Source of the DNA: a virus
DNA: 64,000 nucleotides
Virus record (IMG/VR): IMGVR_UViG_3300027749_000040
Location: 62,001-126,000 of that record
Strand: one strand, 5' to 3'
Below, in pieces: positions 1-64,000 of the stretch (position 1 is its first letter; every line of letters starts with the position of its first letter). A program made the position numbers and the translations under genes. The notes beneath the pieces were generated by a model. The model had not been told where the DNA came from and made no database searches. It saw nothing but the letters and a program-made list of their open reading frames with translations.

Positions 1-618
1 TTAACATTAGTTGTTAATACTAACTTATGTGTGCCTGACAAGAACTTGAATATGTTTTTTGAGAAGGCAACAACATTATTAAATGCTAAAACAATTAAAG
101 GTCTTGAAGTATATACCAGTATGGATACATGGGGACCTCAAGCAGAATACATACGTGACGGTTTAGATATCGCACGTTGGGAAGCAACTGTACGCAAAGT
201 AAGCACAACATTCCATGTACCTATACGTGTAATGGTTACATTTGGATTGATGAGTATTTTTAACTTCCTTACGTTTGCTGAAAAGGTTATACAGATGCGT
301 AATGACGGGGTTGACATCATGTTTAACTGTGCCAGACTTGTAGATCCTAAGCAATTTGACCTCAGAATACTACCAGACTACTGCGATAAATACTTCACTA
401 AGATGAACACGTTTATAATAGATAACAATAATATTACTAATGTTGAAAGAGAAACATGGGCTATGGTCTATGATTTTTGGAAAGCAAGACACGAAACTAT
501 GACAACTGAAGACCGCGAATGGCGCAGGCAGCAGTTTGCTAAGTTTATTAGCGAATATGATAAGCGTAGAGATAAAAACTTTGAAGAAAACTTCCCAGAA
601 TTATCAACATGGATTTAA
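1..618 (+). CDS. Twitch-type radical SAM protein, 5'-truncated (C-terminal part)
   Basis: The frame is open from base 1, so this is the C-terminal part of a gene that begins upstream; a GTG at 31 is not a likely start. The visible part carries MDTWGPQAEYIRDGLDIARW, which matches the segment SIDCWGPEIEYVRDG of the complete twitch radical SAM gene at 10746, and it ends like that protein with a DKRRD(K/R)NF..(N/I)FP tail. The CxxxCxxC cluster and the N-terminal twitch domain must lie outside the window. It overlaps the next radical SAM gene by 10 bases. Family is supported by paralogy within the window; the substrate is unknown. Confidence 0.75.
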   Translation, partial: LTLVVNTNLCVPDKNLNMFFEKATTLLNAKTIKGLEVYTSMDTWGPQAEYIRDGLDIARWEATVRKVSTTFHVPIRVMVTFGLMSIFNFLTFAEKVIQMRNDGVDIMFNCARLVDPKQFDLRILPDYCDKYFTKMNTFIIDNNNITNVERETWAMVYDFWKARHETMTTEDREWRRQQFAKFISEYDKRRDKNFEENFPELSTWI

Positions 619-1817
619 CACCGTTTAAAGAATGTAGAGCACATAAAAATGCAATCTATATAGGAAATGATGATGCACCATTTAGACCTTGTTGTTGGTT
701 TGCAGATAAAATTGATGCTACATCATATGAAGAATATCAGGATAAATTATCACATTTAGACATTGAAAAAAATTGTAGATATTGTATTGAGATGGAGTCA
801 AATGGCGGAGAATGGAGCCATCGCATGAATTTTGCTAAGGCACTGGAAGATCCAGACTGGTATCAGGAATTGGTAGTATCAATATCATTTGATAATTTGT
901 GCAATTTAAAATGTATTACATGCTCACCTGTAAATAGCTCCCAGTTAGCAATTGAAATTTTAAATCCTGAGATTAGAGAAAAATATACTTCAATACATAA
1001 AAAAGAACCAATTAAGACTGAGTTTTTAAAAAATATGTTATCTAATACTGAATTTAATTATAATACTGAATTTAGTTATAAAACTATTACAGAAGGTAAT
1101 GCTAATTATAGTAACCTTCGTATAGAAATACTAGGCGGAGAACCTTTAATAAATCCTGCAGTATATAATTTTTTAGATTGGTTAGTAGAGCAACCATATG
1201 CGTCAGTAACAGCAGTAAGCATTACTACCAATGGGACTATATTTAATGACAAATTTATAAAATATATAAAACATTTACACCATATCTCTTTGCAATTTAG
1301 TATTGATGGTATAGAAGACACGTTTGAATATATAAGATTTGGTTCAAAATTTTCTACTCTTGAAGAAGTTACTAATAAATTTTATGACCTGCTCGCCCTA
1401 TACCCTGAAAAATTTAAAATGGCAATGCACTACACATTGAGTTGGATGAACTCACTGCACATTAAAGAATTTTTTAATTGGGTTAATGTTAATTATCCTG
1501 AAGTACAATATATATTGGTTACAAAACTTGAGTGGCCAAATAATTATGATATTAATGTTTTGCCAATGGATTTGAGAAAACAAATAGTTGAAGAAATATC
1601 AAACAGTATTGTTGGTTATAATGACGGGGTTCAATTGGGATTTAAATATTATAAACAGCATATGCTTAATACTCCAAATAATACAAAAGTATCTTATAAT
1701 GTACAAAGAGGTATGAACGCTTTAGCTAAAAATGATAAACTTATAAATAGAAATTCAGACTTCAATAAAACTTTTAAACCAATGCTAGATTTACTAAAAA
1801 CAAATAATATTATATGA
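609..1817 (+). CDS. Twitch-domain radical SAM protein, type A copy 1
   Basis: The 402-residue product has the radical SAM 4Fe-4S motif CNLKCITC (C98, C102, C105) and a GGEP motif at 176-179, which in this superfamily contacts S-adenosylmethionine. An N-terminal cysteine block (C28-C29, C56, C59) precedes the core, as in twitch-domain radical SAM proteins (N_Twi_rSAM type), where it is expected to bind an auxiliary cluster. It is a close paralogue of the gene at 3078: both begin MDLTP(F/Y)K.C and share PCCWF and the block around EQPYA. No Shine-Dalgarno sequence is visible; the start overlaps the preceding stop, suggesting translational coupling. The substrate cannot be inferred. Confidence 0.88.
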   Translation: MDLTPFKECRAHKNAIYIGNDDAPFRPCCWFADKIDATSYEEYQDKLSHLDIEKNCRYCIEMESNGGEWSHRMNFAKALEDPDWYQELVVSISFDNLCNLKCITCSPVNSSQLAIEILNPEIREKYTSIHKKEPIKTEFLKNMLSNTEFNYNTEFSYKTITEGNANYSNLRIEILGGEPLINPAVYNFLDWLVEQPYASVTAVSITTNGTIFNDKFIKYIKHLHHISLQFSIDGIEDTFEYIRFGSKFSTLEEVTNKFYDLLALYPEKFKMAMHYTLSWMNSLHIKEFFNWVNVNYPEVQYILVTKLEWPNNYDINVLPMDLRKQIVEEISNSIVGYNDGVQLGFKYYKQHMLNTPNNTKVSYNVQRGMNALAKNDKLINRNSDFNKTFKPMLDLLKTNNII

Positions 1818-3121
1818 TTCCTGCAGAAAAAGCACTAACTAGCAAAACATTTTGTACGTACCCTTGGATACATCAATATGTGGGTCCTGACGGCGAAGTA
1901 AAACCATGCTGTATTTATAAACCCAATGGGTCAGGTGTTGGTAATATCAAAGATGCCCCTTTATCTAAAATATGGAATAACGATAACTCAAAGCAAATGC
2001 GGTTGGATATGCTTAATGGTGTAGAAATAGCAGGTTGTTCTGTATGCAATAATAGATCAGGATCATCAACAACTCATCGAGATGAAACTAATGCTCTTTG
2101 GTTTAACAATAATATTGATATAATAAATCAAACTCATTTAGACGGATTTTTACCGGAACATAAACTTAAATACATTGATGCTAGATTTAATAATTTATGT
2201 AATTTGAAGTGTAGAACATGCACTCCTCATTTTAGCACCAGTTGGCATGCAGATTATGAGAAGTTGCGTAATTCGACAGAATCTAATAAGTTCCCCAAAG
2301 CACTGTTAATACCCGGAAACAGTGATGACCATTTATTAAATGAAATACTCCCGCATTTATCTGAGACAAATCGTATCTATTTTGCAGGTGGAGAACCATT
2401 AATGCAGATTGAACACTATAAGATTTTAGAAGAATTAGTAAATCTTAAACACACCGGTACTACCTATAAACCCTTAACAATACAGTATAGTACTAATTTT
2501 AGTTCACTAACTTTAGGAAAACATTTTGTTATTGATTATTGGAAAAAATTTAATAGGGTAATTGTAAATGCTAGCTTAGATGGTAGTCATGAACGGGCTG
2601 AGTACTGGAGAAAAGGTACTAACTGGTCAACTATAATTGAAAACAGAAAAGCCCTTATAAAGAATTGCCCGCGTGTTATGTTTAATATTGGATTTACTTT
2701 GTCTTGGGTAAATGCATTTAACCTATTAGACTTTCATAAAGAATGGGTAAATTTAAAATATATTAATATAGATTCAGTAAATGTTAATTTGCTAGACATG
2801 CCGTTTATGTATTCATTGAAAAATATACCATCATGGAAAAAGAAAAAAATAGAATTAGCTTTTTGTGAACATATTGAATGGTTGACTGAGAAAAAAGCCA
2901 AAGATAGGACTAAAGATCAATTTGTAAATGCCATAAATTTTATGAATTCAATTGCCACTGGAGATGATTTTATTGGAATATTTGATTTTATGGAAACAAC
3001 AGAGCAATTAGATAAATTGCGGAATGAAAATTTCTGGAATGTGTTTCCAGAACACAACGATATGAAAGAATTAATATATGGATCTAACTCCCTACAAAAA
3101 TTGCCTAGCACTAACGAATAG
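1814..3121 (+). CDS. Twitch-domain radical SAM protein, type B copy 1
   Basis: The 435-residue product contains an N-terminal twitch-like cysteine block (C14, C32-C33, C75, C78), the radical SAM motif CNLKCRTC (C129, C133, C136) and GGEP at 192-195. It is a close paralogue of the gene at 5519: both share SKTFC.(Y/F)PWI, QYVGP.G.VKPCC, NNLCNL and HFSTSW. It starts four bases before the upstream stop, and its 3' end overlaps the next gene by 44 bases in another frame, which is long for this genome. An alternating A-B order with the flanking genes points to tandem duplication of a gene pair. Confidence 0.88.
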   Translation: MIPAEKALTSKTFCTYPWIHQYVGPDGEVKPCCIYKPNGSGVGNIKDAPLSKIWNNDNSKQMRLDMLNGVEIAGCSVCNNRSGSSTTHRDETNALWFNNNIDIINQTHLDGFLPEHKLKYIDARFNNLCNLKCRTCTPHFSTSWHADYEKLRNSTESNKFPKALLIPGNSDDHLLNEILPHLSETNRIYFAGGEPLMQIEHYKILEELVNLKHTGTTYKPLTIQYSTNFSSLTLGKHFVIDYWKKFNRVIVNASLDGSHERAEYWRKGTNWSTIIENRKALIKNCPRVMFNIGFTLSWVNAFNLLDFHKEWVNLKYINIDSVNVNLLDMPFMYSLKNIPSWKKKKIELAFCEHIEWLTEKKAKDRTKDQFVNAINFMNSIATGDDFIGIFDFMETTEQLDKLRNENFWNVFPEHNDMKELIYGSNSLQKLPSTNE

Positions 3122-4229
3122 TATCTTTATTGCAAATGAAGAAAATCCATATAGACCCTGTTGCTGGTTTAAAACTTATATTAATGCGACTGATGTTAAT
3201 GATTACAAAAAACAATTAGCTGAAATAGATATCGAAACTAATTGCGATTATTGTATTCAACAAGACAAGGGCGGTTCATATAGTTACAGGCAACAATTTA
3301 ATGATGCTGAAGAATTAATTATAACTGCATCCTTTGACAACTTATGTAATTTAAAATGCATTACGTGTACTCCAAATAATAGCACACAGATTTTTGCAGA
3401 ACGTTTTAAATTCCATAATGAAGCAGATGCTCAATATTTAAAGAATTATATTACTGACGTTGTTAGTAAACAAGCACCTAAAAAAATAGATTTTATTAAA
3501 TCTATGTTAGCAGATGCTACATTTAAAAAACTAAGATTTGATATACTAGGAGGAGAACCATTAATTAACCCTGCTATTTATGAGTTCTTGGACTGGTTAG
3601 TAGAACAACCCTATGCAAAAGAAACAACAGTAGCTATCACAACAAATGGTACAACTTATGATGAAAAATTAATAAAATATATTAGTGGCTTTAAACGCAT
3701 GGGTGTACAATTAAGTATAGACGGAATTGAAGAAGAATTTGAATATCTTAGATACGGGGCCTCATTTGAAACTTTAGAAAAAGTATGCGATTCATTCTAT
3801 GAGCTAACAAAAAAATATGAAACTTTTCATATGGGATCTCATTATACACTATCGTGGATGAATTGTTTAAGATTCCCTAAATTTTTTAATTGGATGCAAA
3901 CTAGGTATCCTGATATAAGTGATATTTATATTAGTAAGTTACAAGAACCTAATCAATTTTCCATTGAATTGTTGTCTTTAGCTCAACGCCAAAAGATATA
4001 TGATGATGTAATAAGTAGATTGAACTCTCCAATTAATGAATCATATAAAAGAACATTATTTTTATATAAAGAACATATGCTAAACACTACATATGATGAA
4101 TTTAATTTAGAAAAATTTACATTTGGATTAGGAATGCTAACCACCTCAGATCGCAAACGAGGTAACAACCATATGAAGATAGTAAAAGATTTTATAGAAT
4201 TTATTGAAATTGAAAAAAATGATAGATAA
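3078..4229 (+). CDS. Twitch-domain radical SAM protein, type A copy 2
   Basis: The 383-residue product is the second type A copy. It has N-terminal cysteines C28-C29, C56 and C59, the motif CNLKCITC (C90, C94, C97), and ILGGEP. Its ATG lies inside the end of the preceding gene. This start is favoured because the first residues, MDLTPYKNC, align with MDLTPFKEC at the start of the gene at 609. No ribosome-binding site is visible, so translation is probably coupled to the upstream gene. It is slightly shorter than copy 1 in the stretch between the cluster motif and GGEP. Function beyond the superfamily is unknown. Confidence 0.87.
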   Translation: MDLTPYKNCLALTNSIFIANEENPYRPCCWFKTYINATDVNDYKKQLAEIDIETNCDYCIQQDKGGSYSYRQQFNDAEELIITASFDNLCNLKCITCTPNNSTQIFAERFKFHNEADAQYLKNYITDVVSKQAPKKIDFIKSMLADATFKKLRFDILGGEPLINPAIYEFLDWLVEQPYAKETTVAITTNGTTYDEKLIKYISGFKRMGVQLSIDGIEEEFEYLRYGASFETLEKVCDSFYELTKKYETFHMGSHYTLSWMNCLRFPKFFNWMQTRYPDISDIYISKLQEPNQFSIELLSLAQRQKIYDDVISRLNSPINESYKRTLFLYKEHMLNTTYDEFNLEKFTFGLGMLTTSDRKRGNNHMKIVKDFIEFIEIEKNDR

Positions 4230-5529
4230 AAAGATTGATGAATTATCAAAAACTTTTTGTAGCGTACCGTGGTTACAAATTCATACAGAACCGGATGGTA
4301 AAGTATTTCCCTGTTGTTATTATACCCATGCTAGTAATTACAATTTAGGTAACTGGAACGAACAAAAAATAAAAGACATATTCCATGGTGACAAATGGAA
4401 TAAACTTAGAAAAGATTTCTTAGATGGAAAAAAGCCTAACGCATGTAATAGATGTTGGAAAGAAGAAGATTCAGGAATTGTTAGTATGCGTCAACGATTT
4501 AATGAACGATATTCAAACTTTCCAGACTATACTAATCAGAACGGATATAATAAATTTGATGATATTATAGCTGTAGGGAATGATGACGGCTCCGTAGAAG
4601 ATATAAAATTGGCTACTGTAGATTTGATATTCAATAACCTATGCAATATGAAATGTAGAACATGTGGTCCCGGCTTAAGCACATCCTGGATTCCTGACGA
4701 AATTAAATTGGGTCGTTCAAAAATTAACCCGGTATCATTGTTGACAAACGAAACGGTCACTCATATGAAAGATGATTTAGTTGCATTAGTTGAGATGGTC
4801 GATCCTTATACTGAGATACACTTTAGTGGCGGCGAACCCATGATGCAAGCAGATCATTATCAGTTCTTGCAATTGTTGCTAGACATGGGCAAAACTAAAG
4901 TAAAAATTCGTTATAACACAAACCTTACAGTGTACACGCTTAAAGAGTACAATGCATTTGAAATGCTTAAAAACTTTGATAATGTATTTATGGTTGGAAG
5001 TTGCGATGCTATGGGCAAGCAAGGTGAATATATTCGTAAAGGATTTGATTGGGAAAAAGCTTTAGAATGGTTAAAGACTTGTAAAGAATATTTACCCAAT
5101 GCTGATTATGGAATAAGTGCAGTGTATAGTTTATTAAATGCTTCAGCATCCGTTGACTTTCATAGATATATGTGCGAAAGTACATTATTCAAACGAAGTA
5201 ACGGTACTAACTTTGGATTCTACTTGAACACATTGCACGAACCTATGTGGTTAAAGACAACTCTATTACCGATAGAAGTTAAAGAAGTAGTTACAGAAAA
5301 AATTAGTAAGCATATTGAATGGCTTAGTGAAACACAACCACATGACTTTCATTATGATGTATACATTGACCATTGGAAGAATGCTATTACATTGATGAAT
5401 AGTGCTGACCATAGCGGATTGATACCAAATTTCTACAAAGAAACACATTTATTAGATAGTATACGCAATGAAAAGTTTGAAGAAGTATTTCCTGAATTAC
5501 ATGAAAAAATGAAAATATATGACAAATGA
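4219..5529 (+). CDS. Twitch-domain radical SAM protein, type B variant
   Basis: The start chosen is the ATG at 4219 (MIDKKIDELSKTFC), which overlaps the previous gene by 11 bases; an upstream in-frame TTG at 4204 is less likely. The product of about 436 residues has C14, C32-C33, C76 and C79 in the twitch region, CNMKCRTC (C142, C146, C149) as the SAM-cluster motif and SGGEPMMQ downstream. It is related to the type B genes at 1814 and 5519 but more divergent (EPDGKVFPCC in place of GPDGEVKPCC). The C-terminal half ends like the others with R(N/D).(K/S)F..VFPE. Confidence 0.87.
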   Translation: MIDKKIDELSKTFCSVPWLQIHTEPDGKVFPCCYYTHASNYNLGNWNEQKIKDIFHGDKWNKLRKDFLDGKKPNACNRCWKEEDSGIVSMRQRFNERYSNFPDYTNQNGYNKFDDIIAVGNDDGSVEDIKLATVDLIFNNLCNMKCRTCGPGLSTSWIPDEIKLGRSKINPVSLLTNETVTHMKDDLVALVEMVDPYTEIHFSGGEPMMQADHYQFLQLLLDMGKTKVKIRYNTNLTVYTLKEYNAFEMLKNFDNVFMVGSCDAMGKQGEYIRKGFDWEKALEWLKTCKEYLPNADYGISAVYSLLNASASVDFHRYMCESTLFKRSNGTNFGFYLNTLHEPMWLKTTLLPIEVKEVVTEKISKHIEWLSETQPHDFHYDVYIDHWKNAITLMNSADHSGLIPNFYKETHLLDSIRNEKFEEVFPELHEKMKIYDK

Positions 5530-6847
5530 TTTTAATCCAGTTGAAATGGCAAAGAACAGCAAAACATTTTGTATCTTTCCATGGATACAGCAATATGTAG
5601 GACCGCCGGGTGATGTTAAACCGTGTTGTGTATATGACAATCAAGATGAGATTGGTAGTTTAAAAGAAAACACATTAGCAGAAATTTGGAATAACGATAA
5701 GACAAAACAAATGCGTTTAAACTTCCTTAATGGAATTGAAGAACCAAGTTGTAGTATATGTAACCGTCGTGCAGGATTAGGTCATGCACATAAAAATGAG
5801 TACAATAGAATGTTCTTTGACAATGATGAAGAAATTCAAAAAATTGTAGCAAGCACTAATACAGACGGATCATTGGATGAGCACAAACTATACTACATTG
5901 ATGTTAGATATAATAATCTATGTAATTTAAGTTGTCGTAGTTGTGCTCCGCATTTTAGTACTAGTTGGGTAATGGATCATCGCAAATTGTATAACTTAGC
6001 TGAAAGACGAGATAAAGATGATGGTTATCAATTCCCGGGCAAGACAGAAGTACAAGCATTAGAAGAAATAATTCCTCATCTAGCAACAGCTAAAATGATT
6101 TACTTTGCAGGTGGTGAACCACTGATGCAAAAGGAACACTATGAAGTACTCAACAAATTAATTGAGTTTGGCAACACTGATTTAGAGATTCGCTATAACA
6201 CAAACTTCAGTAACTTTAAATTAAAAAAATACGACAATGTATTAGAGTACTGGAAGAAGTTTTCAAATGTACATGTGTATGCTAGTTTAGATGGTAGCCA
6301 TGAAAAGGGTGAATACTGGCGCAATGGTATAGATTGGAAGCAGGTTATAGAAAATCGTACACAAATGATGGAGGAATGTCCTCACGTGCATTTTATGATA
6401 TCATATACTCTAAGTTGGCCTAATGCTTTTAACTTAGTAGAATTTCATAGAGAATGGGCAGAATTGGGATATCTCAAACCAGAACACATGATGGTTAACC
6501 CATTAGACACCCCTTCGTACTATTGCTTGAAAAATATTCCAGATTGGAAAAAAACAGAGATTGAAAAAGCATTGCAAAAAAATATTGACTGGTTAAAATC
6601 TTTAGACCCGACGTTCGGAATCATAAGTATGTATGAGACAGCAATTAAATTCATGTGGGATAAAAATGGGCAATACTACAATGGCATTGACGAGAGTTTG
6701 AAAGAATTCAATAAAATCTCTACCCGATTAGATGAGATACGTGATCAAAGTTTCTTTGATGTATATCCTGAACATATAAACATCAAAAATTATTTGATCC
6801 ATAATGAATTAAATGTTGAATTTGACTACAGCACATCCAAAAAATAA
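5519..6847 (+). CDS. Twitch-domain radical SAM protein, type B copy 2
   Basis: The 442-residue product carries C18, C36-C37, C78 and C81 in the N-terminal twitch region, CNLSCRSC (C135, C139, C142) and FAGGEPLMQ. It is the nearest paralogue of the gene at 1814 over its full length, including YASLDGSHEKGEYWR and the C-terminal DVYPEH. The start overlaps the preceding gene by 11 bases, and the stop shares one base with the next start. All core catalytic motifs are intact, so this is not a decaying duplicate. Confidence 0.88.
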   Translation: MTNDFNPVEMAKNSKTFCIFPWIQQYVGPPGDVKPCCVYDNQDEIGSLKENTLAEIWNNDKTKQMRLNFLNGIEEPSCSICNRRAGLGHAHKNEYNRMFFDNDEEIQKIVASTNTDGSLDEHKLYYIDVRYNNLCNLSCRSCAPHFSTSWVMDHRKLYNLAERRDKDDGYQFPGKTEVQALEEIIPHLATAKMIYFAGGEPLMQKEHYEVLNKLIEFGNTDLEIRYNTNFSNFKLKKYDNVLEYWKKFSNVHVYASLDGSHEKGEYWRNGIDWKQVIENRTQMMEECPHVHFMISYTLSWPNAFNLVEFHREWAELGYLKPEHMMVNPLDTPSYYCLKNIPDWKKTEIEKALQKNIDWLKSLDPTFGIISMYETAIKFMWDKNGQYYNGIDESLKEFNKISTRLDEIRDQSFFDVYPEHINIKNYLIHNELNVEFDYSTSKK

Positions 6848-8100
6848 TGGAAGAAAAGAAACTATTTAAAATAAGAGATGAGACAAGCGATACGTTTTGT
6901 CTAGCAAAATTTCATGAGGCAAGCATCTGGGTTTACTCGGGTAAGATTGCCAGTTGCCATTATACCCCGTTTATTCAAGTGGGTAATACAGTAGATACAT
7001 TCTATAATCCAGCAGAAAAACGTGAACAACAAAAGAAAATGTTAGCAGGAGAACAACCACCTGCATGTGATAGTTGCTGGCGTTATGAGAATTTAGGATT
7101 GCGTAGTGACAGAACACGCAAGAGTCTAAGTTTTACTGACCATTTAGCCGCAGAAGATTATAAGAATCCTAACTATGTGTTCAAACCCAAAGCATTAGAG
7201 TTAGCATTTCAAAATACTTGTAATTTAGCATGTAGCTATTGTAGCCCGCAATTTAGTACTAGTTGGACCAATGATATTAGAGTAAATGGCGTTTACAAAG
7301 GTATTATTACTGATGATCGCAGACACTATCAAAAGGATATAAACGAACTTAATGAGATGATAGACCCGCCTGATATGACATTGTTCTGGGAATGGTTTGA
7401 GAGTGTTGCTACTGGTTTAGAATCTATTCGTGTTTCCGGTGGTGAACCACTAATGCACGAAGAAGTTTTTCGTGTATTTGAAATGATGACAGAGATAAAC
7501 CCTAACATTGAATGCGTGATACACAGCAACCTCTGCCAAAAGCCAGCAATCATGGATAGATTCTTTGATAAGATTAGTGGATTAACTAATTTACGAATGA
7601 ACATTAGTAATGAATCTGCAGGCGAGACTGCTGAATTTGTGCGTGAAGGTATGATATACACCGAATGGTTGGAGAATATCGAACGACTAGCAAACAGTAC
7701 AGTAAAAGAGTTTAGTGTAAGCACCACTGTAAGTGCAATTGCATTACAATCACTTGACCAAATGTATTTGGACATAATTAATATTCGGAAACACACAAAA
7801 GTAAAACCCTATATCTCTATCAACATGGTTGATAAGCCAGACTTTCAAGGATTTGCTTGTTTAACACGTGAAGAACGTGACTTCTACATTAATAAGTACA
7901 CAAAGTTTTATGATTCAATTAAGGATAAGTTATTACCAGTAGAACATGAACATTGTGCTAGACTGCTTAAGTTTTTAGATGAAGGTTTCATTAAAGAAAC
8001 CCAACCACAATTACGTAAAGACAGTGATATATTCTTTGAACAATATACTCAGCGTAGAAATAAACCAGACAATCTAGCAAAATATATAGGATTAAAATAA
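6847..8100 (+). CDS. Twitch-domain radical SAM protein, type C
   Basis: The 417-residue product has single cysteines in place of the usual CC pair in its twitch region (C18, C37, C74, C77), then CNLACSYC (C125, C129, C132) and RVSGGEPLM. It resembles the gene at 10746 in having a WxYxxxLGxxSDRT-like element after the CxxC pair and a C-terminal tail rich in charged residues. It starts on the last base of the preceding stop codon, so it is probably co-translated with it. The loss of one cysteine of the pair may change the auxiliary cluster ligation; this is inference. Confidence 0.86.
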   Translation: MEEKKLFKIRDETSDTFCLAKFHEASIWVYSGKIASCHYTPFIQVGNTVDTFYNPAEKREQQKKMLAGEQPPACDSCWRYENLGLRSDRTRKSLSFTDHLAAEDYKNPNYVFKPKALELAFQNTCNLACSYCSPQFSTSWTNDIRVNGVYKGIITDDRRHYQKDINELNEMIDPPDMTLFWEWFESVATGLESIRVSGGEPLMHEEVFRVFEMMTEINPNIECVIHSNLCQKPAIMDRFFDKISGLTNLRMNISNESAGETAEFVREGMIYTEWLENIERLANSTVKEFSVSTTVSAIALQSLDQMYLDIINIRKHTKVKPYISINMVDKPDFQGFACLTREERDFYINKYTKFYDSIKDKLLPVEHEHCARLLKFLDEGFIKETQPQLRKDSDIFFEQYTQRRNKPDNLAKYIGLK

Positions 8101-9272
8101 TGGAACGAATGTATGAAGTAGAGAATGTAAAAAGATTGCATATAGAATTGTCTAGTAGATGTAATGCTAGTTGTCCTGCGTGTAGTAGAAACTATTCAGG
8201 CGGTCCTGTTGCGGATAGTTTGGAACTAACTGACTTATCATTGGATGACATTAAGCGTATGGTTCCCAAAGAGATAGCAAAGAATTTAATTGGTATAAAT
8301 TTCTGTGGTAATGTAGGTGATCCTGGTATGGCACCTGACTTAATTCCTATACTAGAATACTTTAGAGAGCAATCACCAAAAATAGTTCAACAACTTAGAA
8401 CCAATGGTGGTATGCGTAATGACAAGTTTTGGACAACATTGGGTGATTTCTTTGTAAAACAACCACCTCCAAGAGACAATCATTTGTTTAGTAAAGCCGG
8501 AGTTGTATTCAGCGTAGACGGGCTAGAAGATACAAACCATATATACCGAAGAGGTGTTATATGGGACAAACTAATTAGAAACATGAGAGCTTATAGTGAC
8601 ACTGGCGCTTTTGCTGTTTGGGAATGGTTATTATTCGAACACAATGAGCATCAAGTTGAAGAAGCAAGAACAATAGCTAAAGAATTGGGATTTGAATTTA
8701 TTGTTAAAAACCCATTAGGTTTTGGTGAGTATGAAGATACATTAAGTGGGATGAATGTGTACGGTAAAGACGGGGACTATGAGTACACTATATGGCCTAG
8801 TAAATATACTGGGCATAGAAAAGAGCCGTTGTTTGGTAAAAAAGTTGATTTTACTTACATGAACAGATTAACTATTCCTATCTTACCTGAGTTTAGTAAA
8901 GAATTAGAAAAGAATTCAGATATAGTTTGTAAGTCTATTGAGCATAAGGAATCTAAAGAAATATACATATCAGCAAATGGATATATGTTACCGTGTTGTT
9001 TTTTAGGTGGAGTGTTTGGTCAGTTTCATAGTTCATATTCACGCTATCAATTTAACAAAATGATTAATGATTATGGATTAGAAGTTTTTAATTTAAAAAA
9101 TCAATCAATATTGGATATTATTCAAGGTCCTGATTTTAGTAAGTTCTTTTTAGATGGATGGAAAGCAGATACAATTGAGAATGGTAAATTGTTATATTGC
9201 TTAGAAACATGCGGGCACAAGTCTGCTATGGACAAATTATATAGTACAAAAATTATAGAGGTGGCTAAATGA
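8100..9272 (+). CDS. Radical SAM protein with C-terminal SPASM-like region
   Basis: Unlike its neighbours, the 390-residue product has its CxxxCxxC motif close to the N-terminus (SRCNASCPAC, C21, C25, C28) and its extra cysteines at the C-terminus (a single C, then LPCCF, then CLETC), which is the classical SPASM arrangement. A weak AGGA lies just upstream of the ATG at 8100. It is sandwiched between twitch-type genes and SGNH-like genes in one tight operon. The SVDGLEDTNHIYRRG segment matches the strand that follows GGEP in related proteins. The canonical GGEP itself is replaced here by a CGNVGDPG element, as seen in some SPASM members. Confidence 0.85.
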   Translation: MERMYEVENVKRLHIELSSRCNASCPACSRNYSGGPVADSLELTDLSLDDIKRMVPKEIAKNLIGINFCGNVGDPGMAPDLIPILEYFREQSPKIVQQLRTNGGMRNDKFWTTLGDFFVKQPPPRDNHLFSKAGVVFSVDGLEDTNHIYRRGVIWDKLIRNMRAYSDTGAFAVWEWLLFEHNEHQVEEARTIAKELGFEFIVKNPLGFGEYEDTLSGMNVYGKDGDYEYTIWPSKYTGHRKEPLFGKKVDFTYMNRLTIPILPEFSKELEKNSDIVCKSIEHKESKEIYISANGYMLPCCFLGGVFGQFHSSYSRYQFNKMINDYGLEVFNLKNQSILDIIQGPDFSKFFLDGWKADTIENGKLLYCLETCGHKSAMDKLYSTKIIEVAK

Positions 9273-10000
9273 AAATAGGTGTATTTGGTGATAGTTTTGC
9301 AGATAGAACGCCGTACAATCCAGAGAGCCCCTTCAAAGAAGATGAGTCGTGGATTGCCGATATGGAATCAGCCGGACACAAGATAACATCGTACGGAAAA
9401 ACAGGAACTTCTACGTGGTATTCCTTTCAGCAATTTATAGCGCACTGTGAACAATTTGATCACATTGTGTTCTGCTACTCATCACTTCACAGAATGCATC
9501 ATTTACCGGATGGGCTAGAAGATTTGAGTTTTCTAACAACCCCTGATGAGTTATATTCATTGAGAAGAAATAAAAATTTATCTAAACAACAAGAATTAGA
9601 AATGGTTAGAATATTGACTGGACATGTACCTAACATTTCAGTGCCTTTTGATATTTGGATAAAGCAAAAAATATTTAATGATGTAAACTTAATGTGTTAT
9701 AGTAAAAATATTAAACTTGTAAATCTTCTTACCTTTGATGATAGAAAAGATAAACATACTACTATATCACTGGAAGAAAGACACGGAGAATGTTTATATA
9801 ACTTATTTGCTGTAAGTAAAAAAGAGTTACCTACTATGGGTGATGTAGATAATAGATGGTGTCATCTATCTAAGGAAAATAATATAGTATTGTCTAACAT
9901 TATATTTAATTCTTTAATCAGCGAAGATAAAAACATTATTGATTTATACAAAAATACTAATTTTTTATATAACAAAGAAATTACTGCGAGGTATGAATGA
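9269..10000 (+). CDS. SGNH/GDSL-like hydrolase, paralogue of the gene at 60194
   Basis: The 243-residue product begins MKIGVFGDSFAD; the GDSF block supplies the nucleophile serine of SGNH hydrolases. A C-terminal WCHLSKENN element could provide the catalytic His, although the usual DxxH Asp is not obvious. A GAGGTGG ribosome-binding site precedes the ATG, which overlaps the previous stop. The gene at 60194 shares the GDSFA start, a similar middle section (SYxxF..H...(F/Y)D.IVF.YS) and the same length. Members of this fold act as esterases, including deacylation of glycans, but the substrate here is not known. Confidence 0.72.
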   Translation: MKIGVFGDSFADRTPYNPESPFKEDESWIADMESAGHKITSYGKTGTSTWYSFQQFIAHCEQFDHIVFCYSSLHRMHHLPDGLEDLSFLTTPDELYSLRRNKNLSKQQELEMVRILTGHVPNISVPFDIWIKQKIFNDVNLMCYSKNIKLVNLLTFDDRKDKHTTISLEERHGECLYNLFAVSKKELPTMGDVDNRWCHLSKENNIVLSNIIFNSLISEDKNIIDLYKNTNFLYNKEITARYE

Positions 10001-10749
10001 GTACACTTGATAGAATAATAGTGTTAGGTGATAGTTATACGTTTGGACATGGCTGTTCGGACAGAATATACTATTATGACGAAGACCTTAAAAAATTTGT
10101 AGGAGATATAACTCCTATGCAACAGTGTATTCCTAGCGAATACTGTTGGCCAGCACTATTGCAAAAAGAATTTCCTAATTTAAAAATATTTAATTTATCG
10201 CAACCCGGTCATTGTAATCCGGGAATGTTTAGAGATTTATCAGAATTTTATTTCAAAAATGGTCATAAGTCAAATGATTTGGTTATTTTCAACGGCACAT
10301 TTCCAGATAGGATAGAAGTTAAAACTATGTATACTGACGATGAAATTGGATCATGGTCGATTAAATGGGAGTATATGTCAGGTGGACAAGATTTTAAAGA
10401 ATATATTTCAGCCCAAAAGGAATATACTAAACACTTATATCATGAAAAAATAGGTATTAATCTAACATTAAGTTCTTTGTTTAGTATACATGGTTATACC
10501 ACAGTCAATAGACATAATTTTTTATATAGCATGCCTGATTATTTACTTAAAACATTACAAAGGCACGTAGAACCATTATCAAAGTATAATATACCACCTA
10601 TCCATAATTATGATTTTTCAAGTGAAAACAACTATCAATTCAATATAACATGTCAAGCTAAGGACACACATACCAACGAAAGGGGTCATGAAATTTATTA
10701 TGAAAAAGAAATAAAACCCCGTATAGAAAAATTTATAAGTAAACAATGA
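9997..10749 (+). CDS. SGNH/GDSL-like hydrolase
   Basis: The 250-residue product carries VLGDSYTFGHG near its N-terminus (nucleophile Ser block I), NLSQPGHCN (block II Gly), VIFNGTFPDR (block III Asn-like) and a C-terminal DTHTNERGHEIY stretch containing the expected Asp and His. A GAGG ribosome-binding site precedes the ATG, which overlaps the upstream stop by four bases. It sits between two radical SAM genes and beside another SGNH gene, suggesting action on the same product or surface polymer. No signal peptide is visible, so it probably acts in the cytoplasm or on the virion. Confidence 0.75.
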   Translation: MSTLDRIIVLGDSYTFGHGCSDRIYYYDEDLKKFVGDITPMQQCIPSEYCWPALLQKEFPNLKIFNLSQPGHCNPGMFRDLSEFYFKNGHKSNDLVIFNGTFPDRIEVKTMYTDDEIGSWSIKWEYMSGGQDFKEYISAQKEYTKHLYHEKIGINLTLSSLFSIHGYTTVNRHNFLYSMPDYLLKTLQRHVEPLSKYNIPPIHNYDFSSENNYQFNITCQAKDTHTNERGHEIYYEKEIKPRIEKFISKQ

Positions 10750-12050
10750 AAAAAACATTCCCTATACAAAACGATGCCGCTTGTCTCTACAAATGGGCTT
10801 GGAGTACCTTATTTTTAAGTAGAGGCACTACTTCAAGTTGTCATAGAGGTCGTCATTGGAGATTGACTGAAGATAACTTTATGGATTTTCACAACCATCA
10901 TGGTAAACTCGCTGATAGAGAAAAAATGGCAAGTGGTGAATGGCCTGGTAACGGTTGTGAATATTGCAGAGACATTGAAAAGACCGGTGGCAAAAGTGAT
11001 AGGACCGGATTTGTCAACGAATCAATTGAATTACTACCCCCGGAGTTTGAAGGATATGTACAACGTGCATATGAGTTTGATAGTATTCCATTAAAAGTTA
11101 GCCCCACCTTGCTTGAAGTATACTTCAATAACGTATGTAATCAATCATGTGTATATTGTACCCCCGGTTTTAGTAGTCAGATTGAACAAGAAGTTCGTAA
11201 ATTTGGACCTAGCAAATTTAATGAAGATTACAGCACATGGCGCCCAGACTCTAAGTATGAAATGTATAAGGAGAAGTTTTGGGAATGGATGGAAAAGAAT
11301 AGCGAACACTTGCAAATTTTACAAGTATTAGGCGGAGAACCGTTATATCAAAAAGAATTTGAGCAATGCTTGGATTTCTTTGACAGAAATCCTAGACCAA
11401 ATTTAGTCTACCGCTCGTTCAGTAATCTAAAGCATGAACCTGAAAAGTTCAAAGCAAAAATTCAACGTGTGCAAAACTTAATAGATCAGGGAAAATTAAA
11501 ACGTATGGAATTTGTCTGTAGCATTGATTGCTGGGGGCCGGAAATTGAATATGTGCGTGATGGATTAATATTAACTGAATGGGAACAGAACCTAAATACA
11601 TTATTACATTCCCCGGGCGTAGGCGTATTGATTCACGCCACTCTTACTGCATTGACATTGCCCACCTTACATCAGTTAATAGAGAAAACAAATGAATGGC
11701 GCACGATTAAATCTACGGTTGGTATTAATTGGAACACTGTGGTTAGACCCTCAACATTCAATCCATATAACTTTGGTAAATATATAGCACCTTTTATTGA
11801 TGCATCGATTCAAGCGTTAGAAAATTATAGTGATCCCATCGAAAAAGAAAAACTACAAACTCATTTAATGGGAATACAACAACAACTATTGACTACCCCT
11901 GCAAACAAGAAAGAAGTTAATGATTTTGCTAACTTCTTAACTGACATAGACAAACGTAGAAATAGAGACTGGCAAGCAATATTTCCTCAGATTGTAGATA
12001 TAATAAATACTATCAACAAAGAGGAGCCGGATCATGTTCAAGTGGATTAA
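10746..12050 (+). CDS. Twitch-domain radical SAM protein, type C variant
   Basis: The 434-residue product has an N-terminal cysteine block (C13, C32, C71, C74), CNQSCVYC (C131, C135, C138) and LGGEPLYQ. Its C-terminal half is the closest match to the truncated gene at the window's left edge, so the cluster is bracketed by two members of one subtype. It begins four bases before the upstream SGNH gene's stop. Its 3' end overlaps a 34-codon ORF that has its own ribosome-binding site. The substrate is not known. Confidence 0.87.
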   Translation: MKKTFPIQNDAACLYKWAWSTLFLSRGTTSSCHRGRHWRLTEDNFMDFHNHHGKLADREKMASGEWPGNGCEYCRDIEKTGGKSDRTGFVNESIELLPPEFEGYVQRAYEFDSIPLKVSPTLLEVYFNNVCNQSCVYCTPGFSSQIEQEVRKFGPSKFNEDYSTWRPDSKYEMYKEKFWEWMEKNSEHLQILQVLGGEPLYQKEFEQCLDFFDRNPRPNLVYRSFSNLKHEPEKFKAKIQRVQNLIDQGKLKRMEFVCSIDCWGPEIEYVRDGLILTEWEQNLNTLLHSPGVGVLIHATLTALTLPTLHQLIEKTNEWRTIKSTVGINWNTVVRPSTFNPYNFGKYIAPFIDASIQALENYSDPIEKEKLQTHLMGIQQQLLTTPANKKEVNDFANFLTDIDKRRNRDWQAIFPQIVDIINTINKEEPDHVQVD

Positions 12051-12138
12051 AAATTTATATCACAGTATAAAATCGGAAATTCGTTATCGTAAACGATTAA
12101 AAGAATTACGCAAAAGAGATCCCTTCATCTACAAATGA
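12034..12138 (+). CDS. Small basic protein, 34 residues
   Basis: This short ORF begins at an ATG preceded by GAGGAG at 12021-12026, and ends in an ATGA overlap with the next gene. The product is MFKWIKNLYHSIK.. followed by a strongly basic stretch and RKRDPFIYK at the C-terminus. Lysine and arginine make up about a third of its residues, and the N-terminus is amphipathic. From memory similar very short basic ORFs occur in marine T4-like phages, but this was not checked. Placement, ribosome-binding site and overlap support it as a real gene. Confidence 0.65.
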   Translation: MFKWIKNLYHSIKSEIRYRKRLKELRKRDPFIYK

Positions 12139-12959
12139 TACAATTTGTTAATTTATTAGATTCTGAATCGTTAGATGATGTAACTGGATATACTAAAACA
12201 GAACATTTGACTTGGACTGATGAACCGTACAGAATTGATTTTGCATCACGTGGGGAAATAGAACATGCTAGTTCATGGCAAGGTCCTCACTTTGATTACT
12301 ATTTTAATAAATTAGGATTCCGATCCTCAAATGATATACCTAGCAGTATAGATATAGGCGCATTTGGTTGTAGCTTTACAGCTGGATTAGGATTACCCGA
12401 GAATTATCTTTGGCATAACTTACTAGCCAATGAATTAGAGTTGACATCTTTAAATTTTGGCGTGTCTGGGGCATCATGCACATCTATTAGAGATTTATTT
12501 TTAATTACATCTAACCATATACAAATGAAACATGCTGTATTTTTGTTACCTAGCTATAATAGAATGCAAATTGGAATAAAGCACATGCAAAAAGATATGT
12601 TGACTAATTTATCTTTAATACCTGGTTTAAAAAGTGAACTATCATATAGTTATGGGGTAGATGTTGAAATGTTATTCAAACATATACCCGATGATGAACA
12701 AATAAAAACCTTTAAAAATGACATATACTTAATAGACTATGTTGCAAAACACAGAGATATTAAAGTATATTTTTCATCTTGGGACGGTGACACATATAAT
12801 TTGCTTAAGCAATTAAACTTAAAGAATAGTACGGTGGTGCCGTTATGGAGTTCACAGAGTAAAGAACAGGCAGACTCAGATTTAGCTAGAGACAAAAAAC
12901 ATCCCGGCCCCATACATCATAAACAATGGGCTGATGTTGTTAGGGAATTTATTAAATGA
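12135..12959 (+). CDS. SGNH/GDSL-like hydrolase
   Basis: The 274-residue product contains IGAFGCSFTAGLGL around residue 75, a GCSFT form of the nucleophile block common in phage SGNH proteins, then FGVSGASC (block II) and a C-terminal KKHPGPIHHKQW with a plausible catalytic His. The roughly 70 residues before the GCSF motif have no recognised domain. It overlaps the small gene upstream and the carbamoyltransferase downstream by four bases each, so it is in the same operon. A role in removing or transferring acyl groups on the same glycan as the neighbouring carbamoyltransferase is a guess. Confidence 0.72.
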   Translation: MIQFVNLLDSESLDDVTGYTKTEHLTWTDEPYRIDFASRGEIEHASSWQGPHFDYYFNKLGFRSSNDIPSSIDIGAFGCSFTAGLGLPENYLWHNLLANELELTSLNFGVSGASCTSIRDLFLITSNHIQMKHAVFLLPSYNRMQIGIKHMQKDMLTNLSLIPGLKSELSYSYGVDVEMLFKHIPDDEQIKTFKNDIYLIDYVAKHRDIKVYFSSWDGDTYNLLKQLNLKNSTVVPLWSSQSKEQADSDLARDKKHPGPIHHKQWADVVREFIK

Positions 12960-14452
12960 ACTATATAGGTATATCCTCAGGATTTCACGATGCCGCACTA
13001 AGTGTTATAGATGACAAAGGTAATATATTGTTTGCCGGCCACAGTGAACGTTATAACAAAGACAAACACACAAAGCACTTGTGTTATGATATAGTTGAAG
13101 ATGCACTATCATATACAACCTCACGTGATATCAAGATTCATTACTATGAACGCCCTTGGATGAAGTTTCTGCGACAAGTTAGATCAGGTGAAAAACCTGT
13201 ATTATCTAATTTGTTTGTTAAAGAGATTATAGGTCGTGGATTACTTCATAAGTTACAAGATGGTCGTGGTGATAAGGTTCATACACATAATCATCACCTA
13301 AGTCATGCAGCCGCAGGATTTCAAACAAGTCCCTATGATGATGCTACTGTAGTTGTTATTGACGCTATTGGTGAGTTTGACACAATCAGTATTTATAATG
13401 CATGGTATGACAAAAATGGTGTAGCAAAATATAAGAAGTTATGGGGACAATATTATCCTAATAGCATTGGTTTGTTTTATAGTGCAATGACACAACGAGT
13501 GGGTTTAAAACCACTAGACGAAGAATACATTCTTATGGGTATGGCAGCATATGGTAAATCAAAACCAGTAGATAAGATGTCTACTCAGTTAATAAAATCA
13601 TACAGAGACATTACATTCAGGGATAACTTGCACACGGGTGTATCTGATAACTTTTTAGAGGGTGCAGATAACATGGATATTGCTTGTAGCGCACAATTAA
13701 TTGTTGAACAATTAATTACTAATGTTATCAGCAAAGCAAAAATGTTAGGCGGTAGCAAGAATTTTGTATATAGTGGCGGAGTCGCACTAAATTGTTTAGC
13801 AAATAGATTGTTAGGAAACTTTTACGACAACATTTGGATTATGCCTAATCCCGGCGATGCTGGTTCTAGTCTTGGAGCAGCCTGCCTTGGCTATGGCAAA
13901 CATGTTAATTGGACTAATGCTTTTCTTGGTCATAATATTAGCGGTAATTATCCTACCAATCGTATTCTTGACTCTCTACTTACTGATAAAATTACAGGAG
14001 TCGCTAGTGGTAGAGCAGAGTTTGGGCCCAGAGCACTTGGACATAGAAGCTTGCTTGCAGATCCACGAGGTAATGACATAAAGGATAAAGTAAATGAAAT
14101 TAAACGTAGACAAAAATTCAGACCCTTCGCCCCGATTATTCTGGAGGAACATGCTGATACTTACTTTGATATGCCTCATGGTTTCAGTAATAGTAGGTAT
14201 ATGCAAGTCATCAGTCGTTGTAGGGTACCTGACTTATTTCCTGCTATCGTTCATCACGACGGTACTAGTCGTGTACAGACAGTCCCAAAAGATGGAAGTG
14301 GAATTAGAGAACTACTTGAAAAATGGTACATACTAACAGGATGCCCTATGTTGTTGAATACATCATTGAATGTTCGCGGAGAACCAATGGTAAATGACCG
14401 AAAAGATGCGGATCGCTTTGAATTAATGTATAATGTAAAAGTTATATCATAA
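12956..14452 (+). CDS. NodU/CmcH-type carbamoyltransferase
   Basis: The 498-residue product is recognisable from YIGISSGFHDAALSV at the N-terminus, HNHHLSHAAAGF near residue 110 (metal and carbamoyl-phosphate site of the Kae1-like domain), GGVALNCLANR, NPGDAGSSLGAA, and the C-terminal GRAEFGPRALGHRSLLADP signature of the carbamoyltransferase C domain. Family members use carbamoyl phosphate and ATP to carbamoylate sugars, antibiotics or nucleotides. It is shorter than the usual 550-600 residues. It is translationally coupled to the SGNH gene. It probably modifies a sugar or the product of the neighbouring radical SAM enzymes; the acceptor cannot be predicted. Confidence 0.92.
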   Translation: MNYIGISSGFHDAALSVIDDKGNILFAGHSERYNKDKHTKHLCYDIVEDALSYTTSRDIKIHYYERPWMKFLRQVRSGEKPVLSNLFVKEIIGRGLLHKLQDGRGDKVHTHNHHLSHAAAGFQTSPYDDATVVVIDAIGEFDTISIYNAWYDKNGVAKYKKLWGQYYPNSIGLFYSAMTQRVGLKPLDEEYILMGMAAYGKSKPVDKMSTQLIKSYRDITFRDNLHTGVSDNFLEGADNMDIACSAQLIVEQLITNVISKAKMLGGSKNFVYSGGVALNCLANRLLGNFYDNIWIMPNPGDAGSSLGAACLGYGKHVNWTNAFLGHNISGNYPTNRILDSLLTDKITGVASGRAEFGPRALGHRSLLADPRGNDIKDKVNEIKRRQKFRPFAPIILEEHADTYFDMPHGFSNSRYMQVISRCRVPDLFPAIVHHDGTSRVQTVPKDGSGIRELLEKWYILTGCPMLLNTSLNVRGEPMVNDRKDADRFELMYNVKVIS

Positions 14453-14453
14453 G

Positions 14454-14459
14454 TAAATA
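14454..14459 (+). promoter_or_regulatory. Late-promoter box (GTAAATA)
   Basis: TAAATA lies three bases before the ATG at 14463. In T4 the late box occupies about -13 to -6, which puts the start of transcription at the ATG itself. No Shine-Dalgarno sequence precedes this ATG. The box is degenerate at its first positions. Confidence 0.5.
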
Positions 14460-14462
14460 TCT

Positions 14463-17400
14463 ATGCTAAGAGATGTATTTTATTTCGGAGAAAAACCCAA
14501 TGTTCACCCTAGAGAAAAGTTTGCAACAGATTTAGTTGACGCTAAACGACAGTGTACAACCGAACACTTTTGGATAATAAACGAACATTGTAATTATAAA
14601 GATTTTGATTGGGACTGGGAGTTTGACTTCCTGCCTGACGAAGATGTATGGGCTGAAGAACACAATAATGTATGGCCAAGTCCCTATCAGAAAGATAGTG
14701 GCACTTGTCTGTGTTCAACTAATTTAGATGCAGTAACAATATATCGTGCTGATGTTGATCCTATACCATTAAAAGATGAAATAACAAACAACTGGAAGAT
14801 TATTGAGTACATTGATGAATCTAAATTTGATTTTAAATGGCACCCAGACCCAAACGATCCGCCGTACATTTATGTATGGGGTAATAAATGGTATCCCGGT
14901 ACAATCATGCCAACAGTTGAGTATCATGTACCTGGGGCAACAGATAGAAAATATATATTAGACAATTTAGCACCATTATTGCCTATGCCAATGTTGTTTA
15001 ATATTATATATGAGCCTGCTGACTTTGATTATAGTTGGAGACCAGACCCAACTGCACCACCATACATATATGTGTTTGGTAATAATCAACATCCAGCAAG
15101 CGTGATGCCAACAGTTGAGTTTCATGTAGAGGGGGCGACTGAGCGCAAATTCATTGAGAATATTATACCCAAGTTAGCCGCAAGACCCGCTGACTTTGAA
15201 ACACTAGAAAATATTGATCCAACAACATTTGACATGACATGGGTTCCTGACCCGACGGCACCTCCTTACATTTATGCTTGGGGTAATCAATGGAATAAAC
15301 CTGAAGATAAGATTAGTGTTATACGTAGAGTAGAAGGTGCAACTGAATACAAATACATGGAAGCACGTGTAAAACGTAATCCATGTATGGATAACTGGAA
15401 TATACCTAATAACATGTTTCAAAATAAGTTTGACTTTAGCTGGGAACCCAATCCACATGATCCACCATTTATATATCAGTTTGGTACGCAATGGCAAAAG
15501 ACAGGCGGTCCCAAATATGTCGTAGAAGGTGCAACGGAGATAAAATATATAGATGTATTAAAAGCAGAAGTAGTTTGCACACAGTTTGAAAATTGGCAAG
15601 TGCCAAGAAATATAGACCAAACTAAGTTTGATTTTAGCTGGCATCCAGACGATACTGAAGAACCCTTCATTTATCAGTTTCCCGATCAATGGACCCGTAC
15701 AGGTGGTCCTAGATATGTAGTACCAAGCGCAACTGAAATAAAATACATAGATGTACAAATAGCAATTGCTAAACAAGATAAAACACATTGGTCAATACCT
15801 GAAAATATTGATACAACTGACTTTGACTTCAGTTGGCATCCCGACATTGACCATGCACCATTGATATATCAATTCGGTACGCAATGGCAACGAACGGGCG
15901 GTCCTAAATTCTACGCAGTAGGTTGTACTGAAGATAGCGACATACAATATGTGGATACTCTTAAAGCTAAAGCAATAGTTGACATGAGTAACTGGTGTGT
16001 TCCTAACAACTTAGATATAGATACGTTTGATTTTAGCTGGCACCCAGACGCTACAGAAGATCCGTTCATCTATCAGTTTGGAACTGAATACTCTAAAGTA
16101 GGTGGACCTAAGTATACTGTCAACGGAGCAACTGATATCAAATACGTTGCAGATATCATTGCTAAATTGCAACAGAATTATGACAACTGGATTATACCTG
16201 ACTACATTGATAAAGGCTCATTTGATTTTAGTTGGGTACCCGATGTTGAAGACAAGCCTTATATCTATCAGTTCGGTACACAGTGGCAAAAGACAGGTGG
16301 ACCAAAGTATGTAGTAGAGGGTGCATCTGAGATTAAGTATGTTAATGTAATTAAAGCAAAGAAATTGCAACATGAAAATACTGCATGGAAAACATTAATC
16401 AATATAAGTGATTTTGATTTCAGTTGGCATCCCGATGATTCAGATGAACCCTACATATATGTGTTCGGCAATCAATGGAATGATGCTACATTAGAATCTA
16501 CTGTAGAATATCATGTTGAAGGTGCAACACAAAGAAAATATGTTACTGACTTAATTGCTCAGGCAGCACCGTACAAAGAAGATTGGGTCAACGTAGAAGA
16601 TGTAGAAAGTTTTGACTATAGCTGGAGACCTAATCCAACCGACCCTGCATACATATATGTGTTCGGTAATACGCAGTATCCAAACACAATCATGCCAACT
16701 GTCAAGTTAGTAAAACGTGGTGCAACACAAGAAAAGTTTATAGATGATATGGTAGCCACATTGGCACAAAAGCCTGAGTTGTTTATTAACACAAAATTAA
16801 TTAAAGACTTTGATTATTCATGGAGACCTAATCCTAAGGATCCCCCATATGTGTATCAGTTTGGTACACAGTGGGCTAAGACACATGGGCCTCAATTTAC
16901 AGTAGAGGGTGCTACTGAAAGCAAGTTTGTCAACGAACCAGTATCAACTATCTTACCTGATATGACATATTGGGAAATACCAGAGAACGTTGACGTAACT
17001 AAGTTTGACTTTAGCTGGCATCCTGATGCAACTAGCCCTCCGTACATCTATCAGTTTGGTACAATACTAGATGAGAAAGATGGTCCTAGATATATTGTTC
17101 CTGGCAACACTGGTGTTGTTGTTAATATAGAACGTACAGAGATTGTACTAGAAGAATTAGAATTCCCTAAGTATACAATTAAGACTACACTAGAAGATTT
17201 GATTGAAGACCATACCGGTGAAATCTTCTGGGCATTAAACCCTGATTTAGATTATAGTGAGTTTGACTTCAAGTGGGTACCTGATAAACAAAACGTTTAT
17301 CATGTTAACGCATTCGGTAGTAAAGATAACATGAACTCACAAACTTACTTTGTTAACGGTAAGATGTGGCAAAAGGGTTATAGAGATATAAATTATATTG

Positions 17401-19160
17401 AAGATAAAGTAGTTGAAGTTCGTACTAAGATTGACATGTTCTTCATTGACAAGGGCAATAGTGAGTCGCTAGCTAGATTCCAACAACTACGTGAAAGATT
17501 CCCCAACATAACTAAGACAAGATATCTAAACAGTTGGGTAGAAACAATTAATCGTTGTATAACTAAGTCTGAAACAAATTTATGCTGGATATTGAATAGC
17601 GAACTAGATTATACTGACTTTGAATTTGATTACTATCCTAGCCCGTGGCAGATGCGTATGGTACATGTGTTTGGAACTCAATGGAGTCACTGGGGCACAA
17701 CATTCATGGTCAATAAGACTACGTTCCCTGAAGATACAAAGTATGTCAAAATTATTGAGCACTTATCCACATTAAACTTTGTTAAACGTAAGACAGCAAA
17801 AGCAACCAATTGCTTATATGATATTGTAATGATTGACCATGGCAATAAAGAAACACAATATATTCGCAAAATTGTCAAAGACAGAACTGGTAGAGATTCT
17901 GAAATTGTTAAGTACAATAGAAGCTATTTACAAACATTTAAGTCAATGTTGAAAGACATTCAACCTAAGAAAGAACACTATCTTTGGGTATGTTCTAGTA
18001 TCTGTGACTATGAAAACTTTGACTTTAGTTATATATGTGATCCATATGCTAAAGATCAACTGCATGTTTTCCCTAGTGACAAACAAAAGTTTGGAGATAC
18101 ATTCTTAATCGATGTAAGCAAGTTCAAGTTATTAATTGATGATATGATTATGATAGAAGACTATGAGAAGGTTAATTATAATCAACATCAAAGAGTAAAG
18201 CGTTTACCAGCACCCGTTATTATTACAAAAGAAGATACACATGTCACTAATATTCATACTGATTTTGATTGGCCTTACGCTACGTTTGTCACGCAAGACA
18301 ACAAAGAATTAAATGTACATGATAATGAACCTATAAGCTTATGGACACTTGACACCAAGAACATACTGATTACTAGTACAGGTGGAACACGAATTATTGT
18401 CCCTAAAGAAGCAAAAGATTATGTAGAGAATGAACTGTATGATTACCCATACATCAGTCGTAGCAAATCTCTAGCGCAATCCCAGCCATTGGATATAGTC
18501 TTCCTAAGCAACGGAGAAACTGGAGCTGACGAGAACTACGAACACTTACTGAAAGTGACTAAGGGATTACGTAATAGAGTTGTTCGTGTTGATGGCGTGA
18601 ATGGTCGTGTAGCGGCATATCACGCAGCCGCACTAGCAAGCAACACACCTTGGATGTTTACTGTGTTTGCTAAATTAAAAGTCAATAATAAATTTGATTG
18701 GAGTTGGCAACCTGACAGATTGCAAGTTCCTAAGCATTATATCTTTACTGCATCTAACCCAGTAAACAAACTAGAGTATGGTCACCAAGCTATGATTGCC
18801 TACAACAAGCGTATCACACTTGCTAACAATGGTACTGGTCTTGACTTTACGCTTGACAATGAACATGAAGTTATTGAAGTGAATAGCGGTGTTGCTGTGT
18901 ATAATACAGATGCATGGAGTACATGGCGTACTGCATTTAGAGAAGCAATCAAATTAGTTGCCGCAACTGATGATATGTCTAAACAAAGACTTGATGCATG
19001 GTTAAATATTGGTGAAGGAGACTTTGCTCAATATAGTTGCAATGGTGCAAAAGATGCAGTAGAATACTACAATCAAGTCAATGGCGACTTAGACAAATTG
19101 CGTTTAAGTTATGATTGGTTATGGCTAAAAGAATATTATAATAAAAAATACAAATTATGA
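14463..19160 (+). CDS. Giant repeat protein with glycosyltransferase-A-like C-terminal region
   Basis: This is the longest gene in the window, 1,565 residues. Twelve modules of 64-68 residues follow one another, with the Phe of the FD(F/Y)SW motif at residues 122, 188, 256, 323, 389, 454, 522, 587, 651, 717, 783 and 848. Each reads approximately FDFSWHPDP-x-PPYIYQFG-x-QW, then GGPKY.V.GAT..KY. More degenerate copies follow near 934 and beyond. The C-terminal part (DIVFLSNGETGADENYE, VDGVNGRVAAYHAAAL, NPVNKLEYGHQAM) resembles GT-A glycosyltransferases of phages, but the usual VVDGDA metal motif is replaced by TVFAKL. It may be a glycan-binding adhesin or an enzyme. No signal peptide is present. 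Confidence 0.8.
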   Translation: MLRDVFYFGEKPNVHPREKFATDLVDAKRQCTTEHFWIINEHCNYKDFDWDWEFDFLPDEDVWAEEHNNVWPSPYQKDSGTCLCSTNLDAVTIYRADVDPIPLKDEITNNWKIIEYIDESKFDFKWHPDPNDPPYIYVWGNKWYPGTIMPTVEYHVPGATDRKYILDNLAPLLPMPMLFNIIYEPADFDYSWRPDPTAPPYIYVFGNNQHPASVMPTVEFHVEGATERKFIENIIPKLAARPADFETLENIDPTTFDMTWVPDPTAPPYIYAWGNQWNKPEDKISVIRRVEGATEYKYMEARVKRNPCMDNWNIPNNMFQNKFDFSWEPNPHDPPFIYQFGTQWQKTGGPKYVVEGATEIKYIDVLKAEVVCTQFENWQVPRNIDQTKFDFSWHPDDTEEPFIYQFPDQWTRTGGPRYVVPSATEIKYIDVQIAIAKQDKTHWSIPENIDTTDFDFSWHPDIDHAPLIYQFGTQWQRTGGPKFYAVGCTEDSDIQYVDTLKAKAIVDMSNWCVPNNLDIDTFDFSWHPDATEDPFIYQFGTEYSKVGGPKYTVNGATDIKYVADIIAKLQQNYDNWIIPDYIDKGSFDFSWVPDVEDKPYIYQFGTQWQKTGGPKYVVEGASEIKYVNVIKAKKLQHENTAWKTLINISDFDFSWHPDDSDEPYIYVFGNQWNDATLESTVEYHVEGATQRKYVTDLIAQAAPYKEDWVNVEDVESFDYSWRPNPTDPAYIYVFGNTQYPNTIMPTVKLVKRGATQEKFIDDMVATLAQKPELFINTKLIKDFDYSWRPNPKDPPYVYQFGTQWAKTHGPQFTVEGATESKFVNEPVSTILPDMTYWEIPENVDVTKFDFSWHPDATSPPYIYQFGTILDEKDGPRYIVPGNTGVVVNIERTEIVLEELEFPKYTIKTTLEDLIEDHTGEIFWALNPDLDYSEFDFKWVPDKQNVYHVNAFGSKDNMNSQTYFVNGKMWQKGYRDINYIEDKVVEVRTKIDMFFIDKGNSESLARFQQLRERFPNITKTRYLNSWVETINRCITKSETNLCWILNSELDYTDFEFDYYPSPWQMRMVHVFGTQWSHWGTTFMVNKTTFPEDTKYVKIIEHLSTLNFVKRKTAKATNCLYDIVMIDHGNKETQYIRKIVKDRTGRDSEIVKYNRSYLQTFKSMLKDIQPKKEHYLWVCSSICDYENFDFSYICDPYAKDQLHVFPSDKQKFGDTFLIDVSKFKLLIDDMIMIEDYEKVNYNQHQRVKRLPAPVIITKEDTHVTNIHTDFDWPYATFVTQDNKELNVHDNEPISLWTLDTKNILITSTGGTRIIVPKEAKDYVENELYDYPYISRSKSLAQSQPLDIVFLSNGETGADENYEHLLKVTKGLRNRVVRVDGVNGRVAAYHAAALASNTPWMFTVFAKLKVNNKFDWSWQPDRLQVPKHYIFTASNPVNKLEYGHQAMIAYNKRITLANNGTGLDFTLDNEHEVIEVNSGVAVYNTDAWSTWRTAFREAIKLVAATDDMSKQRLDAWLNIGEGDFAQYSCNGAKDAVEYYNQVNGDLDKLRLSYDWLWLKEYYNKKYKL
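14790..17120 (+). repeat. Tandem ~198-bp coding repeats (12 modules)
   Basis: The DNA encodes twelve consecutive modules of about 192-204 bases inside the giant gene. Protein similarity is strong (FDFSW, PPYIYQFG, GGPKY, EGATE.KY) while codons differ between copies, so the array is old or under selection and not a recent expansion. Two subtypes are visible: one with YVFGN and MPTVE.HV.GAT (modules 1, 2, 9, 10), the other with YQFGTQW and GGPKYVV (modules 4-8, 11 and 12); module 3 is intermediate. Confidence 0.85.
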
Positions 19161-20140
19161 AATATCTAATCGTAGAGATGTATATTTCCAAACATTTTGA
19201 AATGTGTGATGAGTTTATACATAAATTAAAAACAGAAGAATATGATGTTTGTATTTTTTATGCACCATCTGAATGGGAATATTGGTTTGTTCATGATTTT
19301 AAAAACTTATGGAATACCATGACAGAAATAATCTATAGTAGAAACAAAAAAATAGAAGTAATTACTGGGGCGGCCAGAGTATTATACGGGGAACCTAAAC
19401 TAGATTATGTCACGGTTCATCCATGGGATACTTATTGGATAACATTAACACATCATAGCCTACAAAATTATGTAAGAGAAACAAAGCTATACACTTACAA
19501 ATACATTTATATGAATAACAATGACCATGCATGGCGTTGTAAACTTATAGATTTGGTAGCTAAGAATAATTTGATTAAGCATGGTGCAGTCTCATGGCAT
19601 AAATTGCGTTATAATTATCCATGGAAATATTTTAAACCTGAAATATTAAAATTAACGGATTCGTTCTCCGGAGATTTTTTTGATATTTTTACACTCCCTG
19701 AAGAATATGATAATTCTTTTATGCAATTGATTAGTGAAACTACTGTCAATGCTCTTTTTATTACGGAAAAAACAGCTATACCACTACTAACATCTAAACC
19801 ATTTTTAGTAGCATCTGTTACTGGTTATCATGCACATTTAAAAAAATTAGGATTTGAGTTATATACTGAAATTTTTGATTATTCATTTGATGATGAAATT
19901 GACGAAGATATAAGATATCAAAAATTACTTAGTAATTTAATTAAAATATGTAATTATTCAAAAGATCAACTAACATCAGCTCACCATCTGATTAAAGAAA
20001 AACTGTTGTTTAATCAAAACAGAGCAATAGAAATTGCAACCAAAAATATTAATAAACCTAGTATTTTAAATAATTTTCCCGAAAAGTTTTGGCATTCCGA
20101 TTCAATGATATATAATAAATATATGTTTATGACTGTATGA
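19157..20140 (+). CDS. Glycosyltransferase-like protein of unknown specificity
   Basis: The 327-residue product is translationally coupled to the giant repeat gene (ATGA overlap). It has no clear GT signature at the N-terminus, but the C-terminal third carries FITEKTAIPLLTSKPFLVAS followed by LKKLGFELYTEIFDYSFDDE. The same pattern (TEK..KP......PF.(V/L)(V/G)....L..LG(F/Y)..(F/Y)...(F/W)D.S(Y/F)DD) appears in the - strand gene at 49764, so the two are related. This pattern recurs in phage glycan-modification loci, which is general knowledge. Its last bases overlap the predicted start of the tmRNA acceptor piece. Confidence 0.55.
   Translation: MKYLIVEMYISKHFEMCDEFIHKLKTEEYDVCIFYAPSEWEYWFVHDFKNLWNTMTEIIYSRNKKIEVITGAARVLYGEPKLDYVTVHPWDTYWITLTHHSLQNYVRETKLYTYKYIYMNNNDHAWRCKLIDLVAKNNLIKHGAVSWHKLRYNYPWKYFKPEILKLTDSFSGDFFDIFTLPEEYDNSFMQLISETTVNALFITEKTAIPLLTSKPFLVASVTGYHAHLKKLGFELYTEIFDYSFDDEIDEDIRYQKLLSNLIKICNYSKDQLTSAHHLIKEKLLFNQNRAIEIATKNINKPSILNNFPEKFWHSDSMIYNKYMFMTV
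20089..20116 (+). promoter_or_regulatory. Candidate sigma70 promoter for the tmRNA gene
   Basis: TTGGCA (five of six matches to -35) is followed after 16 bases by a perfect TATAAT, inside the end of the upstream CDS. The predicted start, near 20123, falls just upstream of the tmRNA acceptor piece. Confidence 0.5.
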
Positions 20141-20192
20141 AGTAGACAGAAAAGGATTCAAGACGCGGGGGCAGTGCCCGCCAGGTCCACCA
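20131..20192 (+). ncRNA. ssrA: tmRNA acceptor piece (3' tRNA-like domain) of a permuted two-piece tmRNA
   Basis: The 3' end is CAGGTCC followed by the discriminator A and an encoded CCA (20182-20192). A 5-bp T stem (20165-20169 with 20177-20181) closes a 7-base loop, GGCAGTG, which departs from the usual TTCRANY. CAGGTCC pairs with GGGCCTG at 20533-20539 in the downstream coding piece, giving a 7-bp acceptor stem whose third pair is G-U, the alanine identity element. Further pairing (20157-20164 with 20563-20570, one mismatch; 20131-20136 with 20575-20580) forms the long P2-like helix. The 5' boundary is set by that pairing and is approximate. Confidence 0.9.
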
Positions 20193-20204
20193 TAAGGAAG
20201 TTTA

Positions 20205-20519
20205 ATGAAGATAAGTGAGTTAACATCAGGATACTTGGGACAGATTGCTAAGTTAAATTGGCAACCGGTCAACAAGAGTGTATGGAATTCTATTCAAGAT
20301 GAAGGTCTTGACGAAGAACAAGACACACCCAATCCTGCCGACTGGCTCATGGCGTCATTAAATATTACACCAGATGATGCTCAAGCATTGATGGCATATG
20401 AAGATGATGCAATTGAAGAATTTAATCGTTTTGATATTGCATTGAAGCAACGCTATCCTGGCATGGTAGATTTAATTGATTACGACAACGGTACTGTTAC
20501 TATTGTCAAAGTCAAGTAA
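20205..20519 (+). CDS. Hypothetical protein encoded inside the tmRNA intervening segment
   Basis: The 104-residue acidic product begins MKISELTSGYLGQ and has no family I recognise. An AAGGAAG ribosome-binding site (20195-20201) sits immediately after the CCA of the tmRNA acceptor piece. The stop codon lies 13 bases before the coding piece. It is thus wholly contained in the 340-base segment (20193-20532) that must be removed to mature a two-piece tmRNA. Either the precursor doubles as its mRNA or a separate transcript exists. Codon use and the ribosome-binding site resemble those of the other genes, so it is likely translated. Confidence 0.75.
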   Translation: MKISELTSGYLGQIAKLNWQPVNKSVWNSIQDEGLDEEQDTPNPADWLMASLNITPDDAQALMAYEDDAIEEFNRFDIALKQRYPGMVDLIDYDNGTVTIVKVK

Positions 20520-20532
20520 GTTTTCTTATGAT

Positions 20533-20700
20533 GGGCCTGACACAGGATCGATTGGGTCACAAGTATTGAAATGGACAGTCCGGCAATGTAGAAGCCGTTA
20601 GGATTGGGGTCTCCCGGTCGCAGACACAAAAAACGTAAATGCAAACGACGAACTTTTTGCCTTAGCGGCCTAAACACCGCTTAGGGGAACTATCCCTCGT
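20533..20700 (+). ncRNA. ssrA: tmRNA coding piece with tag ANDELFALAA
   Basis: The piece starts with GGGCCTG, the 5' strand of the acceptor stem, then a tmRNA-like D region (ACACAGGATCGATTGGG). A resume codon GCA at 20641 opens a 10-codon tag, ANDELFALAA, ended by TAA at 20671-20673. This matches the ANDE..ALAA type of bacterial tmRNA tags, which direct tagged proteins to ClpXP and related proteases. The tag's end lies in a 9-bp P5-like hairpin with one mismatch (20660-20668 with 20677-20685). CGGC/GCCG around 20582-20598 could form PK1. The 3' boundary is uncertain, before the terminator at 20714. Confidence 0.92.
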
Positions 20701-20713
20701 AACAGAAAATAGT

Positions 20714-20738
20714 AATAGGCTCCTAGGAGCCTATTTTT
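20714..20738. terminator. Rho-independent terminator, probably bidirectional
   Basis: A perfect 22-base palindrome (20714-20735, core GGCTCCTAGGAGCC) is followed by TTT. It ends the tmRNA transcript on + and abuts the stop of the lipoprotein gene on -, so it can serve both. Confidence 0.85.
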
Positions 20739-21162
20739 ATGGTGTACATGGACCTGTAACAAATCCACCAGCATCTGGTCTACAAGTTGTAGGCAACGGT
20801 GTGCAAGGGCCAACAATAAACCCGTCCCTACAGTAGTTGATTACAGGTTGTGTTATAACGCTGGGTCCAATTACTACGGGGGGAGTCACAATGACTGTTG
20901 GGCCTACTACTGGTCCTGTTACAAATGTCACAGTGGGTGGTGTAGGCCCAACAACTACTGGGCTGGGAACAGTGCCACTGGGTCCAACTACAAACTGCGG
21001 GGCAGTGGGTGCTGGGCCAGGGCCAACCACAAACGGTGGAGGGATGTCAGCAAGTGACTGTGCTGATAATTTTACTATTTGTGGTTGTGGTGTATCTGTT
21101 GCAGTGCCTACACCGCAGGCAGTTAATGCTGTTACTAATAACAGTGATGCAATTTTTCTCAT
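20737..21162 (-). CDS. Secreted lipoprotein with Gly-Pro-Val repeats
   Basis: The start is the ATG at 21162, which follows AAGGAAAT; a longer in-frame extension to 21213 lacks this support. The 141-residue product begins MRKIASLLLVTALTAC, a signal peptide ending in a lipobox (LTAC) with Cys16 as the lipidation site. The mature part is dominated by VVGP, VVVGP, IVGP and VTGP repeats and ends with three cysteines in CTPLPTTC and GPCTP contexts. It is one of only three - strand genes. It is probably anchored to the outer membrane of the infected cell; the role is unknown (superinfection exclusion or lysis are guesses). Confidence 0.75.
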   Translation of the reverse strand: MRKIASLLLVTALTACGVGTATDTPQPQIVKLSAQSLADIPPPFVVGPGPAPTAPQFVVGPSGTVPSPVVVGPTPPTVTFVTGPVVGPTVIVTPPVVIGPSVITQPVINYCRDGFIVGPCTPLPTTCRPDAGGFVTGPCTP

Positions 21163-21253
21163 GGTAATTTCCTTGGTTAGGAAACTTCTTAAGAAAAAGC
21201 TCTCTAAGCACAACTTAGAATTTGGGAACTCTGTCCTAATATTTTTTAAGTCT

Positions 21254-21267
21254 CAGGGATATTTATC
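21254..21267 (-). promoter_or_regulatory. Late-promoter box for the lipoprotein gene
   Basis: GATAAATA reads on the - strand at 21267-21260. The predicted start is about 21254, leaving a leader of about 92 bases that contains a CTAAG/CTTAG hairpin before the ribosome-binding site. Confidence 0.5.
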
Positions 21268-21420
21268 GTTTATATTTTTGATATTAATTTAATTTTAATT
21301 AATTACCAATAGAAATAACCGCACTTTAAAGAATTTTTTACCTTATACACTTACTTATTGCGTAACTAGTGTGTATACTTTACAGCATGAACTATTTTAT
21401 TTAAACAGTATTTTGTTTAC

Positions 21421-21457
21421 TAAATATAAGTCTAGCCTGATGAGTCAGGCTTATTTT
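21421..21457 (+). promoter_or_regulatory. Late box followed by a 5'-terminal hairpin in the OMP leader
   Basis: TAAATA (21421-21426) predicts transcription from about 21432. The first transcribed bases form a 7-bp hairpin, AGCCTGA-TGAG-TCAGGCT (21434-21451), followed by a T run and then AAAAGGAAATTAA before the ATG. The hairpin with T run looks like a terminator, but its position at the mRNA 5' end suits a stabilising cap. Read-through attenuation from the upstream sigma70-like site is the alternative. Confidence 0.5.
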
Positions 21458-21472
21458 TTAAAAGGAAATTAA

Positions 21473-22024
21473 ATGAAGAAAATTTTAACAATCTTGGCAC
21501 TAGCCACTTTCGGTACTGCGTTCGCCGCAGATTATGTATCTGTTGATGTTGATGCAGTGACAGGTCTTAAAGGTGCAAAAGACAGCACAGCACAATATGT
21601 TCGTGCAGGTAAAAGCTTCGGTGACTATCAATTAAGTTTACAGTCTCGCACTGCTAACTTCAAAACTGGTGGTTTAGTAAACAGCACAGAAGTAACAGCC
21701 GCAAATAACAAAATTGGCTTTGCAAGTATTACACCATTCATTGGTGTTGGTCATGACAATGGCTTCAATGGTGTTAAGGGTTCTTCTTACACATACGGTC
21801 TAGTTGGTGCTACTGCTGGTCTACCAGTTGGCCCAGGCTTTGCACTAGTTGGTGTTAAGACACGTGTAGGTAGTGATGAGCGTACTCGCACTAAGCAGAC
21901 TTTGGCATTTGCTACTTATAGCGTTCCAATTGTAAAGAATGTTGCAATCGAATTGAATGCAAGCAAAAGCTATGAGACTATCCAAGAAAACGCTTTTGGC
22001 CTAGGTCTAAAAGTTAGTTTCTAA
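21473..22024 (+). CDS. Outer-membrane beta-barrel protein
   Basis: The 183-residue product has a signal peptide (MKKILTILALATFGTAFA, cleavage before ADY). It then has alternating polar/hydrophobic strands and ends in LGLKVSF; a C-terminal Phe is the usual BAM-recognition residue of outer-membrane barrels. The size fits a barrel of about eight strands. An AAAAGGAAAT ribosome-binding site precedes the ATG, and the gene is a single unit between a late box and a terminator. Codons appear more GC-rich and uniform than in the neighbouring genes, suggesting high expression or host origin. It may replace or alter host porins during infection; this is inference. Confidence 0.8.
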   Translation: MKKILTILALATFGTAFAADYVSVDVDAVTGLKGAKDSTAQYVRAGKSFGDYQLSLQSRTANFKTGGLVNSTEVTAANNKIGFASITPFIGVGHDNGFNGVKGSSYTYGLVGATAGLPVGPGFALVGVKTRVGSDERTRTKQTLAFATYSVPIVKNVAIELNASKSYETIQENAFGLGLKVSF

Positions 22025-22039
22025 TCAAAGATTAGTGAT

Positions 22040-22061
22040 AAAAGGCTCTTTGGAGCCTTTT
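22040..22061 (+). terminator. Rho-independent terminator
   Basis: A 9-bp stem, AAAAGGCTC / GAGCCTTTT with loop TTTG, lies 16 bases after the OMP stop and ends in TTTT. Confidence 0.85.
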
Positions 22062-22065
22062 ACCA

Positions 22066-22073
22066 TATAAATA
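22066..22073 (+). promoter_or_regulatory. Late promoter TATAAATA
   Basis: A perfect T4 late box lies four bases before the ATG at 22078 and directly after a terminator, so the gene must be transcribed from here. The expected start coincides with the ATG, predicting a leaderless message. Confidence 0.75.
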
Positions 22074-22077
22074 CTGG

Positions 22078-23067
22078 ATGTATTTTACACTCAGCCATAC
22101 TCGGTCTGCTCTACCATTTCACTTGCAAATAAATGATTTATGGTTGTCCACTTCACACAAACCTAGAAGTTATGGGTACAGATTGGGTGAATGCGGCGGT
22201 GACTATGTAAATTTCAATGAGTCCGGGATTGAATTCTCATTTCACAAAGACTTTAAGCTATACAAGAATGATGATATTCTGTTGACTAATTTAAAGATTG
22301 ATGGTGAAGAATTACCAAGTGACATACTTTATTTTGATTATATTGATAGAAAGCCCATACAATATACACAGCGCATTGGTTCAGAAATAGGATATACTTC
22401 AGTACTTACCCGCGTCTATGAAATCTTACTAGAAAACTTGAGAACATGCTATAAGCTAGGTGCAAACAAGATTGCGTACACTGCTGGTTTAGATAGCAGT
22501 ACACTTGCATATATTACAGAATATCATCAACGAATGTTTGAATGCGTTATTGATAAAACATATGAAGGTCGATTTAATAATTTACCATTCAAACATATCA
22601 TGTACGAAACAAGACAAGCCAGACCAAATGATGATATTGATTACGGGGAGTATGTAAGAGACAGCTTTTATCAGCATGACAAACTAATTACAGGATTTTA
22701 CGGAGACTTAACTGTAGTACATAACGGTGACATGTACAATCAAGCTAAGAGATTGTATGAGACACAACTACCTTTATATGATCCCAAAGAACCCAATGAT
22801 TATATTCCTTTTAATGGCAAGGAGGATATAATCAATGCTATCTATTACACCAACACTCATACGTATTTTAGACATTGGTTTCCTGACTTTCAAATACTAG
22901 ACCCATATCGTGATCCTAGATTGTTTGAAATGATTTGTAGACTAGACACAACAGATTTGATCGAACAAATAGGTACGGGCAAAATACAAAAGAACATCAT
23001 TGGCTCATTTAATAAAGAATGGGTTAACAACTTATGTGATATAAAGAATAACTATGACAAATTCTAA
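22078..23067 (+). CDS. Asparagine-synthase-like PP-loop protein
   Basis: The 329-residue product contains AYTAGLDSSTLAYI (residues 133-146). It matches the SGGLDSS ATP-pyrophosphatase loop of asparagine synthetase B-type enzymes, with Ser-Gly changed to Thr-Ala. The glutaminase domain with a Cys2 nucleophile is absent, so ammonia or an amine must come from elsewhere, or the protein activates a carboxylate for another chemistry (as in lasso-peptide or beta-lactam synthetase relatives). A late box precedes the ATG with no leader. The next gene starts inside its 3' end. Confidence 0.7.
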   Translation: MYFTLSHTRSALPFHLQINDLWLSTSHKPRSYGYRLGECGGDYVNFNESGIEFSFHKDFKLYKNDDILLTNLKIDGEELPSDILYFDYIDRKPIQYTQRIGSEIGYTSVLTRVYEILLENLRTCYKLGANKIAYTAGLDSSTLAYITEYHQRMFECVIDKTYEGRFNNLPFKHIMYETRQARPNDDIDYGEYVRDSFYQHDKLITGFYGDLTVVHNGDMYNQAKRLYETQLPLYDPKEPNDYIPFNGKEDIINAIYYTNTHTYFRHWFPDFQILDPYRDPRLFEMICRLDTTDLIEQIGTGKIQKNIIGSFNKEWVNNLCDIKNNYDKF

Positions 23068-23752
23068 AACAATCATTTCATACAACGGCGGCAGTGCAGG
23101 AGACATGTTTACCTTATCATGTAACGGTAGGCCCTTATTAGGATTAACTAATTTAAGAGTAGTACAACCCTCTACACTAAAAGAATACGAAGCATTAATT
23201 CAAAAAGATTTGCCTGCTAACCTAGATGAGGAATTAAATAAAATTGATTATCAATATGCAAGCACTCATTTGCTTGATGAAATAGTTGATAAAGGATTTG
23301 ATGTATATAACATTATCATCAATGATCCTGCGGTACAGTCATATGCTGTCTATAGACAGATGCAAATTCAAAAACTACGTATCATTGTTAACCATGACCA
23401 TATTTGGTTTAATACTGTCAAAAATTTTTGTTTGAACAAAGAGTATGAATCAGCCGCAATATATTGGTTTGACAATGCTAAGAAAATTTGGTTAGACAGA
23501 ATGGCATATAGAATCAAATTTACTAAAGCAAAACAATTAAACTTCAACAAATTGTTTACCAATGACTTTGTACATGATTTGACTATTCAAGGTTGGACAC
23601 ACAACTTGTCAATGCTTGTACCTAATCACAATAAATGGTTAAGAGAGAATGGTAAGTTCTCATACCAAAAAACAATTGAGATGATGCGTCTGAAATTGTC
23701 AACTATGAATTGGAATCAATCTGATGGTTGGATTGAGTTTGTACCCAAATAA
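23054..23752 (+). CDS. Hypothetical protein, 232 residues
   Basis: I do not recognise this protein. It overlaps the Asn-synthase-like gene by 14 bases and is probably co-translated. The N-terminus, ISYNGGSAGDMFTLSC, has a Gly-rich turn that recalls the start of the protein at 38276 (INYYIGARGDFLIKCL); the two may be distant relatives. The rest is mixed charged and aromatic with no membrane segment. A sulfotransferase-like nucleotide-binding fold is possible but unsupported. Confidence 0.6.
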   Translation: MTNSKTIISYNGGSAGDMFTLSCNGRPLLGLTNLRVVQPSTLKEYEALIQKDLPANLDEELNKIDYQYASTHLLDEIVDKGFDVYNIIINDPAVQSYAVYRQMQIQKLRIIVNHDHIWFNTVKNFCLNKEYESAAIYWFDNAKKIWLDRMAYRIKFTKAKQLNFNKLFTNDFVHDLTIQGWTHNLSMLVPNHNKWLRENGKFSYQKTIEMMRLKLSTMNWNQSDGWIEFVPK

Positions 23753-23756
23753 TTGC

Positions 23757-23785
23757 TTGACAAAATATCTAAACTATGATATCAT
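23757..23785 (+). promoter_or_regulatory. Early sigma70 promoter
   Basis: TTGACA, 17 bases, TATCAT with an upstream TGA (extended -10). The predicted start is 23792, exactly the ATG of the next gene. Confidence 0.75.
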
Positions 23786-23791
23786 ACAGGT

Positions 23792-24046
23792 ATGAAAATT
23801 GAAAAAGCACTTGATTGGGACAAAGTTAGTACTCAGATACAGAAGCAGATGACTGCCGCTGGATACAACCCTGATTTGACTAGAATGCTAAAAAACATTG
23901 ACACAATGGTCACTGAATTGAGCAAACTTGAGGTGACTTTCCGTAGAATTCACAAGTCTAATATGACTGATGACAAAGTTGCAGAGATAAACAAGGCAAT
24001 TGATCACCTTGAGAAGTTAGTTTTGATGGCAAATTTAATGAAGTAA
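23792..24046 (+). CDS. Small early protein, 84 residues, probably coiled coil
   Basis: The product is almost entirely helical in character, with heptad-like spacing of hydrophobic residues (MLKNIDTMVTELSKLEV; AIDHLEKLVLMANLMK). No family is recognised. The ATG lies at the predicted transcription start of a near-consensus sigma70 promoter, so the message would be leaderless; no ribosome-binding site is present. It is a single-gene early unit followed immediately by another early promoter. Confidence 0.65.
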   Translation: MKIEKALDWDKVSTQIQKQMTAAGYNPDLTRMLKNIDTMVTELSKLEVTFRRIHKSNMTDDKVAEINKAIDHLEKLVLMANLMK

Positions 24047-24048
24047 AT

Positions 24049-24077
24049 TTGACAATAAATCGTTTTGGGTATATAAT
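24049..24077 (+). promoter_or_regulatory. Early sigma70 promoter with conserved TTGACAATAAAT block
   Basis: TTGACA, 17 bases, TATAAT. It shares TTGACAATAAAT and a downstream GAGTCTTATTCAGT with promoters at 51371 and 51809. Confidence 0.9.
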
Positions 24078-24104
24078 AGAGTCTTATTCAGTTGAAAGGC
24101 ATCT

Positions 24105-24359
24105 ATGAAATTCAATGCAAACGCAGTGAGTACTTTGTACTTCAGAATCTCAGTTAAAAAACGGCCCTATAGTGATGAAGAAATTTGTTTATTAATTAGT
24201 GCAAGTGACTATACTAAGACAAATGACAAAGGTAAAATCATGTTAGGTAAAACTCTTTATTTCAGAGAATTACCTCTTTTTACAGAACAAGCAAGTATTG
24301 ACGCAAATGTTGCCCAGATATGCAAAGTTAATAACTTCTCTGTTGCCCAAGTGTTGTAA
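24105..24359 (+). CDS. Small early hypothetical protein, 84 residues
   Basis: The gene has a GAAAGG ribosome-binding site and its own strong early promoter. The product (MKFNANAVSTLYFRIS..., ending SVAQVL) is not recognised and has no obvious motif. Position among strong early promoters suggests a host-takeover function, but nothing in the sequence shows which. Confidence 0.65.
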   Translation: MKFNANAVSTLYFRISVKKRPYSDEEICLLISASDYTKTNDKGKIMLGKTLYFRELPLFTEQASIDANVAQICKVNNFSVAQVL

Positions 24360-24390
24360 TAACACAACACGCCCATAATGTCTAAATAAT

Positions 24391-24419
24391 TTGACAATAA
24401 ATCATTTCTCTGTTATACT
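24391..24419 (+). promoter_or_regulatory. Early sigma70 promoter
   Basis: TTGACA, 17 bases, TATACT, again starting with TTGACAATAAAT. It drives the MoxR-type ATPase through a leader with an AGGAG ribosome-binding site. Confidence 0.88.
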
Positions 24420-24464
24420 ATCTTTTCTTTCTGTTAAACACAAATTTTTTTCTAGGAGCATTTA

Positions 24465-25568
24465 ATGGCATCGCAAATTTCTGACAATCTGACTATCACT
24501 TCTGTCCAAGCACGTAAGGCAATGCTTACTGCATTTAAAGCAAAACGGCCCCTGTTCATATGGGGTCCGCCCGGCATTGGTAAATCTGATGTTGTTGCTG
24601 AGGTAACTCAGGAACTGAAAGGTCATATGATTGACTTGCGTATGGCACAAATGGAACCCACTGACATTCGTGGTATCCCGTTCTATAACAAAGACAAAAA
24701 CGTTATGGAATTTGCACCCCCAATTGACTTGCCTAGCGAAGAACTTGCAAGCAAGTATCCCATTGTTGTTTTGTTTCTTGATGAAATGAATTCGGCACCC
24801 CCAGCTGTTCAGGCTGCAGGTTATCAACTTATTTTGAACCGTCGCATCGGCAAGTATGTCTTGCCAGATAATGTCGTTATCGTTGCGGCAGGTAATCGTG
24901 ACAGTGACAAAGGTGTTACATATCGTATGCCAATGCCCCTTGCTAATCGTTTCTTACACTTGGAAATGCGCCCTGATTTTACATCATGGCAGAACTGGGC
25001 GGTGAACAAAGGCATTCACAAAGACGTTGTTGGTTACTTGAGTTTTGCAAAACAAGATTTGTACGACTTTGACTCTAAGAGTGCAAGTCGTGCGTTTGCT
25101 ACACCTCGTTCATGGTGTTTCGTATCTGACTTGTTACAAGATGAAGACAATATCGACACCGATACATTGTTCAACTTGGTAGCAGGTTCAGTTGGTGAAG
25201 GTCTTGCAGTTAAGTTTGCGGCACACCGCAAGATTTCAGGTCGTATGCCCGAACCTTCTGCTATCTTGAATGGTAAGGTTAAGGACCTTGCGGTAAAAGA
25301 AATTTCTGCTATGTACTCACTGACTATTTCAATGTGTTACGAATTGCGTGATGCAATTGAAAACAAGAAAGTAGATAACAAGAAGTTCCACGAAATGGCT
25401 GATAACTTTTTCAGCTATATCATGGCAAACTTTGAAACTGAATTAGTTGTAATGGGTGCAAAGATCGCACTGAAGACATACAAGTTGCCAATTGAGCCCA
25501 GTCAGTTGAAGAACTTTGATGATTTCCACAAGAAGTACGGTAAGTACATCGTGGAGGCTGGTAACTGA
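24465..25568 (+). CDS. MoxR-family AAA+ ATPase
   Basis: The 367-residue product has Walker A GPPGIGKS (34-41), Walker B LFLDE (103-107) and a sensor-1-type VVIVAAGNRD near 140-148, all typical of MoxR/RavA ATPases. These remodel or insert cofactors into partner proteins, usually together with a von Willebrand A protein. The gene at 25837 encodes exactly such a partner. A strong early promoter and an AGGAG ribosome-binding site predict high early expression. A terminator separates it from the partner's promoter, so the two are co-regulated by similar promoters, not by a single transcript. Confidence 0.9.
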   Translation: MASQISDNLTITSVQARKAMLTAFKAKRPLFIWGPPGIGKSDVVAEVTQELKGHMIDLRMAQMEPTDIRGIPFYNKDKNVMEFAPPIDLPSEELASKYPIVVLFLDEMNSAPPAVQAAGYQLILNRRIGKYVLPDNVVIVAAGNRDSDKGVTYRMPMPLANRFLHLEMRPDFTSWQNWAVNKGIHKDVVGYLSFAKQDLYDFDSKSASRAFATPRSWCFVSDLLQDEDNIDTDTLFNLVAGSVGEGLAVKFAAHRKISGRMPEPSAILNGKVKDLAVKEISAMYSLTISMCYELRDAIENKKVDNKKFHEMADNFFSYIMANFETELVVMGAKIALKTYKLPIEPSQLKNFDDFHKKYGKYIVEAGN

Positions 25569-25587
25569 TTCAGTTACTAGTTTTACA

Positions 25588-25619
25588 GGGTGAGTGTAGC
25601 AATATGCTCACCCTTTTTT
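25588..25619 (+). terminator. Rho-independent terminator
   Basis: GGGTGAG (25588-25594) pairs with CTCACCC (25607-25613), followed by six T residues. It ends the MoxR ATPase transcript. Confidence 0.85.
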
Positions 25620-25632
25620 AATAAGGAACAAT

Positions 25633-25785
25633 ATGACAGGAAAAAAGTATTTCTACGCATTGGGACAAAGTGCCCGAGCAAAAGGTTTGACTAAGGATCA
25701 AGGAATAGAATTCTATTGTATCGATGCCGGACTACCTTACGCACGTATTGCGTTTGACGCTGGATTTCGAGGCTTGTCAATTTGA
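25633..25785 (+). CDS. Small protein, 50 residues
   Basis: The ORF begins MTGKKYFYALGQSARAKGL and follows a TAAGGAA ribosome-binding site. Its stop codon is embedded in the -35 box of the next promoter (TTGACA at 25782). The product is not recognised; it is mildly basic with no membrane segment. The good ribosome-binding site and use of the whole gap support it. It has no promoter of its own and may depend on read-through of the terminator. Confidence 0.55.
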   Translation: MTGKKYFYALGQSARAKGLTKDQGIEFYCIDAGLPYARIAFDAGFRGLSI

Positions 25786-25810
25786 CAATAAATCAACAAT
25801 GTGTTATAAT
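25782..25810 (+). promoter_or_regulatory. Early sigma70 promoter
   Basis: TTGACA, 17 bases, TATAAT: a consensus match, with the TTGACAATAAAT block. It drives the VWA/metallopeptidase-like gene. Confidence 0.92.
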
Positions 25811-25836
25811 ATAACATATTCTGAAAAGGACCTAAT

Positions 25837-27105
25837 ATGAGCGAAGTAATTGACAAATCAAAATCTAAGAAAAAACGTAGTGCTAAATTTGAGAATCTTG
25901 TAGGTACTACTGACCCAAAGATTGATGCACTCGCACGTGAACGATTAGTAACAGCACGTATTGGTTTGTTGTTGCGTCAATCATTTTTTGGTAATCTTGC
26001 AACTCGTTTGCAATTAGTTAATGCCGATGAGTGGTGTAGTACAGCGGCAACAGACGGCTTAAAGTTCTATTACAATAGCCGCTTCATTATGATGTTGAAG
26101 CCCAAAGAAGTTGAATTCTTAGTAGGTCATGAGGTCCTTCATGTTGTTTACGATCATATAGGTCGTAGAGGTGATCGTGATCCTCAAATCTGGAACATTG
26201 CAGATGATTATGTTGTTAATGCTGACTTGAAACGTCACAAGATTGGTCAATTCATTACCACAGTACCTTGCTTGTACGAACAAAAGTATGATGGCAAATC
26301 GGCTGAGGAAGTATATGATGACTTGATGAAAAATGTTCAAAAAATATCTATTGAAGATTTACTTGATCAAATGATTGATGATCATATGGATGGTGACGGC
26401 GATGGTGACGGTGATAATGAAGGCAAAGGCAAGCGCCCTAAGATGTCTCCTGAAGAACGTGAACGTATGCGTCAGGAAGTTAAGCAAGCGATTATCAATG
26501 CCGCACAAAGTGCAGAAGCAGGTCAACTACCCTTAGGTGTTGAACGATTGATTAAGCAAGCAGTTGACCCAGTTATGCCTTGGCGTGAACTAATTCAAAC
26601 AAACTTGACCAGTGCTATTCGCACAGACTATAGTTGGATGCGACCCTCACGTAGAGGCTGGCACATGGATGCTATCATGCCCGGCATGACTCCCGGTGAA
26701 GAGATTGATGTAGTTGTTGCTATTGACATGAGTGGTTCTATTAGCAATAGTCAAGCACAAGCATTCTTGGGTGAGATCGGTGGTATGATGGATAGTTTTG
26801 ATGGTTATAAGGTTCATGTATTTTGTTTTGATACTGAGACATATAACCCACAAGACTTCACTAGTGAAAATCTTGATTCAATTGACTCATACGAACCGAT
26901 GGGCGGTGGTGGTACTGACTTTGATAGCATCTTTGATTACTTGAAGAAAGTAGGCAACGTGCCCAATCGATTGATTTGTTTCACTGACGGCTACCCCTGT
27001 GGTAGTTGGGGTGATCCAGACTATTGTGATACAACTTGGATCATTCACGGTGACCCTAATCCAAATCCCCCATTCGGTACATATGCGCTTTATGATGACA
27101 AATGA
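25837..27105 (+). CDS. VWA-domain protein with metallopeptidase-like N-terminal domain (MoxR partner)
   Basis: The 422-residue product combines an HEVLH zinc-binding motif at 98-102 with a C-terminal von Willebrand A domain whose MIDAS motif is DMSGS (297-301), followed by GGGGTDF and ICFTDGYP. This is the DUF2201-type architecture. A low-complexity acidic linker (MDGDGDGDGD) separates the halves. Such proteins are partners of MoxR ATPases, and the ATPase gene lies one transcription unit upstream. They are known in marine phages, where their role is not established. The HEVLH may be a true protease site or a structural relic. Confidence 0.85.
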   Translation: MSEVIDKSKSKKKRSAKFENLVGTTDPKIDALARERLVTARIGLLLRQSFFGNLATRLQLVNADEWCSTAATDGLKFYYNSRFIMMLKPKEVEFLVGHEVLHVVYDHIGRRGDRDPQIWNIADDYVVNADLKRHKIGQFITTVPCLYEQKYDGKSAEEVYDDLMKNVQKISIEDLLDQMIDDHMDGDGDGDGDNEGKGKRPKMSPEERERMRQEVKQAIINAAQSAEAGQLPLGVERLIKQAVDPVMPWRELIQTNLTSAIRTDYSWMRPSRRGWHMDAIMPGMTPGEEIDVVVAIDMSGSISNSQAQAFLGEIGGMMDSFDGYKVHVFCFDTETYNPQDFTSENLDSIDSYEPMGGGGTDFDSIFDYLKKVGNVPNRLICFTDGYPCGSWGDPDYCDTTWIIHGDPNPNPPFGTYALYDDK

Positions 27106-27230
27106 TCATGGAACTCTTACTTGAAATTATCGGGTATGGATTTATTGTATTAGTACTAATGGCAGTGTTGTATACTTTTGTTATGTTGCTAACCAAAGCT
27201 TTACAGACATTAACCAACAATGATGATTAA
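27102..27230 (+). CDS. Small single-pass membrane protein, 42 residues
   Basis: The ORF starts in an ATGA overlap with the VWA gene and overlaps the next gene by 11 bases. The product (MIMELLLEIIGYGFIVLVLM..., then LLTKALQTLTNNDD) has one hydrophobic segment of about 24 residues and a polar C-terminus. A second ATG six bases on would remove two residues. Function is unknown; context suggests a membrane anchor expressed early with the VWA protein. Confidence 0.6.
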   Translation: MIMELLLEIIGYGFIVLVLMAVLYTFVMLLTKALQTLTNNDD

Positions 27231-27465
27231 GTCTAGTGAAGAAATAATCATCTACGAAAGTCCAGATGGTGGCAAGACGGTCTACTCACGCAAGAGTGGA
27301 TCGTCTGACAGAACCATGGTAAAAGAAGACAACTCAAAAAATCATATCACTAGATGGTATGAATGGCGAGAGATTCTTAAATTAGCAGAAACAGAACCGT
27401 CATTAGCAGATTCAATCAACAAAGCAGAGATAGTATATGCCCTCGTTAAGAAAGAACAAAACTAA
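27220..27465 (+). CDS. Hypothetical protein, 81 residues
   Basis: The product has a basic, Ser-rich N-terminal half (GGKTVYSRKSGSSDR) and a helical C-terminal half. The family is not recognised. It is tightly packed in the early operon that begins at 25837; the following gene starts 29 bases before its stop. Confidence 0.65.
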   Translation: MMIKSSEEIIIYESPDGGKTVYSRKSGSSDRTMVKEDNSKNHITRWYEWREILKLAETEPSLADSINKAEIVYALVKKEQN

Positions 27466-27814
27466 ACATTATCTAGCAATGTGGGATATGCTGGGTCTTG
27501 AATGTTTATTTGATGTTGACAAACATATGAACGAACATAATGCATGGGAAAAAGAAAAGATTGTTGCTATTCTTAAAGAATCAACAACATATCCATTAAA
27601 GCCTGCAGGCATTCCTTTGCAAATGATGCTCCTTCGTGCTAGGGTTAATAGTCAACGTGCCTATGAGATTTATGAATTCAATAGCACAATGGCTTATGAT
27701 GAATTGAAAGAAGCGTTCAATGACAATCCGCAACCCATTGTTGAATGGATTAGAAATAATGGTAAAAAAGTTTATAGTGATTATCTTAAACAAGATAGAA
27801 AGATGATTGTATGA
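27437..27814 (+). CDS. Hypothetical protein, 125 residues
   Basis: The product contains MWDMLGLECLFDV near its start and a long helical region after it. I recall related sequences as conserved hypotheticals of marine T4-like phages, unverified. The ATG at 27437 gives a 29-base overlap with the previous gene; the ATG at 27479 (MWDMLGL) would remove it and is a real alternative. Confidence 0.65.
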   Translation: MPSLRKNKTKHYLAMWDMLGLECLFDVDKHMNEHNAWEKEKIVAILKESTTYPLKPAGIPLQMMLLRARVNSQRAYEIYEFNSTMAYDELKEAFNDNPQPIVEWIRNNGKKVYSDYLKQDRKMIV

Positions 27815-28221
27815 TGTATATTGGTACAAGTTTGGGTAGATGTTTGCGTAGTATCTTGTTAGGTGAAGTGTCCGAGGATGATGTTTTATTGATTATTACT
27901 CGCACTATGACTCCTGATTTAGAAGGATTTATTATGGTAGTAAAACAATATTACGATGACGGTAACTACTCCTCATATCAACCGCATGAATATGACCTTT
28001 CGGTCAAATCTTGGGAAGAAGTAGAAGCACTTGCAACAGATTTATATACTACTGGCAAGATTCATCAACCTAGAAACTTTGCAACTTTGGGTAGTCAGTT
28101 CATTCACCCCGGTCTACGCAATGATATTTGGATAGAGGTATCTCCTAAAAATCGTAATACTACACCTGCAGTAGTTGAAGCATATGAAAAATTCAAGGTG
28201 CTGGATGCACTAACAAAATGA
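27811..28221 (+). CDS. Hypothetical protein, 136 residues
   Basis: Tandem ATGs at 27811 and 27814 give an overlap with the upstream stop. The product begins M(M)YIGTSLGRCLRSIL and has a KSWEEVEALATDLYTTGK helix in the middle; no catalytic motif is visible. The block from 27102 to 28466 behaves as a run of small coupled genes. Confidence 0.65.
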   Translation: MMYIGTSLGRCLRSILLGEVSEDDVLLIITRTMTPDLEGFIMVVKQYYDDGNYSSYQPHEYDLSVKSWEEVEALATDLYTTGKIHQPRNFATLGSQFIHPGLRNDIWIEVSPKNRNTTPAVVEAYEKFKVLDALTK

Positions 28222-28466
28222 TAGAATATGAAGTTGATCCTGTAGTATGGTTTGCTGAACGACAACTTGATTATCCTCCTGTACATTTTGTTTCGGTATC
28301 CACTCCATTGAATTCAGAATCAAAACAATGGATATTGAATAAGTTGCGTGGTAGATTTGCTGTTACAGTAGATACTACTGATTTTTTATTTAACATGGAT
28401 TCATTGGGATGTGTCAGTTTTGAAGATCCCAAAGAAGCTACACTTTTTGAATTGACATGGTCATGA
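28218..28466 (+). CDS. Small protein of the DA-x-F-x-L-x-W type, 82 residues
   Basis: The product ends SFEDPKEATLFELTWS. This tail resembles the C-termini of the small proteins at 57668 (NEHDAIHFSLRWL) and 58780 (KAQDAEWFILRWK), suggesting one dispersed family with a strand-helix-strand end. It overlaps both neighbours by four bases. Function is unknown. Confidence 0.65.
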   Translation: MIEYEVDPVVWFAERQLDYPPVHFVSVSTPLNSESKQWILNKLRGRFAVTVDTTDFLFNMDSLGCVSFEDPKEATLFELTWS

Positions 28467-29695
28467 AAAAATTATTAACTAGTTTATTACTTTTACTTTT
28501 AATATTAACTGGATGCGGAGGGGGAGGGGCAACGCCTAATAGTAATCCTGTTGATCCGATACCTGTTAAACCTCAACCAATATCTCAATTTAACCCCCCG
28601 GCAACAATCCCCACTGATAAGTTTAGATTAGCCCGAATAGATTATAGATATGATACCCCTATCGATAATAAAGACATAAACGGGTATCACACTACATCAT
28701 ATGAATCTGTAAAACCAACTTTAAACAGAATTAAAGAAATAGGTTTTAATGGAGTTATTGTTCAACTACAAACACCTGTTAACAAATATACCGGACTTGT
28801 AAGTTTAAATGACCAGCCTACCGATAATAAAACTATTCCTAAAGATATTTGGAAGTTGGTTGATTATGCAAAATCTCAAGGATTATATGTTTGGATATCC
28901 TTAAGAATTGTAGATAGTGTAACAGATGTAGAACTGACACCTGACTTTAAAAAATATACTGAACAACAAATGTTTAATAGTATCATTGCTTATCAGAAAA
29001 ATATTGCAACTATTGCTCAACAACATGCGGTAGATGGAATATTTATAAGTGAGGGTAATAGTAACTTAGAATCATATGACCATTTATTTTATTGGCAACA
29101 ATTAATCTCTGAATTAAGAAAAGTTTATTTTGGTAAATTATCGTATGCTAGTGGGTTGCTTGAACAAACTGCAATATGGAATCATGTTGACTATGCAAGT
29201 TTTTATTTAAATGGGGGTTTATCAAAGACTCCCGTATATGACTTAAAAACAATTGTTAATTTATACACAAATGATGTATATAGTATAAATCAAATACAAA
29301 GGATAAAAGATATTTATATGGTATATGGTAAAAAATTTATTATAACAACATTACCTTTAATGTCAGACACTGGTGTTGGTATGGTGCCTGTTGGATTTTG
29401 GGATATGATGATTAGTAATATTTGGACAACTCAAAAACAAAATATTAATCCACAAATACAATTGTTAAAAATTCAAGCATTCCTTGAAGTGATACATCGC
29501 AGTATACCTGACATTACAGCCGGCGTTGCATTTGGTGAGTTTAGCCCTTGGTTAGAAGAAGTTAATTTTAGTAAACCAGAGAATCCGGTATATATATATT
29601 ATTGCTGTGGAATGAATTTGTCTAACAATTTAGATGCCCAAAAAACACTAAATTTTTACTTTAGTAAGCCCTGGGGCTACTCTACACTACAATAA
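28463..29695 (+). CDS. Lipoprotein with TIM-barrel glycoside-hydrolase-like domain
   Basis: The start chosen is the ATG at 28463 (ATGA overlap); an ATG at 28457 adds two residues. The roughly 410-residue product has a signal peptide ending in the lipobox LTGC, a Gly-rich then Pro-rich linker, and a C-terminal domain with TIM-barrel features: LNRIKEIGFNGVIVQLQ, KLVDYAKSQGLYVWISLRI, VDGIFISEGN. These resemble GH113-like or related hydrolases, with the Glu of ISEG a candidate catalytic acid. A phage-encoded surface lipoprotein of this kind could degrade or bind extracellular glycan. The family assignment is tentative. Confidence 0.65.
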   Translation: MKKLLTSLLLLLLILTGCGGGGATPNSNPVDPIPVKPQPISQFNPPATIPTDKFRLARIDYRYDTPIDNKDINGYHTTSYESVKPTLNRIKEIGFNGVIVQLQTPVNKYTGLVSLNDQPTDNKTIPKDIWKLVDYAKSQGLYVWISLRIVDSVTDVELTPDFKKYTEQQMFNSIIAYQKNIATIAQQHAVDGIFISEGNSNLESYDHLFYWQQLISELRKVYFGKLSYASGLLEQTAIWNHVDYASFYLNGGLSKTPVYDLKTIVNLYTNDVYSINQIQRIKDIYMVYGKKFIITTLPLMSDTGVGMVPVGFWDMMISNIWTTQKQNINPQIQLLKIQAFLEVIHRSIPDITAGVAFGEFSPWLEEVNFSKPENPVYIYYCCGMNLSNNLDAQKTLNFYFSKPWGYSTLQ

Positions 29696-29721
29696 AAAAT
29701 ATTTGATTGATTAATATCAGT

Positions 29722-29727
29722 TAAATA
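29722..29727 (+). promoter_or_regulatory. Late-promoter box (GTTAAATA)
   Basis: TAAATA predicts a start near 29733 and a leader of about 23 bases carrying AGGAG (29745-29749) before the ATG at 29756. This one has a conventional leader. Confidence 0.55.
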
Positions 29728-29755
29728 TCTTTATCATATCTGATAGGAGATTATT

Positions 29756-30418
29756 ATGTTTACACGACATGTAGGAAAACAAGGCGACCGAAAAGTTGCA
29801 GTAGTATTTCGAGAAGTGCCCGGCGAACCTCACATGTGTTTGGTTGTTCATACTGAATTATTGAACCAGCACATACACGACCCATTGATTCAATGTATTG
29901 AGAGTGACATTGGTCAAAACAGCGAACACTTAGCAGACGCATTAAATCGCACTCACACCAAAGACGGTAGAATTATTCTTCAAGTGTTGCATGGTGAAGG
30001 ACAATTAAAGAAAGTTCAAACAAGTCAGATTTTAATGACACCCTCACCTAACCAATCTATTCGATTAAATGAATTGAATACAATTTTGGATGAAATGAAA
30101 CAAGGTGAGAGTGCAGTTAAGCGTTTACAAGAATTGGACAATAGCCGCGGAATGCAAGATCCGGCTGATGTAGTTCGTAGGATGCGTGGTAATCAAGCCC
30201 CAGTTGTGCCATCAGGTGATTTACTCGGTGATGCATCACTTGCAAAACAAAGACTTGAGCAAGCACAAAAAATGGAACGTGAGGCAAAAGGATTATTAGC
30301 AGAAGCACAACGATTGACTGAAGAGGCTAAAAGTCTTGACCCTTCGGTAATATCTGTACCTTCGGTTGAAGTGAAACCAACTAAAGCAAAAAAAGCAAGA
30401 GCAAAAGTTAGTGTCTAA
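29756..30418 (+). CDS. Conserved phage protein with C-terminal coiled coil, 220 residues
   Basis: The N-terminal half (MFTRHVGKQGDRKVAVVFREVPGE) closely resembles what I remember of a conserved hypothetical of cyanophages and pelagiphages, unverified. The C-terminal half is a Glu/Lys/Ala-rich coiled coil (QRLEQAQKMEREAKGLLAEA) ending in a lysine-rich tail. A good AGGAG ribosome-binding site is present. A late box suggests a virion or assembly role. The next gene overlaps its stop. Confidence 0.75.
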   Translation: MFTRHVGKQGDRKVAVVFREVPGEPHMCLVVHTELLNQHIHDPLIQCIESDIGQNSEHLADALNRTHTKDGRIILQVLHGEGQLKKVQTSQILMTPSPNQSIRLNELNTILDEMKQGESAVKRLQELDNSRGMQDPADVVRRMRGNQAPVVPSGDLLGDASLAKQRLEQAQKMEREAKGLLAEAQRLTEEAKSLDPSVISVPSVEVKPTKAKKARAKVSV

Positions 30419-30714
30419 TGTCACCAGAATTCATCCACAAATGGGAACATATTCTTGAAGATGTAGAAAAGAATAAAATACCTGTAGAATTTATTAAGAA
30501 GCTTATCATCAAACTTCAAGGTAAGAAACAACAGACTATTAATATTCAAAAATTTCTATCACAAGGATTAAACCCGGACGATATAGAAGAAGCAGTTAGT
30601 CGCAAACTAGATGAATTGGATGACATGATAGTGAGTGTAGAATTCGTGCTGAATGTTCAAAGTATTGCAGACACCGTACAACCAGAAACTGATCGGCTAC
30701 TAGGTAAACTTTAA
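30418..30714 (+). CDS. Conserved phage hypothetical protein, 98 residues
   Basis: The product (MSPEFIHKWEHILEDVEK...) is all helical in character and overlaps the upstream stop by one base. It ends just before a terminator, so it closes the operon that starts at 29756. Function is unknown. Confidence 0.7.
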   Translation: MSPEFIHKWEHILEDVEKNKIPVEFIKKLIIKLQGKKQQTINIQKFLSQGLNPDDIEEAVSRKLDELDDMIVSVEFVLNVQSIADTVQPETDRLLGKL

Positions 30715-30721
30715 TCCAATC

Positions 30722-30748
30722 AAAAAGCCCTGAATATTCGGGGCTTTT
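30722..30748 (+). terminator. Rho-independent terminator
   Basis: AAAAAGCCC pairs with GGGCTTTT across a loop of about ten bases. Confidence 0.75.
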
Positions 30749-30757
30749 CTCATTACA

Positions 30758-30766
30758 TGATATAAT
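30758..30766 (+). promoter_or_regulatory. Extended -10 promoter for thyA
   Basis: TGATATAAT is a perfect extended -10 element; no clear -35 is visible. The predicted start, 30773, is the A of the thyA ATG. Confidence 0.65.
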
Positions 30767-30772
30767 ATAACC

Positions 30773-31672
30773 ATGAAACAATACTTAGACTTACTACAAG
30801 ATATACTAGATAACGGAGAACTTAAAGATGACAGAACTGGTGTTGGCACCTATAGTGTTTTTGGACGTCATATTCGCTTTGATTTGCGTAGGGGCTTTCC
30901 CGCAGTCACTACTAAGAAACTTGCATGGAAAGCTTGTGTCGGTGAACTACTCTGGTTCATTGAAGGATCTAGTGATGAGCGTAGATTGGCAGAACTTACC
31001 CACGGTAGTGCAGAAGGAAAGGTTACTATCTGGACGCCAAATGCGCTTGCACCGTATTGGAAACCAAAAGCGAAATTCGAGGGCGATCTCGGTCGTGTTT
31101 ACGGGGTACAATGGCGTCATTGGAACAAATATCGTACAGAAAAAAACATGGGCTCGGCGCACAAAGGCGGCACACGCCTCGCTGTTGACCAAATTGAAGT
31201 CGACCAACTATCAACCCTTATTGAGGGGTTGAAGACTGATCCTAATGGACGTAGACACATTCTAAGTGCTTGGAATGTAAGTGAGTTAGATCAAATGGCG
31301 TTGCCCCCTTGTCATGTAATGAGTCAATTCTATGTCAACAAAAATAAAGAACTATCTTGCCATATGTATCAGCGTAGTGTGGATGTTTTTCTTGGCTTAC
31401 CTTTTAACATTGCTAGCTATGCGTTACTCACTCATTTGATTGCACATCACTGTGGATTAAAAGTAGGAGAGCTTATTATTAGTTCGGGTGACACACATAT
31501 CTACAAAGACCATATTGAACAAGTTAAAGAACAATTAACACGTGAAACATATCCATTGCCTACATTGATGTTAAATGCAGAAAAGACTAACATCTTTGAA
31601 ATGACAATGCAAGACATACATTTAGAGAACTATCAAAGTCATGGCCCTATCAAAGCAACAATGGCAATCTAA
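30773..31672 (+). CDS. thyA: Thymidylate synthase
   Basis: The 299-residue product converts dUMP and methylene-tetrahydrofolate to dTMP. The active-site cysteine is C180 in LPPCHVMSQFY. DRTGVGTYSVFG at the N-terminus, the phosphate-binding RRHILSAWN and the folate-site GLPFNIASYALLTHL are all present. It is longer than the 264-residue E. coli enzyme because of an insert around residues 118-140, as in eukaryotic and T4-type enzymes. The start coincides with the predicted transcription start and no ribosome-binding site is present. Its 3' end overlaps the next gene by 32 bases. Confidence 0.97.
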   Translation: MKQYLDLLQDILDNGELKDDRTGVGTYSVFGRHIRFDLRRGFPAVTTKKLAWKACVGELLWFIEGSSDERRLAELTHGSAEGKVTIWTPNALAPYWKPKAKFEGDLGRVYGVQWRHWNKYRTEKNMGSAHKGGTRLAVDQIEVDQLSTLIEGLKTDPNGRRHILSAWNVSELDQMALPPCHVMSQFYVNKNKELSCHMYQRSVDVFLGLPFNIASYALLTHLIAHHCGLKVGELIISSGDTHIYKDHIEQVKEQLTRETYPLPTLMLNAEKTNIFEMTMQDIHLENYQSHGPIKATMAI

Positions 31673-31970
31673 CGAATTCACTAGACCCAAGTATCAGGTA
31701 CAACTATCTGATACTGGGGAAGAGATGGTAACCATTACTCAAGTAGTTCACACTATTAAGATGGGTGATGTTGAAGATCCTGATTTGTTTGTTGCTCAAC
31801 CAATTTACGAATGGCAACAAACAGAAGCCGGTAAGTGGATAATGGAAAATTCTATACCTGCTCCTAGTTGGCATCGTAATCATGACATATACAATTATGG
31901 ATATACTTATCAGATTAGAGCATATCTAACACATAAACAATTAACATTTTGGAAGTTAAAATATGAGTAA
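31641..31970 (+). CDS. Conserved phage hypothetical protein, 109 residues
   Basis: The product starts within thyA in another frame and ends in an eight-base overlap with the epimerase. The C-terminal half (PAPSWHRNHDIYNYGYTYQIRA, ending LTFWKLKYE) is rich in aromatic residues and looks like a small beta domain. I recall similar sequences in marine T4-like phages as hypotheticals, unverified. An ATG further in is possible as the start, given the long overlap. Confidence 0.65.
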   Translation: MALSKQQWQSNEFTRPKYQVQLSDTGEEMVTITQVVHTIKMGDVEDPDLFVAQPIYEWQQTEAGKWIMENSIPAPSWHRNHDIYNYGYTYQIRAYLTHKQLTFWKLKYE

Positions 31971-32937
31971 TATATTGGTTACTGGCGGACTAGGACTTAT
32001 TGGTCACAATGTAGTTAAACGACTACAAGATATGGGACATTTAGTATCTATAATGGATAACAAAACAAACTATGGAATTATTCCCCAAGATGAAATTGAT
32101 TACTTGATGGCCGAGCGAATGAAGAAGATTGATGAAACTAGTTTTATCTATGACAGAGACATTTGTGATGCAGAGGCAGTTAACTTTATCTTTAATGTAG
32201 AGCAACCAGAGATTGTTATACATATGGCTAGCTTCCCAAGACAAAAAGTAGTTAACGCAAATCCTGCTTGGGGAAGTCGTGTTATGAGTGAAGGGTTGCT
32301 CAACTTGCTGGAAGCTAGTAATAAGTATGATGTACGTAAGTTTATCTATATCAGCAGTTCAATGGTGTATGGTGACTTCACTGATGATGTAACAGAAGAT
32401 TATGATTGCAAACCTCAAGGTCAGTATGGTATATTGAAACTGGCAGGTGAAGATTTAGTCAAAGACTACACACGCAGAACTAATCTTGTCCATACAATTA
32501 TTCGTCCAAGTGCGGTCTATGGTGAACTAGATGTTGAGGATCGTGTTATTGCTAAGTTTATGCTTACTGCCATGCGGGGTGGCACATTGAATGTTAATGG
32601 TGCAAATGAAACATTAGACTTTACTTATGTTGAAGATGCCGCAGATGGCATTGTAGGTGCCGCATTAAGCGACAATACAGAGAACAAAACATATAACATC
32701 ACCAAAAGCCATAGTCGAACCTTACTTGATGCGGCTAACTTGGCAGTCAAATGTGCAGGCAAAGGCTCAATCAATGTAAGAGATAAAGATGCAGACTTCC
32801 CCAGTCGTGGTGCATTAAACATTGATGCGGCACGTAGTGACTTTAGATATGATCCTAAAGTAGACGTAGAAGAAGGCTTTCAAAAATATTATGATTGGCT
32901 TAGTACATCAAGGTACTGGCAGGATAAAATAAAATGA
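31963..32937 (+). CDS. NAD-dependent sugar-nucleotide epimerase/dehydratase
   Basis: The 324-residue product is an extended short-chain dehydrogenase: the NAD-binding motif is TGGLGLIG at the N-terminus, the catalytic Ser region is YISSSMVYGD and the YxxxK motif is YGILK. RPSAVYGEL follows in the substrate domain. Relatives interconvert UDP- or GDP-sugars. It is followed by a DegT-type aminotransferase, a common pairing for making amino-sugars. The exact substrate cannot be assigned. Confidence 0.92.
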   Translation: MSNILVTGGLGLIGHNVVKRLQDMGHLVSIMDNKTNYGIIPQDEIDYLMAERMKKIDETSFIYDRDICDAEAVNFIFNVEQPEIVIHMASFPRQKVVNANPAWGSRVMSEGLLNLLEASNKYDVRKFIYISSSMVYGDFTDDVTEDYDCKPQGQYGILKLAGEDLVKDYTRRTNLVHTIIRPSAVYGELDVEDRVIAKFMLTAMRGGTLNVNGANETLDFTYVEDAADGIVGAALSDNTENKTYNITKSHSRTLLDAANLAVKCAGKGSINVRDKDADFPSRGALNIDAARSDFRYDPKVDVEEGFQKYYDWLSTSRYWQDKIK

Positions 32938-33143
32938 ATGAACTAGAAACTGCATTGAAAGCACATGATTGGTCTCTAGATGGATATAAATCTAGACTTA
33001 ACATAGACAAGTTGATGAAAGAAAATACCGAACAATCAAAATTGTTATGGGAACAATACTGTCCGTGGTCTGTTACTAACGGCGGGTATATAGCTTGGGC
33101 AAAAAATGCAAATCTCCCACTTCGGTCTAGCAAGACAGTATAA
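32934..33143 (+). CDS. Hypothetical protein, 69 residues
   Basis: The small product lies between the epimerase (ATGA overlap) and the aminotransferase (38-base overlap). It is not recognised. A helix-rich N-terminus is followed by a Trp-rich segment (WEQYCPWSVTNGGYIAW). It may be an acyl carrier-like or accessory subunit, but no phosphopantetheine Ser motif is seen. Confidence 0.55.
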   Translation: MNELETALKAHDWSLDGYKSRLNIDKLMKENTEQSKLLWEQYCPWSVTNGGYIAWAKNANLPLRSSKTV

Positions 33144-34155
33144 GAACATTGGTCCAGAGTTGCTTGATGCAACTCACCGAGCCCTTAAAGATGGACAGCT
33201 TGTAGGTGGACATTATACACGCTCGTTTGAAGAATGGCTAAAGCATCGTACTAAAACAAAGTATGCTGTTACTGTTCATAGTGGCACACAAGCATTAGAG
33301 ATTATCGCAAGATATAAAAAGAAAAAGCATAACGAAACAATGGAAGGCAATCCTAAAGTTGGTATACCTAATTTAACTTATCCAGCAACATTGAACTCAT
33401 TCTTAACTGCAGGCTGGGATATAGAGTTAGTTGATACTGATAAAAATGGAATCATTGAAAAATACATAGTAGGATACACGTGTGTCATGGGTTATGCAGG
33501 TCGTAAGCCTTGGCCTATTGCAGGGTATACTAGCGCAAATGCAGTGATTGTAGACGGAGCACAACATTGGTTAGTATGTGACGGAGATGTTGGTAGTGGT
33601 ATGTCTATTAGTTTTGATCCTACAAAAAACTTACCTAGTTCAGGTAATGGTGGTGCAATTGTAACAAATGACGAACAACTATATCTGTTTGCCGCAACAT
33701 ACAGAGACAACAACAAACCTGCATTCCATGATGCAGGAACTAACAGCAAGATGAGTGAACAAGATTGTGCTCAGATTCTTGTTAGAGCAAAGTATATTGA
33801 TGGATGGCAAAAGCGTAGAAGTGAGATTTCCAAGTATTGGTGTAATGCGTTCAGAGAACTACCATTAACTTGTCTGTCTGACACAACAACTCCTCATGCA
33901 CATCAAAAGTTTGTGTTATATTTACCTGATCGTAATAGCTTACATACTCATTTATTGACTGATGGTATTGATAGTAAGATTCATTATGAGTATGTACTAG
34001 GTGACTTACCTACAGCAAAGAATTTACCAAAGCCTGACTTGTTATCTACTAGCGTAATGCTAAGTCGCGGTGTGTTAAGTTTACCAATCTATCCTGAATT
34101 AACTGATGTAGAAGTTGATTATATAGCTGAGAAGGTTCATGAGTTCTATAAATAA
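33106..34155 (+). CDS. DegT/DnrJ/EryC1-family PLP aminotransferase
   Basis: The 349-residue product has the family hallmarks: a GG-HYTRSFEEWL start, VHSGTQALEI (PLP-phosphate binding), VDGAQHW (Asp holding the pyridine N), and SFDPTKNLPSSGNGGAIV with the Schiff-base lysine in DPTKNL. Family members aminate keto-sugars attached to nucleotides. It follows an epimerase/dehydratase and precedes a radical SAM gene, so an unusual amino-sugar is the likely product. It is shorter than typical members (370-400 residues). Confidence 0.9.
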   Translation: MQISHFGLARQYKNIGPELLDATHRALKDGQLVGGHYTRSFEEWLKHRTKTKYAVTVHSGTQALEIIARYKKKKHNETMEGNPKVGIPNLTYPATLNSFLTAGWDIELVDTDKNGIIEKYIVGYTCVMGYAGRKPWPIAGYTSANAVIVDGAQHWLVCDGDVGSGMSISFDPTKNLPSSGNGGAIVTNDEQLYLFAATYRDNNKPAFHDAGTNSKMSEQDCAQILVRAKYIDGWQKRRSEISKYWCNAFRELPLTCLSDTTTPHAHQKFVLYLPDRNSLHTHLLTDGIDSKIHYEYVLGDLPTAKNLPKPDLLSTSVMLSRGVLSLPIYPELTDVEVDYIAEKVHEFYK

Positions 34156-34158
34156 CTG

Positions 34159-35106
34159 ATGATAAAGATACCAGTCAAAGTAGAAAAAGCAGTTAAATCT
34201 GAATGTAAGTTTATTGAATGGAAGATTCATAATGTATGCAATCTTAATTGTAGTTTTTGTGGATTAGAAAATAAAGATGGATCACAGCGATGGTCTTCTT
34301 TAGCATCATATAAAGAGTACACCGATAAGATAGTAGATAGTTGCAATGGTATTCCTTTTTGGATTCAAATAACAGGTGGTGAACCTACATTGTTTCCTGA
34401 ATTGATAGAACTAATAAAATATATCAAACAAAAAGGTGGTTATACTTCATTAATATCAAATGGTAGTAGAACATTAAGGTGGTGGCAAGAATTAAAAGAA
34501 TCAATGTCACTCGATCAGTTGTATATAACTTATCACAGCGAACAAACAAATGACTACCAGCATGTTGCAAATGTACTTAATATTTTTCATAATGAACCCA
34601 CAGAAACCATTTGCTTGATAACACATATAGTATTATCAATTGATTTGGCCTTTGAAGCTGGTCACTTTATGCAAGAAAATACAGGCGCAACCACAATTAT
34701 AAAAGGTATGTCTACGCCAGACATATACAAAGACTATTCTACAGAACAATTAATCACACTGAAAAAATCAAATAGTCTATTTGGCAATTTAAAAAAATAT
34801 AAAAGAAAAAATAATGTACCAGTTAAACATATGATTGATAGTGCATTATTAATAACATATGACGATGGTTCTACTAAGATAGAAAATCCGCAAACATTGA
34901 TGAAAAATCAAGAAAATTATTTTTTAGGATGGAAATGTGATACAGGCAGAAATTTTATGAGAGTAGATTCTATGGATAAAATATATAGAGGTGTATGTGG
35001 TGAGGGAGGATCTTCTACAGAAATAAAGTTTACAGAAGATTATATGATATGTAACAGAAACAAATGTTTTTGCACCACCGACCTAATATCTACTAAAATG
35101 AAATGA
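34159..35106 (+). CDS. Radical SAM protein with C-terminal cysteine cluster
   Basis: The 315-residue product has VCNLNCSFC (C27, C31, C34), ITGGEPTLF for SAM binding, and a C-terminal set of cysteines (WKCDTG, GVCGEG, ICNRNKCFC) that could bind an auxiliary cluster in SPASM fashion. It starts three bases after the aminotransferase stop. It differs from the twitch-type genes by lacking the N-terminal cysteine domain. A role in modifying the sugar made by its two neighbours is plausible, as for radical SAM epimerases or deoxygenases. Confidence 0.88.
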   Translation: MIKIPVKVEKAVKSECKFIEWKIHNVCNLNCSFCGLENKDGSQRWSSLASYKEYTDKIVDSCNGIPFWIQITGGEPTLFPELIELIKYIKQKGGYTSLISNGSRTLRWWQELKESMSLDQLYITYHSEQTNDYQHVANVLNIFHNEPTETICLITHIVLSIDLAFEAGHFMQENTGATTIIKGMSTPDIYKDYSTEQLITLKKSNSLFGNLKKYKRKNNVPVKHMIDSALLITYDDGSTKIENPQTLMKNQENYFLGWKCDTGRNFMRVDSMDKIYRGVCGEGGSSTEIKFTEDYMICNRNKCFCTTDLISTKMK

Positions 35107-35124
35107 ATATTTGTTTAATATTAG

Positions 35125-35132
35125 TATAAATA
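35125..35132 (+). promoter_or_regulatory. Late promoter TATAAATA
   Basis: A perfect late box lies eight bases before the ATG at 35141; the predicted leader is about three bases. Confidence 0.75.
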
Positions 35133-35140
35133 AGAATACT

Positions 35141-35599
35141 ATGTGGATACTATCAATATTACCCGACGCCGCAATACATATAATATTTCTATTAGGTATT
35201 TTAGGCACCCTTGCTGGATTCATCTTAGGATTCATTCCTTTTGTCAAAACTTATCAAGTTGTCATACAAATCTGTAGCATTATTATACTTGTATTTGGTG
35301 TATACCTTGAAGGAGGCTTAGTTGACTACAAAAAATGGGAACTTAAAGTCAAAGAGATGGAAGCTAAAATTGCACACGCTGAAATAAAGTCTAGCGAAAA
35401 GAATGCGGAGATGCAACAAAAAATCGTAGAAAAAACCAAGATAGTACGAGAAAAGGGTCTTGACATAATTAAGTATATAGACCGCGAGGTAGTCATGAAT
35501 CAAGAAATTGTCAAGTACATTGAAAATTGCCCGATTCCTAAAGAAATTATAGACATACATAATCAAGCTACAGAATTGAATAAGGCGGCTATAAAATGA
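35141..35599 (+). CDS. Inner-membrane spanin-like protein
   Basis: The start is the ATG at 35141 just after a late box; the in-frame TTG at 35111 is upstream of the promoter. The 152-residue product has two hydrophobic segments (about residues 10-32 and 37-56) and a long charged coiled coil (KVKEMEAKIAHAEIKSSEKN). It overlaps by four bases a small outer-membrane lipoprotein gene, the gene order of i-spanin/o-spanin pairs that fuse the envelope membranes at lysis. Two membrane segments are unusual, since most i-spanins have one. Confidence 0.75.
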   Translation: MWILSILPDAAIHIIFLLGILGTLAGFILGFIPFVKTYQVVIQICSIIILVFGVYLEGGLVDYKKWELKVKEMEAKIAHAEIKSSEKNAEMQQKIVEKTKIVREKGLDIIKYIDREVVMNQEIVKYIENCPIPKEIIDIHNQATELNKAAIK

Positions 35600-35856
35600 G
35601 ATATTTACTAATTGCCCTATTATTAGCAGGATGTTCCACAACTGTACCTGTAACTCAAAAGTTTCCTAATGCTATCCCCGAATTGATGCAAAGTTGTGAA
35701 AATCTTAAAAAAGTTGAGGGTGATAAAGTAGCTATTACAGAAATGCTTAAGGTCATTATACACAACTATTCACTATACTATGAATGTTCAGCTAAAGTTG
35801 ACAGTTGGCAAGAGTGGTATAACGAACAAAAAAAGATATTTGATAGTGTAAAATAG
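35596..35856 (+). CDS. Outer-membrane spanin-like lipoprotein
   Basis: The 86-residue product has a signal peptide ending in the lipobox LAGC (Cys13), so the mature form is lipidated. Two more cysteines occur in the mature part (SCEN, YECS). It starts in an ATGA overlap with the membrane-anchored coiled-coil gene upstream. Size, lipobox and gene order fit an Rz1-like o-spanin, although the mature domain lacks the usual proline-rich character. It would act at the last step of lysis. Confidence 0.75.
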   Translation: MRYLLIALLLAGCSTTVPVTQKFPNAIPELMQSCENLKKVEGDKVAITEMLKVIIHNYSLYYECSAKVDSWQEWYNEQKKIFDSVK

Positions 35857-35909
35857 TAACATATTATGAAATATGTTGTAGGCCAAAAAAGAATTGGTCA
35901 GGCTTCTGA

Positions 35910-35915
35910 TAAATA
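35910..35915 (+). promoter_or_regulatory. Late-promoter box (GATAAATA)
   Basis: The predicted start, near 35921, leaves a leader of about 16 bases with TAGGA before the ATG at 35937. Confidence 0.65.
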
Positions 35916-35936
35916 CATTATAGTCTAGGAATTATA

Positions 35937-36758
35937 ATGACACAAGAAGTTATTGAAACAGGGGAAATACCAAACGATGGTTCTGGTGATCCACTTCGTT
36001 TAGCATTTGATAAAATTAACAACAATTTTGCTAACTTGTTTACCACAATAGGTGCTAATGTTGAGTTGATTGATTCCTCGCAATTTCCAGAAAGCAATGT
36101 GTCTAACAATGGTGGCACACAGAATATTTTAAATATTGGTCAAGTTATATTTAACACGACACAAATTGTTGAATCTATACCCACTGAACCGCAATTATTA
36201 TCATTTACTACGACGGAAGGCCCGTACGGGGCACAAGAATACATCAATATAGGTGCTACCCCTAACGATGGTCAAGGTGATCCATTACGAGTTGCATTTG
36301 GTAAGATAAACAATAACTTTAGCAATTTATTCTTTACAACAACTAACACCAGTAATGTATATACAAGTGGATTAACGCCAGGACAAGTTATATATGAGTA
36401 TCCAGCAAATAGCTTTACACAAGGCTCATTTCAGATTAGATCAAGCGATCCGGGAACGCCTAATAGTCAAGACATTACTATTTCAGCGCAAATTACAAAT
36501 AATAATGACGCAGTAAAGTTTACTGGTTATGCTATGACTTTTGCAGGTAATGCATTAACTAGATACGATATGGATGTAACTGGTGGAAATGTTAGAATTC
36601 TTGCCAATCCTATTGCAAATGCTTTTATTCTACATTTTATTGCATCTCAGGTTACATTCATTGGTGTCATGACACCGGGTGTTGATATTGGTCTTGACGG
36701 CTATGTTGATTCTGTTTTAGGCACACAAAATGGTGATATACTAACAACTGAAAATTAA
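35937..36758 (+). CDS. Virion/tail protein with duplicated NDG-GDPLR-AF-KINNNF motif
   Basis: The 273-residue product has two copies, around residues 12-36 and 107-131, of a motif reading (I/T)PNDG.GDPLR.AF.KINNNF.NLF. This element is common in phage tail-fibre, baseplate-associated and neck proteins, where it is usually in the N-terminal attachment part. The remainder is beta-rich. A late box and ribosome-binding site precede it. A structural role is likely; the exact position in the virion is unknown. Confidence 0.75.
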   Translation: MTQEVIETGEIPNDGSGDPLRLAFDKINNNFANLFTTIGANVELIDSSQFPESNVSNNGGTQNILNIGQVIFNTTQIVESIPTEPQLLSFTTTEGPYGAQEYINIGATPNDGQGDPLRVAFGKINNNFSNLFFTTTNTSNVYTSGLTPGQVIYEYPANSFTQGSFQIRSSDPGTPNSQDITISAQITNNNDAVKFTGYAMTFAGNALTRYDMDVTGGNVRILANPIANAFILHFIASQVTFIGVMTPGVDIGLDGYVDSVLGTQNGDILTTEN

Positions 36759-36759
36759 A

Positions 36760-37155
36760 ATGCGAGCTAAAGAATTTATAAATGAAGGTAGAACTGGTAC
36801 AATCACACGTGATGTGGGATTGGCTCTACCCGGTGCATTTAAGATTCCTGCTCTTAAAAATCAAGACCCATACTTACAATATCGTTTTGGTGTAGCAATT
36901 GCTGGCGCTAAAGGTGCGGCTCAACGTGCTCAGGATCATGTACCAAAGTTTGACGGTAAAGAATCAGTGTTTGGTGAAAATGAAATCATAGTAAGCTATG
37001 ACCCAATGGCAGAAGTATGGATCAAAGACGCACTAGTATCAATGGGTATGCCTGCAAGCGATGCTGTACGTATTGGTACACAAGCTAGTGAAGAAGCACC
37101 TGATGTAGATAAATCTAGCCCAGTCAAAGCCTTTAAAGGATACAAGAGAAAATGA
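36760..37155 (+). CDS. Candidate capsid-targeted internal protein, copy 1
   Basis: The 131-residue product begins MRAKEFINEG, resembling the capsid-targeting sequence of T4 internal proteins (MKTYQEFIAE in IPIII, from memory), with an I-x-E site where the gp21-type prohead protease would cut. It ends VKAFKGYKRK, and the next gene ends VKPFKGYKKK. The two share both termini but little in between, as expected of packaged proteins with variable payload. No ribosome-binding site is evident. The function after injection is unknown. Confidence 0.65.
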   Translation: MRAKEFINEGRTGTITRDVGLALPGAFKIPALKNQDPYLQYRFGVAIAGAKGAAQRAQDHVPKFDGKESVFGENEIIVSYDPMAEVWIKDALVSMGMPASDAVRIGTQASEEAPDVDKSSPVKAFKGYKRK

Positions 37156-37526
37156 GAGCATATGAATTTTTAACTGAAGGTGAAGGCAAACCTCACCCTC
37201 ATCATTCGTCTGTATCACAGGGTATCTTTAAAACACGTGATATTGGTGGATATGATCGTATCTATCACATGAATCGTTTATGGATGGCAATGGCAATGGC
37301 TGATGGTAAAAGTCAAGATGCAGTTGAAATGGACAGTGCTAGTTTTGCTGAAAAGTATAACACGGTTCATCCATACACAGAAGAAGAATACAATATGTTT
37401 GTTGCGGCGACTAAAACTATACCAACAGATAAAAAAGATGTTGTGCCCTATAGTAAATCACAAGAACCTGATGATACTAACAAAACAAGTTTAGTCAAGC
37501 CATTCAAAGGCTACAAGAAAAAATAA
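37152..37526 (+). CDS. Candidate capsid-targeted internal protein, copy 2
   Basis: The 124-residue product begins MRAYEFLTEG, with an L-x-E prohead-protease-type site, and ends LVKPFKGYKKK. It overlaps the previous gene by four bases and has an AAGGA upstream of the ATG. The middle part (HMNRLWMAMAMADGK) is not recognised. Shared ends with the upstream protein suggest common targeting and a common basic, perhaps DNA-contacting, tail. Confidence 0.65.
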   Translation: MRAYEFLTEGEGKPHPHHSSVSQGIFKTRDIGGYDRIYHMNRLWMAMAMADGKSQDAVEMDSASFAEKYNTVHPYTEEEYNMFVAATKTIPTDKKDVVPYSKSQEPDDTNKTSLVKPFKGYKKK

Positions 37527-37579
37527 TTTCACTACCACATTTTTTGAATAAGTAATTATATCAAATTACAGGATTCTCA

Positions 37580-38269
37580 ATGATTGATATCAACAATACT
37601 CTCGACTTAATTAAACTAAAATTCTACAACGAATGGTTATACACAGCACATATCTATGATGAGGGCAACAGCCAAATGCATGAGAATCTCACTAGAGAAG
37701 TCGTTGCAAAATATATAGATCCTCTCAACTTACCAAAAGATATTAAAATCTTAGATTTAGGATGTGGTCCGGGTTATTTCTTAGATGAGATGAAAATTCG
37801 TAACTACACAGATGTTACTGGAGTTACATTAAGTCCCGGTGACATTAAGATTTGTGAAGATAAGGGTCACAAAATTGAAAAATATGATTTAAGTTTTCTT
37901 CCTCAAAAAGATGGATATTTTGATGAAAGTGTAGACTTTATTTTCTTGCGACATGCGTTAGAACACAGTCCATACCCTATCTTTAGTATTATGGAATATA
38001 ATCGTGTTTTAAAACAAAACGGTAAAATTTACATTGAAGTTCCTGCTCCAAATTGTGACCGCAAGCACGAATGGAATGCGAACCATTATAGTATATTAGG
38101 TGAACAACAACTAGCCGCGTTATTGACACGATGTGGATTTAATATTGATTACTTTAATAATTTAGAATTTGATATTCAAACACCGAACGATAAAGGTGAA
38201 TTGGCAACATCTAAAGAAAAATATTATTGTGTTTTAGCTACAAAAGCAAGACCGTTGGATATTAAATAA
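37580..38269 (+). CDS. Class I SAM-dependent methyltransferase
   Basis: The 229-residue product has the SAM-binding glycine motif ILDLGCGPGYFLDEM, an acidic residue at the end of strand 2, and DFIFLRHALEHSPYPI followed by RVLKQNGKIYIEVP, as in Methyltransf_11/23 enzymes. These act on small molecules or sugars as often as on macromolecules. CAGGA lies upstream of the ATG. It is in a late region next to an unknown gene and a radical SAM gene, so it may belong to the same modification pathway. Confidence 0.88.
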   Translation: MIDINNTLDLIKLKFYNEWLYTAHIYDEGNSQMHENLTREVVAKYIDPLNLPKDIKILDLGCGPGYFLDEMKIRNYTDVTGVTLSPGDIKICEDKGHKIEKYDLSFLPQKDGYFDESVDFIFLRHALEHSPYPIFSIMEYNRVLKQNGKIYIEVPAPNCDRKHEWNANHYSILGEQQLAALLTRCGFNIDYFNNLEFDIQTPNDKGELATSKEKYYCVLATKARPLDIK

Positions 38270-38275
38270 TGTAAA

Positions 38276-38950
38276 ATGAATCAATTTTTTATTAATTATT
38301 ATATAGGTGCAAGAGGTGATTTTTTAATAAAATGTTTACATGGTGATGTATTCGATGATAGTTTATTCAAGACATTATCTATTTTTTCTAAAATCCCTAC
38401 CACATTAGATTATAGTATAAAAATTCACGGTGATATTAACCCCGCGATAACAGAAATACAAAATTTTTCAAAAAAAAACAATTCTTGGGAAGAATTGTTT
38501 GATAATGTTAATAAACATCAATTAATAAAAATAAAAATACTTGCAGAATCATTTGAAGAACGCATTGATGTGATGTGGTTGGCATTAGCCAAAATTGTTT
38601 TAAATAATACAGAACACGTGCCGCATTTAACTAGTGAAGAGGTTCCTATACCTACATTAGACATACTAAATGCCAATAATATGTATATGTTAGATGGTGT
38701 TAATGTACATTTACCTAATGCTCAAAATATGGACAAAAAGTTTCAGCATGAATATGATTACATCATAAAGTTTGAAGACCTTTTTAATGCCGAATACATT
38801 CGAGATTTGTATAAGAAGATTAATGGCAAAGACATGCATTATTTACGATTTAAAGCCATAGAGAAAAATATTGCAATGCAGTATAGAATTAGTAAATCTG
38901 AGTTTTATCCAATTCTTAAACAAAGATATAATGCACTTGCTATAAACTAA
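38276..38950 (+). CDS. Hypothetical protein, 224 residues
   Basis: I do not recognise this protein. Its N-terminus (FFINYYIGARGDFLIKCLHGD) has a Gly-Asp turn like that of the protein at 23054. Both could be distant members of a phage nucleotide-binding or sulfotransferase-like group, with no proof. It has a run of six lysine codons and few cysteines, and no ribosome-binding site. Confidence 0.6.
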   Translation: MNQFFINYYIGARGDFLIKCLHGDVFDDSLFKTLSIFSKIPTTLDYSIKIHGDINPAITEIQNFSKKNNSWEELFDNVNKHQLIKIKILAESFEERIDVMWLALAKIVLNNTEHVPHLTSEEVPIPTLDILNANNMYMLDGVNVHLPNAQNMDKKFQHEYDYIIKFEDLFNAEYIRDLYKKINGKDMHYLRFKAIEKNIAMQYRISKSEFYPILKQRYNALAIN

Positions 38951-38953
38951 ATA
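38948..38953 (+). promoter_or_regulatory. Late-promoter box (ACTAAATA)
   Basis: TAAATA ends six bases before the ATG at 38960; the predicted start is 38959, so the message would be leaderless. The box overlaps the previous stop codon. Confidence 0.6.
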
Positions 38954-38959
38954 CTCATT

Positions 38960-40081
38960 ATGAGTGATAATTTTTGTCCAGCCCCTTGGACCAGTATATA
39001 TACTAGCCCTAGTGGATTAGTAAAGCCGTGCTGTGTGTCTAAAGATACATTAGGTAATTTGAACAAAGATACTGTGTCAGATATCTTAAACAATGACAGA
39101 CATAAATTAATACAAAAAGAAATTTTAGAAAACAAATTACCTAAAGGTTGTTCGAATTGTAAAATAGGACCAGATAGTTTTAAAAAAACTATGGTAAAAA
39201 AATTTGAAAAATATCTACCAAATAAATCTTTCTATCAAAATGAAGGTAATTTTGAATTAAGACTTGCTGATTTACGATTTAGAAATACATGTAACTATGC
39301 GTGTATATATTGTGGCCCTGAACTCAGCTCACTTTGGGCTTCAATTAACAACAATTCTTATATAAACATTGAATCAGAGACACGCACTGACCTAATTGAA
39401 TATATTTTAACAAATGCAACAACATTAAATGATGTTATGCTTGCCGGTGGTGAACCATTATTGATTAAAGAAAATGAAATAATTTTACAAAAACTACTGG
39501 AAGTAAATCCAAATGTTCAAATATTCGTAAACACTAACCTATCGCAAATTAAAAATAACAAGATTTATGATTTACTGTTAAAATTTAAAAATGTTTGTTG
39601 GATTGTAAGTGTTGAAGATATAGGAGACCGATACAACTATATCAGATGGCCGGGTACTTGGGATAATTTTTATCACAACTTATTAGAATTAAAAAAAATT
39701 GAAGGTCATGATATTACATTTAACATGGTCTATACCATACTAAATTATAAAAGTATTTTTGATTGTATCAACTTATTAAAAAATAATGGATTTGTTTCAT
39801 TTACTATAACATATGTAAGTGGGAAGGCCGGATATTGGTTAGATCCAAGACACTTACCAACGGAACAATTAGAGGATATTAAAAATTTTTTAAAATTGAA
39901 AATAGATACTGGAACTGAAAAAAATACTTACCAAACTTTATTAAATAAAATTAATGAAGAATATAAACCAAACATCAATACTGTATTAGAGCGGTTAAAA
40001 AAATTTGATAGTGATAGGAAACTGAATAGCCAATATGTTTTCCCAGATCTGTATAAACTTATAAATATTCACTATGAGTAA
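38960..40081 (+). CDS. Twitch-domain radical SAM protein, isolated copy
   Basis: The 373-residue product has the N-terminal block FCPAPW...VKPCC (C6, C24-C25, C64, C67), CNYACIYC (C111, C115, C118) and LAGGEPLL. It belongs with the type B genes of the left-hand cluster but stands alone directly upstream of terminase and has its own late box. Late expression implies that its product is needed when virions are being assembled. It ends in an eight-base overlap with the terminase gene. Confidence 0.88.
   Translation: MSDNFCPAPWTSIYTSPSGLVKPCCVSKDTLGNLNKDTVSDILNNDRHKLIQKEILENKLPKGCSNCKIGPDSFKKTMVKKFEKYLPNKSFYQNEGNFELRLADLRFRNTCNYACIYCGPELSSLWASINNNSYINIESETRTDLIEYILTNATTLNDVMLAGGEPLLIKENEIILQKLLEVNPNVQIFVNTNLSQIKNNKIYDLLLKFKNVCWIVSVEDIGDRYNYIRWPGTWDNFYHNLLELKKIEGHDITFNMVYTILNYKSIFDCINLLKNNGFVSFTITYVSGKAGYWLDPRHLPTEQLEDIKNFLKLKIDTGTEKNTYQTLLNKINEEYKPNINTVLERLKKFDSDRKLNSQYVFPDLYKLINIHYE
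40060..40067 (+). promoter_or_regulatory. Late promoter TATAAATA for terminase
   Basis: A perfect late box inside the end of the preceding gene lies six bases before the terminase ATG; the predicted start is 40073, one base before the ATG. Confidence 0.75.
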
Positions 40082-41621
40082 CGCACCGTCACTAGTAAAG
40101 AATCCTTATACCAAAACAGTTTTTAAAACTGATAAAGAACTACAGGATTTTATAAAATGCTGTGACCCTGATACAGGTTATCTATACTTTATGGATAACT
40201 TCTTTATCATACAACACCCTACTAAAGGGAGTATGGTTTATCATCCGTGGTCCTATCAAAAACGATTGATTGAAACCTATCATAATTATAGATTTTCAAT
40301 CTCATTGATGCCACGACAATCAGGTAAATCAACTTCAGCCGCAGGATATCTACTCTGGTACGCCATGTTTGTACCTGATAGTACTATCTTAGTTGCGGCA
40401 CATAAGTATACAGGTGCACAGGAGATTATGCAACGTATACGTTATGCATACGAAAACTGTCCTGACTATATTAAAGCAGGTGTAACAACATACAACAAAG
40501 GCTCATTAGACTTTGAAAACGGTAGTCGTATTGTTAGTGCTACAACTACTGAAAATACAGGTCGTGGTATGTCTATCACACTATTATATCTTGACGAGTT
40601 TGCATTCGTTAGACCAAGTATTGCTAAGGAATTCTGGACAGCTATCACACCCACACTAAGTACTGGTGGTAAAGCTATTATCACAAGTACACCAAACAGT
40701 GATGAGGATCAATTTGCTTATATTTGGAAGGGTGCTAACAAGACAGAAGATGATTTTGGTAACACAACAGAATTAGGTGTCAATGGCTTCAGAGCGTATA
40801 GAGCGCATTGGAGTGAACAACCCGGAAGAGATCAAAAGTGGGCTGATGAAATAAAAGCACAACTCGGTGAAGATCGTTTCAACCGAGAAATTGGTTGTGA
40901 GTTCATTATCGCTGATGAAACACTGATTAATCCAAATACATTGATTGCTTTGGAAGGGATTGAGCCCGTTAAACGTATAGGACAAGTTCGTTGGTATGAC
41001 ACTCCTTTAAAGGGTAACTTGTATTGTGTAGGTTTAGATCCAAGTCTAGGTACAGGCGGTGATCCGGCAGCTATTCAAATCTTTGAAGCAAACACAACTA
41101 AGCAGATTGGTGAATGGAAACATAATAAAACTGATATACCTAGCCAAATCAAACTACTATCTCAGATTAACAAATACATAGCAGAATGTACAGGTGAGCC
41201 CAACAACATCTATTACAGTATTGAGTGTAACGGTATTGGAGAAGCCGCAATTGTATCATTAAACGAATACGGAGAATCGGGTATTCCGGGTGTCTTTATT
41301 AGTGAAACTGGTAAAGGTCGTAGAGGATTCAATACAACGAACAAGAGTAAGTTAGCAAGCTGTGCCAAATTTAAAACTCTAGTTGAAAGCAAGAGAATGA
41401 CTATAAATAGTCGTAGTCTTATCAGTGAGTTAAAAGCGTTTGTAGCACACGGGGGCAGTTATGCCGCCAAAATAGGTGATACAGACGATTTGATTATGGC
41501 TAGCTTATTAGTAACACGTATGCTACAACAATTGAGTGACTATCATTTTGATTTAGAGAACCAGATTCGTGACCATGATGAGTATATTGCACCCCTACCG
41601 TTCTTTGCGGTGATGAGCTAA
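40074..41621 (+). CDS. 17: Terminase large subunit (gp17-like)
   Basis: The 515-residue product is the DNA-packaging motor. Walker A is PRQSGKST (80-87), Walker B LLYLDEF (170-176), and a coupling motif ITSTPN follows. The C-terminal RNase H-like nuclease has GLDPSLGTGGD, YSIECNGIG and GDTDDLIMASL, which supply the acidic metal ligands. Length is below T4 gp17 (610) but usual for marine T4-like phages. It is transcribed from a late box with no leader or ribosome-binding site. Confidence 0.96.
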   Translation: MSNAPSLVKNPYTKTVFKTDKELQDFIKCCDPDTGYLYFMDNFFIIQHPTKGSMVYHPWSYQKRLIETYHNYRFSISLMPRQSGKSTSAAGYLLWYAMFVPDSTILVAAHKYTGAQEIMQRIRYAYENCPDYIKAGVTTYNKGSLDFENGSRIVSATTTENTGRGMSITLLYLDEFAFVRPSIAKEFWTAITPTLSTGGKAIITSTPNSDEDQFAYIWKGANKTEDDFGNTTELGVNGFRAYRAHWSEQPGRDQKWADEIKAQLGEDRFNREIGCEFIIADETLINPNTLIALEGIEPVKRIGQVRWYDTPLKGNLYCVGLDPSLGTGGDPAAIQIFEANTTKQIGEWKHNKTDIPSQIKLLSQINKYIAECTGEPNNIYYSIECNGIGEAAIVSLNEYGESGIPGVFISETGKGRRGFNTTNKSKLASCAKFKTLVESKRMTINSRSLISELKAFVAHGGSYAAKIGDTDDLIMASLLVTRMLQQLSDYHFDLENQIRDHDEYIAPLPFFAVMS

Positions 41622-41632
41622 GAGGTAAAAGA

Positions 41633-41638
41633 TAAATA
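41633..41638 (+). promoter_or_regulatory. Late-promoter box (GATAAATA)
   Basis: TAAATA ends four bases before the ATG at 41643; the predicted start falls within the ATG. A further TATAAATA at 41403 inside the terminase gene could also serve. Confidence 0.65.
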
Positions 41639-41642
41639 CATT

Positions 41643-43547
41643 ATGCCAAAAAACACAGAATCTTTGAATCGTTCACTTTTCGACCTATTGCATAGCAAGG
41701 GTCTTGATCCTACTATGTTAAGCACTGCAGGTAAGGAAATTCCTACCCCTGAAGAAGCAGAAGTTTTCCAATTTAACTTTGTTAAAGACGGAGAAGACTA
41801 TGGAACAGTTACTATCTCTATTGATGGACTACATAAATTAACAGTTTATTTTGGTGACGAAGTAGCTAATAGTGAAAAAGAAGAATTAGAATCTGATGAC
41901 ATATCTTGGTATAAATTATTAAATCAATTGAAGAAGTTTTCACAAAAATATCAATTGAGTTTTGAATTACGGAATTTAAGCAACTTAAAGCACGACATGG
42001 CAAAGAGGGAATATATGAAGAAAAAAGAATCAATTGCAGAAGGTTACTACCCAATGGGCAGAAAAGCAAGTTACAGTGATGCTGTACCTAGCGTAAAGAT
42101 TGTGTTGCAACATAGTCGCCAAATCGAAGAAGGCGAACAACGTTATCGTAATGTTGAACGTATCTTCTTAGAGAATGAACAGGGTGAAAGATTCTTAGCA
42201 CCAACTACAAGACCTGGCATTGCACGTGTATATGCTAGACATATTGCAGAAGGTGGTATGCCACATGACGAACGTTGGAACCACATTGGTAGTTTATGTG
42301 AAGAATATAGTAAGATGGCTGGATTTGTTCGTGCTACTCGCAGTGGTCAATTTACAGAATCAACACAGAAATTGATTGCTGAGGGTATTAATCACTATCA
42401 ATCATTGCGTGAGTCATTAAGTAAATTAGCAGGTCACCGTGGTTATAATGCGTACTTTGAATCATGGAGTCCTCCATTAATGGAAGATGATAGCGACATG
42501 AGTAACATCAACGAATTGTTTGTACAAGAAACAGTTGATCCACGGATTGAATCAGTAATGCCAATACTGTCTAAGCTACAGAAGAAGATTAGTGAAATGT
42601 CAGAAGTTACTGAATTAAGTGAATGGGCAGATAAGTTAATTGAAGGTGACGAAGATATTGAAGATGACCAAGCCGATGATGCGGCAGATGATGCTGAAGA
42701 AGAATTAACAGAAGCTCCTGGCGCAGAGACATTAGGTCATAATGTAAGAACGGATGCTAAGAATTTAAGAGCATTTGATTTAGAGGAAGAAGAAAGTCTA
42801 ACAAGTAATAATCCACAAGGCGTTCCAGAAAGTGCTGAAGATAATCCAGTAGCCGGCGCTATTACTCGTAGAATATTATCACAACGATTAGACTTGTTAA
42901 AGAAGTACGGTCCTGTAGCAGTTACACAAGCTATCGATGACATTGCAGATTTCGTTGGTGACACTGATGAAATTGGTTCAAGTGATGTAAGTGGTTGGAT
43001 CAAACAAATAGAACAAACATTAGGTGGAGTTGATGAAGGTATACTAAACACACTAAAGAAAGTTGGCGGCAAAGTGTTAGACACATTAGGTCACGAAGAT
43101 GATGTGTTAAAAGACTTGCAAAAGAAAGCTGGCATACCTGCTCATGCACAACACGGTAAGCCTAACATGGCTCAATCTAACGAAAAAGAAGTTGATGAAA
43201 GTGCATTACAAGCATACTTGGGTGATAAGAAGTATGGTAAAGATGGTATGGATGCATTGCGTGATGCAGGTCGTGACCATGCTAGCGAGAAAACAATGCA
43301 AAACATTCGTGCCAAATATAGTAACAAAGAAGTTGCAGAAAAATTTGATCCATTGAAACATATTGATAAAGACAAACAAACTCCTGATATTAAGAAGGCA
43401 GCTAAAGATGTTAAGCAAGGTAGCTATGCTGACCGTGCGGCATTGATGAAGGCAGGCGGAGTTAAAGATGACCGCGGTCCACGTGGTGTAACAATGGCAG
43501 AAGGTCAAGATGACTTGGATACTATCAAACGATTATTGAGAAGATAA
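41643..43547 (+). CDS. Large late protein, probably virion or prohead component, 634 residues
   Basis: The family is not recognised. The product is hydrophilic and acidic overall, with a strongly acidic stretch near 340-360 (DEDIEDDQADDAADDAEEE). It has several I-A-E-G or L-T-E sites (ESIAEG, HIAEGG, LIAEG, ELTEA) of the type cut by T4-like prohead proteases. The C-terminal third is Lys/Gly/Asp-rich. Its place right after terminase, with its own late box, fits a structural or internal capsid protein. A scaffold-like role is one possibility. Confidence 0.7.
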   Translation: MPKNTESLNRSLFDLLHSKGLDPTMLSTAGKEIPTPEEAEVFQFNFVKDGEDYGTVTISIDGLHKLTVYFGDEVANSEKEELESDDISWYKLLNQLKKFSQKYQLSFELRNLSNLKHDMAKREYMKKKESIAEGYYPMGRKASYSDAVPSVKIVLQHSRQIEEGEQRYRNVERIFLENEQGERFLAPTTRPGIARVYARHIAEGGMPHDERWNHIGSLCEEYSKMAGFVRATRSGQFTESTQKLIAEGINHYQSLRESLSKLAGHRGYNAYFESWSPPLMEDDSDMSNINELFVQETVDPRIESVMPILSKLQKKISEMSEVTELSEWADKLIEGDEDIEDDQADDAADDAEEELTEAPGAETLGHNVRTDAKNLRAFDLEEEESLTSNNPQGVPESAEDNPVAGAITRRILSQRLDLLKKYGPVAVTQAIDDIADFVGDTDEIGSSDVSGWIKQIEQTLGGVDEGILNTLKKVGGKVLDTLGHEDDVLKDLQKKAGIPAHAQHGKPNMAQSNEKEVDESALQAYLGDKKYGKDGMDALRDAGRDHASEKTMQNIRAKYSNKEVAEKFDPLKHIDKDKQTPDIKKAAKDVKQGSYADRAALMKAGGVKDDRGPRGVTMAEGQDDLDTIKRLLRR

Positions 43548-44476
43548 TGCGTATTGATGAAGTTGTTCGTGTGCAGAATCCAATGGGCGGTGACTACAAG
43601 TCACAGCTTGATAGAGACCGTGCCGCTGCCGCAGTAAGAGCACAACGTCAAGCAAATAGAGAAATTTCCAATCGTGGTCCTGTATCTGGAGCAAAGTCTG
43701 GTACTGATCCACAGGGTGGTATGTTCACTCCAGGAGCAGTCACTACTAAATCTTATAACAATGCATTGACTAAACAGTTTGCAAGACCTGCAGGTCAAGG
43801 TAAAGGTTTAGATATAATGGGTAAACCATTACAACAACCTGTACAACGTAAAGTTGAACCTGCAACCCAAACAACACAACCCACACAACAAACACCGCAA
43901 CCTACACAGGCAGCGCAACAAAATCAATCATGGGTAGGGCAAAATACTGATATACCCGCAGTGCAACGCAAACAACAAGCACAACAGGGTCAACCATCAA
44001 CGACACCACCTGTAGTTGCAAAAACTCCGAATTTCAGTGGAGGTTCAACTGGTTACGCTACTGCGAATACTACATTCAAACCACCGGTAACAAAACCTGC
44101 ACAACAGCCAGTACAACAACCAACTACGCAACCTGCGGCCCAAACAACTGCGACTGCTGGAACCAGCGCACCCGCAACTACTTCTACTACTGTACCGCAA
44201 CAAACTGCACCACAAACAACCGATCGTCCTAATCCATATATGACACCTCAGGCAAATACACCAAGTGAGCCTGAACAACCGCAGACAATGCCAAATGAGC
44301 CAGTTAAAATTGGTGGACAAAAATTAAACCCGAATGATCCTAGTGATGCTAAGATATTGCAGATGATACAAAAACAATTACCACAAATGCCCACACCGCA
44401 AGTAGCGGCTGTAAAACAAGTAGCAGACAAAACTCTTGCTACACGCAGACGAAACAAGCCAAAGAAGCGTTTCTAA
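43547..44476 (+). CDS. Gln/Pro/Thr-rich low-complexity protein, 309 residues
   Basis: The start begins MRIDEVVRVQ and overlaps the preceding stop. The middle 200 residues consist of Q, P, T and A tracts (TQTTQPTQQTPQPTQAAQQ), typical of disordered virion linkers. The ends are better ordered, and the C-terminus is basic (ATRRRNKPKKRF). It closes the late operon from 41643 and is followed by a hairpin. Homology is uninformative; a disordered internal or linker protein is likely. Confidence 0.65.
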   Translation: MRIDEVVRVQNPMGGDYKSQLDRDRAAAAVRAQRQANREISNRGPVSGAKSGTDPQGGMFTPGAVTTKSYNNALTKQFARPAGQGKGLDIMGKPLQQPVQRKVEPATQTTQPTQQTPQPTQAAQQNQSWVGQNTDIPAVQRKQQAQQGQPSTTPPVVAKTPNFSGGSTGYATANTTFKPPVTKPAQQPVQQPTTQPAAQTTATAGTSAPATTSTTVPQQTAPQTTDRPNPYMTPQANTPSEPEQPQTMPNEPVKIGGQKLNPNDPSDAKILQMIQKQLPQMPTPQVAAVKQVADKTLATRRRNKPKKRF

Positions 44477-44487
44477 AAAGGGTAAAT

Positions 44488-44511
44488 AAACCGCATAAAA
44501 ATATGCGGTTT
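44488..44511 (+). terminator. Hairpin terminator candidate
   Basis: A 10-bp stem, AAACCGCATA / TATGCGGTTT, closes an AAAA loop 12 bases after the stop. The following T run is short (TTT within the stem), so efficiency is uncertain. Confidence 0.65.
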
Positions 44512-44524
44512 CCCACATATGGCA

Positions 44525-44530
44525 TAAATA
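44525..44530 (+). promoter_or_regulatory. Late-promoter box upstream of gene 32
   Basis: CATAAATA just after the hairpin predicts a late start near 44536, overlapping the early promoter that follows. Confidence 0.5.
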
Positions 44531-44533
44531 CTA

Positions 44534-44562
44534 TTGACATGAGAGTAAAGTACTGCTATACT
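44534..44562 (+). promoter_or_regulatory. Early sigma70 promoter for gene 32
   Basis: TTGACA, 17 bases, TATACT with extended TGC. Predicted start near 44569, leader about 71 bases. Together with the late box this would keep gene 32 on throughout infection. Confidence 0.85.
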
Positions 44563-44575
44563 TACACTTGTGTTA

Positions 44576-44615
44576 GACATTCATGGTGAGTGTCGAATAC
44601 TAAAACAGAGACCAT
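44576..44615 (+). promoter_or_regulatory. Candidate translational-operator pseudoknot in the gene 32 leader
   Basis: GACATTC (44576-44582) pairs with GAGTGTC (44588-44594), and the loop ATGGT (44583-44587) is complementary to ACCAT (44611-44615), giving an H-type pseudoknot. An unstructured AT-rich stretch with the AAGGAAA ribosome-binding site follows. T4-type gene 32 messages are autoregulated by gp32 binding through such a leader pseudoknot. Confidence 0.55.
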
Positions 44616-44639
44616 CTCAATTTTATTAAGGAAAATATC

Positions 44640-45635
44640 ATGGCATCATTAGCAGACATTCGTGCTCGTATCGCGGCACAAGAAAACAAAACAAGCAATA
44701 AGGGTTCTAACACCCAATCTGATAACTCAGTTTACGCACACTGGAACATGGATGAAGGCACTACTGCCAGCATTCGTTTCTTACCAGATGGTAACTCAAA
44801 GAATGATTTCTTTTGGGTAGAAAAACAAATTATCAAACTTCCATTCAATGGCGTTAAAGGTGATTCTAACGTTAAACGTATTGAAGTACAAGTACCGTGT
44901 GTAGAAATGTATGGTGATAACTGCCCTATCTTGGCAGAAGTTCGTCCTTGGTATAAAGACGAATCATTGAAAGAAATGGCAAACAAGTATTGGAAGAAGC
45001 GTAGTTATCTATTCCAAGGTTTTGTTCGTCAGAACCCACTTGGTGATGACAAGACACCTGCGAACCCTATTCGTAGATTCATCATCAGCCCACAAATCAT
45101 CCCAATTGTTAAAGCTGGATTGATGGATCCAGAGATTGAAGAATTGCCAACAGACTTCTTGCGTGGTCTTGACTTTAACATCAAGAAAACAAGCAAAGGT
45201 GGTTATGCTGATTACTCAACAAGTAACTGGGCACGTAAAGAAACTCCTCTAACAGAAGCAGAACAAACTGCTATTGAAGCGCATGGATTATTTGACCTTG
45301 CTAGCTTTCTTCCAAAGAAGCCCGGAGAAGCAGAATTGCGTATCATCAAAGAAATGTTTGAAGCATCAGTTGATGGTCAACCGTATGACAATGAACGCTG
45401 GGGTAATTACTATCGTCCATATGGATTAGAAGCACCAGCAGGAGCTACGGCACAAACAACAGCGACTATTGCAACCAGCGCACCCGTAGCAACTCCTGTA
45501 GCAGGAACTTCTACTACACCCTGGGATGAAGAAGCATCTACAACATCATCGGCTCCTATTGAAGTTCCAAAAACAACTTCAACGGATAAAGCACAAGACA
45601 TCTTAGCGATGATTCGTGCTAGACAAAATAAGTAA
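44640..45635 (+). CDS. 32: Single-stranded DNA-binding protein gp32
   Basis: The 331-residue product begins MASLADIRARIAAQE (cooperativity-type N-terminus), then a core with WNMDEGTTASIRFLPDG, a cysteine/His zinc-like region reduced to VPCVEMYGDNCP, and LFQGFVRQNP. The C-terminus is acidic and Thr/Ala-rich and ends in AQDILAMIRARQNK. gp32 coats ssDNA during replication and recombination and works with UvsX/UvsY encoded just downstream. Unlike T4 gp32, the full His/Cys3 zinc site is not evident. Confidence 0.92.
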   Translation: MASLADIRARIAAQENKTSNKGSNTQSDNSVYAHWNMDEGTTASIRFLPDGNSKNDFFWVEKQIIKLPFNGVKGDSNVKRIEVQVPCVEMYGDNCPILAEVRPWYKDESLKEMANKYWKKRSYLFQGFVRQNPLGDDKTPANPIRRFIISPQIIPIVKAGLMDPEIEELPTDFLRGLDFNIKKTSKGGYADYSTSNWARKETPLTEAEQTAIEAHGLFDLASFLPKKPGEAELRIIKEMFEASVDGQPYDNERWGNYYRPYGLEAPAGATAQTTATIATSAPVATPVAGTSTTPWDEEASTTSSAPIEVPKTTSTDKAQDILAMIRARQNK

Positions 45636-45680
45636 TACTTATTGGATAGGGAGCACTTGCTTCCTTCCTTAGGAACCACG

Positions 45681-45911
45681 ATGACACTACCAGACGAACG
45701 CTACCGCGCCATTAAGCAAGGTAAAAAACTGTTAGAGGAACTATGCGACCCAGGTCGTACACCTAGGGTGCCGGGCATCATTAGAGATAGAGCTAGAGGT
45801 GCATTAAGACATTTCCCGCAAGATTGGGAAATTGATTCAATGGCAGAAAAATGTCCAGATATGCTAGACAAACAACCATTCAGCGTGTATACTAATGGCA
45901 TACACAAATAA
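45681..45911 (+). CDS. BPSL0761-type small conserved protein, 76 residues
   Basis: The start is the ATG at 45681, preceded by TTAGGAA. The product, MTLPDERYRAIKQGKKLLEE..., with PRVPGIIRDRARGALRHFP, fits what I recall of the BPSL0761 family, small proteins of Burkholderia-type bacteria and phages with no known function. It is helical and basic, and lies between gp32 and uvsX. Confidence 0.7.
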   Translation: MTLPDERYRAIKQGKKLLEELCDPGRTPRVPGIIRDRARGALRHFPQDWEIDSMAEKCPDMLDKQPFSVYTNGIHK

Positions 45912-45924
45912 CAAGGAGAATAAT

Positions 45925-46119
45925 ATGGCTAAGAAATTAAACAAACTAGAAAAAGTAAATGAATCATTTACGGTCAATCGATATGATAACGGCTTTATGA
46001 TTGAAGTCGGTGGAAGAGACAAAGAGAATGATTGGAAAACTTGTAAAATTATGTGCGCTACTGAGGTAGAACTTTTTGAAGTAATCAAAGAAGCACTTAG
46101 TATAGAAATGGATAATTAA
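45925..46119 (+). CDS. Hypothetical protein, 64 residues
   Basis: An AAGGAG ribosome-binding site lies seven bases before the ATG at 45925; the longer frame from 45895 lacks one. The product (MAKKLNKLEKVNESFTVNRYD..., ending EVIKEALSIEMDN) looks like a small alpha/beta protein. It ends directly before the uvsX start. Function is unknown. Confidence 0.7.
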   Translation: MAKKLNKLEKVNESFTVNRYDNGFMIEVGGRDKENDWKTCKIMCATEVELFEVIKEALSIEMDN

Positions 46120-47187
46120 ATGGGAAAACCTTTTGACGTAAGTAAATTCCGCAAGGATATTACAAAAAGTATTGAAGGATTATCAATAGGATTTAACGAT
46201 CCTACCGATTGGATCTCGACAGGAAATTATGCTCTCAACTACCTCATTAGTGGTGATTTTAATAAAGGCGTACCTCTTGGTAAAGTTACTGTCTTTGCCG
46301 GAGAGTCAGGCGCCGGAAAATCATTTATCTGCTCAGGAAACCTCGTCAGACACGCACAACAACAAGGAATCTTTGTAGTCTTAATTGATAGCGAAAATGC
46401 ACTTGACGAAGCATGGTTACACGCACTGGGTGTATCTACTGCGGAAGATAAACTACTAAAACTTAACATGGCAATGATTGATGAAGTGGGAAAAACTATT
46501 TCTATGTTCGTCAAAGATTACAAAGCATTACCGGAAACAGATCGTCCTAAGGTATTGTTTGTTGTTGATAGTTTAGGCATGCTATTGACACCAACTGATG
46601 TTAATCAATTTGAAGCAGGTGACATGAAGGGTGACATGGGTCGTAAACCTAAAGCACTGACTGCACTTGTTCGTAACTGTGTAAACATGTTTGGTAGTCT
46701 AGGCATCGGCTTAGTTGCAACTAATCACACATATGCTTCACAAGATATGTTTGATCCAGATGATAAAATCAGTGGTGGTCAAGGTTTTGTCTATGCATCA
46801 AGTATTGTTGTTGCTATGAAGAAATTGAAACTTAAAGAAGATGAAGATGGTAATAAGATTAGTGAAGTGCGAGGTATTCGTGCGGCATGTAAAATTATGA
46901 AAACTCGTTATGCAAAACCATTTGAAAGTGTTCAAGTTAAGATTCCATATGAGACAGGTATGAGTCCCTACTCAGGCATGCTAGACATGATGGAGAAGGC
47001 AGAGCTTGTTAAAAAAGAAGGTAACAGTTTAGTCTATACAACACTTGATGGTGAAATCATTAAGAAGTTTCGTAAGGCATGGGAAGCAAACACAGACGGT
47101 TGCTTAGACACAGTTATGTCTGAGTATGGTAAAAAATCAAATTCAAAGATAAGTAATGTATCATCGGAGGAGGATGTTACAGCATGA
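46120..47187 (+). CDS. uvsX: UvsX RecA-like recombinase
   Basis: The 355-residue product has Walker A GESGAGKS (61-68), the RecA-type IDSENALDEAWL element, VVDSLGML (Walker B), and L2-like GDMKGDMGRKPKALTALVR and NHTYASQDMFDPDDKISGGQG. It catalyses strand exchange for recombination-dependent replication with gp32 and UvsY. The start immediately follows the upstream stop and the next gene begins in an ATGA overlap, so it is in the gp32 operon. Confidence 0.96.
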   Translation: MGKPFDVSKFRKDITKSIEGLSIGFNDPTDWISTGNYALNYLISGDFNKGVPLGKVTVFAGESGAGKSFICSGNLVRHAQQQGIFVVLIDSENALDEAWLHALGVSTAEDKLLKLNMAMIDEVGKTISMFVKDYKALPETDRPKVLFVVDSLGMLLTPTDVNQFEAGDMKGDMGRKPKALTALVRNCVNMFGSLGIGLVATNHTYASQDMFDPDDKISGGQGFVYASSIVVAMKKLKLKEDEDGNKISEVRGIRAACKIMKTRYAKPFESVQVKIPYETGMSPYSGMLDMMEKAELVKKEGNSLVYTTLDGEIIKKFRKAWEANTDGCLDTVMSEYGKKSNSKISNVSSEEDVTA

Positions 47188-47435
47188 ACTTAGATTTTGT
47201 TGCAGAAGTGTGGGACGCATTGCGTTCGCATATTGATTTAAATGACCGTAGCGAAGCGGCCGATTCACTAGTCAATCTACTGATTGATAACAACTACGAA
47301 GCTGAAGATATCAAAAATGCCTTTAAGGGCGAGAAAGAAGTTATTACTGCACTCAAAGAGTATATAGCACAGCATGATACTGAAGAATCGTATGAAGATT
47401 ATGATGAAGATGACGCAGACGAAGAATGGGATTAA
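47184..47435 (+). CDS. Small acidic protein, 83 residues
   Basis: The product is strongly acidic at its C-terminus (EESYEDYDEDDADEEWD). A GGAGGAGG ribosome-binding site precedes the ATG inside uvsX. It sits between uvsX and the UvsY-like gene. The acidic tail recalls the protein-protein tails of ssDNA-binding proteins, but no family is recognised. Confidence 0.7.
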   Translation: MNLDFVAEVWDALRSHIDLNDRSEAADSLVNLLIDNNYEAEDIKNAFKGEKEVITALKEYIAQHDTEESYEDYDEDDADEEWD

Positions 47436-47894
47436 ATGAACTGGTATACTCGTATCACACAAAATCTTGGTGTGATACCCGATTTCATAACTCACTATGA
47501 AGCTGAATTAATTTTGGCTAAACAAGAAGTCAAGATATATGGCAATGTTGAAAAGAACATTGCCGCTATCCCGGGTGTAACTGAACACCGTTTTAATCAA
47601 CTGCAAGAGATTGAAGCGGTGCTTAACTATCTCAATATACAATTACGGAGAATTCGCCGAAAACATTTTCAAAAATATTTAGAAGCGTATAATAGGGCAT
47701 TGACAAGCCGTGATGCTGAAAAGTACGCAGAAGGTGAAGATGAAGTAATTGATATGGAAGTGTTGATTAACGAAGTTGCCTTATTACGCAATAGATGGCT
47801 TGGCATTATGAAGGGTCTCGAAGCCAAACAATGGCAGATGGGACATATCGTGCGACTACGCACTAGTGGAATGGAAGATATTACAATTGGCTAA
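47436..47894 (+). CDS. UvsY-like recombination mediator (tentative)
   Basis: The 152-residue product is helical with basic patches. Its C-terminal part (LRNRWLGIMKGLEAKQWQMGHIVRLR) has the shape of the UvsY C-terminus, in which a Trp/Tyr-rich helix is followed by a short basic segment. Size and position two genes after uvsX fit. UvsY loads UvsX onto gp32-covered DNA. Sequence similarity to T4 UvsY is low by eye, so the call rests on context plus the C-terminal pattern. Confidence 0.5.
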   Translation: MNWYTRITQNLGVIPDFITHYEAELILAKQEVKIYGNVEKNIAAIPGVTEHRFNQLQEIEAVLNYLNIQLRRIRRKHFQKYLEAYNRALTSRDAEKYAEGEDEVIDMEVLINEVALLRNRWLGIMKGLEAKQWQMGHIVRLRTSGMEDITIG

Positions 47895-48732
47895 TTATAA
47901 CTTAAGCAAACAACTTGCAAATATAAATATCCGTAGTTCACAAATAACTAATAATGGTTATGGTGCAACGCCTACTATCTCGATAACCGGTACTAGTGGA
48001 GCCATCGCCGGTGGATATAGTGCTCAAACTATAAACTTAGGTAATTTAGAATTTGGATTTAATGATGATGTTAAAAAATACGAAGTCTATGAAATCAGCC
48101 AAGACCTATTAGCACTGAGCGTATGTTGGGCACGATATCGTAAGACTAGGGACACATTGCCGCACCTGCCTCAACCTACTATCACTAAACTATTAGACAG
48201 TGAATTGTTTCGCTTAGTAAGTGAAGACGATATTGCACACGCTAATATTATCCGTGATTATTACAGCAAGAAAATCATGGTATTAAAATTGAAGAATACA
48301 GGCTTTACCTCTTTCCGTGAAGATTTGAATACCTTTATTCACAGTGATGGTAAGATGTTTAAAGAAAACATGATGCCATTAGCATATCGTCTTCCTGAAT
48401 TCTATGAGTATGATGTTGAGTTTGAAAAAATGTTATTTGATTTCAACAGAGAAGTTAAGCGCATGGATCAACCTCATGTCGTTGACACCAAACAATTGAA
48501 GTTTGTAAAACAGCTATCAGTCAACACTAAACGCTACAAGCGCAAAGAATATTGGTTTAGTGACAGGTCTAATAATCTAGTGAACATTAATATAGATACT
48601 AGTAATCCATTGATTTCATTGATGGATATGACAGTGAATAAAAATGACATTACTATTAAAGGCAAATTTAAAAAATGTTCACGTGATGGTAATGAGTTTA
48701 TAAAAACTGATAACAAGTTTACATTTGTGTAA
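47866..48732 (+). CDS. Hypothetical protein, about 288 residues
   Basis: The start is uncertain: GTG at 47866 or TTG at 47887 (giving (M)ANYNLSKQL...); no in-frame ATG is near. A Gly/Thr-rich early segment (GATPTISITGTSGAIAGG) is followed by a mostly helical region with LREDLNTF-like (FREDLNTFIHSDGKMF) and LAYRLPEFYEYDVEFEKM stretches. I recall such a protein as a conserved hypothetical in T4-like phages, unverified. A TATAAATA at 47922 falls inside it. The end overlaps the next late box. Confidence 0.65.
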   Translation: MEWKILQLANYNLSKQLANINIRSSQITNNGYGATPTISITGTSGAIAGGYSAQTINLGNLEFGFNDDVKKYEVYEISQDLLALSVCWARYRKTRDTLPHLPQPTITKLLDSELFRLVSEDDIAHANIIRDYYSKKIMVLKLKNTGFTSFREDLNTFIHSDGKMFKENMMPLAYRLPEFYEYDVEFEKMLFDFNREVKRMDQPHVVDTKQLKFVKQLSVNTKRYKRKEYWFSDRSNNLVNINIDTSNPLISLMDMTVNKNDITIKGKFKKCSRDGNEFIKTDNKFTFV

Positions 48733-48735
48733 ATA
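48730..48735 (+). promoter_or_regulatory. Late-promoter box (GTAAATA)
   Basis: TAAATA overlaps the previous stop codon and ends six bases before the ATG at 48742, so the predicted message is leaderless. Confidence 0.55.
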
Positions 48736-48741
48736 TGATTA

Positions 48742-49767
48742 ATGGATCAATATCAATTAGTCTCACGCTGGATACAAGGCAAGATACCCGGTAAAATACT
48801 ACCCTGGCAGATAGACTTAGACACTACTAATATCTGCAATCAAGCCTGCTATTACTGTAACACCGAGCAATTCAGAAATGATATGCCGGTTTACCAGTCT
48901 GTGGAACAATATATTAAATTAATTGACAGACTACACAACTGGCGTAAGTATGACAGTAATGTCATAGGAACATTAAGTAATGTGATCTTTAGTGGTGGAG
49001 GGGAACCCACATTACTTCCTGGATATGAAGATTTATTAGAAGACGTAATTGATAAAGGTTATGTTGCCGCAATGAATACTAACGGCACAAAACTACACAA
49101 GATACTGACAATTGATACAGATAAACTAAAGCAAATGGCTTATATAGGTTTAGATATTGACAGCGGGAATCCTGATACATATGAGTTAATACGCAAAAGC
49201 AAAATGTCGGATAGTCCCTTCAATAGAGTCAAAGAGACAGCAAAAGAATTAGGTAGTAAAGGTGTTCCGTTAGATATAAAAGCATTACTCATGCCTGAGA
49301 ATACAAGCCAATTAGAAATTAACAGTATATTTGAATATGCAAGAGATGTAAAAGCACGTGCAGTCCATTTACGCCCAATGGTATTGAATGGGCATAGTTT
49401 CATTATGAATGATGAAGTCAATACTAGAATAAAAATTGCAAGTGAGTTTTATAAAATCAATGCAGACATATCACTTGGGAGATATGACACAAGAACATAT
49501 ACACGATGCCATCAGATGTTTTTGTTTCCTAATTTCTGTGCCGATGGTAACATTTATCTATGCTGTGAGTATAAAGGCAGAGAAGATACTAAACTAGGAT
49601 CTTGGATCGATGATGACTTTAGAGATATATGGTGTAGTGATAAACACAAAGAAATTTACGATAATTTTATAACAAGTTTCTGTAAACCATGCAGACCCAA
49701 TTCAACTAATAATAAAATACAAAATTCTATTAATGATTATAGTCAGGTTATTAAGGGATTTATTTAA
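48742..49767 (+). CDS. Radical SAM protein with SPASM-like C-terminus
   Basis: The 341-residue product has TTNICNQACYYC (C32, C36, C39), FSGGGEPTLLP, and a C-terminal SPASM-type set (RCHQMF, FCADGNIYLCCEYK, FCKPCRP). SPASM proteins often modify peptides or handle sugars. It converges with the - strand glycosyltransferase-like gene, overlapping it by four bases at the stop codons. Both have late boxes at their starts, which suggests a linked function. Confidence 0.9.
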   Translation: MDQYQLVSRWIQGKIPGKILPWQIDLDTTNICNQACYYCNTEQFRNDMPVYQSVEQYIKLIDRLHNWRKYDSNVIGTLSNVIFSGGGEPTLLPGYEDLLEDVIDKGYVAAMNTNGTKLHKILTIDTDKLKQMAYIGLDIDSGNPDTYELIRKSKMSDSPFNRVKETAKELGSKGVPLDIKALLMPENTSQLEINSIFEYARDVKARAVHLRPMVLNGHSFIMNDEVNTRIKIASEFYKINADISLGRYDTRTYTRCHQMFLFPNFCADGNIYLCCEYKGREDTKLGSWIDDDFRDIWCSDKHKEIYDNFITSFCKPCRPNSTNNKIQNSINDYSQVIKGFI

Positions 49768-51074
49768 ATAGATTTGTCTTTATCCTGCACAAACGTTGCA
49801 TAATCTCTTAACCTATGCCAAAAGTTTTTACGCATATTATCAGGATATTGAGAAGTTAGTAAATCATGATTATGATTAGTTATAATCATTGATTTATAGA
49901 AAAACTGTTTCTTTCTAGTATTATCCCAATTATGTATATCTTTGCAAATTTCTACTATTTTTAATAATCGTTCAGTTGGATCTTCAATATCATCATATGA
50001 TTCATCCCAAAAATCACTGAATGTTTTATACCCCATATTTTTTAAATTTTCTAATGTTTTATGTGGTCCTACTAAAATAAAGGGGTGTCGATGGACCATT
50101 GGTTTAAATATTTTTTCTGTATTAAAAATATCGTTATTTTGAAAATTGGTTTCAGTGACTATACTAATTAAACTACTTTGATAATACGGATCTATTGCAC
50201 CATATAAACCAGCCATTTCAGATGCACCGACAAATTCATCTATTTGTAGTGGCAACGTTGCTTGTATAGTATCTATATATTCCTCAGTTAATTCAAATTT
50301 AGCAATCAAATTACGATCAATTGCTTGTCTCCAAACATGATCATCATATCCTTCCCCTATAGGGAAATTAGATTTAAGACTCATTGTATAGTAAGTATCC
50401 TCTATTAACTTATTAATATGCCATAATATGAATAAGTTAATACGATGCCAACGATGCGCCCTGTTTATGCATAAAAATGTTTTTTCTATTTTAGTAAAAT
50501 CTATATTTTTTGTAAGTATGTCACGGGTAAGATTTTTATGTTCTGCCATTAATCTACTACACAACCATTCGAAATATTCTAAACAAGATATATTCATCCC
50601 TCGTTCAATTTGCTTTTTAAAACAATAATCTTTATAATATTTTTCACCGTTTACATTACCTGTTTGTAATATTACTTTTCTTAAAGGAATATCTTTTGTT
50701 TTTAAATATGCATGTATAGTGTCTAAAATATAATCATCTAATATAGATTCATTCCCCAAATTAAGAAATAAAAATCCATTTCTGCCTCTTATGCCATTAA
50801 ATGTATGAATAGACATATTAGTTGTAGCTAATAAATCTACTTCCGGATGATTAATCCAATCATCAGGATTTAACCCAAGTGTAATTGGATATATAAAATA
50901 ATCCATTTCTTTTAATAATACCGACGGTTTACATTCAAATCCACTAAGCTTATTAAAAAATTCAAATGTACCGTTATCTCTGATTAATTCAGATAATGAT
51001 TGATTAAAATTTTGATTATTAACTAATGGATAGTTGATTGCAAAATAATCAAAGGCTACTGTTATTCTACTCAT
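49764..51074 (-). CDS. Glycosyltransferase-like protein of unknown specificity
   Basis: The 436-residue product carries, near its C-terminal end, FNTEKIFKPMVHRHPFILVG followed by LKNMGYKTFSDFWDESYDDIED, the pattern also seen in the gene at 19157. INRAHRWHRINLF and GLYGAIDPYYQSS lie upstream. The N-terminal half is not recognised. It is one of three - strand genes and is flanked by a radical SAM gene and an early promoter block. I infer a sugar-transfer role from the shared pattern only. Confidence 0.6.
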   Translation of the reverse strand: MSRITVAFDYFAINYPLVNNQNFNQSLSELIRDNGTFEFFNKLSGFECKPSVLLKEMDYFIYPITLGLNPDDWINHPEVDLLATTNMSIHTFNGIRGRNGFLFLNLGNESILDDYILDTIHAYLKTKDIPLRKVILQTGNVNGEKYYKDYCFKKQIERGMNISCLEYFEWLCSRLMAEHKNLTRDILTKNIDFTKIEKTFLCINRAHRWHRINLFILWHINKLIEDTYYTMSLKSNFPIGEGYDDHVWRQAIDRNLIAKFELTEEYIDTIQATLPLQIDEFVGASEMAGLYGAIDPYYQSSLISIVTETNFQNNDIFNTEKIFKPMVHRHPFILVGPHKTLENLKNMGYKTFSDFWDESYDDIEDPTERLLKIVEICKDIHNWDNTRKKQFFYKSMIITNHNHDLLTSQYPDNMRKNFWHRLRDYATFVQDKDKSI

Positions 51075-51080
51075 AGATGA

Positions 51081-51086
51081 TATTTA
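51081..51086 (-). promoter_or_regulatory. Late-promoter box (CATAAATA)
   Basis: TAAATA ends six bases before the - strand ATG at 51074; the predicted start is 51075, again leaderless. Confidence 0.6.
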
Positions 51087-51102
51087 TGAGTGGTGGTCAA
51101 GG

Positions 51103-51131
51103 TTGACAATAATTGGACCCTGTGATACAAT
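51103..51131 (+). promoter_or_regulatory. Early sigma70 promoter
   Basis: TTGACA, 17 bases, TACAAT with extended TGA. The leader contains GCTTATTCAGTCAAAAGGAG, part of the shared early-leader motif. Confidence 0.88.
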
Positions 51132-51161
51132 AGATGCTTATTCAGTCAAAAGGAGTTGTTC

Positions 51162-51374
51162 ATGGGTTACAAAGTTGTTGCAGACAAATATCAGATGGAT
51201 CAAATGCGTACCAAATATGGTCCTCGCAACGGTCTTGAAGGTCCGTTCAATTTCTCCGGTCGAGTGTTGTATTATGACAACAAAGAAGGTTCCTACTATG
51301 ATCCTACTACCGACTTCTATGTTGAACAAAGTGAAATGGACCTAATTCATGCTCAATTAATTGCCAAAATTTGA
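51162..51374 (+). CDS. Small early protein, 70 residues
   Basis: The ATG at 51162 follows an AAAAGGAG ribosome-binding site; a start six bases upstream lacks it. The product (MGYKVVADKYQMDQMRTKYG...) is not recognised and has many Tyr and Asp residues. It is a single-gene unit between two strong early promoters, and its stop overlaps the -35 box of the second. Confidence 0.7.
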   Translation: MGYKVVADKYQMDQMRTKYGPRNGLEGPFNFSGRVLYYDNKEGSYYDPTTDFYVEQSEMDLIHAQLIAKI

Positions 51375-51399
51375 CAATAAATGGGCTTTCTGCTATAAT
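51371..51399 (+). promoter_or_regulatory. Early sigma70 promoter
   Basis: TTGACA, 17 bases, TATAAT with extended TGC; begins TTGACAATAAATGGG like the promoter at 51809. Confidence 0.93.
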
Positions 51400-51432
51400 A
51401 GAATCTTAGACAGTAAAGAAAAGGATTACGAC

Positions 51433-51807
51433 ATGACTACAGAATTCAAATCTTGGGATGAGTTGACAGTGTTGGAACAGGCTCATGCTACATATTGGGA
51501 CATGTACAAGGATGCTTACGGAGTTCGTCCCCGTGGTATCGATACCTCAACTTGGACTCTTGCAGAGTTTGAAGCTGAGTTTGTAGTCCTCGGTCAAGCT
51601 ATTGAAGCTGAAGAAAAGGTCCGCAAAGAGGCACAAGCCCGCGCTATTGTGGAGTTTGAAAGCCGTGTTACAAATCTCATGCACAACGGTACTAGCCGTG
51701 AGCGTGTTATTGCATGGTTGATGGATGCTGAAAGTGCTAACGGAGATTTTGAGTACTTTTGTTATACACAGGGCTTGCCCTATCAATATTTTCGCAAGGT
51801 AGCATAA
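51433..51807 (+). CDS. Early hypothetical protein, 124 residues
   Basis: The ATG at 51433 follows AAAAGGA; the open frame upstream runs through the promoter and is not coding. The product is helical, with WDELTVLEQAHATYWDMYKD at the N-terminus and a Glu/Ala/Arg-rich helix in the middle. Not recognised. A strong promoter on either side marks it as part of an early single-gene array. Confidence 0.7.
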   Translation: MTTEFKSWDELTVLEQAHATYWDMYKDAYGVRPRGIDTSTWTLAEFEAEFVVLGQAIEAEEKVRKEAQARAIVEFESRVTNLMHNGTSRERVIAWLMDAESANGDFEYFCYTQGLPYQYFRKVA

Positions 51808-51808
51808 T

Positions 51809-51837
51809 TTGACAATAAATGGGTATTGTGCTATAAT
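51809..51837 (+). promoter_or_regulatory. Early sigma70 promoter
   Basis: TTGACA, 17 bases, TATAAT with extended TGC, followed by GAGTCTTATTCAGTCAAGTAAAGGA. Confidence 0.93.
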
Positions 51838-51868
51838 AGAGTCTTATTCAGTCAAGTAAAGGAAACAA

Positions 51869-52873
51869 ATGACAAGCATCGTTCGCATTACTAGTGGTTC
51901 TTATCGCAATGAAACAATCAAAGGTGAAGTTTTCACACTGGTTAAAGGTTATCAACTTGGAAATAAAGGTGGTTTTGTGACAGTAAAAAATGAAGGTCAG
52001 TTCCCAGGGCGCGGCCCTCAGGTTCGTGTAAACGTTGACAATCAATCAATGATTGAATTTGTGTCAGGTCGTGATAGTGTCAAAGCAGAGACACCTAAAG
52101 AAACTGAAACAGAAGCAATGGACCGTATTGCATCACGTTTTGCAGTGCTTGATGAAATGTCTAAGGCATGTATCAGTGGTGAAATTCGTGCTATGATTGT
52201 GACAGGTCCTGCAGGTATTGGTAAGTCACACGGTGTGAACATTCAAATGGAAAAAGCAAGTATGTTTGACAGACTTGCTAGCAAAAAGGTTCGCTTTGAA
52301 GTTGTCAAAGGTGCAATGTCAGGTATTGGCTTGTTTGCTAAGTTGTACAAATTTAGTGATGCTAAAAATGTATTGGTATTTGATGATTGTGATATCTGGG
52401 AAGATCAGGATGCATTGAACGTACTAAAAGGTGCATTGGATTCAGGCAAGACACGTAGAATTTCGTGGAACAAAGATTCACGTATTTTGCGTGAAGAAGG
52501 TATCCCTAATAGTTTCAACTTCAACGGTTCTGTAATTTTCATTACAAACAAATCGTTTGATGCAAAGAAAGCCGGCAAAATGCAACCTCACTTGGATGCA
52601 TTGCAAAGTCGTTGTCACTTTTTGGACCTGACAGTTGACAGTGAGCGTGACAAAATGTTGCGTATCAAGCAAGTGCATCGGGATGCTGATGGTGGTTTGT
52701 TTGCTGAATATGATTTCACGCAAGAACAGACAGACGAAATTATGTCGTTCATCTGGGACAATCACAATAAATTGCGTGAAGTGTCCTTGCGTATGTGTTT
52801 GAAAGTTGCAGACTTGGTTAAGATTAGTGCTAACTGGCGCGAACTTGCTAAAGCAACTTGTATGAAAGGTTAA
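51869..52873 (+). CDS. AAA-family ATPase
   Basis: The 334-residue product has a roughly 70-residue N-terminal domain with SH3-like character (SGSYRNETIKGEVFTL, KGGFVTVKNEGQFPGRG), then Walker A GPAGIGKS (113-120), Walker B VLVFDDCD and a sensor-1-type VIFITNKSF. Family members include DNA-handling and remodelling ATPases. A strong early promoter and its place before uvsW suggest an early role in replication or host takeover, otherwise unknown. Confidence 0.85.
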   Translation: MTSIVRITSGSYRNETIKGEVFTLVKGYQLGNKGGFVTVKNEGQFPGRGPQVRVNVDNQSMIEFVSGRDSVKAETPKETETEAMDRIASRFAVLDEMSKACISGEIRAMIVTGPAGIGKSHGVNIQMEKASMFDRLASKKVRFEVVKGAMSGIGLFAKLYKFSDAKNVLVFDDCDIWEDQDALNVLKGALDSGKTRRISWNKDSRILREEGIPNSFNFNGSVIFITNKSFDAKKAGKMQPHLDALQSRCHFLDLTVDSERDKMLRIKQVHRDADGGLFAEYDFTQEQTDEIMSFIWDNHNKLREVSLRMCLKVADLVKISANWRELAKATCMKG

Positions 52874-52944
52874 CCCCTGCAGTGTGCGTAGAGGCAGTGT
52901 CAATAAGCCCTCTTCGATAAGTTTTTTCATAGGCTCTTTCTTTC

Positions 52945-52969
52945 GGGGAACTTAGGTTCCCCTTTTTTT
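52945..52969 (+). terminator. Rho-independent terminator
   Basis: GGGGAAC / GTTCCCC with loop TTAG, followed by seven T residues. Confidence 0.92.
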
Positions 52970-52979
52970 GCCTATTAAT

Positions 52980-53008
52980 TTGCTTTTTGTCTAGTGTCCT
53001 GTTATACT
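52980..53008 (+). promoter_or_regulatory. Sigma70-type promoter
   Basis: TTGCTT, 17 bases, TATACT. The predicted start, 53015, falls on the ATG at 53014, directly after a strong terminator. Confidence 0.6.
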
Positions 53009-53013
53009 TAAAG

Positions 53014-54021
53014 ATGGACTTTAAAACACTACACGAGGTTGCCACTTGGATGCTTAGTAATATTCGATTGAGTAGATATGATGACCAGTTTGTAAATAAT
53101 CTTACCCTTTATATTACTCAACACAATCGGATTACTAGTAATCAGGACCTTTTGTTCAGGAAGGTGGCACGTAAATATAAACGACAATTCTCTCAATTAA
53201 AAATTGAAGTAGAAGAAATATTAAACCGAGCCTGGGATGTTCCTTTAGTAGAAAGTATTGCTGAATATACCGGAGCTACAATCAAAATAGAGAATGACAA
53301 ACTAATTCTACGTTCTCCCTTTAACAGAAACTTTTTAACAGCACTTAAAAAGAATCCTATATACACACTGCAATGGATTAAAGATAAACGGCAATATGAA
53401 GCAGAGTATAGTCACACTAATTTAAAAGAGTTATTGTATCTAACTGCGGATCATTATCCTATATTGAGTTACTGCGAAACAGTTGCTCAAATTGTAGATA
53501 GTCTTAGCACATATGAGAATATTAAATACTGGGTTCCTACTTTAGTTTATAAGGGGCATTACTATATTGCCGCAATGAACGAGCATTTATATGGGGCAAT
53601 CAAAGACATTCTCATAACAGATGATTTAAAAACAATAGCAACATTAGTTAAATATGGAGTTATGATCGACCAATCAGTTAAGGATCATTTTTCAAAAACA
53701 GAAAACCCTGTTAAAATAATGCTTGCTATGAATTTTCAAATGGAAATAGAAATGAAAGATGCTTTAATAACCATTAAATGGTTAGAAGAATTTGGATGTG
53801 ATGCTATCAGTGAACCCAAATCATTTGTAACTAATTCTAAATTAGATATACATAATACCTCTATTAAATTTTGTAAGAATCCTAAAGACTTGAAAGATTA
53901 TAATAATCCTGTTATAGTGTATCAACGAGGTCACTTTTCATTAGTAAATGAAAAGCCAATGAAATTGTTTAAAGTAATTAAATTTGTAAACTCGGAACCA
54001 ATAGATTTAGGGCCTAAATGA
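53014..54021 (+). CDS. Hypothetical protein, 335 residues
   Basis: The start is the ATG at 53014 (MDFKTLHEVATWML); the open frame from 52987 overlaps the promoter. I do not recognise the family. The N-terminal 80 residues are basic and helical (LLFRKVARKYKRQFSQLK), and the rest is a mixed alpha/beta domain. It overlaps uvsW by four bases, so it may be a UvsW-associated factor. No nucleotide-binding motif is seen. Confidence 0.65.
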   Translation: MDFKTLHEVATWMLSNIRLSRYDDQFVNNLTLYITQHNRITSNQDLLFRKVARKYKRQFSQLKIEVEEILNRAWDVPLVESIAEYTGATIKIENDKLILRSPFNRNFLTALKKNPIYTLQWIKDKRQYEAEYSHTNLKELLYLTADHYPILSYCETVAQIVDSLSTYENIKYWVPTLVYKGHYYIAAMNEHLYGAIKDILITDDLKTIATLVKYGVMIDQSVKDHFSKTENPVKIMLAMNFQMEIEMKDALITIKWLEEFGCDAISEPKSFVTNSKLDIHNTSIKFCKNPKDLKDYNNPVIVYQRGHFSLVNEKPMKLFKVIKFVNSEPIDLGPK

Positions 54022-55496
54022 AAGAATGTAAATTAATAATAAAAGATGAAGTCAATGTAAAGATTGAAGGTCTTGAACTTGGTGATCGCAAAACACTAAT
54101 GAAGATGTTTGAGTTTGAAGTTCCGGGCGCAAGGTATCTTCCTGCAGTAAGGTTGGGTAGATGGAATGGCAAAAGCAGTTACTTTGCCTTAGGTGGTAGC
54201 ACATATATTAACTTGCTCCCAGAAATTCTTCCATTACTTGACCAAGCAGGTTATGATATTGAACTAGAAGATTCTAGAGACTATCAAACAGTATTCAGTT
54301 TCACTGAAGTGTCCGAGGCTACATTCAAACATAAGAACTGGCCTAAGGGTCATCCAATGGAGGGTCAGCCTGTTATATTGCGTGACTATCAGATTGAGAT
54401 TATCAACAACTATTTAAAAAACCTACAATCATTGCAAGAGATTGCAACTGGTGCAGGTAAGACACTAATCACAGCCGCACTATCAAATTGTATAGAACAA
54501 TATGGCCGTAGTATTGTTATTGTTCCCAATACAAGTCTTGTTACTCAGACTGAGAAAGACTACATCAACTTAGGTCTAGATGTAGGTGTATATTACGGTG
54601 GACGAAAAGAGTACGACAAAACACATACAATTTGCACATGGCAAAGTCTAGGTAACATGTTGAAGAACACTAAAGCAGGTGAAGCGGAAGTGCCATTTCA
54701 AGACTTTATTGAAGGTGTTGTATGTGTTATTGTTGATGAAGTACACCAAGCTAAAGCTGATGTTCTTAAATCATTATTGACAGGTGTGATGAGTCAGATT
54801 CCAATTCGTTGGGGATTGACTGGAACTATCCCTAAAGCTAAACATGAATCAATGTCATTGACTGTAAGCTTGGGTCCAGTTATCAATCAATTGGCAGCAA
54901 GTACATTACAAGAGATGGGTGTGTTATCACAATGTCATGTGAACATTGTTCAGCTACAAGATGGTATGGAATTTACAAACTATCAGAGCGAACTTAAATT
55001 CTTAACCAGTGACGATAAACGAATGCAAAAAATTGCTGAATTGTCCAGTGTTGTTAAGAATAGCGGTAACACACTTATACTAGTTGACAGGATCGAAGCA
55101 GGACAACTATTACATTTGAAATTAGAAGAACTAGGTGTATCGGAAGATAACGTAGTGTTTGTATCAGGCGGTACTAAAGGCACAACAAGAACCGAGCACT
55201 ACGATGACATTGCTACTGCTACTAACAAGATTATCATTGCTACATATGGTGTTGCCGCAGTTGGTATCAACATTCCTCGTATCTTTAATGTTATGCTATT
55301 AGAACCGGGTAAGAGTTTCGTTCGTGTTATTCAAAGTATCGGTCGTGGTATTCGTAAAGCAGAAGACAAAGACTTTGTACAGATTTGGGATATTACTAGT
55401 TCATGTAAATTTGCTAAAAGGCATTTGACTCAGCGTAAAGCATTTTATAAAGAGGCTTCATACCCGTTTGATGTTGAAAAATTGAAATATAAATGA
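54018..55496 (+). CDS. uvsW: UvsW superfamily 2 helicase
   Basis: The 492-residue product has the UvsW-type N-terminal domain (FEFEVPGARYLPAVRLGRWNG), LRDYQIEIIN (Q-like motif), Walker A ATGAGKT (143-149), DEVH (240-243), LTGTIPKA (motif III) and the C-terminal RVIQSIGRGIRKAED (motif VI). It unwinds recombination intermediates and R-loops and switches replication from origin- to recombination-dependent mode. It ends with the -10 region of a promoter for the next gene. Confidence 0.95.
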   Translation: MKECKLIIKDEVNVKIEGLELGDRKTLMKMFEFEVPGARYLPAVRLGRWNGKSSYFALGGSTYINLLPEILPLLDQAGYDIELEDSRDYQTVFSFTEVSEATFKHKNWPKGHPMEGQPVILRDYQIEIINNYLKNLQSLQEIATGAGKTLITAALSNCIEQYGRSIVIVPNTSLVTQTEKDYINLGLDVGVYYGGRKEYDKTHTICTWQSLGNMLKNTKAGEAEVPFQDFIEGVVCVIVDEVHQAKADVLKSLLTGVMSQIPIRWGLTGTIPKAKHESMSLTVSLGPVINQLAASTLQEMGVLSQCHVNIVQLQDGMEFTNYQSELKFLTSDDKRMQKIAELSSVVKNSGNTLILVDRIEAGQLLHLKLEELGVSEDNVVFVSGGTKGTTRTEHYDDIATATNKIIIATYGVAAVGINIPRIFNVMLLEPGKSFVRVIQSIGRGIRKAEDKDFVQIWDITSSCKFAKRHLTQRKAFYKEASYPFDVEKLKYK

Positions 55497-55502
55497 TACA
55501 AT
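55474..55502 (+). promoter_or_regulatory. Sigma70-type promoter
   Basis: TTGAAA, 17 bases, TACAAT with extended TGA, inside and just past the uvsW end. The predicted start, 55509, is the next ATG. Confidence 0.65.
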
Positions 55503-55508
55503 AACAAA

Positions 55509-56009
55509 ATGCGTATATTAACACTAGACAACGAATTCTATAACTTAGAAACACTCCCCGAAGAAATTGATGACTTGAGGTTTGCTATCTTAGACAATAG
55601 CAATCCAAGCAATGTAGATTATCATTACATCCCATTAATCTTTTTAGAAAGTTTCAATAGCCCTGCACTTGTATTAAAAATAGGTAACAGTACAATTAAG
55701 ATGCCTATTGATTGGCAAATATTAATTGGAGAACAAGAACACGGTGACTTAGAAACATTACCATTAACAAGTATCAATGACAGGGGATTCAATTCATTTG
55801 AGTTCAATCCATTGACTAGCTTTAGTCCCACATTCTTGCCTATTGAGATTGTAGACATTTATCATGATGTAACATGGTATGCCCCTCGATTAAAGAACGG
55901 TCAATTCTTGTGTGTACCATTAGAAGATGGTCCTAAACCTAGATGTGTTTATTTTGTAAAAGAAATTAGTCGTAATTGTGAAATTGTAGATTATAGTCAG
56001 GCGTTTTAA
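55509..56009 (+). CDS. Conserved phage hypothetical protein, 166 residues
   Basis: The product has a VLKIGNSTIKMPIDWQILIG block, GDLETLPLTSINDRGF and a C-terminal CVYFVKEISRNCEIVDYS. I recall the same blocks in a conserved hypothetical next to uvsW in marine T4-like phages, unverified. It looks like a beta-rich regulatory or DNA-associated protein; function is unknown. The ATG is at the predicted transcription start, with no ribosome-binding site. Confidence 0.75.
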   Translation: MRILTLDNEFYNLETLPEEIDDLRFAILDNSNPSNVDYHYIPLIFLESFNSPALVLKIGNSTIKMPIDWQILIGEQEHGDLETLPLTSINDRGFNSFEFNPLTSFSPTFLPIEIVDIYHDVTWYAPRLKNGQFLCVPLEDGPKPRCVYFVKEISRNCEIVDYSQAF

Positions 56010-56010
56010 T

Positions 56011-56406
56011 ATGTTAGATTGTTTAATTTTAGGCGATAGTATCGCGGTTGGTATAGCACAATATCGCCCTGAATGTCAAGTCATTGCTAAGGTAGGCATC
56101 AATAGTAAAAATTGGGTGAATAAAAACATCACCAAAGAATTGTCAGCAGACACAGTAATCATTAGTTTAGGTAGTAACGATTATAAAAAGATAAACACAT
56201 TAAAAGAATTGTTTACAGTTCGTCAAGTGGTTAGTGCTAAACGTGTATACTGGATTGTCCCTGCTATTAAACCTGAGATACAAGAAATGGTTGACATTGT
56301 AGCAGACAAATTTGAGGATAAAGTTATACACATTAACAAAGTATCCAGCGACGGAGTACATCCAACAACTGCTGAATACAAAAGAATGGCCGGGGCAACA
56401 AAGTGA
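56011..56406 (+). CDS. Small SGNH hydrolase, 131 residues
   Basis: The product is a compact SGNH protein: LILGDSIAVGIA (nucleophile Ser), KVGINSKNW (block II Gly), IISLGSNDYKK (block III, GxND) and SSDGVHPTTAEY (block V with Asp and His). All four blocks are present, making this the best-supported active enzyme of the five SGNH-like genes here. It is smaller than most family members. It starts one base after the previous stop. The substrate is unknown; peptidoglycan or glycan deacylation are possibilities. Confidence 0.85.
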   Translation: MLDCLILGDSIAVGIAQYRPECQVIAKVGINSKNWVNKNITKELSADTVIISLGSNDYKKINTLKELFTVRQVVSAKRVYWIVPAIKPEIQEMVDIVADKFEDKVIHINKVSSDGVHPTTAEYKRMAGATK

Positions 56407-57008
56407 TGGCAACTAAAAAAGCTAAAGCAACTATCCCTGCAGATGAAAAACTAGAGAACCAAGACTTTCCGTTGTTTGATGCACTATTAGCACTAGACAA
56501 AAAAGACTATGGTTACTATGACAGACTTTCAGAAGCACAACAAAAGAAGTTTGTACCCTTCATGCTTATCAAGTATCTAAGTTATATCAAGGGTTCAGGT
56601 GAGATTGCAGGATATTATTTGCGTAGTACAGATTATCATGCAAATAAATATTTCTTCAATGAAAATATAATGAAGAATCCTAAACTACAATGGTTAATGT
56701 TATGTGCAGCCAGCCCGGGATTAGGAAAACATTTCCATCCCTGGATGCCTCAAATCAAAGAGAAGGTTAGTAGTCTAAAAGAAAATGCTGTATTGAAAGA
56801 TGTGAAAGACTATTACACTAAGGTCTATCCCAAAGCAGACGGTGGTACAATCACAGAGATATCAAAAGTATTTGTAGTAGAACAAAAGAAGAAGGTACAT
56901 CTGGCAAGTGTATATCCAGACATGAAAATAGCAGACATTGAAGTGTTAAGTCAAACGGTAACAGATGAAGAAATTGAACAGTATGAAAGAGATAGAGGCA
57001 ATCGGTAA
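56406..57008 (+). CDS. Possible clamp-loader small subunit (gp62-like)
   Basis: The start is the ATG at 56406, overlapping the previous stop by one base; a GTG at 56403 is less likely. The 200-residue product is helical. SGEIAGYYLRSTDYHANKYF, WLMLCAASPGLGKHFHPWMP and the C-terminal PDMKIADIEVLSQTVTDEEIEQY resemble what I recall of gp62-type clamp-loader subunits in marine T4-like phages. T4 gp62 (187 residues) has a similar SGLSDEAHFNYLMAAVPRGKR-type element. gp44 is not in the window, so support is limited. Confidence 0.5.
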   Translation: MATKKAKATIPADEKLENQDFPLFDALLALDKKDYGYYDRLSEAQQKKFVPFMLIKYLSYIKGSGEIAGYYLRSTDYHANKYFFNENIMKNPKLQWLMLCAASPGLGKHFHPWMPQIKEKVSSLKENAVLKDVKDYYTKVYPKADGGTITEISKVFVVEQKKKVHLASVYPDMKIADIEVLSQTVTDEEIEQYERDRGNR

Positions 57009-57684
57009 GCTTAAATTTAAGTGTGAATTTTGCACAGGTGAGTATTTGCGTGAATCTACGTTACTCACCCACATGTGTGAATCTAAGCGCAGGTGGATGA
57101 ATAAGGACTTGCAAGGTAATCGCATTGCATATCAAGCCTTCGTTCAGTTTTATAAAAAGAATAGTTCAAGTAAAAAGACAAAGACTTACGAAGAATTTAT
57201 TAAAAGTCCATACTATACAGCATTTGTAAAGTTCGGCAATCATTGCGTAGATATTAATGCATTAAATGTTAGCAGATATGCTGATTGGTTAGTTAAAAGT
57301 CAAATTAGAATTGACACATGGTGTACTGACACAAACTACACTAACTATCTACTTGAGTATATTCGTACAGAAGATCCATTAGATGCTATTCATCGTAGTA
57401 TTGAAACAACAATGTCATTGGCAGAAATTGAAAAGATTCAAAGCAGAGATTATTTGCGTTATGGTAATGTCAATAGAATCTGTTTAGAGATTACTAGAGG
57501 CAGAATCAGTCCCTGGATGTTGTTTCATAGTGAGAGTGGTGTAAAGTTTGTAGAATCACTGGAACACGGCCATGTTAAAATGGTGTTTGATTATATTGAT
57601 CCTGAGAAGTGGGCACTAAAGTTTCATCGTGAGCCGGAGAATGTAAAACAAGTTAAGGAATTACTAAATGCCGGCGGGTACTAG
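56983..57684 (+). CDS. Zinc-finger hypothetical protein, 233 residues
   Basis: The ATG at 56983 (MKEIEAIGKLKFKCEFC) is preferred; one at 56965 gives six more residues. Near the N-terminus C-x2-C-x12-H-x2-C (KCEFCTGEYLRESTLLTHMC) forms a likely C2HC zinc finger. The rest is helical with several Tyr/Trp residues (YADWLVKS, TWCTDTNYTNYLLEY). It lies between the possible clamp-loader gene and a run of small genes. A DNA- or nucleoprotein-binding role in replication is likely but unproven. Confidence 0.7.
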   Translation: MKEIEAIGKLKFKCEFCTGEYLRESTLLTHMCESKRRWMNKDLQGNRIAYQAFVQFYKKNSSSKKTKTYEEFIKSPYYTAFVKFGNHCVDINALNVSRYADWLVKSQIRIDTWCTDTNYTNYLLEYIRTEDPLDAIHRSIETTMSLAEIEKIQSRDYLRYGNVNRICLEITRGRISPWMLFHSESGVKFVESLEHGHVKMVFDYIDPEKWALKFHREPENVKQVKELLNAGGY

Positions 57685-57865
57685 GGTTCGTATACCTTGG
57701 CAGAAGGGTAATACTATTAATAATTGGGATGAAACTTGTATCTGGGCAATGGAACAATTTGGTTTACCGGGTGATAAATTTACTACACATGCTACTGAGG
57801 ACTATATGGACTTTTATTTTGATAATGAACATGATGCTATTCATTTTAGTTTGAGGTGGTTATGA
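57668..57865 (+). CDS. Small tandem-family protein 1, 65 residues
   Basis: The product ends DFYFDNEHDAIHFSLRWL. This strand-DA-helix-W pattern recurs at the ends of the products of 58780 (and the gene at 28218), and more weakly in those of 58544 and 59028. A WDETCIWAMEQFGLPGDKF helix precedes it. It overlaps the zinc-finger gene by 17 bases. Function is unknown. Confidence 0.7.
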   Translation: MPAGTRVRIPWQKGNTINNWDETCIWAMEQFGLPGDKFTTHATEDYMDFYFDNEHDAIHFSLRWL

Positions 57866-58536
57866 TAAATTTTATACCAGTACCAATCAACGAACACGAT
57901 CTAATATTAGGTAAAGACTTTAATAAGAAGTTTGCCAAAGAAATGGATCCTTACTACACGCCTTTTAGAGTAAAGAATCGAGACATACAACTTGCCAAAG
58001 AAACTTGGGAGTACGGTGTCACTGATAGTATTCAAGGTGCATCATGGAAGGGTGCAGGTAAAAATGTTGTAGATGTTGAATCACCTATTGCTGACTTTGA
58101 TGTTAAAGGCATTAGTATTGGCAATATCAATAAAGGATTAACCACAGAAGCTAGCTTCTTACAAAATATTCAAGCAAAAAATGCTAGTTTATTTTCTAGT
58201 CTATTTGATAGTAAAGACTATATTGGATTGAAGACTATGTTTGTTGATCCGTATATGGCTAAAATTTTCAACACAAATAATCTGCATCTACTTACTGTCA
58301 TACGTGAAAAGAAGACAAAAAAAGTATACTACTGTTTGTTCAAAGTAGAGCCTACTACCTTATCACCAACTGAGTTTATAACAAAAATGGCTCCTATTGG
58401 TAAATGTGGTGTGACTGTTCCTATGATTGCTCCTGCATATGGAAGAACATATCTATACAGTAACAAACGCAGGTTAGAAATTAAATTGAAAGGTTCAGGC
58501 TTGCGTGATTTCCTAGTTTATTCACATAATTACTAA
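57862..58536 (+). CDS. Hypothetical protein, 224 residues
   Basis: The start is the ATG at 57862, four-base overlap with the upstream stop and a GAGGTGG site before it; a GTG at 57856 adds two residues. Not recognised. The N-terminal third has charged stretches (KKFAKEMDPYYTPFRVKNRD) and the C-terminal half is beta-rich. It sits inside the run of small tandem genes and may share their process. Confidence 0.65.
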   Translation: MINFIPVPINEHDLILGKDFNKKFAKEMDPYYTPFRVKNRDIQLAKETWEYGVTDSIQGASWKGAGKNVVDVESPIADFDVKGISIGNINKGLTTEASFLQNIQAKNASLFSSLFDSKDYIGLKTMFVDPYMAKIFNTNNLHLLTVIREKKTKKVYYCLFKVEPTTLSPTEFITKMAPIGKCGVTVPMIAPAYGRTYLYSNKRRLEIKLKGSGLRDFLVYSHNY

Positions 58537-58543
58537 GGTGGCA

Positions 58544-58780
58544 ATGAGAGTTCAAAACTATAACGAAAAGCTTGGGTGGGAAGAAACTGATTCGGGTTGG
58601 TATGAACATGAGATACGTGTGCGAATGGATTTTCCCGCATCATACGATGAAGTATTGGAATGGCTGTATAATAGAATAGATAACTGTGAACGCCATGCTA
58701 GGTGGCGAATCACTAGAGGGCTCATACAACTTAAATTTAGGTATGAGCGTGATGTAATATTATGTAAGTTGAGTTTTTAA
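58544..58780 (+). CDS. Small tandem-family protein 2, 78 residues
   Basis: AAGG precedes the ATG at 58544 (a GTG at 58538 is an alternative). The product contains WEETDSGWYEHEIRVRM and ends LKFRYERDVILCKLSF, a weaker version of the strand-helix-aromatic ending of its neighbours. Start overlaps are tight: the next gene begins on its last base. Confidence 0.65.
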   Translation: MRVQNYNEKLGWEETDSGWYEHEIRVRMDFPASYDEVLEWLYNRIDNCERHARWRITRGLIQLKFRYERDVILCKLSF

Positions 58781-59028
58781 TGAACCTTGAACACGAAATG
58801 ATGGAAAAATTATCAAGTGATATGGCTAGAGAAATGGACTATGATATCATAGTTGACATGCTAGAGTATATTAGAGTAGAACTACCACCATTTGATAGTC
58901 GTTATCATGCTGTTGACATTGTTGATTGGTGCACTGATAACTGTACAGGTAATTTTAGAAACTATGGTGTTAAATTTGCTTTTGAAAAAGCCCAAGATGC
59001 TGAATGGTTTATATTGAGGTGGAAGTAA
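58780..59028 (+). CDS. Small tandem-family protein 3, 82 residues
   Basis: The product ends VKFAFEKAQDAEWFILRWK, nearly the same as the end of protein 1 in the series. Its helix IVDMLEYIRVELPPFDS and the segment VDWCTDNCTGNFRNYG resemble the central parts of the other members. It is a single domain of unknown function. Confidence 0.7.
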   Translation: MNLEHEMMEKLSSDMAREMDYDIIVDMLEYIRVELPPFDSRYHAVDIVDWCTDNCTGNFRNYGVKFAFEKAQDAEWFILRWK

Positions 59029-59300
59029 TGGCAACGATACCGCATCTACAAGATTATGATGACGATGATCCTAAATTAAATTTTCGTAAAAGACGTTGGG
59101 ATTATTGGGCGGCATTAAAGAAAGTTCGTGTTGAATATATGATAGATGCTAAGAATGGACAGTTTGATGCGTTTGATTTTGAAGATTACATTGAAGAAAA
59201 ATATGGCATTAAGATGCTGATAGTCAATGGCAATATCACAGATGGATATAAAATTATGGACGAAAAGAAATACATTGTGTTTCTACTGAAATTTCAATGA
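59028..59300 (+). CDS. Small tandem-family protein 4, 90 residues
   Basis: The start is the ATG at 59028 (TAATG overlap) behind GAGGTGG; an in-frame ATG at 59004 is less likely. The N-terminus is acidic (DYDDDDPKLNF). The remainder has WDYWAALKKVRVEYM, FEDYIEEKYGIKM and a C-terminal KKYIVFLLKFQ that parallels the ending of its neighbours. Confidence 0.65.
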   Translation: MATIPHLQDYDDDDPKLNFRKRRWDYWAALKKVRVEYMIDAKNGQFDAFDFEDYIEEKYGIKMLIVNGNITDGYKIMDEKKYIVFLLKFQ

Positions 59301-59647
59301 ACAACTCACCCTTCATCATAAACGATTTACCAAACAACAATTGGTCAGTAGAATGGCCTACATTTAAAAACATCAAAGATAGTGTAGCTAACATAAAATT
59401 GTTAGATATATTATTTGGTGAAGTAAAATGTAACCAGGCAGGATTAGCAATAATGCTTAATAGTGGTGAGTATGATACATTATGGATTGATGACATAGAG
59501 TATTATCAGGACACTAGACATGAATATGGTAATTATTTGGAACAGATGTATGAGATTAGAGGAGCAGTCTTCCACAAAGAAAGTGAAGCAAGAAAATTTC
59601 AAGACATACTAGAAAAAAAATACGTATGGAAAATATTAAAGGCATAA
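59297..59647 (+). CDS. Hypothetical protein, 116 residues
   Basis: Four-base overlap with the previous gene. The product contains INDLPNNNWSVEWPTF and a C-terminal AVFHKESEARKFQDILEKK that loosely follows the same strand-helix pattern as the small genes upstream. Not recognised. Confidence 0.6.
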   Translation: MNNSPFIINDLPNNNWSVEWPTFKNIKDSVANIKLLDILFGEVKCNQAGLAIMLNSGEYDTLWIDDIEYYQDTRHEYGNYLEQMYEIRGAVFHKESEARKFQDILEKKYVWKILKA

Positions 59648-59648
59648 C

Positions 59649-60197
59649 ATGGATGTAATGATTGACATTGAATCACTAGACACAACACCAGACTGTGTGA
59701 TTCTAACTATTGGTGCAGTATTATTTGACCCACGTGGTCATGGCATTATTGATAAAATTGAGATTCGTCCTACGATTGAGGATCAAACAGAGATTTACAA
59801 TCGCAGTATCAATGATGCAACAATGGAATGGTGGGGCAAACAAAGTCCAGAAGCAATTGAAGAAGCTATGGGCGACAGAGACCGTGTGTCATACGAAAAT
59901 GCAATGAATCAATTATACAAATTCTGCTGGAATCGTAGTAAGTGTGCATGGAGTAACGGTGCAAGTTTTGATGTAGTAGTTATGGATCATGCTTGGAAAC
60001 AATTTGATAAAAACACACCGTGGAACTTTTGGGACATTAGAGACACAAGAACATTGTATGATATTGCCGGCGTAAAATTAAAAGATGGTGGACATGTTAC
60101 GACACACAAAGCTGTAGAAGATGCCGAAAGACAAGCAATTGTTGTGCAACAAGCGTATACTAAGTTAATTAAAGTAGGATTAATGGAGACAAAATGA
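59649..60197 (+). CDS. dexA: DexA-like 3'-5' exonuclease (DEDDh)
   Basis: The 182-residue product begins MDVMIDIESLD, the DxE of the first exonuclease motif (D6, E8). TMEWWGKQSPEA matches the TIEWWKNQSPEA of T4 DexA (from memory), WSNGASFDVVVMD carries the second Asp, and THKAVEDAERQA carries the H...D of the third motif. It is a non-processive 3' exonuclease of the RNase T/Rv2179c-like group. It is a little shorter than T4 DexA (227). The next gene begins in an ATGA overlap. Confidence 0.9.
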   Translation: MDVMIDIESLDTTPDCVILTIGAVLFDPRGHGIIDKIEIRPTIEDQTEIYNRSINDATMEWWGKQSPEAIEEAMGDRDRVSYENAMNQLYKFCWNRSKCAWSNGASFDVVVMDHAWKQFDKNTPWNFWDIRDTRTLYDIAGVKLKDGGHVTTHKAVEDAERQAIVVQQAYTKLIKVGLMETK

Positions 60198-60958
60198 CAA
60201 TAGGTATATTTGGAGATAGTTTTGCAGTAGTTGATAACCACAAAAATCGAAGTTGGACAGGCCTATTAGCAGAGATATTAGACGAAGGATATGTATGCTA
60301 CGGTGAACCATCTACTTCTATATGGTGGTCATATGAACTTTTTTTAAAACATTATAAAAAATATGACAAGATAGTTTTTACATACTCACATTATAGTAGG
60401 TGGAGTTATTTGCCTGAACACCTTACTAAACTATCTCTTATTAGACCTAAAGGTCATGTCGGGGGTTTTGATTCGCACGGTGATGACTCACTAAAAAAAT
60501 ATGTTGATATATTACTTGAAGCTCATCCTATATTGTATTCTGAGGAGTTACAATTATTTACATATCAAAATATCTTCAATAGTGTAAACAAATTGTGCAA
60601 AGATACAAATATAAAATTGATTAACTTAATGCCTTTTGAGCAAAGTTATGTAGATTTTCCAACAAATAATAAATTAGTAGATTTATATATAGATATATCG
60701 GAAGCATTCGGGCCGTGCTTAACTGGTTTAGCAGATGTAAGTTTTGGTGAATTATTGGATCAACGCGGTTTAGTACATAAAGATAGTTTTAAAGGAAAAG
60801 TTTTTGATAAACGAGCATCACACCTATCATTGGATAATAATAAAGTTCTGGCATCAATTATATCAGAGATATTTAATTCCGAGCAAACAAGACCAAAATT
60901 GATACAGTTACAAAAAGACAATAGATTTTTTAAAGGAACATTCTTTAATGAGAATTGA
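60194..60958 (+). CDS. SGNH/GDSL-like hydrolase, paralogue of the gene at 9269
   Basis: The 254-residue product begins MTIGIFGDSFAV and has WWSYELFLKHYKKYDKIVFTYSH, which lines up with the sequence of the gene at 9269. A C-terminal RASHLSLDNNKVLASII could supply the His. It lies among replication genes, 50 kb from its paralogue, so one of the two copies has probably moved. No signal peptide. Confidence 0.7.
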   Translation: MTIGIFGDSFAVVDNHKNRSWTGLLAEILDEGYVCYGEPSTSIWWSYELFLKHYKKYDKIVFTYSHYSRWSYLPEHLTKLSLIRPKGHVGGFDSHGDDSLKKYVDILLEAHPILYSEELQLFTYQNIFNSVNKLCKDTNIKLINLMPFEQSYVDFPTNNKLVDLYIDISEAFGPCLTGLADVSFGELLDQRGLVHKDSFKGKVFDKRASHLSLDNNKVLASIISEIFNSEQTRPKLIQLQKDNRFFKGTFFNEN

Positions 60959-61529
60959 TTCAGACATTGACATAGATTTTGGAGATAGAGATAAACTACT
61001 GTCTCTAATCAAACATACACCTGCATCAATGCGTAATATCACTCCTATTCGTAGACACAATACTGGTGTCTACATAACAGATATCCCATATGATCCTGTT
61101 AATAATATGTCAGCACTACATTATGAAGACGCAGAAAAACGTGGATATTTCAAACTAGACTTGTTGAATGTGCATGTGTATTCACAGGTTCGTGATGAAA
61201 CACATTTAGTTGAATTGATGTATGAACCAAATTGGTCTAAACTAAATGATAGAGTATTTGTTGAGAAATTAATTCACCTATCAAATCACTATCAAAGTAT
61301 TCAGAAGATGACTGAGCCAATTGATAGTATCCCTAGATTAGCAATGTTTTTAGCATTGATTCGTCCTGCTAAAAAGCATTTAATTGGTAAGAGTTGGAAA
61401 GAAGTGAGTCAAACTATATGGGACCGTGAGAATGACGGATATAGTTTCAAAAAGAGTCATGCTATAGCTTATGCACAGTTAGTCGTTGTACATATGAATT
61501 TACTTACAACATCCGTTTCACAAGCGTAA
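60948..61529 (+). CDS. Miniature DNA polymerase III alpha-like protein, 193 residues
   Basis: The product contains, in the order found in C-family polymerases, SDIDIDF (5-11; DnaE PDxDxDF, two catalytic Asp), YFKLDLLNV (67-75; DnaE VKFDFLGL, third Asp, D71 here), and GYSFKKSHAIAYA (164-176; DnaE GYxFNKSHAAAYA of the fingers). The spaces between them are far shorter than in DnaE (about 1,160 residues), so the PHP, thumb, beta-binding and tau-binding domains are missing. It may be an inactive nucleotide-binding relic or a regulator. It overlaps the SGNH gene by 11 bases. Confidence 0.75.
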   Translation: MRIDSDIDIDFGDRDKLLSLIKHTPASMRNITPIRRHNTGVYITDIPYDPVNNMSALHYEDAEKRGYFKLDLLNVHVYSQVRDETHLVELMYEPNWSKLNDRVFVEKLIHLSNHYQSIQKMTEPIDSIPRLAMFLALIRPAKKHLIGKSWKEVSQTIWDRENDGYSFKKSHAIAYAQLVVVHMNLLTTSVSQA

Positions 61530-61914
61530 TACTACGGCGTTTTGTCCTACGTTTGTGTAGTTCATTTATGCTACAAGCAGGGCCATGCACGATAGTTAGA
61601 CTTTTATTGTGAAAAGTTCGTATATATGGCTTGAATATGATCCATTCATCTTTAAGGAATAAATTAATAGGAATCAATCTGTTAGATTCCCACCACCATA
61701 TATCACCTAATTCTAAGAATTTCTCTTTAGCCATTGGGTCGATTATAGCACCATAATCGTAAATAGTAGTGACAACATCATCTCTATTCTGTACAATCCC
61801 CACATAATCTTGATTAGCGTAGGAGCACACGGTGATGAAGGGGTGGTTTTCTGTTAGTTTTGTGAAAAATTCGTTAGGTAACATTGTTGTTCTTATGACC
61901 GAAATATTTATCAT
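61504..61914 (-). CDS. Conserved phage hypothetical protein, about 136 residues
   Basis: The product reads MINISVIRTTMLPNEFFTK..., YVGIVQNRDDVVTTIYDYGAI, WWWESNRLIPINLF and a basic C-terminal RRTKRRSITLVKRML. I recall the same blocks in a conserved marine T4-like hypothetical, unverified. The start is open: ATG 61914 keeps SVIR, whereas the ATG at 61884 lies just after a - strand GATAAATA box at 61912-61905. It converges with the polymerase-like gene, overlapping it by 26 bases. Confidence 0.75.
   Translation of the reverse strand: MINISVIRTTMLPNEFFTKLTENHPFITVCSYANQDYVGIVQNRDDVVTTIYDYGAIIDPMAKEKFLELGDIWWWESNRLIPINLFLKDEWIIFKPYIRTFHNKSLTIVHGPACSINELHKRRTKRRSITLVKRML
61905..61912 (-). promoter_or_regulatory. 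Late-promoter box (GATAAATA) on the - strand
   Basis: If used, the start near 61899 would make the ATG at 61884 the first codon of the - strand gene. Confidence 0.35.
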
Positions 61915-61939
61915 CGGGTAGCCTGGCAATATATTTTGA

Positions 61940-61945
61940 TAAATA
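61940..61945 (+). promoter_or_regulatory. Late-promoter box (GATAAATA)
   Basis: Predicted start 61951. The gene's ribosome-binding site and ATG are about 78 bases downstream, although an ATG also occurs exactly at 61951 in frame. Confidence 0.6.
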
Positions 61946-62028
61946 CGATTATGTACTCAACTCAAGTATTCGTTTATACCCAACGACAAATCGTTATTCT
62001 TTTATCAGGAAATTCCCCTAGGAGTTAT

Positions 62029-62739
62029 ATGCCCCAGTATGCAAAGCCACTCACTCTACACAAAGGTGTAGATAATCAAATTCAATTTCAGTTCTTAAAT
62101 CAAGAACAAAAACCCGTCAATATCACAGGAAAAGAAATATCTTGTAGAATTTTAAATTCTACCGGTGTCACAGTTCTTATTAGAAAAGCACTTACTATTC
62201 AATTAGGTGCAACCGGTATTGCCGCATTGATGTTAAATCCCGGAGAGCTAGAAGAAATTGAGGCACAAAAATGTTATTATACATTAGAAATTCCAGTAGG
62301 CACATTTGATTACCCTGTATTTGTAGACCAAAATGCAGGTGGCCGGGGTGATATGAATATTGTTAATAGTATATTACCTAGCTTTGTTCCTAGCAATGAA
62401 ATAACTATTCCTACTGGACAAGGTTATCCTAATCCAGATTGGTATTCAAATGACGGATCGTATGTACCTGATTCTAATTCGGTTGTATATTATACCAGTG
62501 TTTATACCACAACTGATAATCCTAGATTAACACTACAAGCCACATATACCGACTTCTATGGTAATGTATTGATTGAAGGTTCTACTATTGGTAATACAGA
62601 CTGGTATCCAATTAGTACAATATATAGTTATACTGAAACAACAGACACATTCCATTATAACATTAATGGATTCCACCCATTCATTCGTATGGGGTTTGTG
62701 AGCAATGCGGGCGTAGTAACCAACATATTGGCAAGATAA
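62029..62739 (+). CDS. Beta-rich virion protein, probably baseplate or tail associated
   Basis: The ATG at 62029 follows AGGAG (62020-62024); the in-frame ATG at 61951 would add 26 residues that look non-coding. The 236-residue product starts with an Ig-like domain (LHKGVDNQIQFQFLNQEQKPVNITGK, ALMLNPGELEEI, CYYTLEIP) of the kind found in BppU-like phage baseplate proteins. It is followed by a second beta-rich domain (RLTLQATYTDFYG) possibly binding carbohydrate. A late box precedes it. Confidence 0.75.
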   Translation: MPQYAKPLTLHKGVDNQIQFQFLNQEQKPVNITGKEISCRILNSTGVTVLIRKALTIQLGATGIAALMLNPGELEEIEAQKCYYTLEIPVGTFDYPVFVDQNAGGRGDMNIVNSILPSFVPSNEITIPTGQGYPNPDWYSNDGSYVPDSNSVVYYTSVYTTTDNPRLTLQATYTDFYGNVLIEGSTIGNTDWYPISTIYSYTETTDTFHYNINGFHPFIRMGFVSNAGVVTNILAR

Positions 62740-62742
62740 GTA

Positions 62743-62771
62743 TTGACTGTGTGACAGATTTATGTTACACT
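62743..62771 (+). promoter_or_regulatory. Sigma70-type promoter for primase
   Basis: TTGACT, 17 bases, TACACT. The predicted start, 62778, is the A of the primase ATG. Confidence 0.65.
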
Positions 62772-62777
62772 ATGTAG

Positions 62778-63758
62778 ATGTTCGATATTCTGTCTATAAT
62801 TCCAGGCAAGAAAAAACTCACTCAAGGTGGATGGCACAGTTTCAATGCTGTATGTTGTAACCATCGCGGCCACAAAACTGATGCCAGAAGCCGAGGTGGT
62901 GTTCATTTTGATGGATCAATTAATTGGTTATACCATTGCTTTAATTGTGGGTTCAAGTGTGGGTTCACACTTGGAAGAAGTTTAACAAAGAATACACGAC
63001 AACTATTAACTTGGTGCGGAGTAGATGATACGCAGATTAGTAAGTGGAGTTTAGAAAGTTTACAACAAAAAGATATACTAGACTTTACTCAACCTAAAAA
63101 GAAAACTAAAATTAAGTTTGACGAACATAAGCTGCCTGACGATGCAGAACTACTTGACCAAAATAATCAATCACACAAAATATATGTAGACTATCTAAAA
63201 TCAAGAGGTATAAGTAGTAGTGAATATCCTTTCATGGTCACTCCCAACGAATCAAGTCGCATGGGAAATCGCATCATCATTCCCTATACATACAAAAACA
63301 AGATTGTTGGTCACACAAGTAGGTTCTTAGACAATAAGATTCCAAAATATATCAACGAACAACAACCTGGTTATGTATTTGGATATGATTTTCAACAACC
63401 CAATCAAAGTGTTTGTATACTAGTCGAGGGCATCTTTGATGCATTGAGTCTAGGTGCTTGTGCGTTAACTCATAACACGATTAACGATGACCAAGCAGAA
63501 CTACTAGCACAACTTAACAGACAAATCATTTTTGTTCCCGACCGTGATAAAACAGGATTTGACTCCTGTGAGAGGGCTATTCAACTAGGCTATAGCGTCA
63601 GTATCCCACACTGGGACAAGGACGTAAAAGATGTTAATGATGCAATTGTCAAATATGGTAGACTACCTACACTACTCAGTATATTGCAGTCTGCTACAAT
63701 GAGCAAAATTAAAATAGAAATGCAAAGGAAAAAAATTGGTAAACAAAACGGATTCTAA
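62778..63758 (+). CDS. 61: DNA primase (gp61-like)
   Basis: The 326-residue product has an N-terminal zinc-binding region (CC-x-H near 26-29 and CFNCGFKC at 54-61) and a Toprim domain with CILVEGIFDALSLG (catalytic Glu) and IIFVPDRDKTG (DxD). This is the gp61 layout; it makes RNA primers with gp41 on the lagging strand. Length is close to T4 gp61 (342). The predicted message is leaderless, and the next gene starts inside its 3' end. Confidence 0.93.
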   Translation: MFDILSIIPGKKKLTQGGWHSFNAVCCNHRGHKTDARSRGGVHFDGSINWLYHCFNCGFKCGFTLGRSLTKNTRQLLTWCGVDDTQISKWSLESLQQKDILDFTQPKKKTKIKFDEHKLPDDAELLDQNNQSHKIYVDYLKSRGISSSEYPFMVTPNESSRMGNRIIIPYTYKNKIVGHTSRFLDNKIPKYINEQQPGYVFGYDFQQPNQSVCILVEGIFDALSLGACALTHNTINDDQAELLAQLNRQIIFVPDRDKTGFDSCERAIQLGYSVSIPHWDKDVKDVNDAIVKYGRLPTLLSILQSATMSKIKIEMQRKKIGKQNGF

Positions 63759-64000
63759 AAAACAAATTGACTATACCCCGGAAGTACAAAAGTACTTTTT
63801 ACGAATGATGATGACTAACGCCGAATTATACACTCGGGTTATGAACATTATGAACAGCGAAAACTTTGATAAGTCATTGAGACCTGCCGCAGAGTTATTT
63901 AAAGAACATACAAACAAATACAAAGTATTACCAGATCATACTCAAGTTAAAGCAATGACTGGAATTGATATAGAACCTATCCCAGAACTGAATGAAGGTC
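63736..64000 (+). CDS. 41: Replicative helicase gp41-like, N-terminal part (cut by window end)
   Basis: The frame is open to the end of the window. AAAGGA (63724-63729) precedes a TTG at 63736, which is the likely start; no ATG occurs before MMMTNAEL. The visible 88 residues ((M)VNKTDSKKQIDYTPEVQKYF..., with AAELFKEHTNKYKVLPDHTQV) fit the N-terminal domain of DnaB-family phage helicases, and gp41 follows primase in related phages. The ATPase domain is outside the window, so the call rests on this domain and the context. Confidence 0.7.
   Translation, partial: MVNKTDSKKQIDYTPEVQKYFLRMMMTNAELYTRVMNIMNSENFDKSLRPAAELFKEHTNKYKVLPDHTQVKAMTGIDIEPIPELNEG

Follow-up and report, generated by a model that had tools for sequence, protein, structure and literature searches.

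A conserved protein gene in the intervening sequence of a circularly permuted phage tmRNA

As judged from its sequence, the gene for a circularly permuted (two-piece) tmRNA carried by a phage encloses a second gene, which fills the intervening sequence (IVS) between the two tmRNA pieces and encodes a conserved protein of 104 amino acids that is under purifying selection. The locus lies in a window of 64,000 nucleotides (positions 62,001 to 126,000) of the 174,470-base IMG/VR virus record IMGVR_UViG_3300027749_000040, in which genes for a large terminase, a UvsX-like recombinase and a helicase fit a tailed, T4-like phage. It is probable that one bifunctional precursor gives rise both to an active two-piece tmRNA and to a small mRNA for the 104-aa protein. 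Phage-borne two-piece tmRNAs as such are ordinary and already known; the protein genes in the tmRNA spacer are the new element and seem to be undescribed.

The complete permuted tmRNA occupies positions 20131-20716 (+) of the window, with an approximate 3' end (Table 1). A search with Rfam at the gathering threshold places RF04321 (tmRNA_permuted) at 20131-20673 with 99.8 bits (E 3e-18); the match spans the full length of the model, with the acceptor piece 5' of the coding piece in the gene. RF01849 (alpha_tmRNA) matches at 20085-20716 with 55.0 bits against a gathering cut-off of 50, and membership in this family is marginal because much of the 3' part of the model is deleted in the alignment. 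The acceptor stem of 7 bp (GGGCCUG/CAGGUCC), which includes G3-U70, can be read directly from the sequence, and the tag frame is intact, with a hydrophobic degron end followed by a stop codon. No intron family from Rfam was found at the locus and the T-loop is intact, so the RNA is not an intron-form tmRNA. Every RNA feature that can be tested on the sequence is present, and on these grounds the window RNA belongs with the permuted tmRNAs. A preliminary description of this DNA had already proposed the permuted order, the acceptor piece at 20131-20192 with its CCA, the coding piece from 20533, the 7-bp stem with G3-U70 and the full tag, all of which are borne out by the sequence and Rfam; the promoter and terminator that it assigned to the gene are present as consensus matches. 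An upstream ORF of 327 aa (19157-20140, +) has its stop (20138-20140) inside the acceptor piece, and the tmRNA promoter lies within the 3' end of this ORF. Just beyond the tmRNA terminator is a convergent small ORF (20740-21162, -) in which a lipoprotein-like signal and repeated VVGP-type motifs can be seen by eye, and for which no Pfam or PHROG match was found.

Table 1. Features of the tmRNA locus (window coordinates)
Feature	Position	Strand	Evidence or remark
Sigma-70-like promoter, TTGGCA-16-TATAAT	20089-20116	+	11/12 consensus bases; consensus match only
Acceptor (3') piece, with P2 strands	20131-20192	+	RF04321, RF01849; covariation in 85 sequences
P2 helix joining the pieces	20155-20161 with 20552-20558	+	98.2% of cells paired
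T arm	20165-20181	+	Within acceptor piece
Acceptor strand	20182-20188	+	Within acceptor piece
Encoded CCA	20190-20192	+	Within acceptor piece
IVS, 340 nt	20193-20532	+	Between CCA and G1; predicted to be excised from mature tmRNA
IVS leader with Shine-Dalgarno	20193-20204, paired to trailer 20517-20528	+	12-bp duplex
Nested gene, 104 aa, MKISELTSGYLGQIAKLNW...	20205-20519	+	93% protein identity in L002-L004; pN/pS 0.13
Coding (5') piece	20533-20716	+	Rfam ends 20673 (RF04321) and 20716 (RF01849); 3' end approximate
Coding-piece acceptor strand	20533-20539	+	
Coding-piece P2 strands	20552-20558, 20575-20580	+	
Tag frame ANDELFALAA and stop	20641-20673	+	Sequence; RF04321 alignment
Intrinsic terminator, AATAGGCTCCTAGGAGCCTATTTTTA	about 20714-20739	+	Consensus match only

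The pairing between the two pieces was counted after joining the acceptor and coding pieces of 85 distinct phage sequences. In every one of these, both the acceptor stem and the T stem are paired. The helix 20155-20161/20552-20558 has 98.2% of its cells paired and switches among G-C, U-A, C-G and A-U, while the helix 20131-20136/20575-20580 has 94.6% of its cells paired and shows compensatory changes. Of the two joining helices proposed in the preliminary description, the latter is confirmed; the other, an internal helix at 20157-20164/20563-20570, was rejected with merely 55.9% of its cells paired, and the true one is 20155-20161/20552-20558. The fold of the precursor 20131-20600 beats 100 of 100 shuffles (z -4.3). 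The two computational checks put forward in the same description differed in outcome, as the Rfam covariance search placed both RF04321 and RF01849 above the gathering threshold whereas ARAGORN made no tmRNA call on the window locus, a failure that we attribute to the non-canonical T-loop GGCAGUG. What the description overlooked is the protein gene filling the spacer between the tmRNA pieces.

The failure of ARAGORN and a score of 99.8 bits, which is below that of the compact examples from isolate phages (104-124 bits), are both consistent with a degenerating relic, a tmRNA split by gene insertion and now inactive. However, compensatory changes preserve every helix, the tag frame is unbroken, the insert in the IVS falls outside the mature RNA and the enclosed-gene layout recurs in many lineages, all of which makes a relic very unlikely. 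The window is also not alone in escaping ARAGORN. Among 213 viral loci, a pattern script recovered 193 complete permuted tmRNAs (133 distinct) against 76 tmRNA calls by ARAGORN, so published counts based on this program are probably low. Phage tmRNAs are thus under-counted, the one in the window and many related ones being overlooked by ARAGORN.

The initial view that such an RNA is unusual on a phage does not hold. A paper of 2022 described a two-piece ssrA in Melnitz, a marine myophage (Methylophilales), and counted 53 two-piece tmRNAs among public phage genomes (PMC9004378). The exact 28-nt T-arm/acceptor sequence of the window recurs in at least 119 IMG/VR contigs, some of them longer than 300 kb, and is absent from 84,980 bacterial and archaeal species genomes. 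A related pattern with a canonical T-loop was found in 17 genomes, and no host can be named because all 17 have a one-piece tmRNA by ARAGORN. Searches of 50,697 phage records with the DNA and proteins of the locus found no similarity, and coding-piece queries against phages gave no match. Permuted tmRNAs scoring 104-124 bits are present, unannotated in the records, in XacN1 (Xanthomonas), SM1 (Pseudomonas), BUCT628 (Acinetobacter), QDWS595 (Alcaligenes) and PHB04 (Bordetella). In XacN1 (L231 13-171), two tRNAs with a CUA anticodon are encoded some 1 kb upstream of the permuted tmRNA, which may point to recoding of UAG in this jumbo phage. Unusually long phage tmRNA tags of 26-33 aa occur in L138, L129, L143 and other contigs (for example, ATADTFDFSAMSFTGNSVSGKSKVALAA).

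An IVS is found at the same position in 133 distinct phage tmRNAs. In the window, the Shine-Dalgarno of the nested ORF is contained in UAAGGAAG, which follows directly after the CCA (AAGGA at 20195-20199), and the stop codon lies 13 nt upstream of G1. Three IMG/VR contigs carry the same ORF in the same place with 93% protein identity, flanked by tmRNA halves that have diverged, as seen in the tags ANDSQFALAA and ANDSVYALAA and, in one of the three, in the T-loop UUCGACU instead of GGCAGUG. The ORF shows 45 synonymous and 23 nonsynonymous differences (pairwise sums over three distinct sequences), and the resulting pN/pS of 0.13 indicates a gene under purifying selection. The 104-aa protein belongs to no Pfam or PHROG family and has no relatives beyond the three IMG/VR contigs. 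AlphaFold modelling of the protein was weak, with a mean pLDDT of 69.7 for the best model and below 40 for the other four, and gave no PDB match.

Protein genes in this position are not peculiar to one lineage. An unselected sample of 54 IVS clusters was drawn from among the matches listed for the T-arm/acceptor pattern of the window and represents one T-loop class. All 15 of its clusters with an IVS of at least 120 nt are spanned over at least 80% by an ORF starting no more than 20 nt from the CCA, while dinucleotide shuffles with fixed ends predict 0.51 of 15. Together with a second sample, chosen for a Shine-Dalgarno and ATG after the CCA, these yield about 37 mutually unrelated ORF families in the IVS slot (simple 3-mer linkage). 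Strong Pfam matches are limited to two families, thioredoxin (4e-21) and DUF2061 (3.5e-20); other IVS ORFs are zinc-ribbon-like, and many encode hydrophobic (membrane) peptides of 20-27 aa. Ten families have pN/pS values of 0.13-0.42; four pairs or small sets gave 0.67-2.0 at little or very high divergence and are uninformative, and one set has no differences. With one member taken per family, 21 of 37 families have a stop codon that ends exactly 1 nt short of G1 and 10 have it at least 7 nt before G1, while in the remaining 6 the reading frame continues into the coding piece.

Many phage tmRNAs have a compact IVS that contains no ORF. The IVS measures 26-114 nt in DSS3P8, RcXuper, DSS3_MAL1, Cp1R7A-A1, XacN1, SM1, BUCT628, PHB04 and QDWS595, and no IVS ORF starting from a leader Shine-Dalgarno was recognised in these nine isolates. 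Sinorhizobium phage Phosso (L241, PV764938) carries an unannotated permuted tmRNA candidate, to which ARAGORN is blind, with an IVS of 410 nt whose longest ORF has 57 codons and does not start in the leader. A different arrangement is seen on the reverse strand of L077, where two acceptor pieces (ends at 2200 and 4136, about 1.9 kb apart) precede one recognised coding piece. The first acceptor piece, with a GGCAGUG T-loop, is followed by several ORFs, and the second, with UUCGACU, by a 144-nt IVS containing an ORF; this may be a duplicated or expanded spacer.

Comparison with known systems helps to delimit what is particular to the window. The tmRNAs of RF04321 and RF01849 share with it the order of the pieces, the tRNA-like domain, the P2 pairing, G3-U70 and the tag frame, and the T-loop of the alphaproteobacterial model (RF01849) is similar to that of the window. 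Six alphaproteobacterial replicons were examined and five IVS measured; four are 22-34 nt long and one (Acetobacter) 121 nt, unlike the 340 nt of the window with its conserved protein gene. The open frame in the Acetobacter IVS begins with TTG, lacks a recognisable Shine-Dalgarno and was judged to be due to chance. In GCA-2688965, a single case, a tRNA-Ala gene lies in the IVS of a permuted tmRNA (PMC11915505); both systems nest a gene in the IVS, but that of GCA-2688965 is a tRNA and that of the window codes for protein. In intron-form tmRNAs, a homing endonuclease gene is found in a group I intron (PMC11915505), and here too a protein gene lies inside an RNA segment that is removed from the tmRNA. 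Unlike the intron form, the window has no group I intron, its pieces would not be ligated and IVS ORFs are not recognisable endonucleases. No mention of a protein gene in a tmRNA IVS was found in the tmRNA literature consulted, which includes PMC9004378, PMC11915505 and PMC3985003.

This layout recurs in a cultured phage. The Melnitz IVS of 142 nt contains GGAG and an ATG at +19, from which a frame (MFKWLSKTRLVVITRDYF...) extends for 41 codons exactly to G1 and then for 13 codons into the coding piece. The Melnitz record annotates the tmRNA alone at this locus, and an IVS gene is mentioned neither there nor in the Melnitz paper (PMC9004378). Among 17 IMG/VR relatives, gathered by a pattern chosen for this start, 13 have the run-on frame, with an in-frame length difference of 24 nt in one class; three have a stop 10 nt upstream of G1, and one is truncated. 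In the largest length class, the Melnitz-type frame has a pN/pS of 0.30, and the other two frames have values of 0.95 and 0.68. Melnitz ssrA thus resembles the window as a phage-borne permuted tmRNA with an open, selected frame in the IVS, and differs from it in the ORF family and in having no stop before G1.

The ends of the IVS are joined by a helix of leader and trailer that adjoins the acceptor stem. The mean energy of this helix is -7.7 kcal/mol over 66 distinct pairs, as compared with -5.06 (sd 0.20) for re-dealt trailers, and none of 200 re-dealings was as low, indicating that leader and trailer covary. In compact IVS the closing helix is stronger (-11.15 versus -5.27 re-dealt). The Shine-Dalgarno is paired with the trailer with a median probability of 1.0 across 75 folded precursors and of 0.98 in the window, where the UAA stop codon is also part of the closing helix. 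Since compact IVS without ORFs share this helix, the Shine-Dalgarno may be sequestered incidentally, by a helix that processing requires. The IVS might be just a permissive site in a compact phage genome, with genes that rely on the common transcript for their expression but are functionally independent of the tmRNA; small genes could settle there harmlessly because the IVS is discarded from the mature RNA. The mutually unrelated ORF families, which range from thioredoxin to membrane peptides of 20-27 aa, the many compact IVS with no ORF, and the presence of the closing helix in both IVS classes are in keeping with such a site. In contrast, the stop codons that end just 1 nt short of G1 in 21 of the 37 families and the start and stop signals embedded in the closing helix suggest adaptation to the tmRNA frame, although reuse of a fixed helix could also explain them. 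We consider the chances that the IVS is solely a permissive site to be about even.

For the bifunctional precursor favored here, transcription from the gene's own promoter to its own terminator would produce a single RNA, the folding of which would put the acceptor stem beside the helix joining the IVS ends. A processing route involving RNase P and tRNase Z has been proposed for two-piece tmRNAs (PMC3985003). By analogy, host RNase P would cut at G1 (20533) and a tRNA 3' nuclease after the CCA (20192), removing the 340-nt IVS and leaving a two-piece tmRNA. With host SmpB, AlaRS and ribosomes, this tmRNA would rescue stalled ribosomes during infection and add the tag ANDELFALAA. A search of this virus record and of 20 related ones found no SmpB, so the host would have to provide this partner. 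Either before or after excision, the IVS would act as a small mRNA for the 104-aa protein. Because the Shine-Dalgarno and the stop codon lie in the strands of the closing helix, translation probably competes with folding or processing of the precursor.

The tmRNA could also do more than add rescue capacity, as a phage tag that differs from that of the host might mark stalled products otherwise or allow host tagging to be outcompeted. Such a takeover would fit with the wide variation of tags among phages (including those of 26-33 aa) and with the permuted tmRNAs on isolates infecting Pseudomonas, Xanthomonas and Acinetobacter, hosts which carry a one-piece tmRNA. The window tag, however, ends in an ordinary ALAA degron, and host takeover is considered unlikely. 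It is likewise quite improbable that nested gene and tmRNA regulate one another in a self-reporting loop. In such a loop, the cut at G1 would end the IVS mRNA 1 nt past the stop (21 of 37 families) or leave it stopless, and most run-on families (the zinc-ribbon family and Melnitz included) would be cut exactly at a codon boundary. Maturation would make the IVS mRNA a substrate of the very tmRNA from which it had been excised, and the small protein would accumulate only during a shortage of tmRNA maturation or of rescue capacity. In the window, where the stop lies 13 nt before G1, a weaker effect would be expected.

Elsewhere in the window, 609-9272 and 10746-12050 (+) hold an array of at least eight radical SAM genes that follow one another directly or almost so, which is very unusual in a phage; four have a SPASM domain, and three of the eight fall below the Pfam radical SAM cut-off. 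A Nol-like carbamoyltransferase gene (12956-14452) lies beside the array. Nucleotide-sugar epimerase-like and aminotransferase-like genes and a further radical SAM gene at 31963-34155 and 38960-40081 (+) suggest a phage-encoded modification or surface-sugar pathway.

The spacer of phage tmRNAs, so far treated as waste, is a recurrent slot for protein genes in aquatic phages (about 37 families, one sample). These IVS genes would be lost wherever annotation masks genes that lie within RNA genes, as apparently happened in Melnitz. The locus would offer a natural case of one transcript choosing between a structural RNA and an mRNA and, as Melnitz is in culture, the processing and translation of such a transcript and any cross-talk with ribosome rescue are directly testable.
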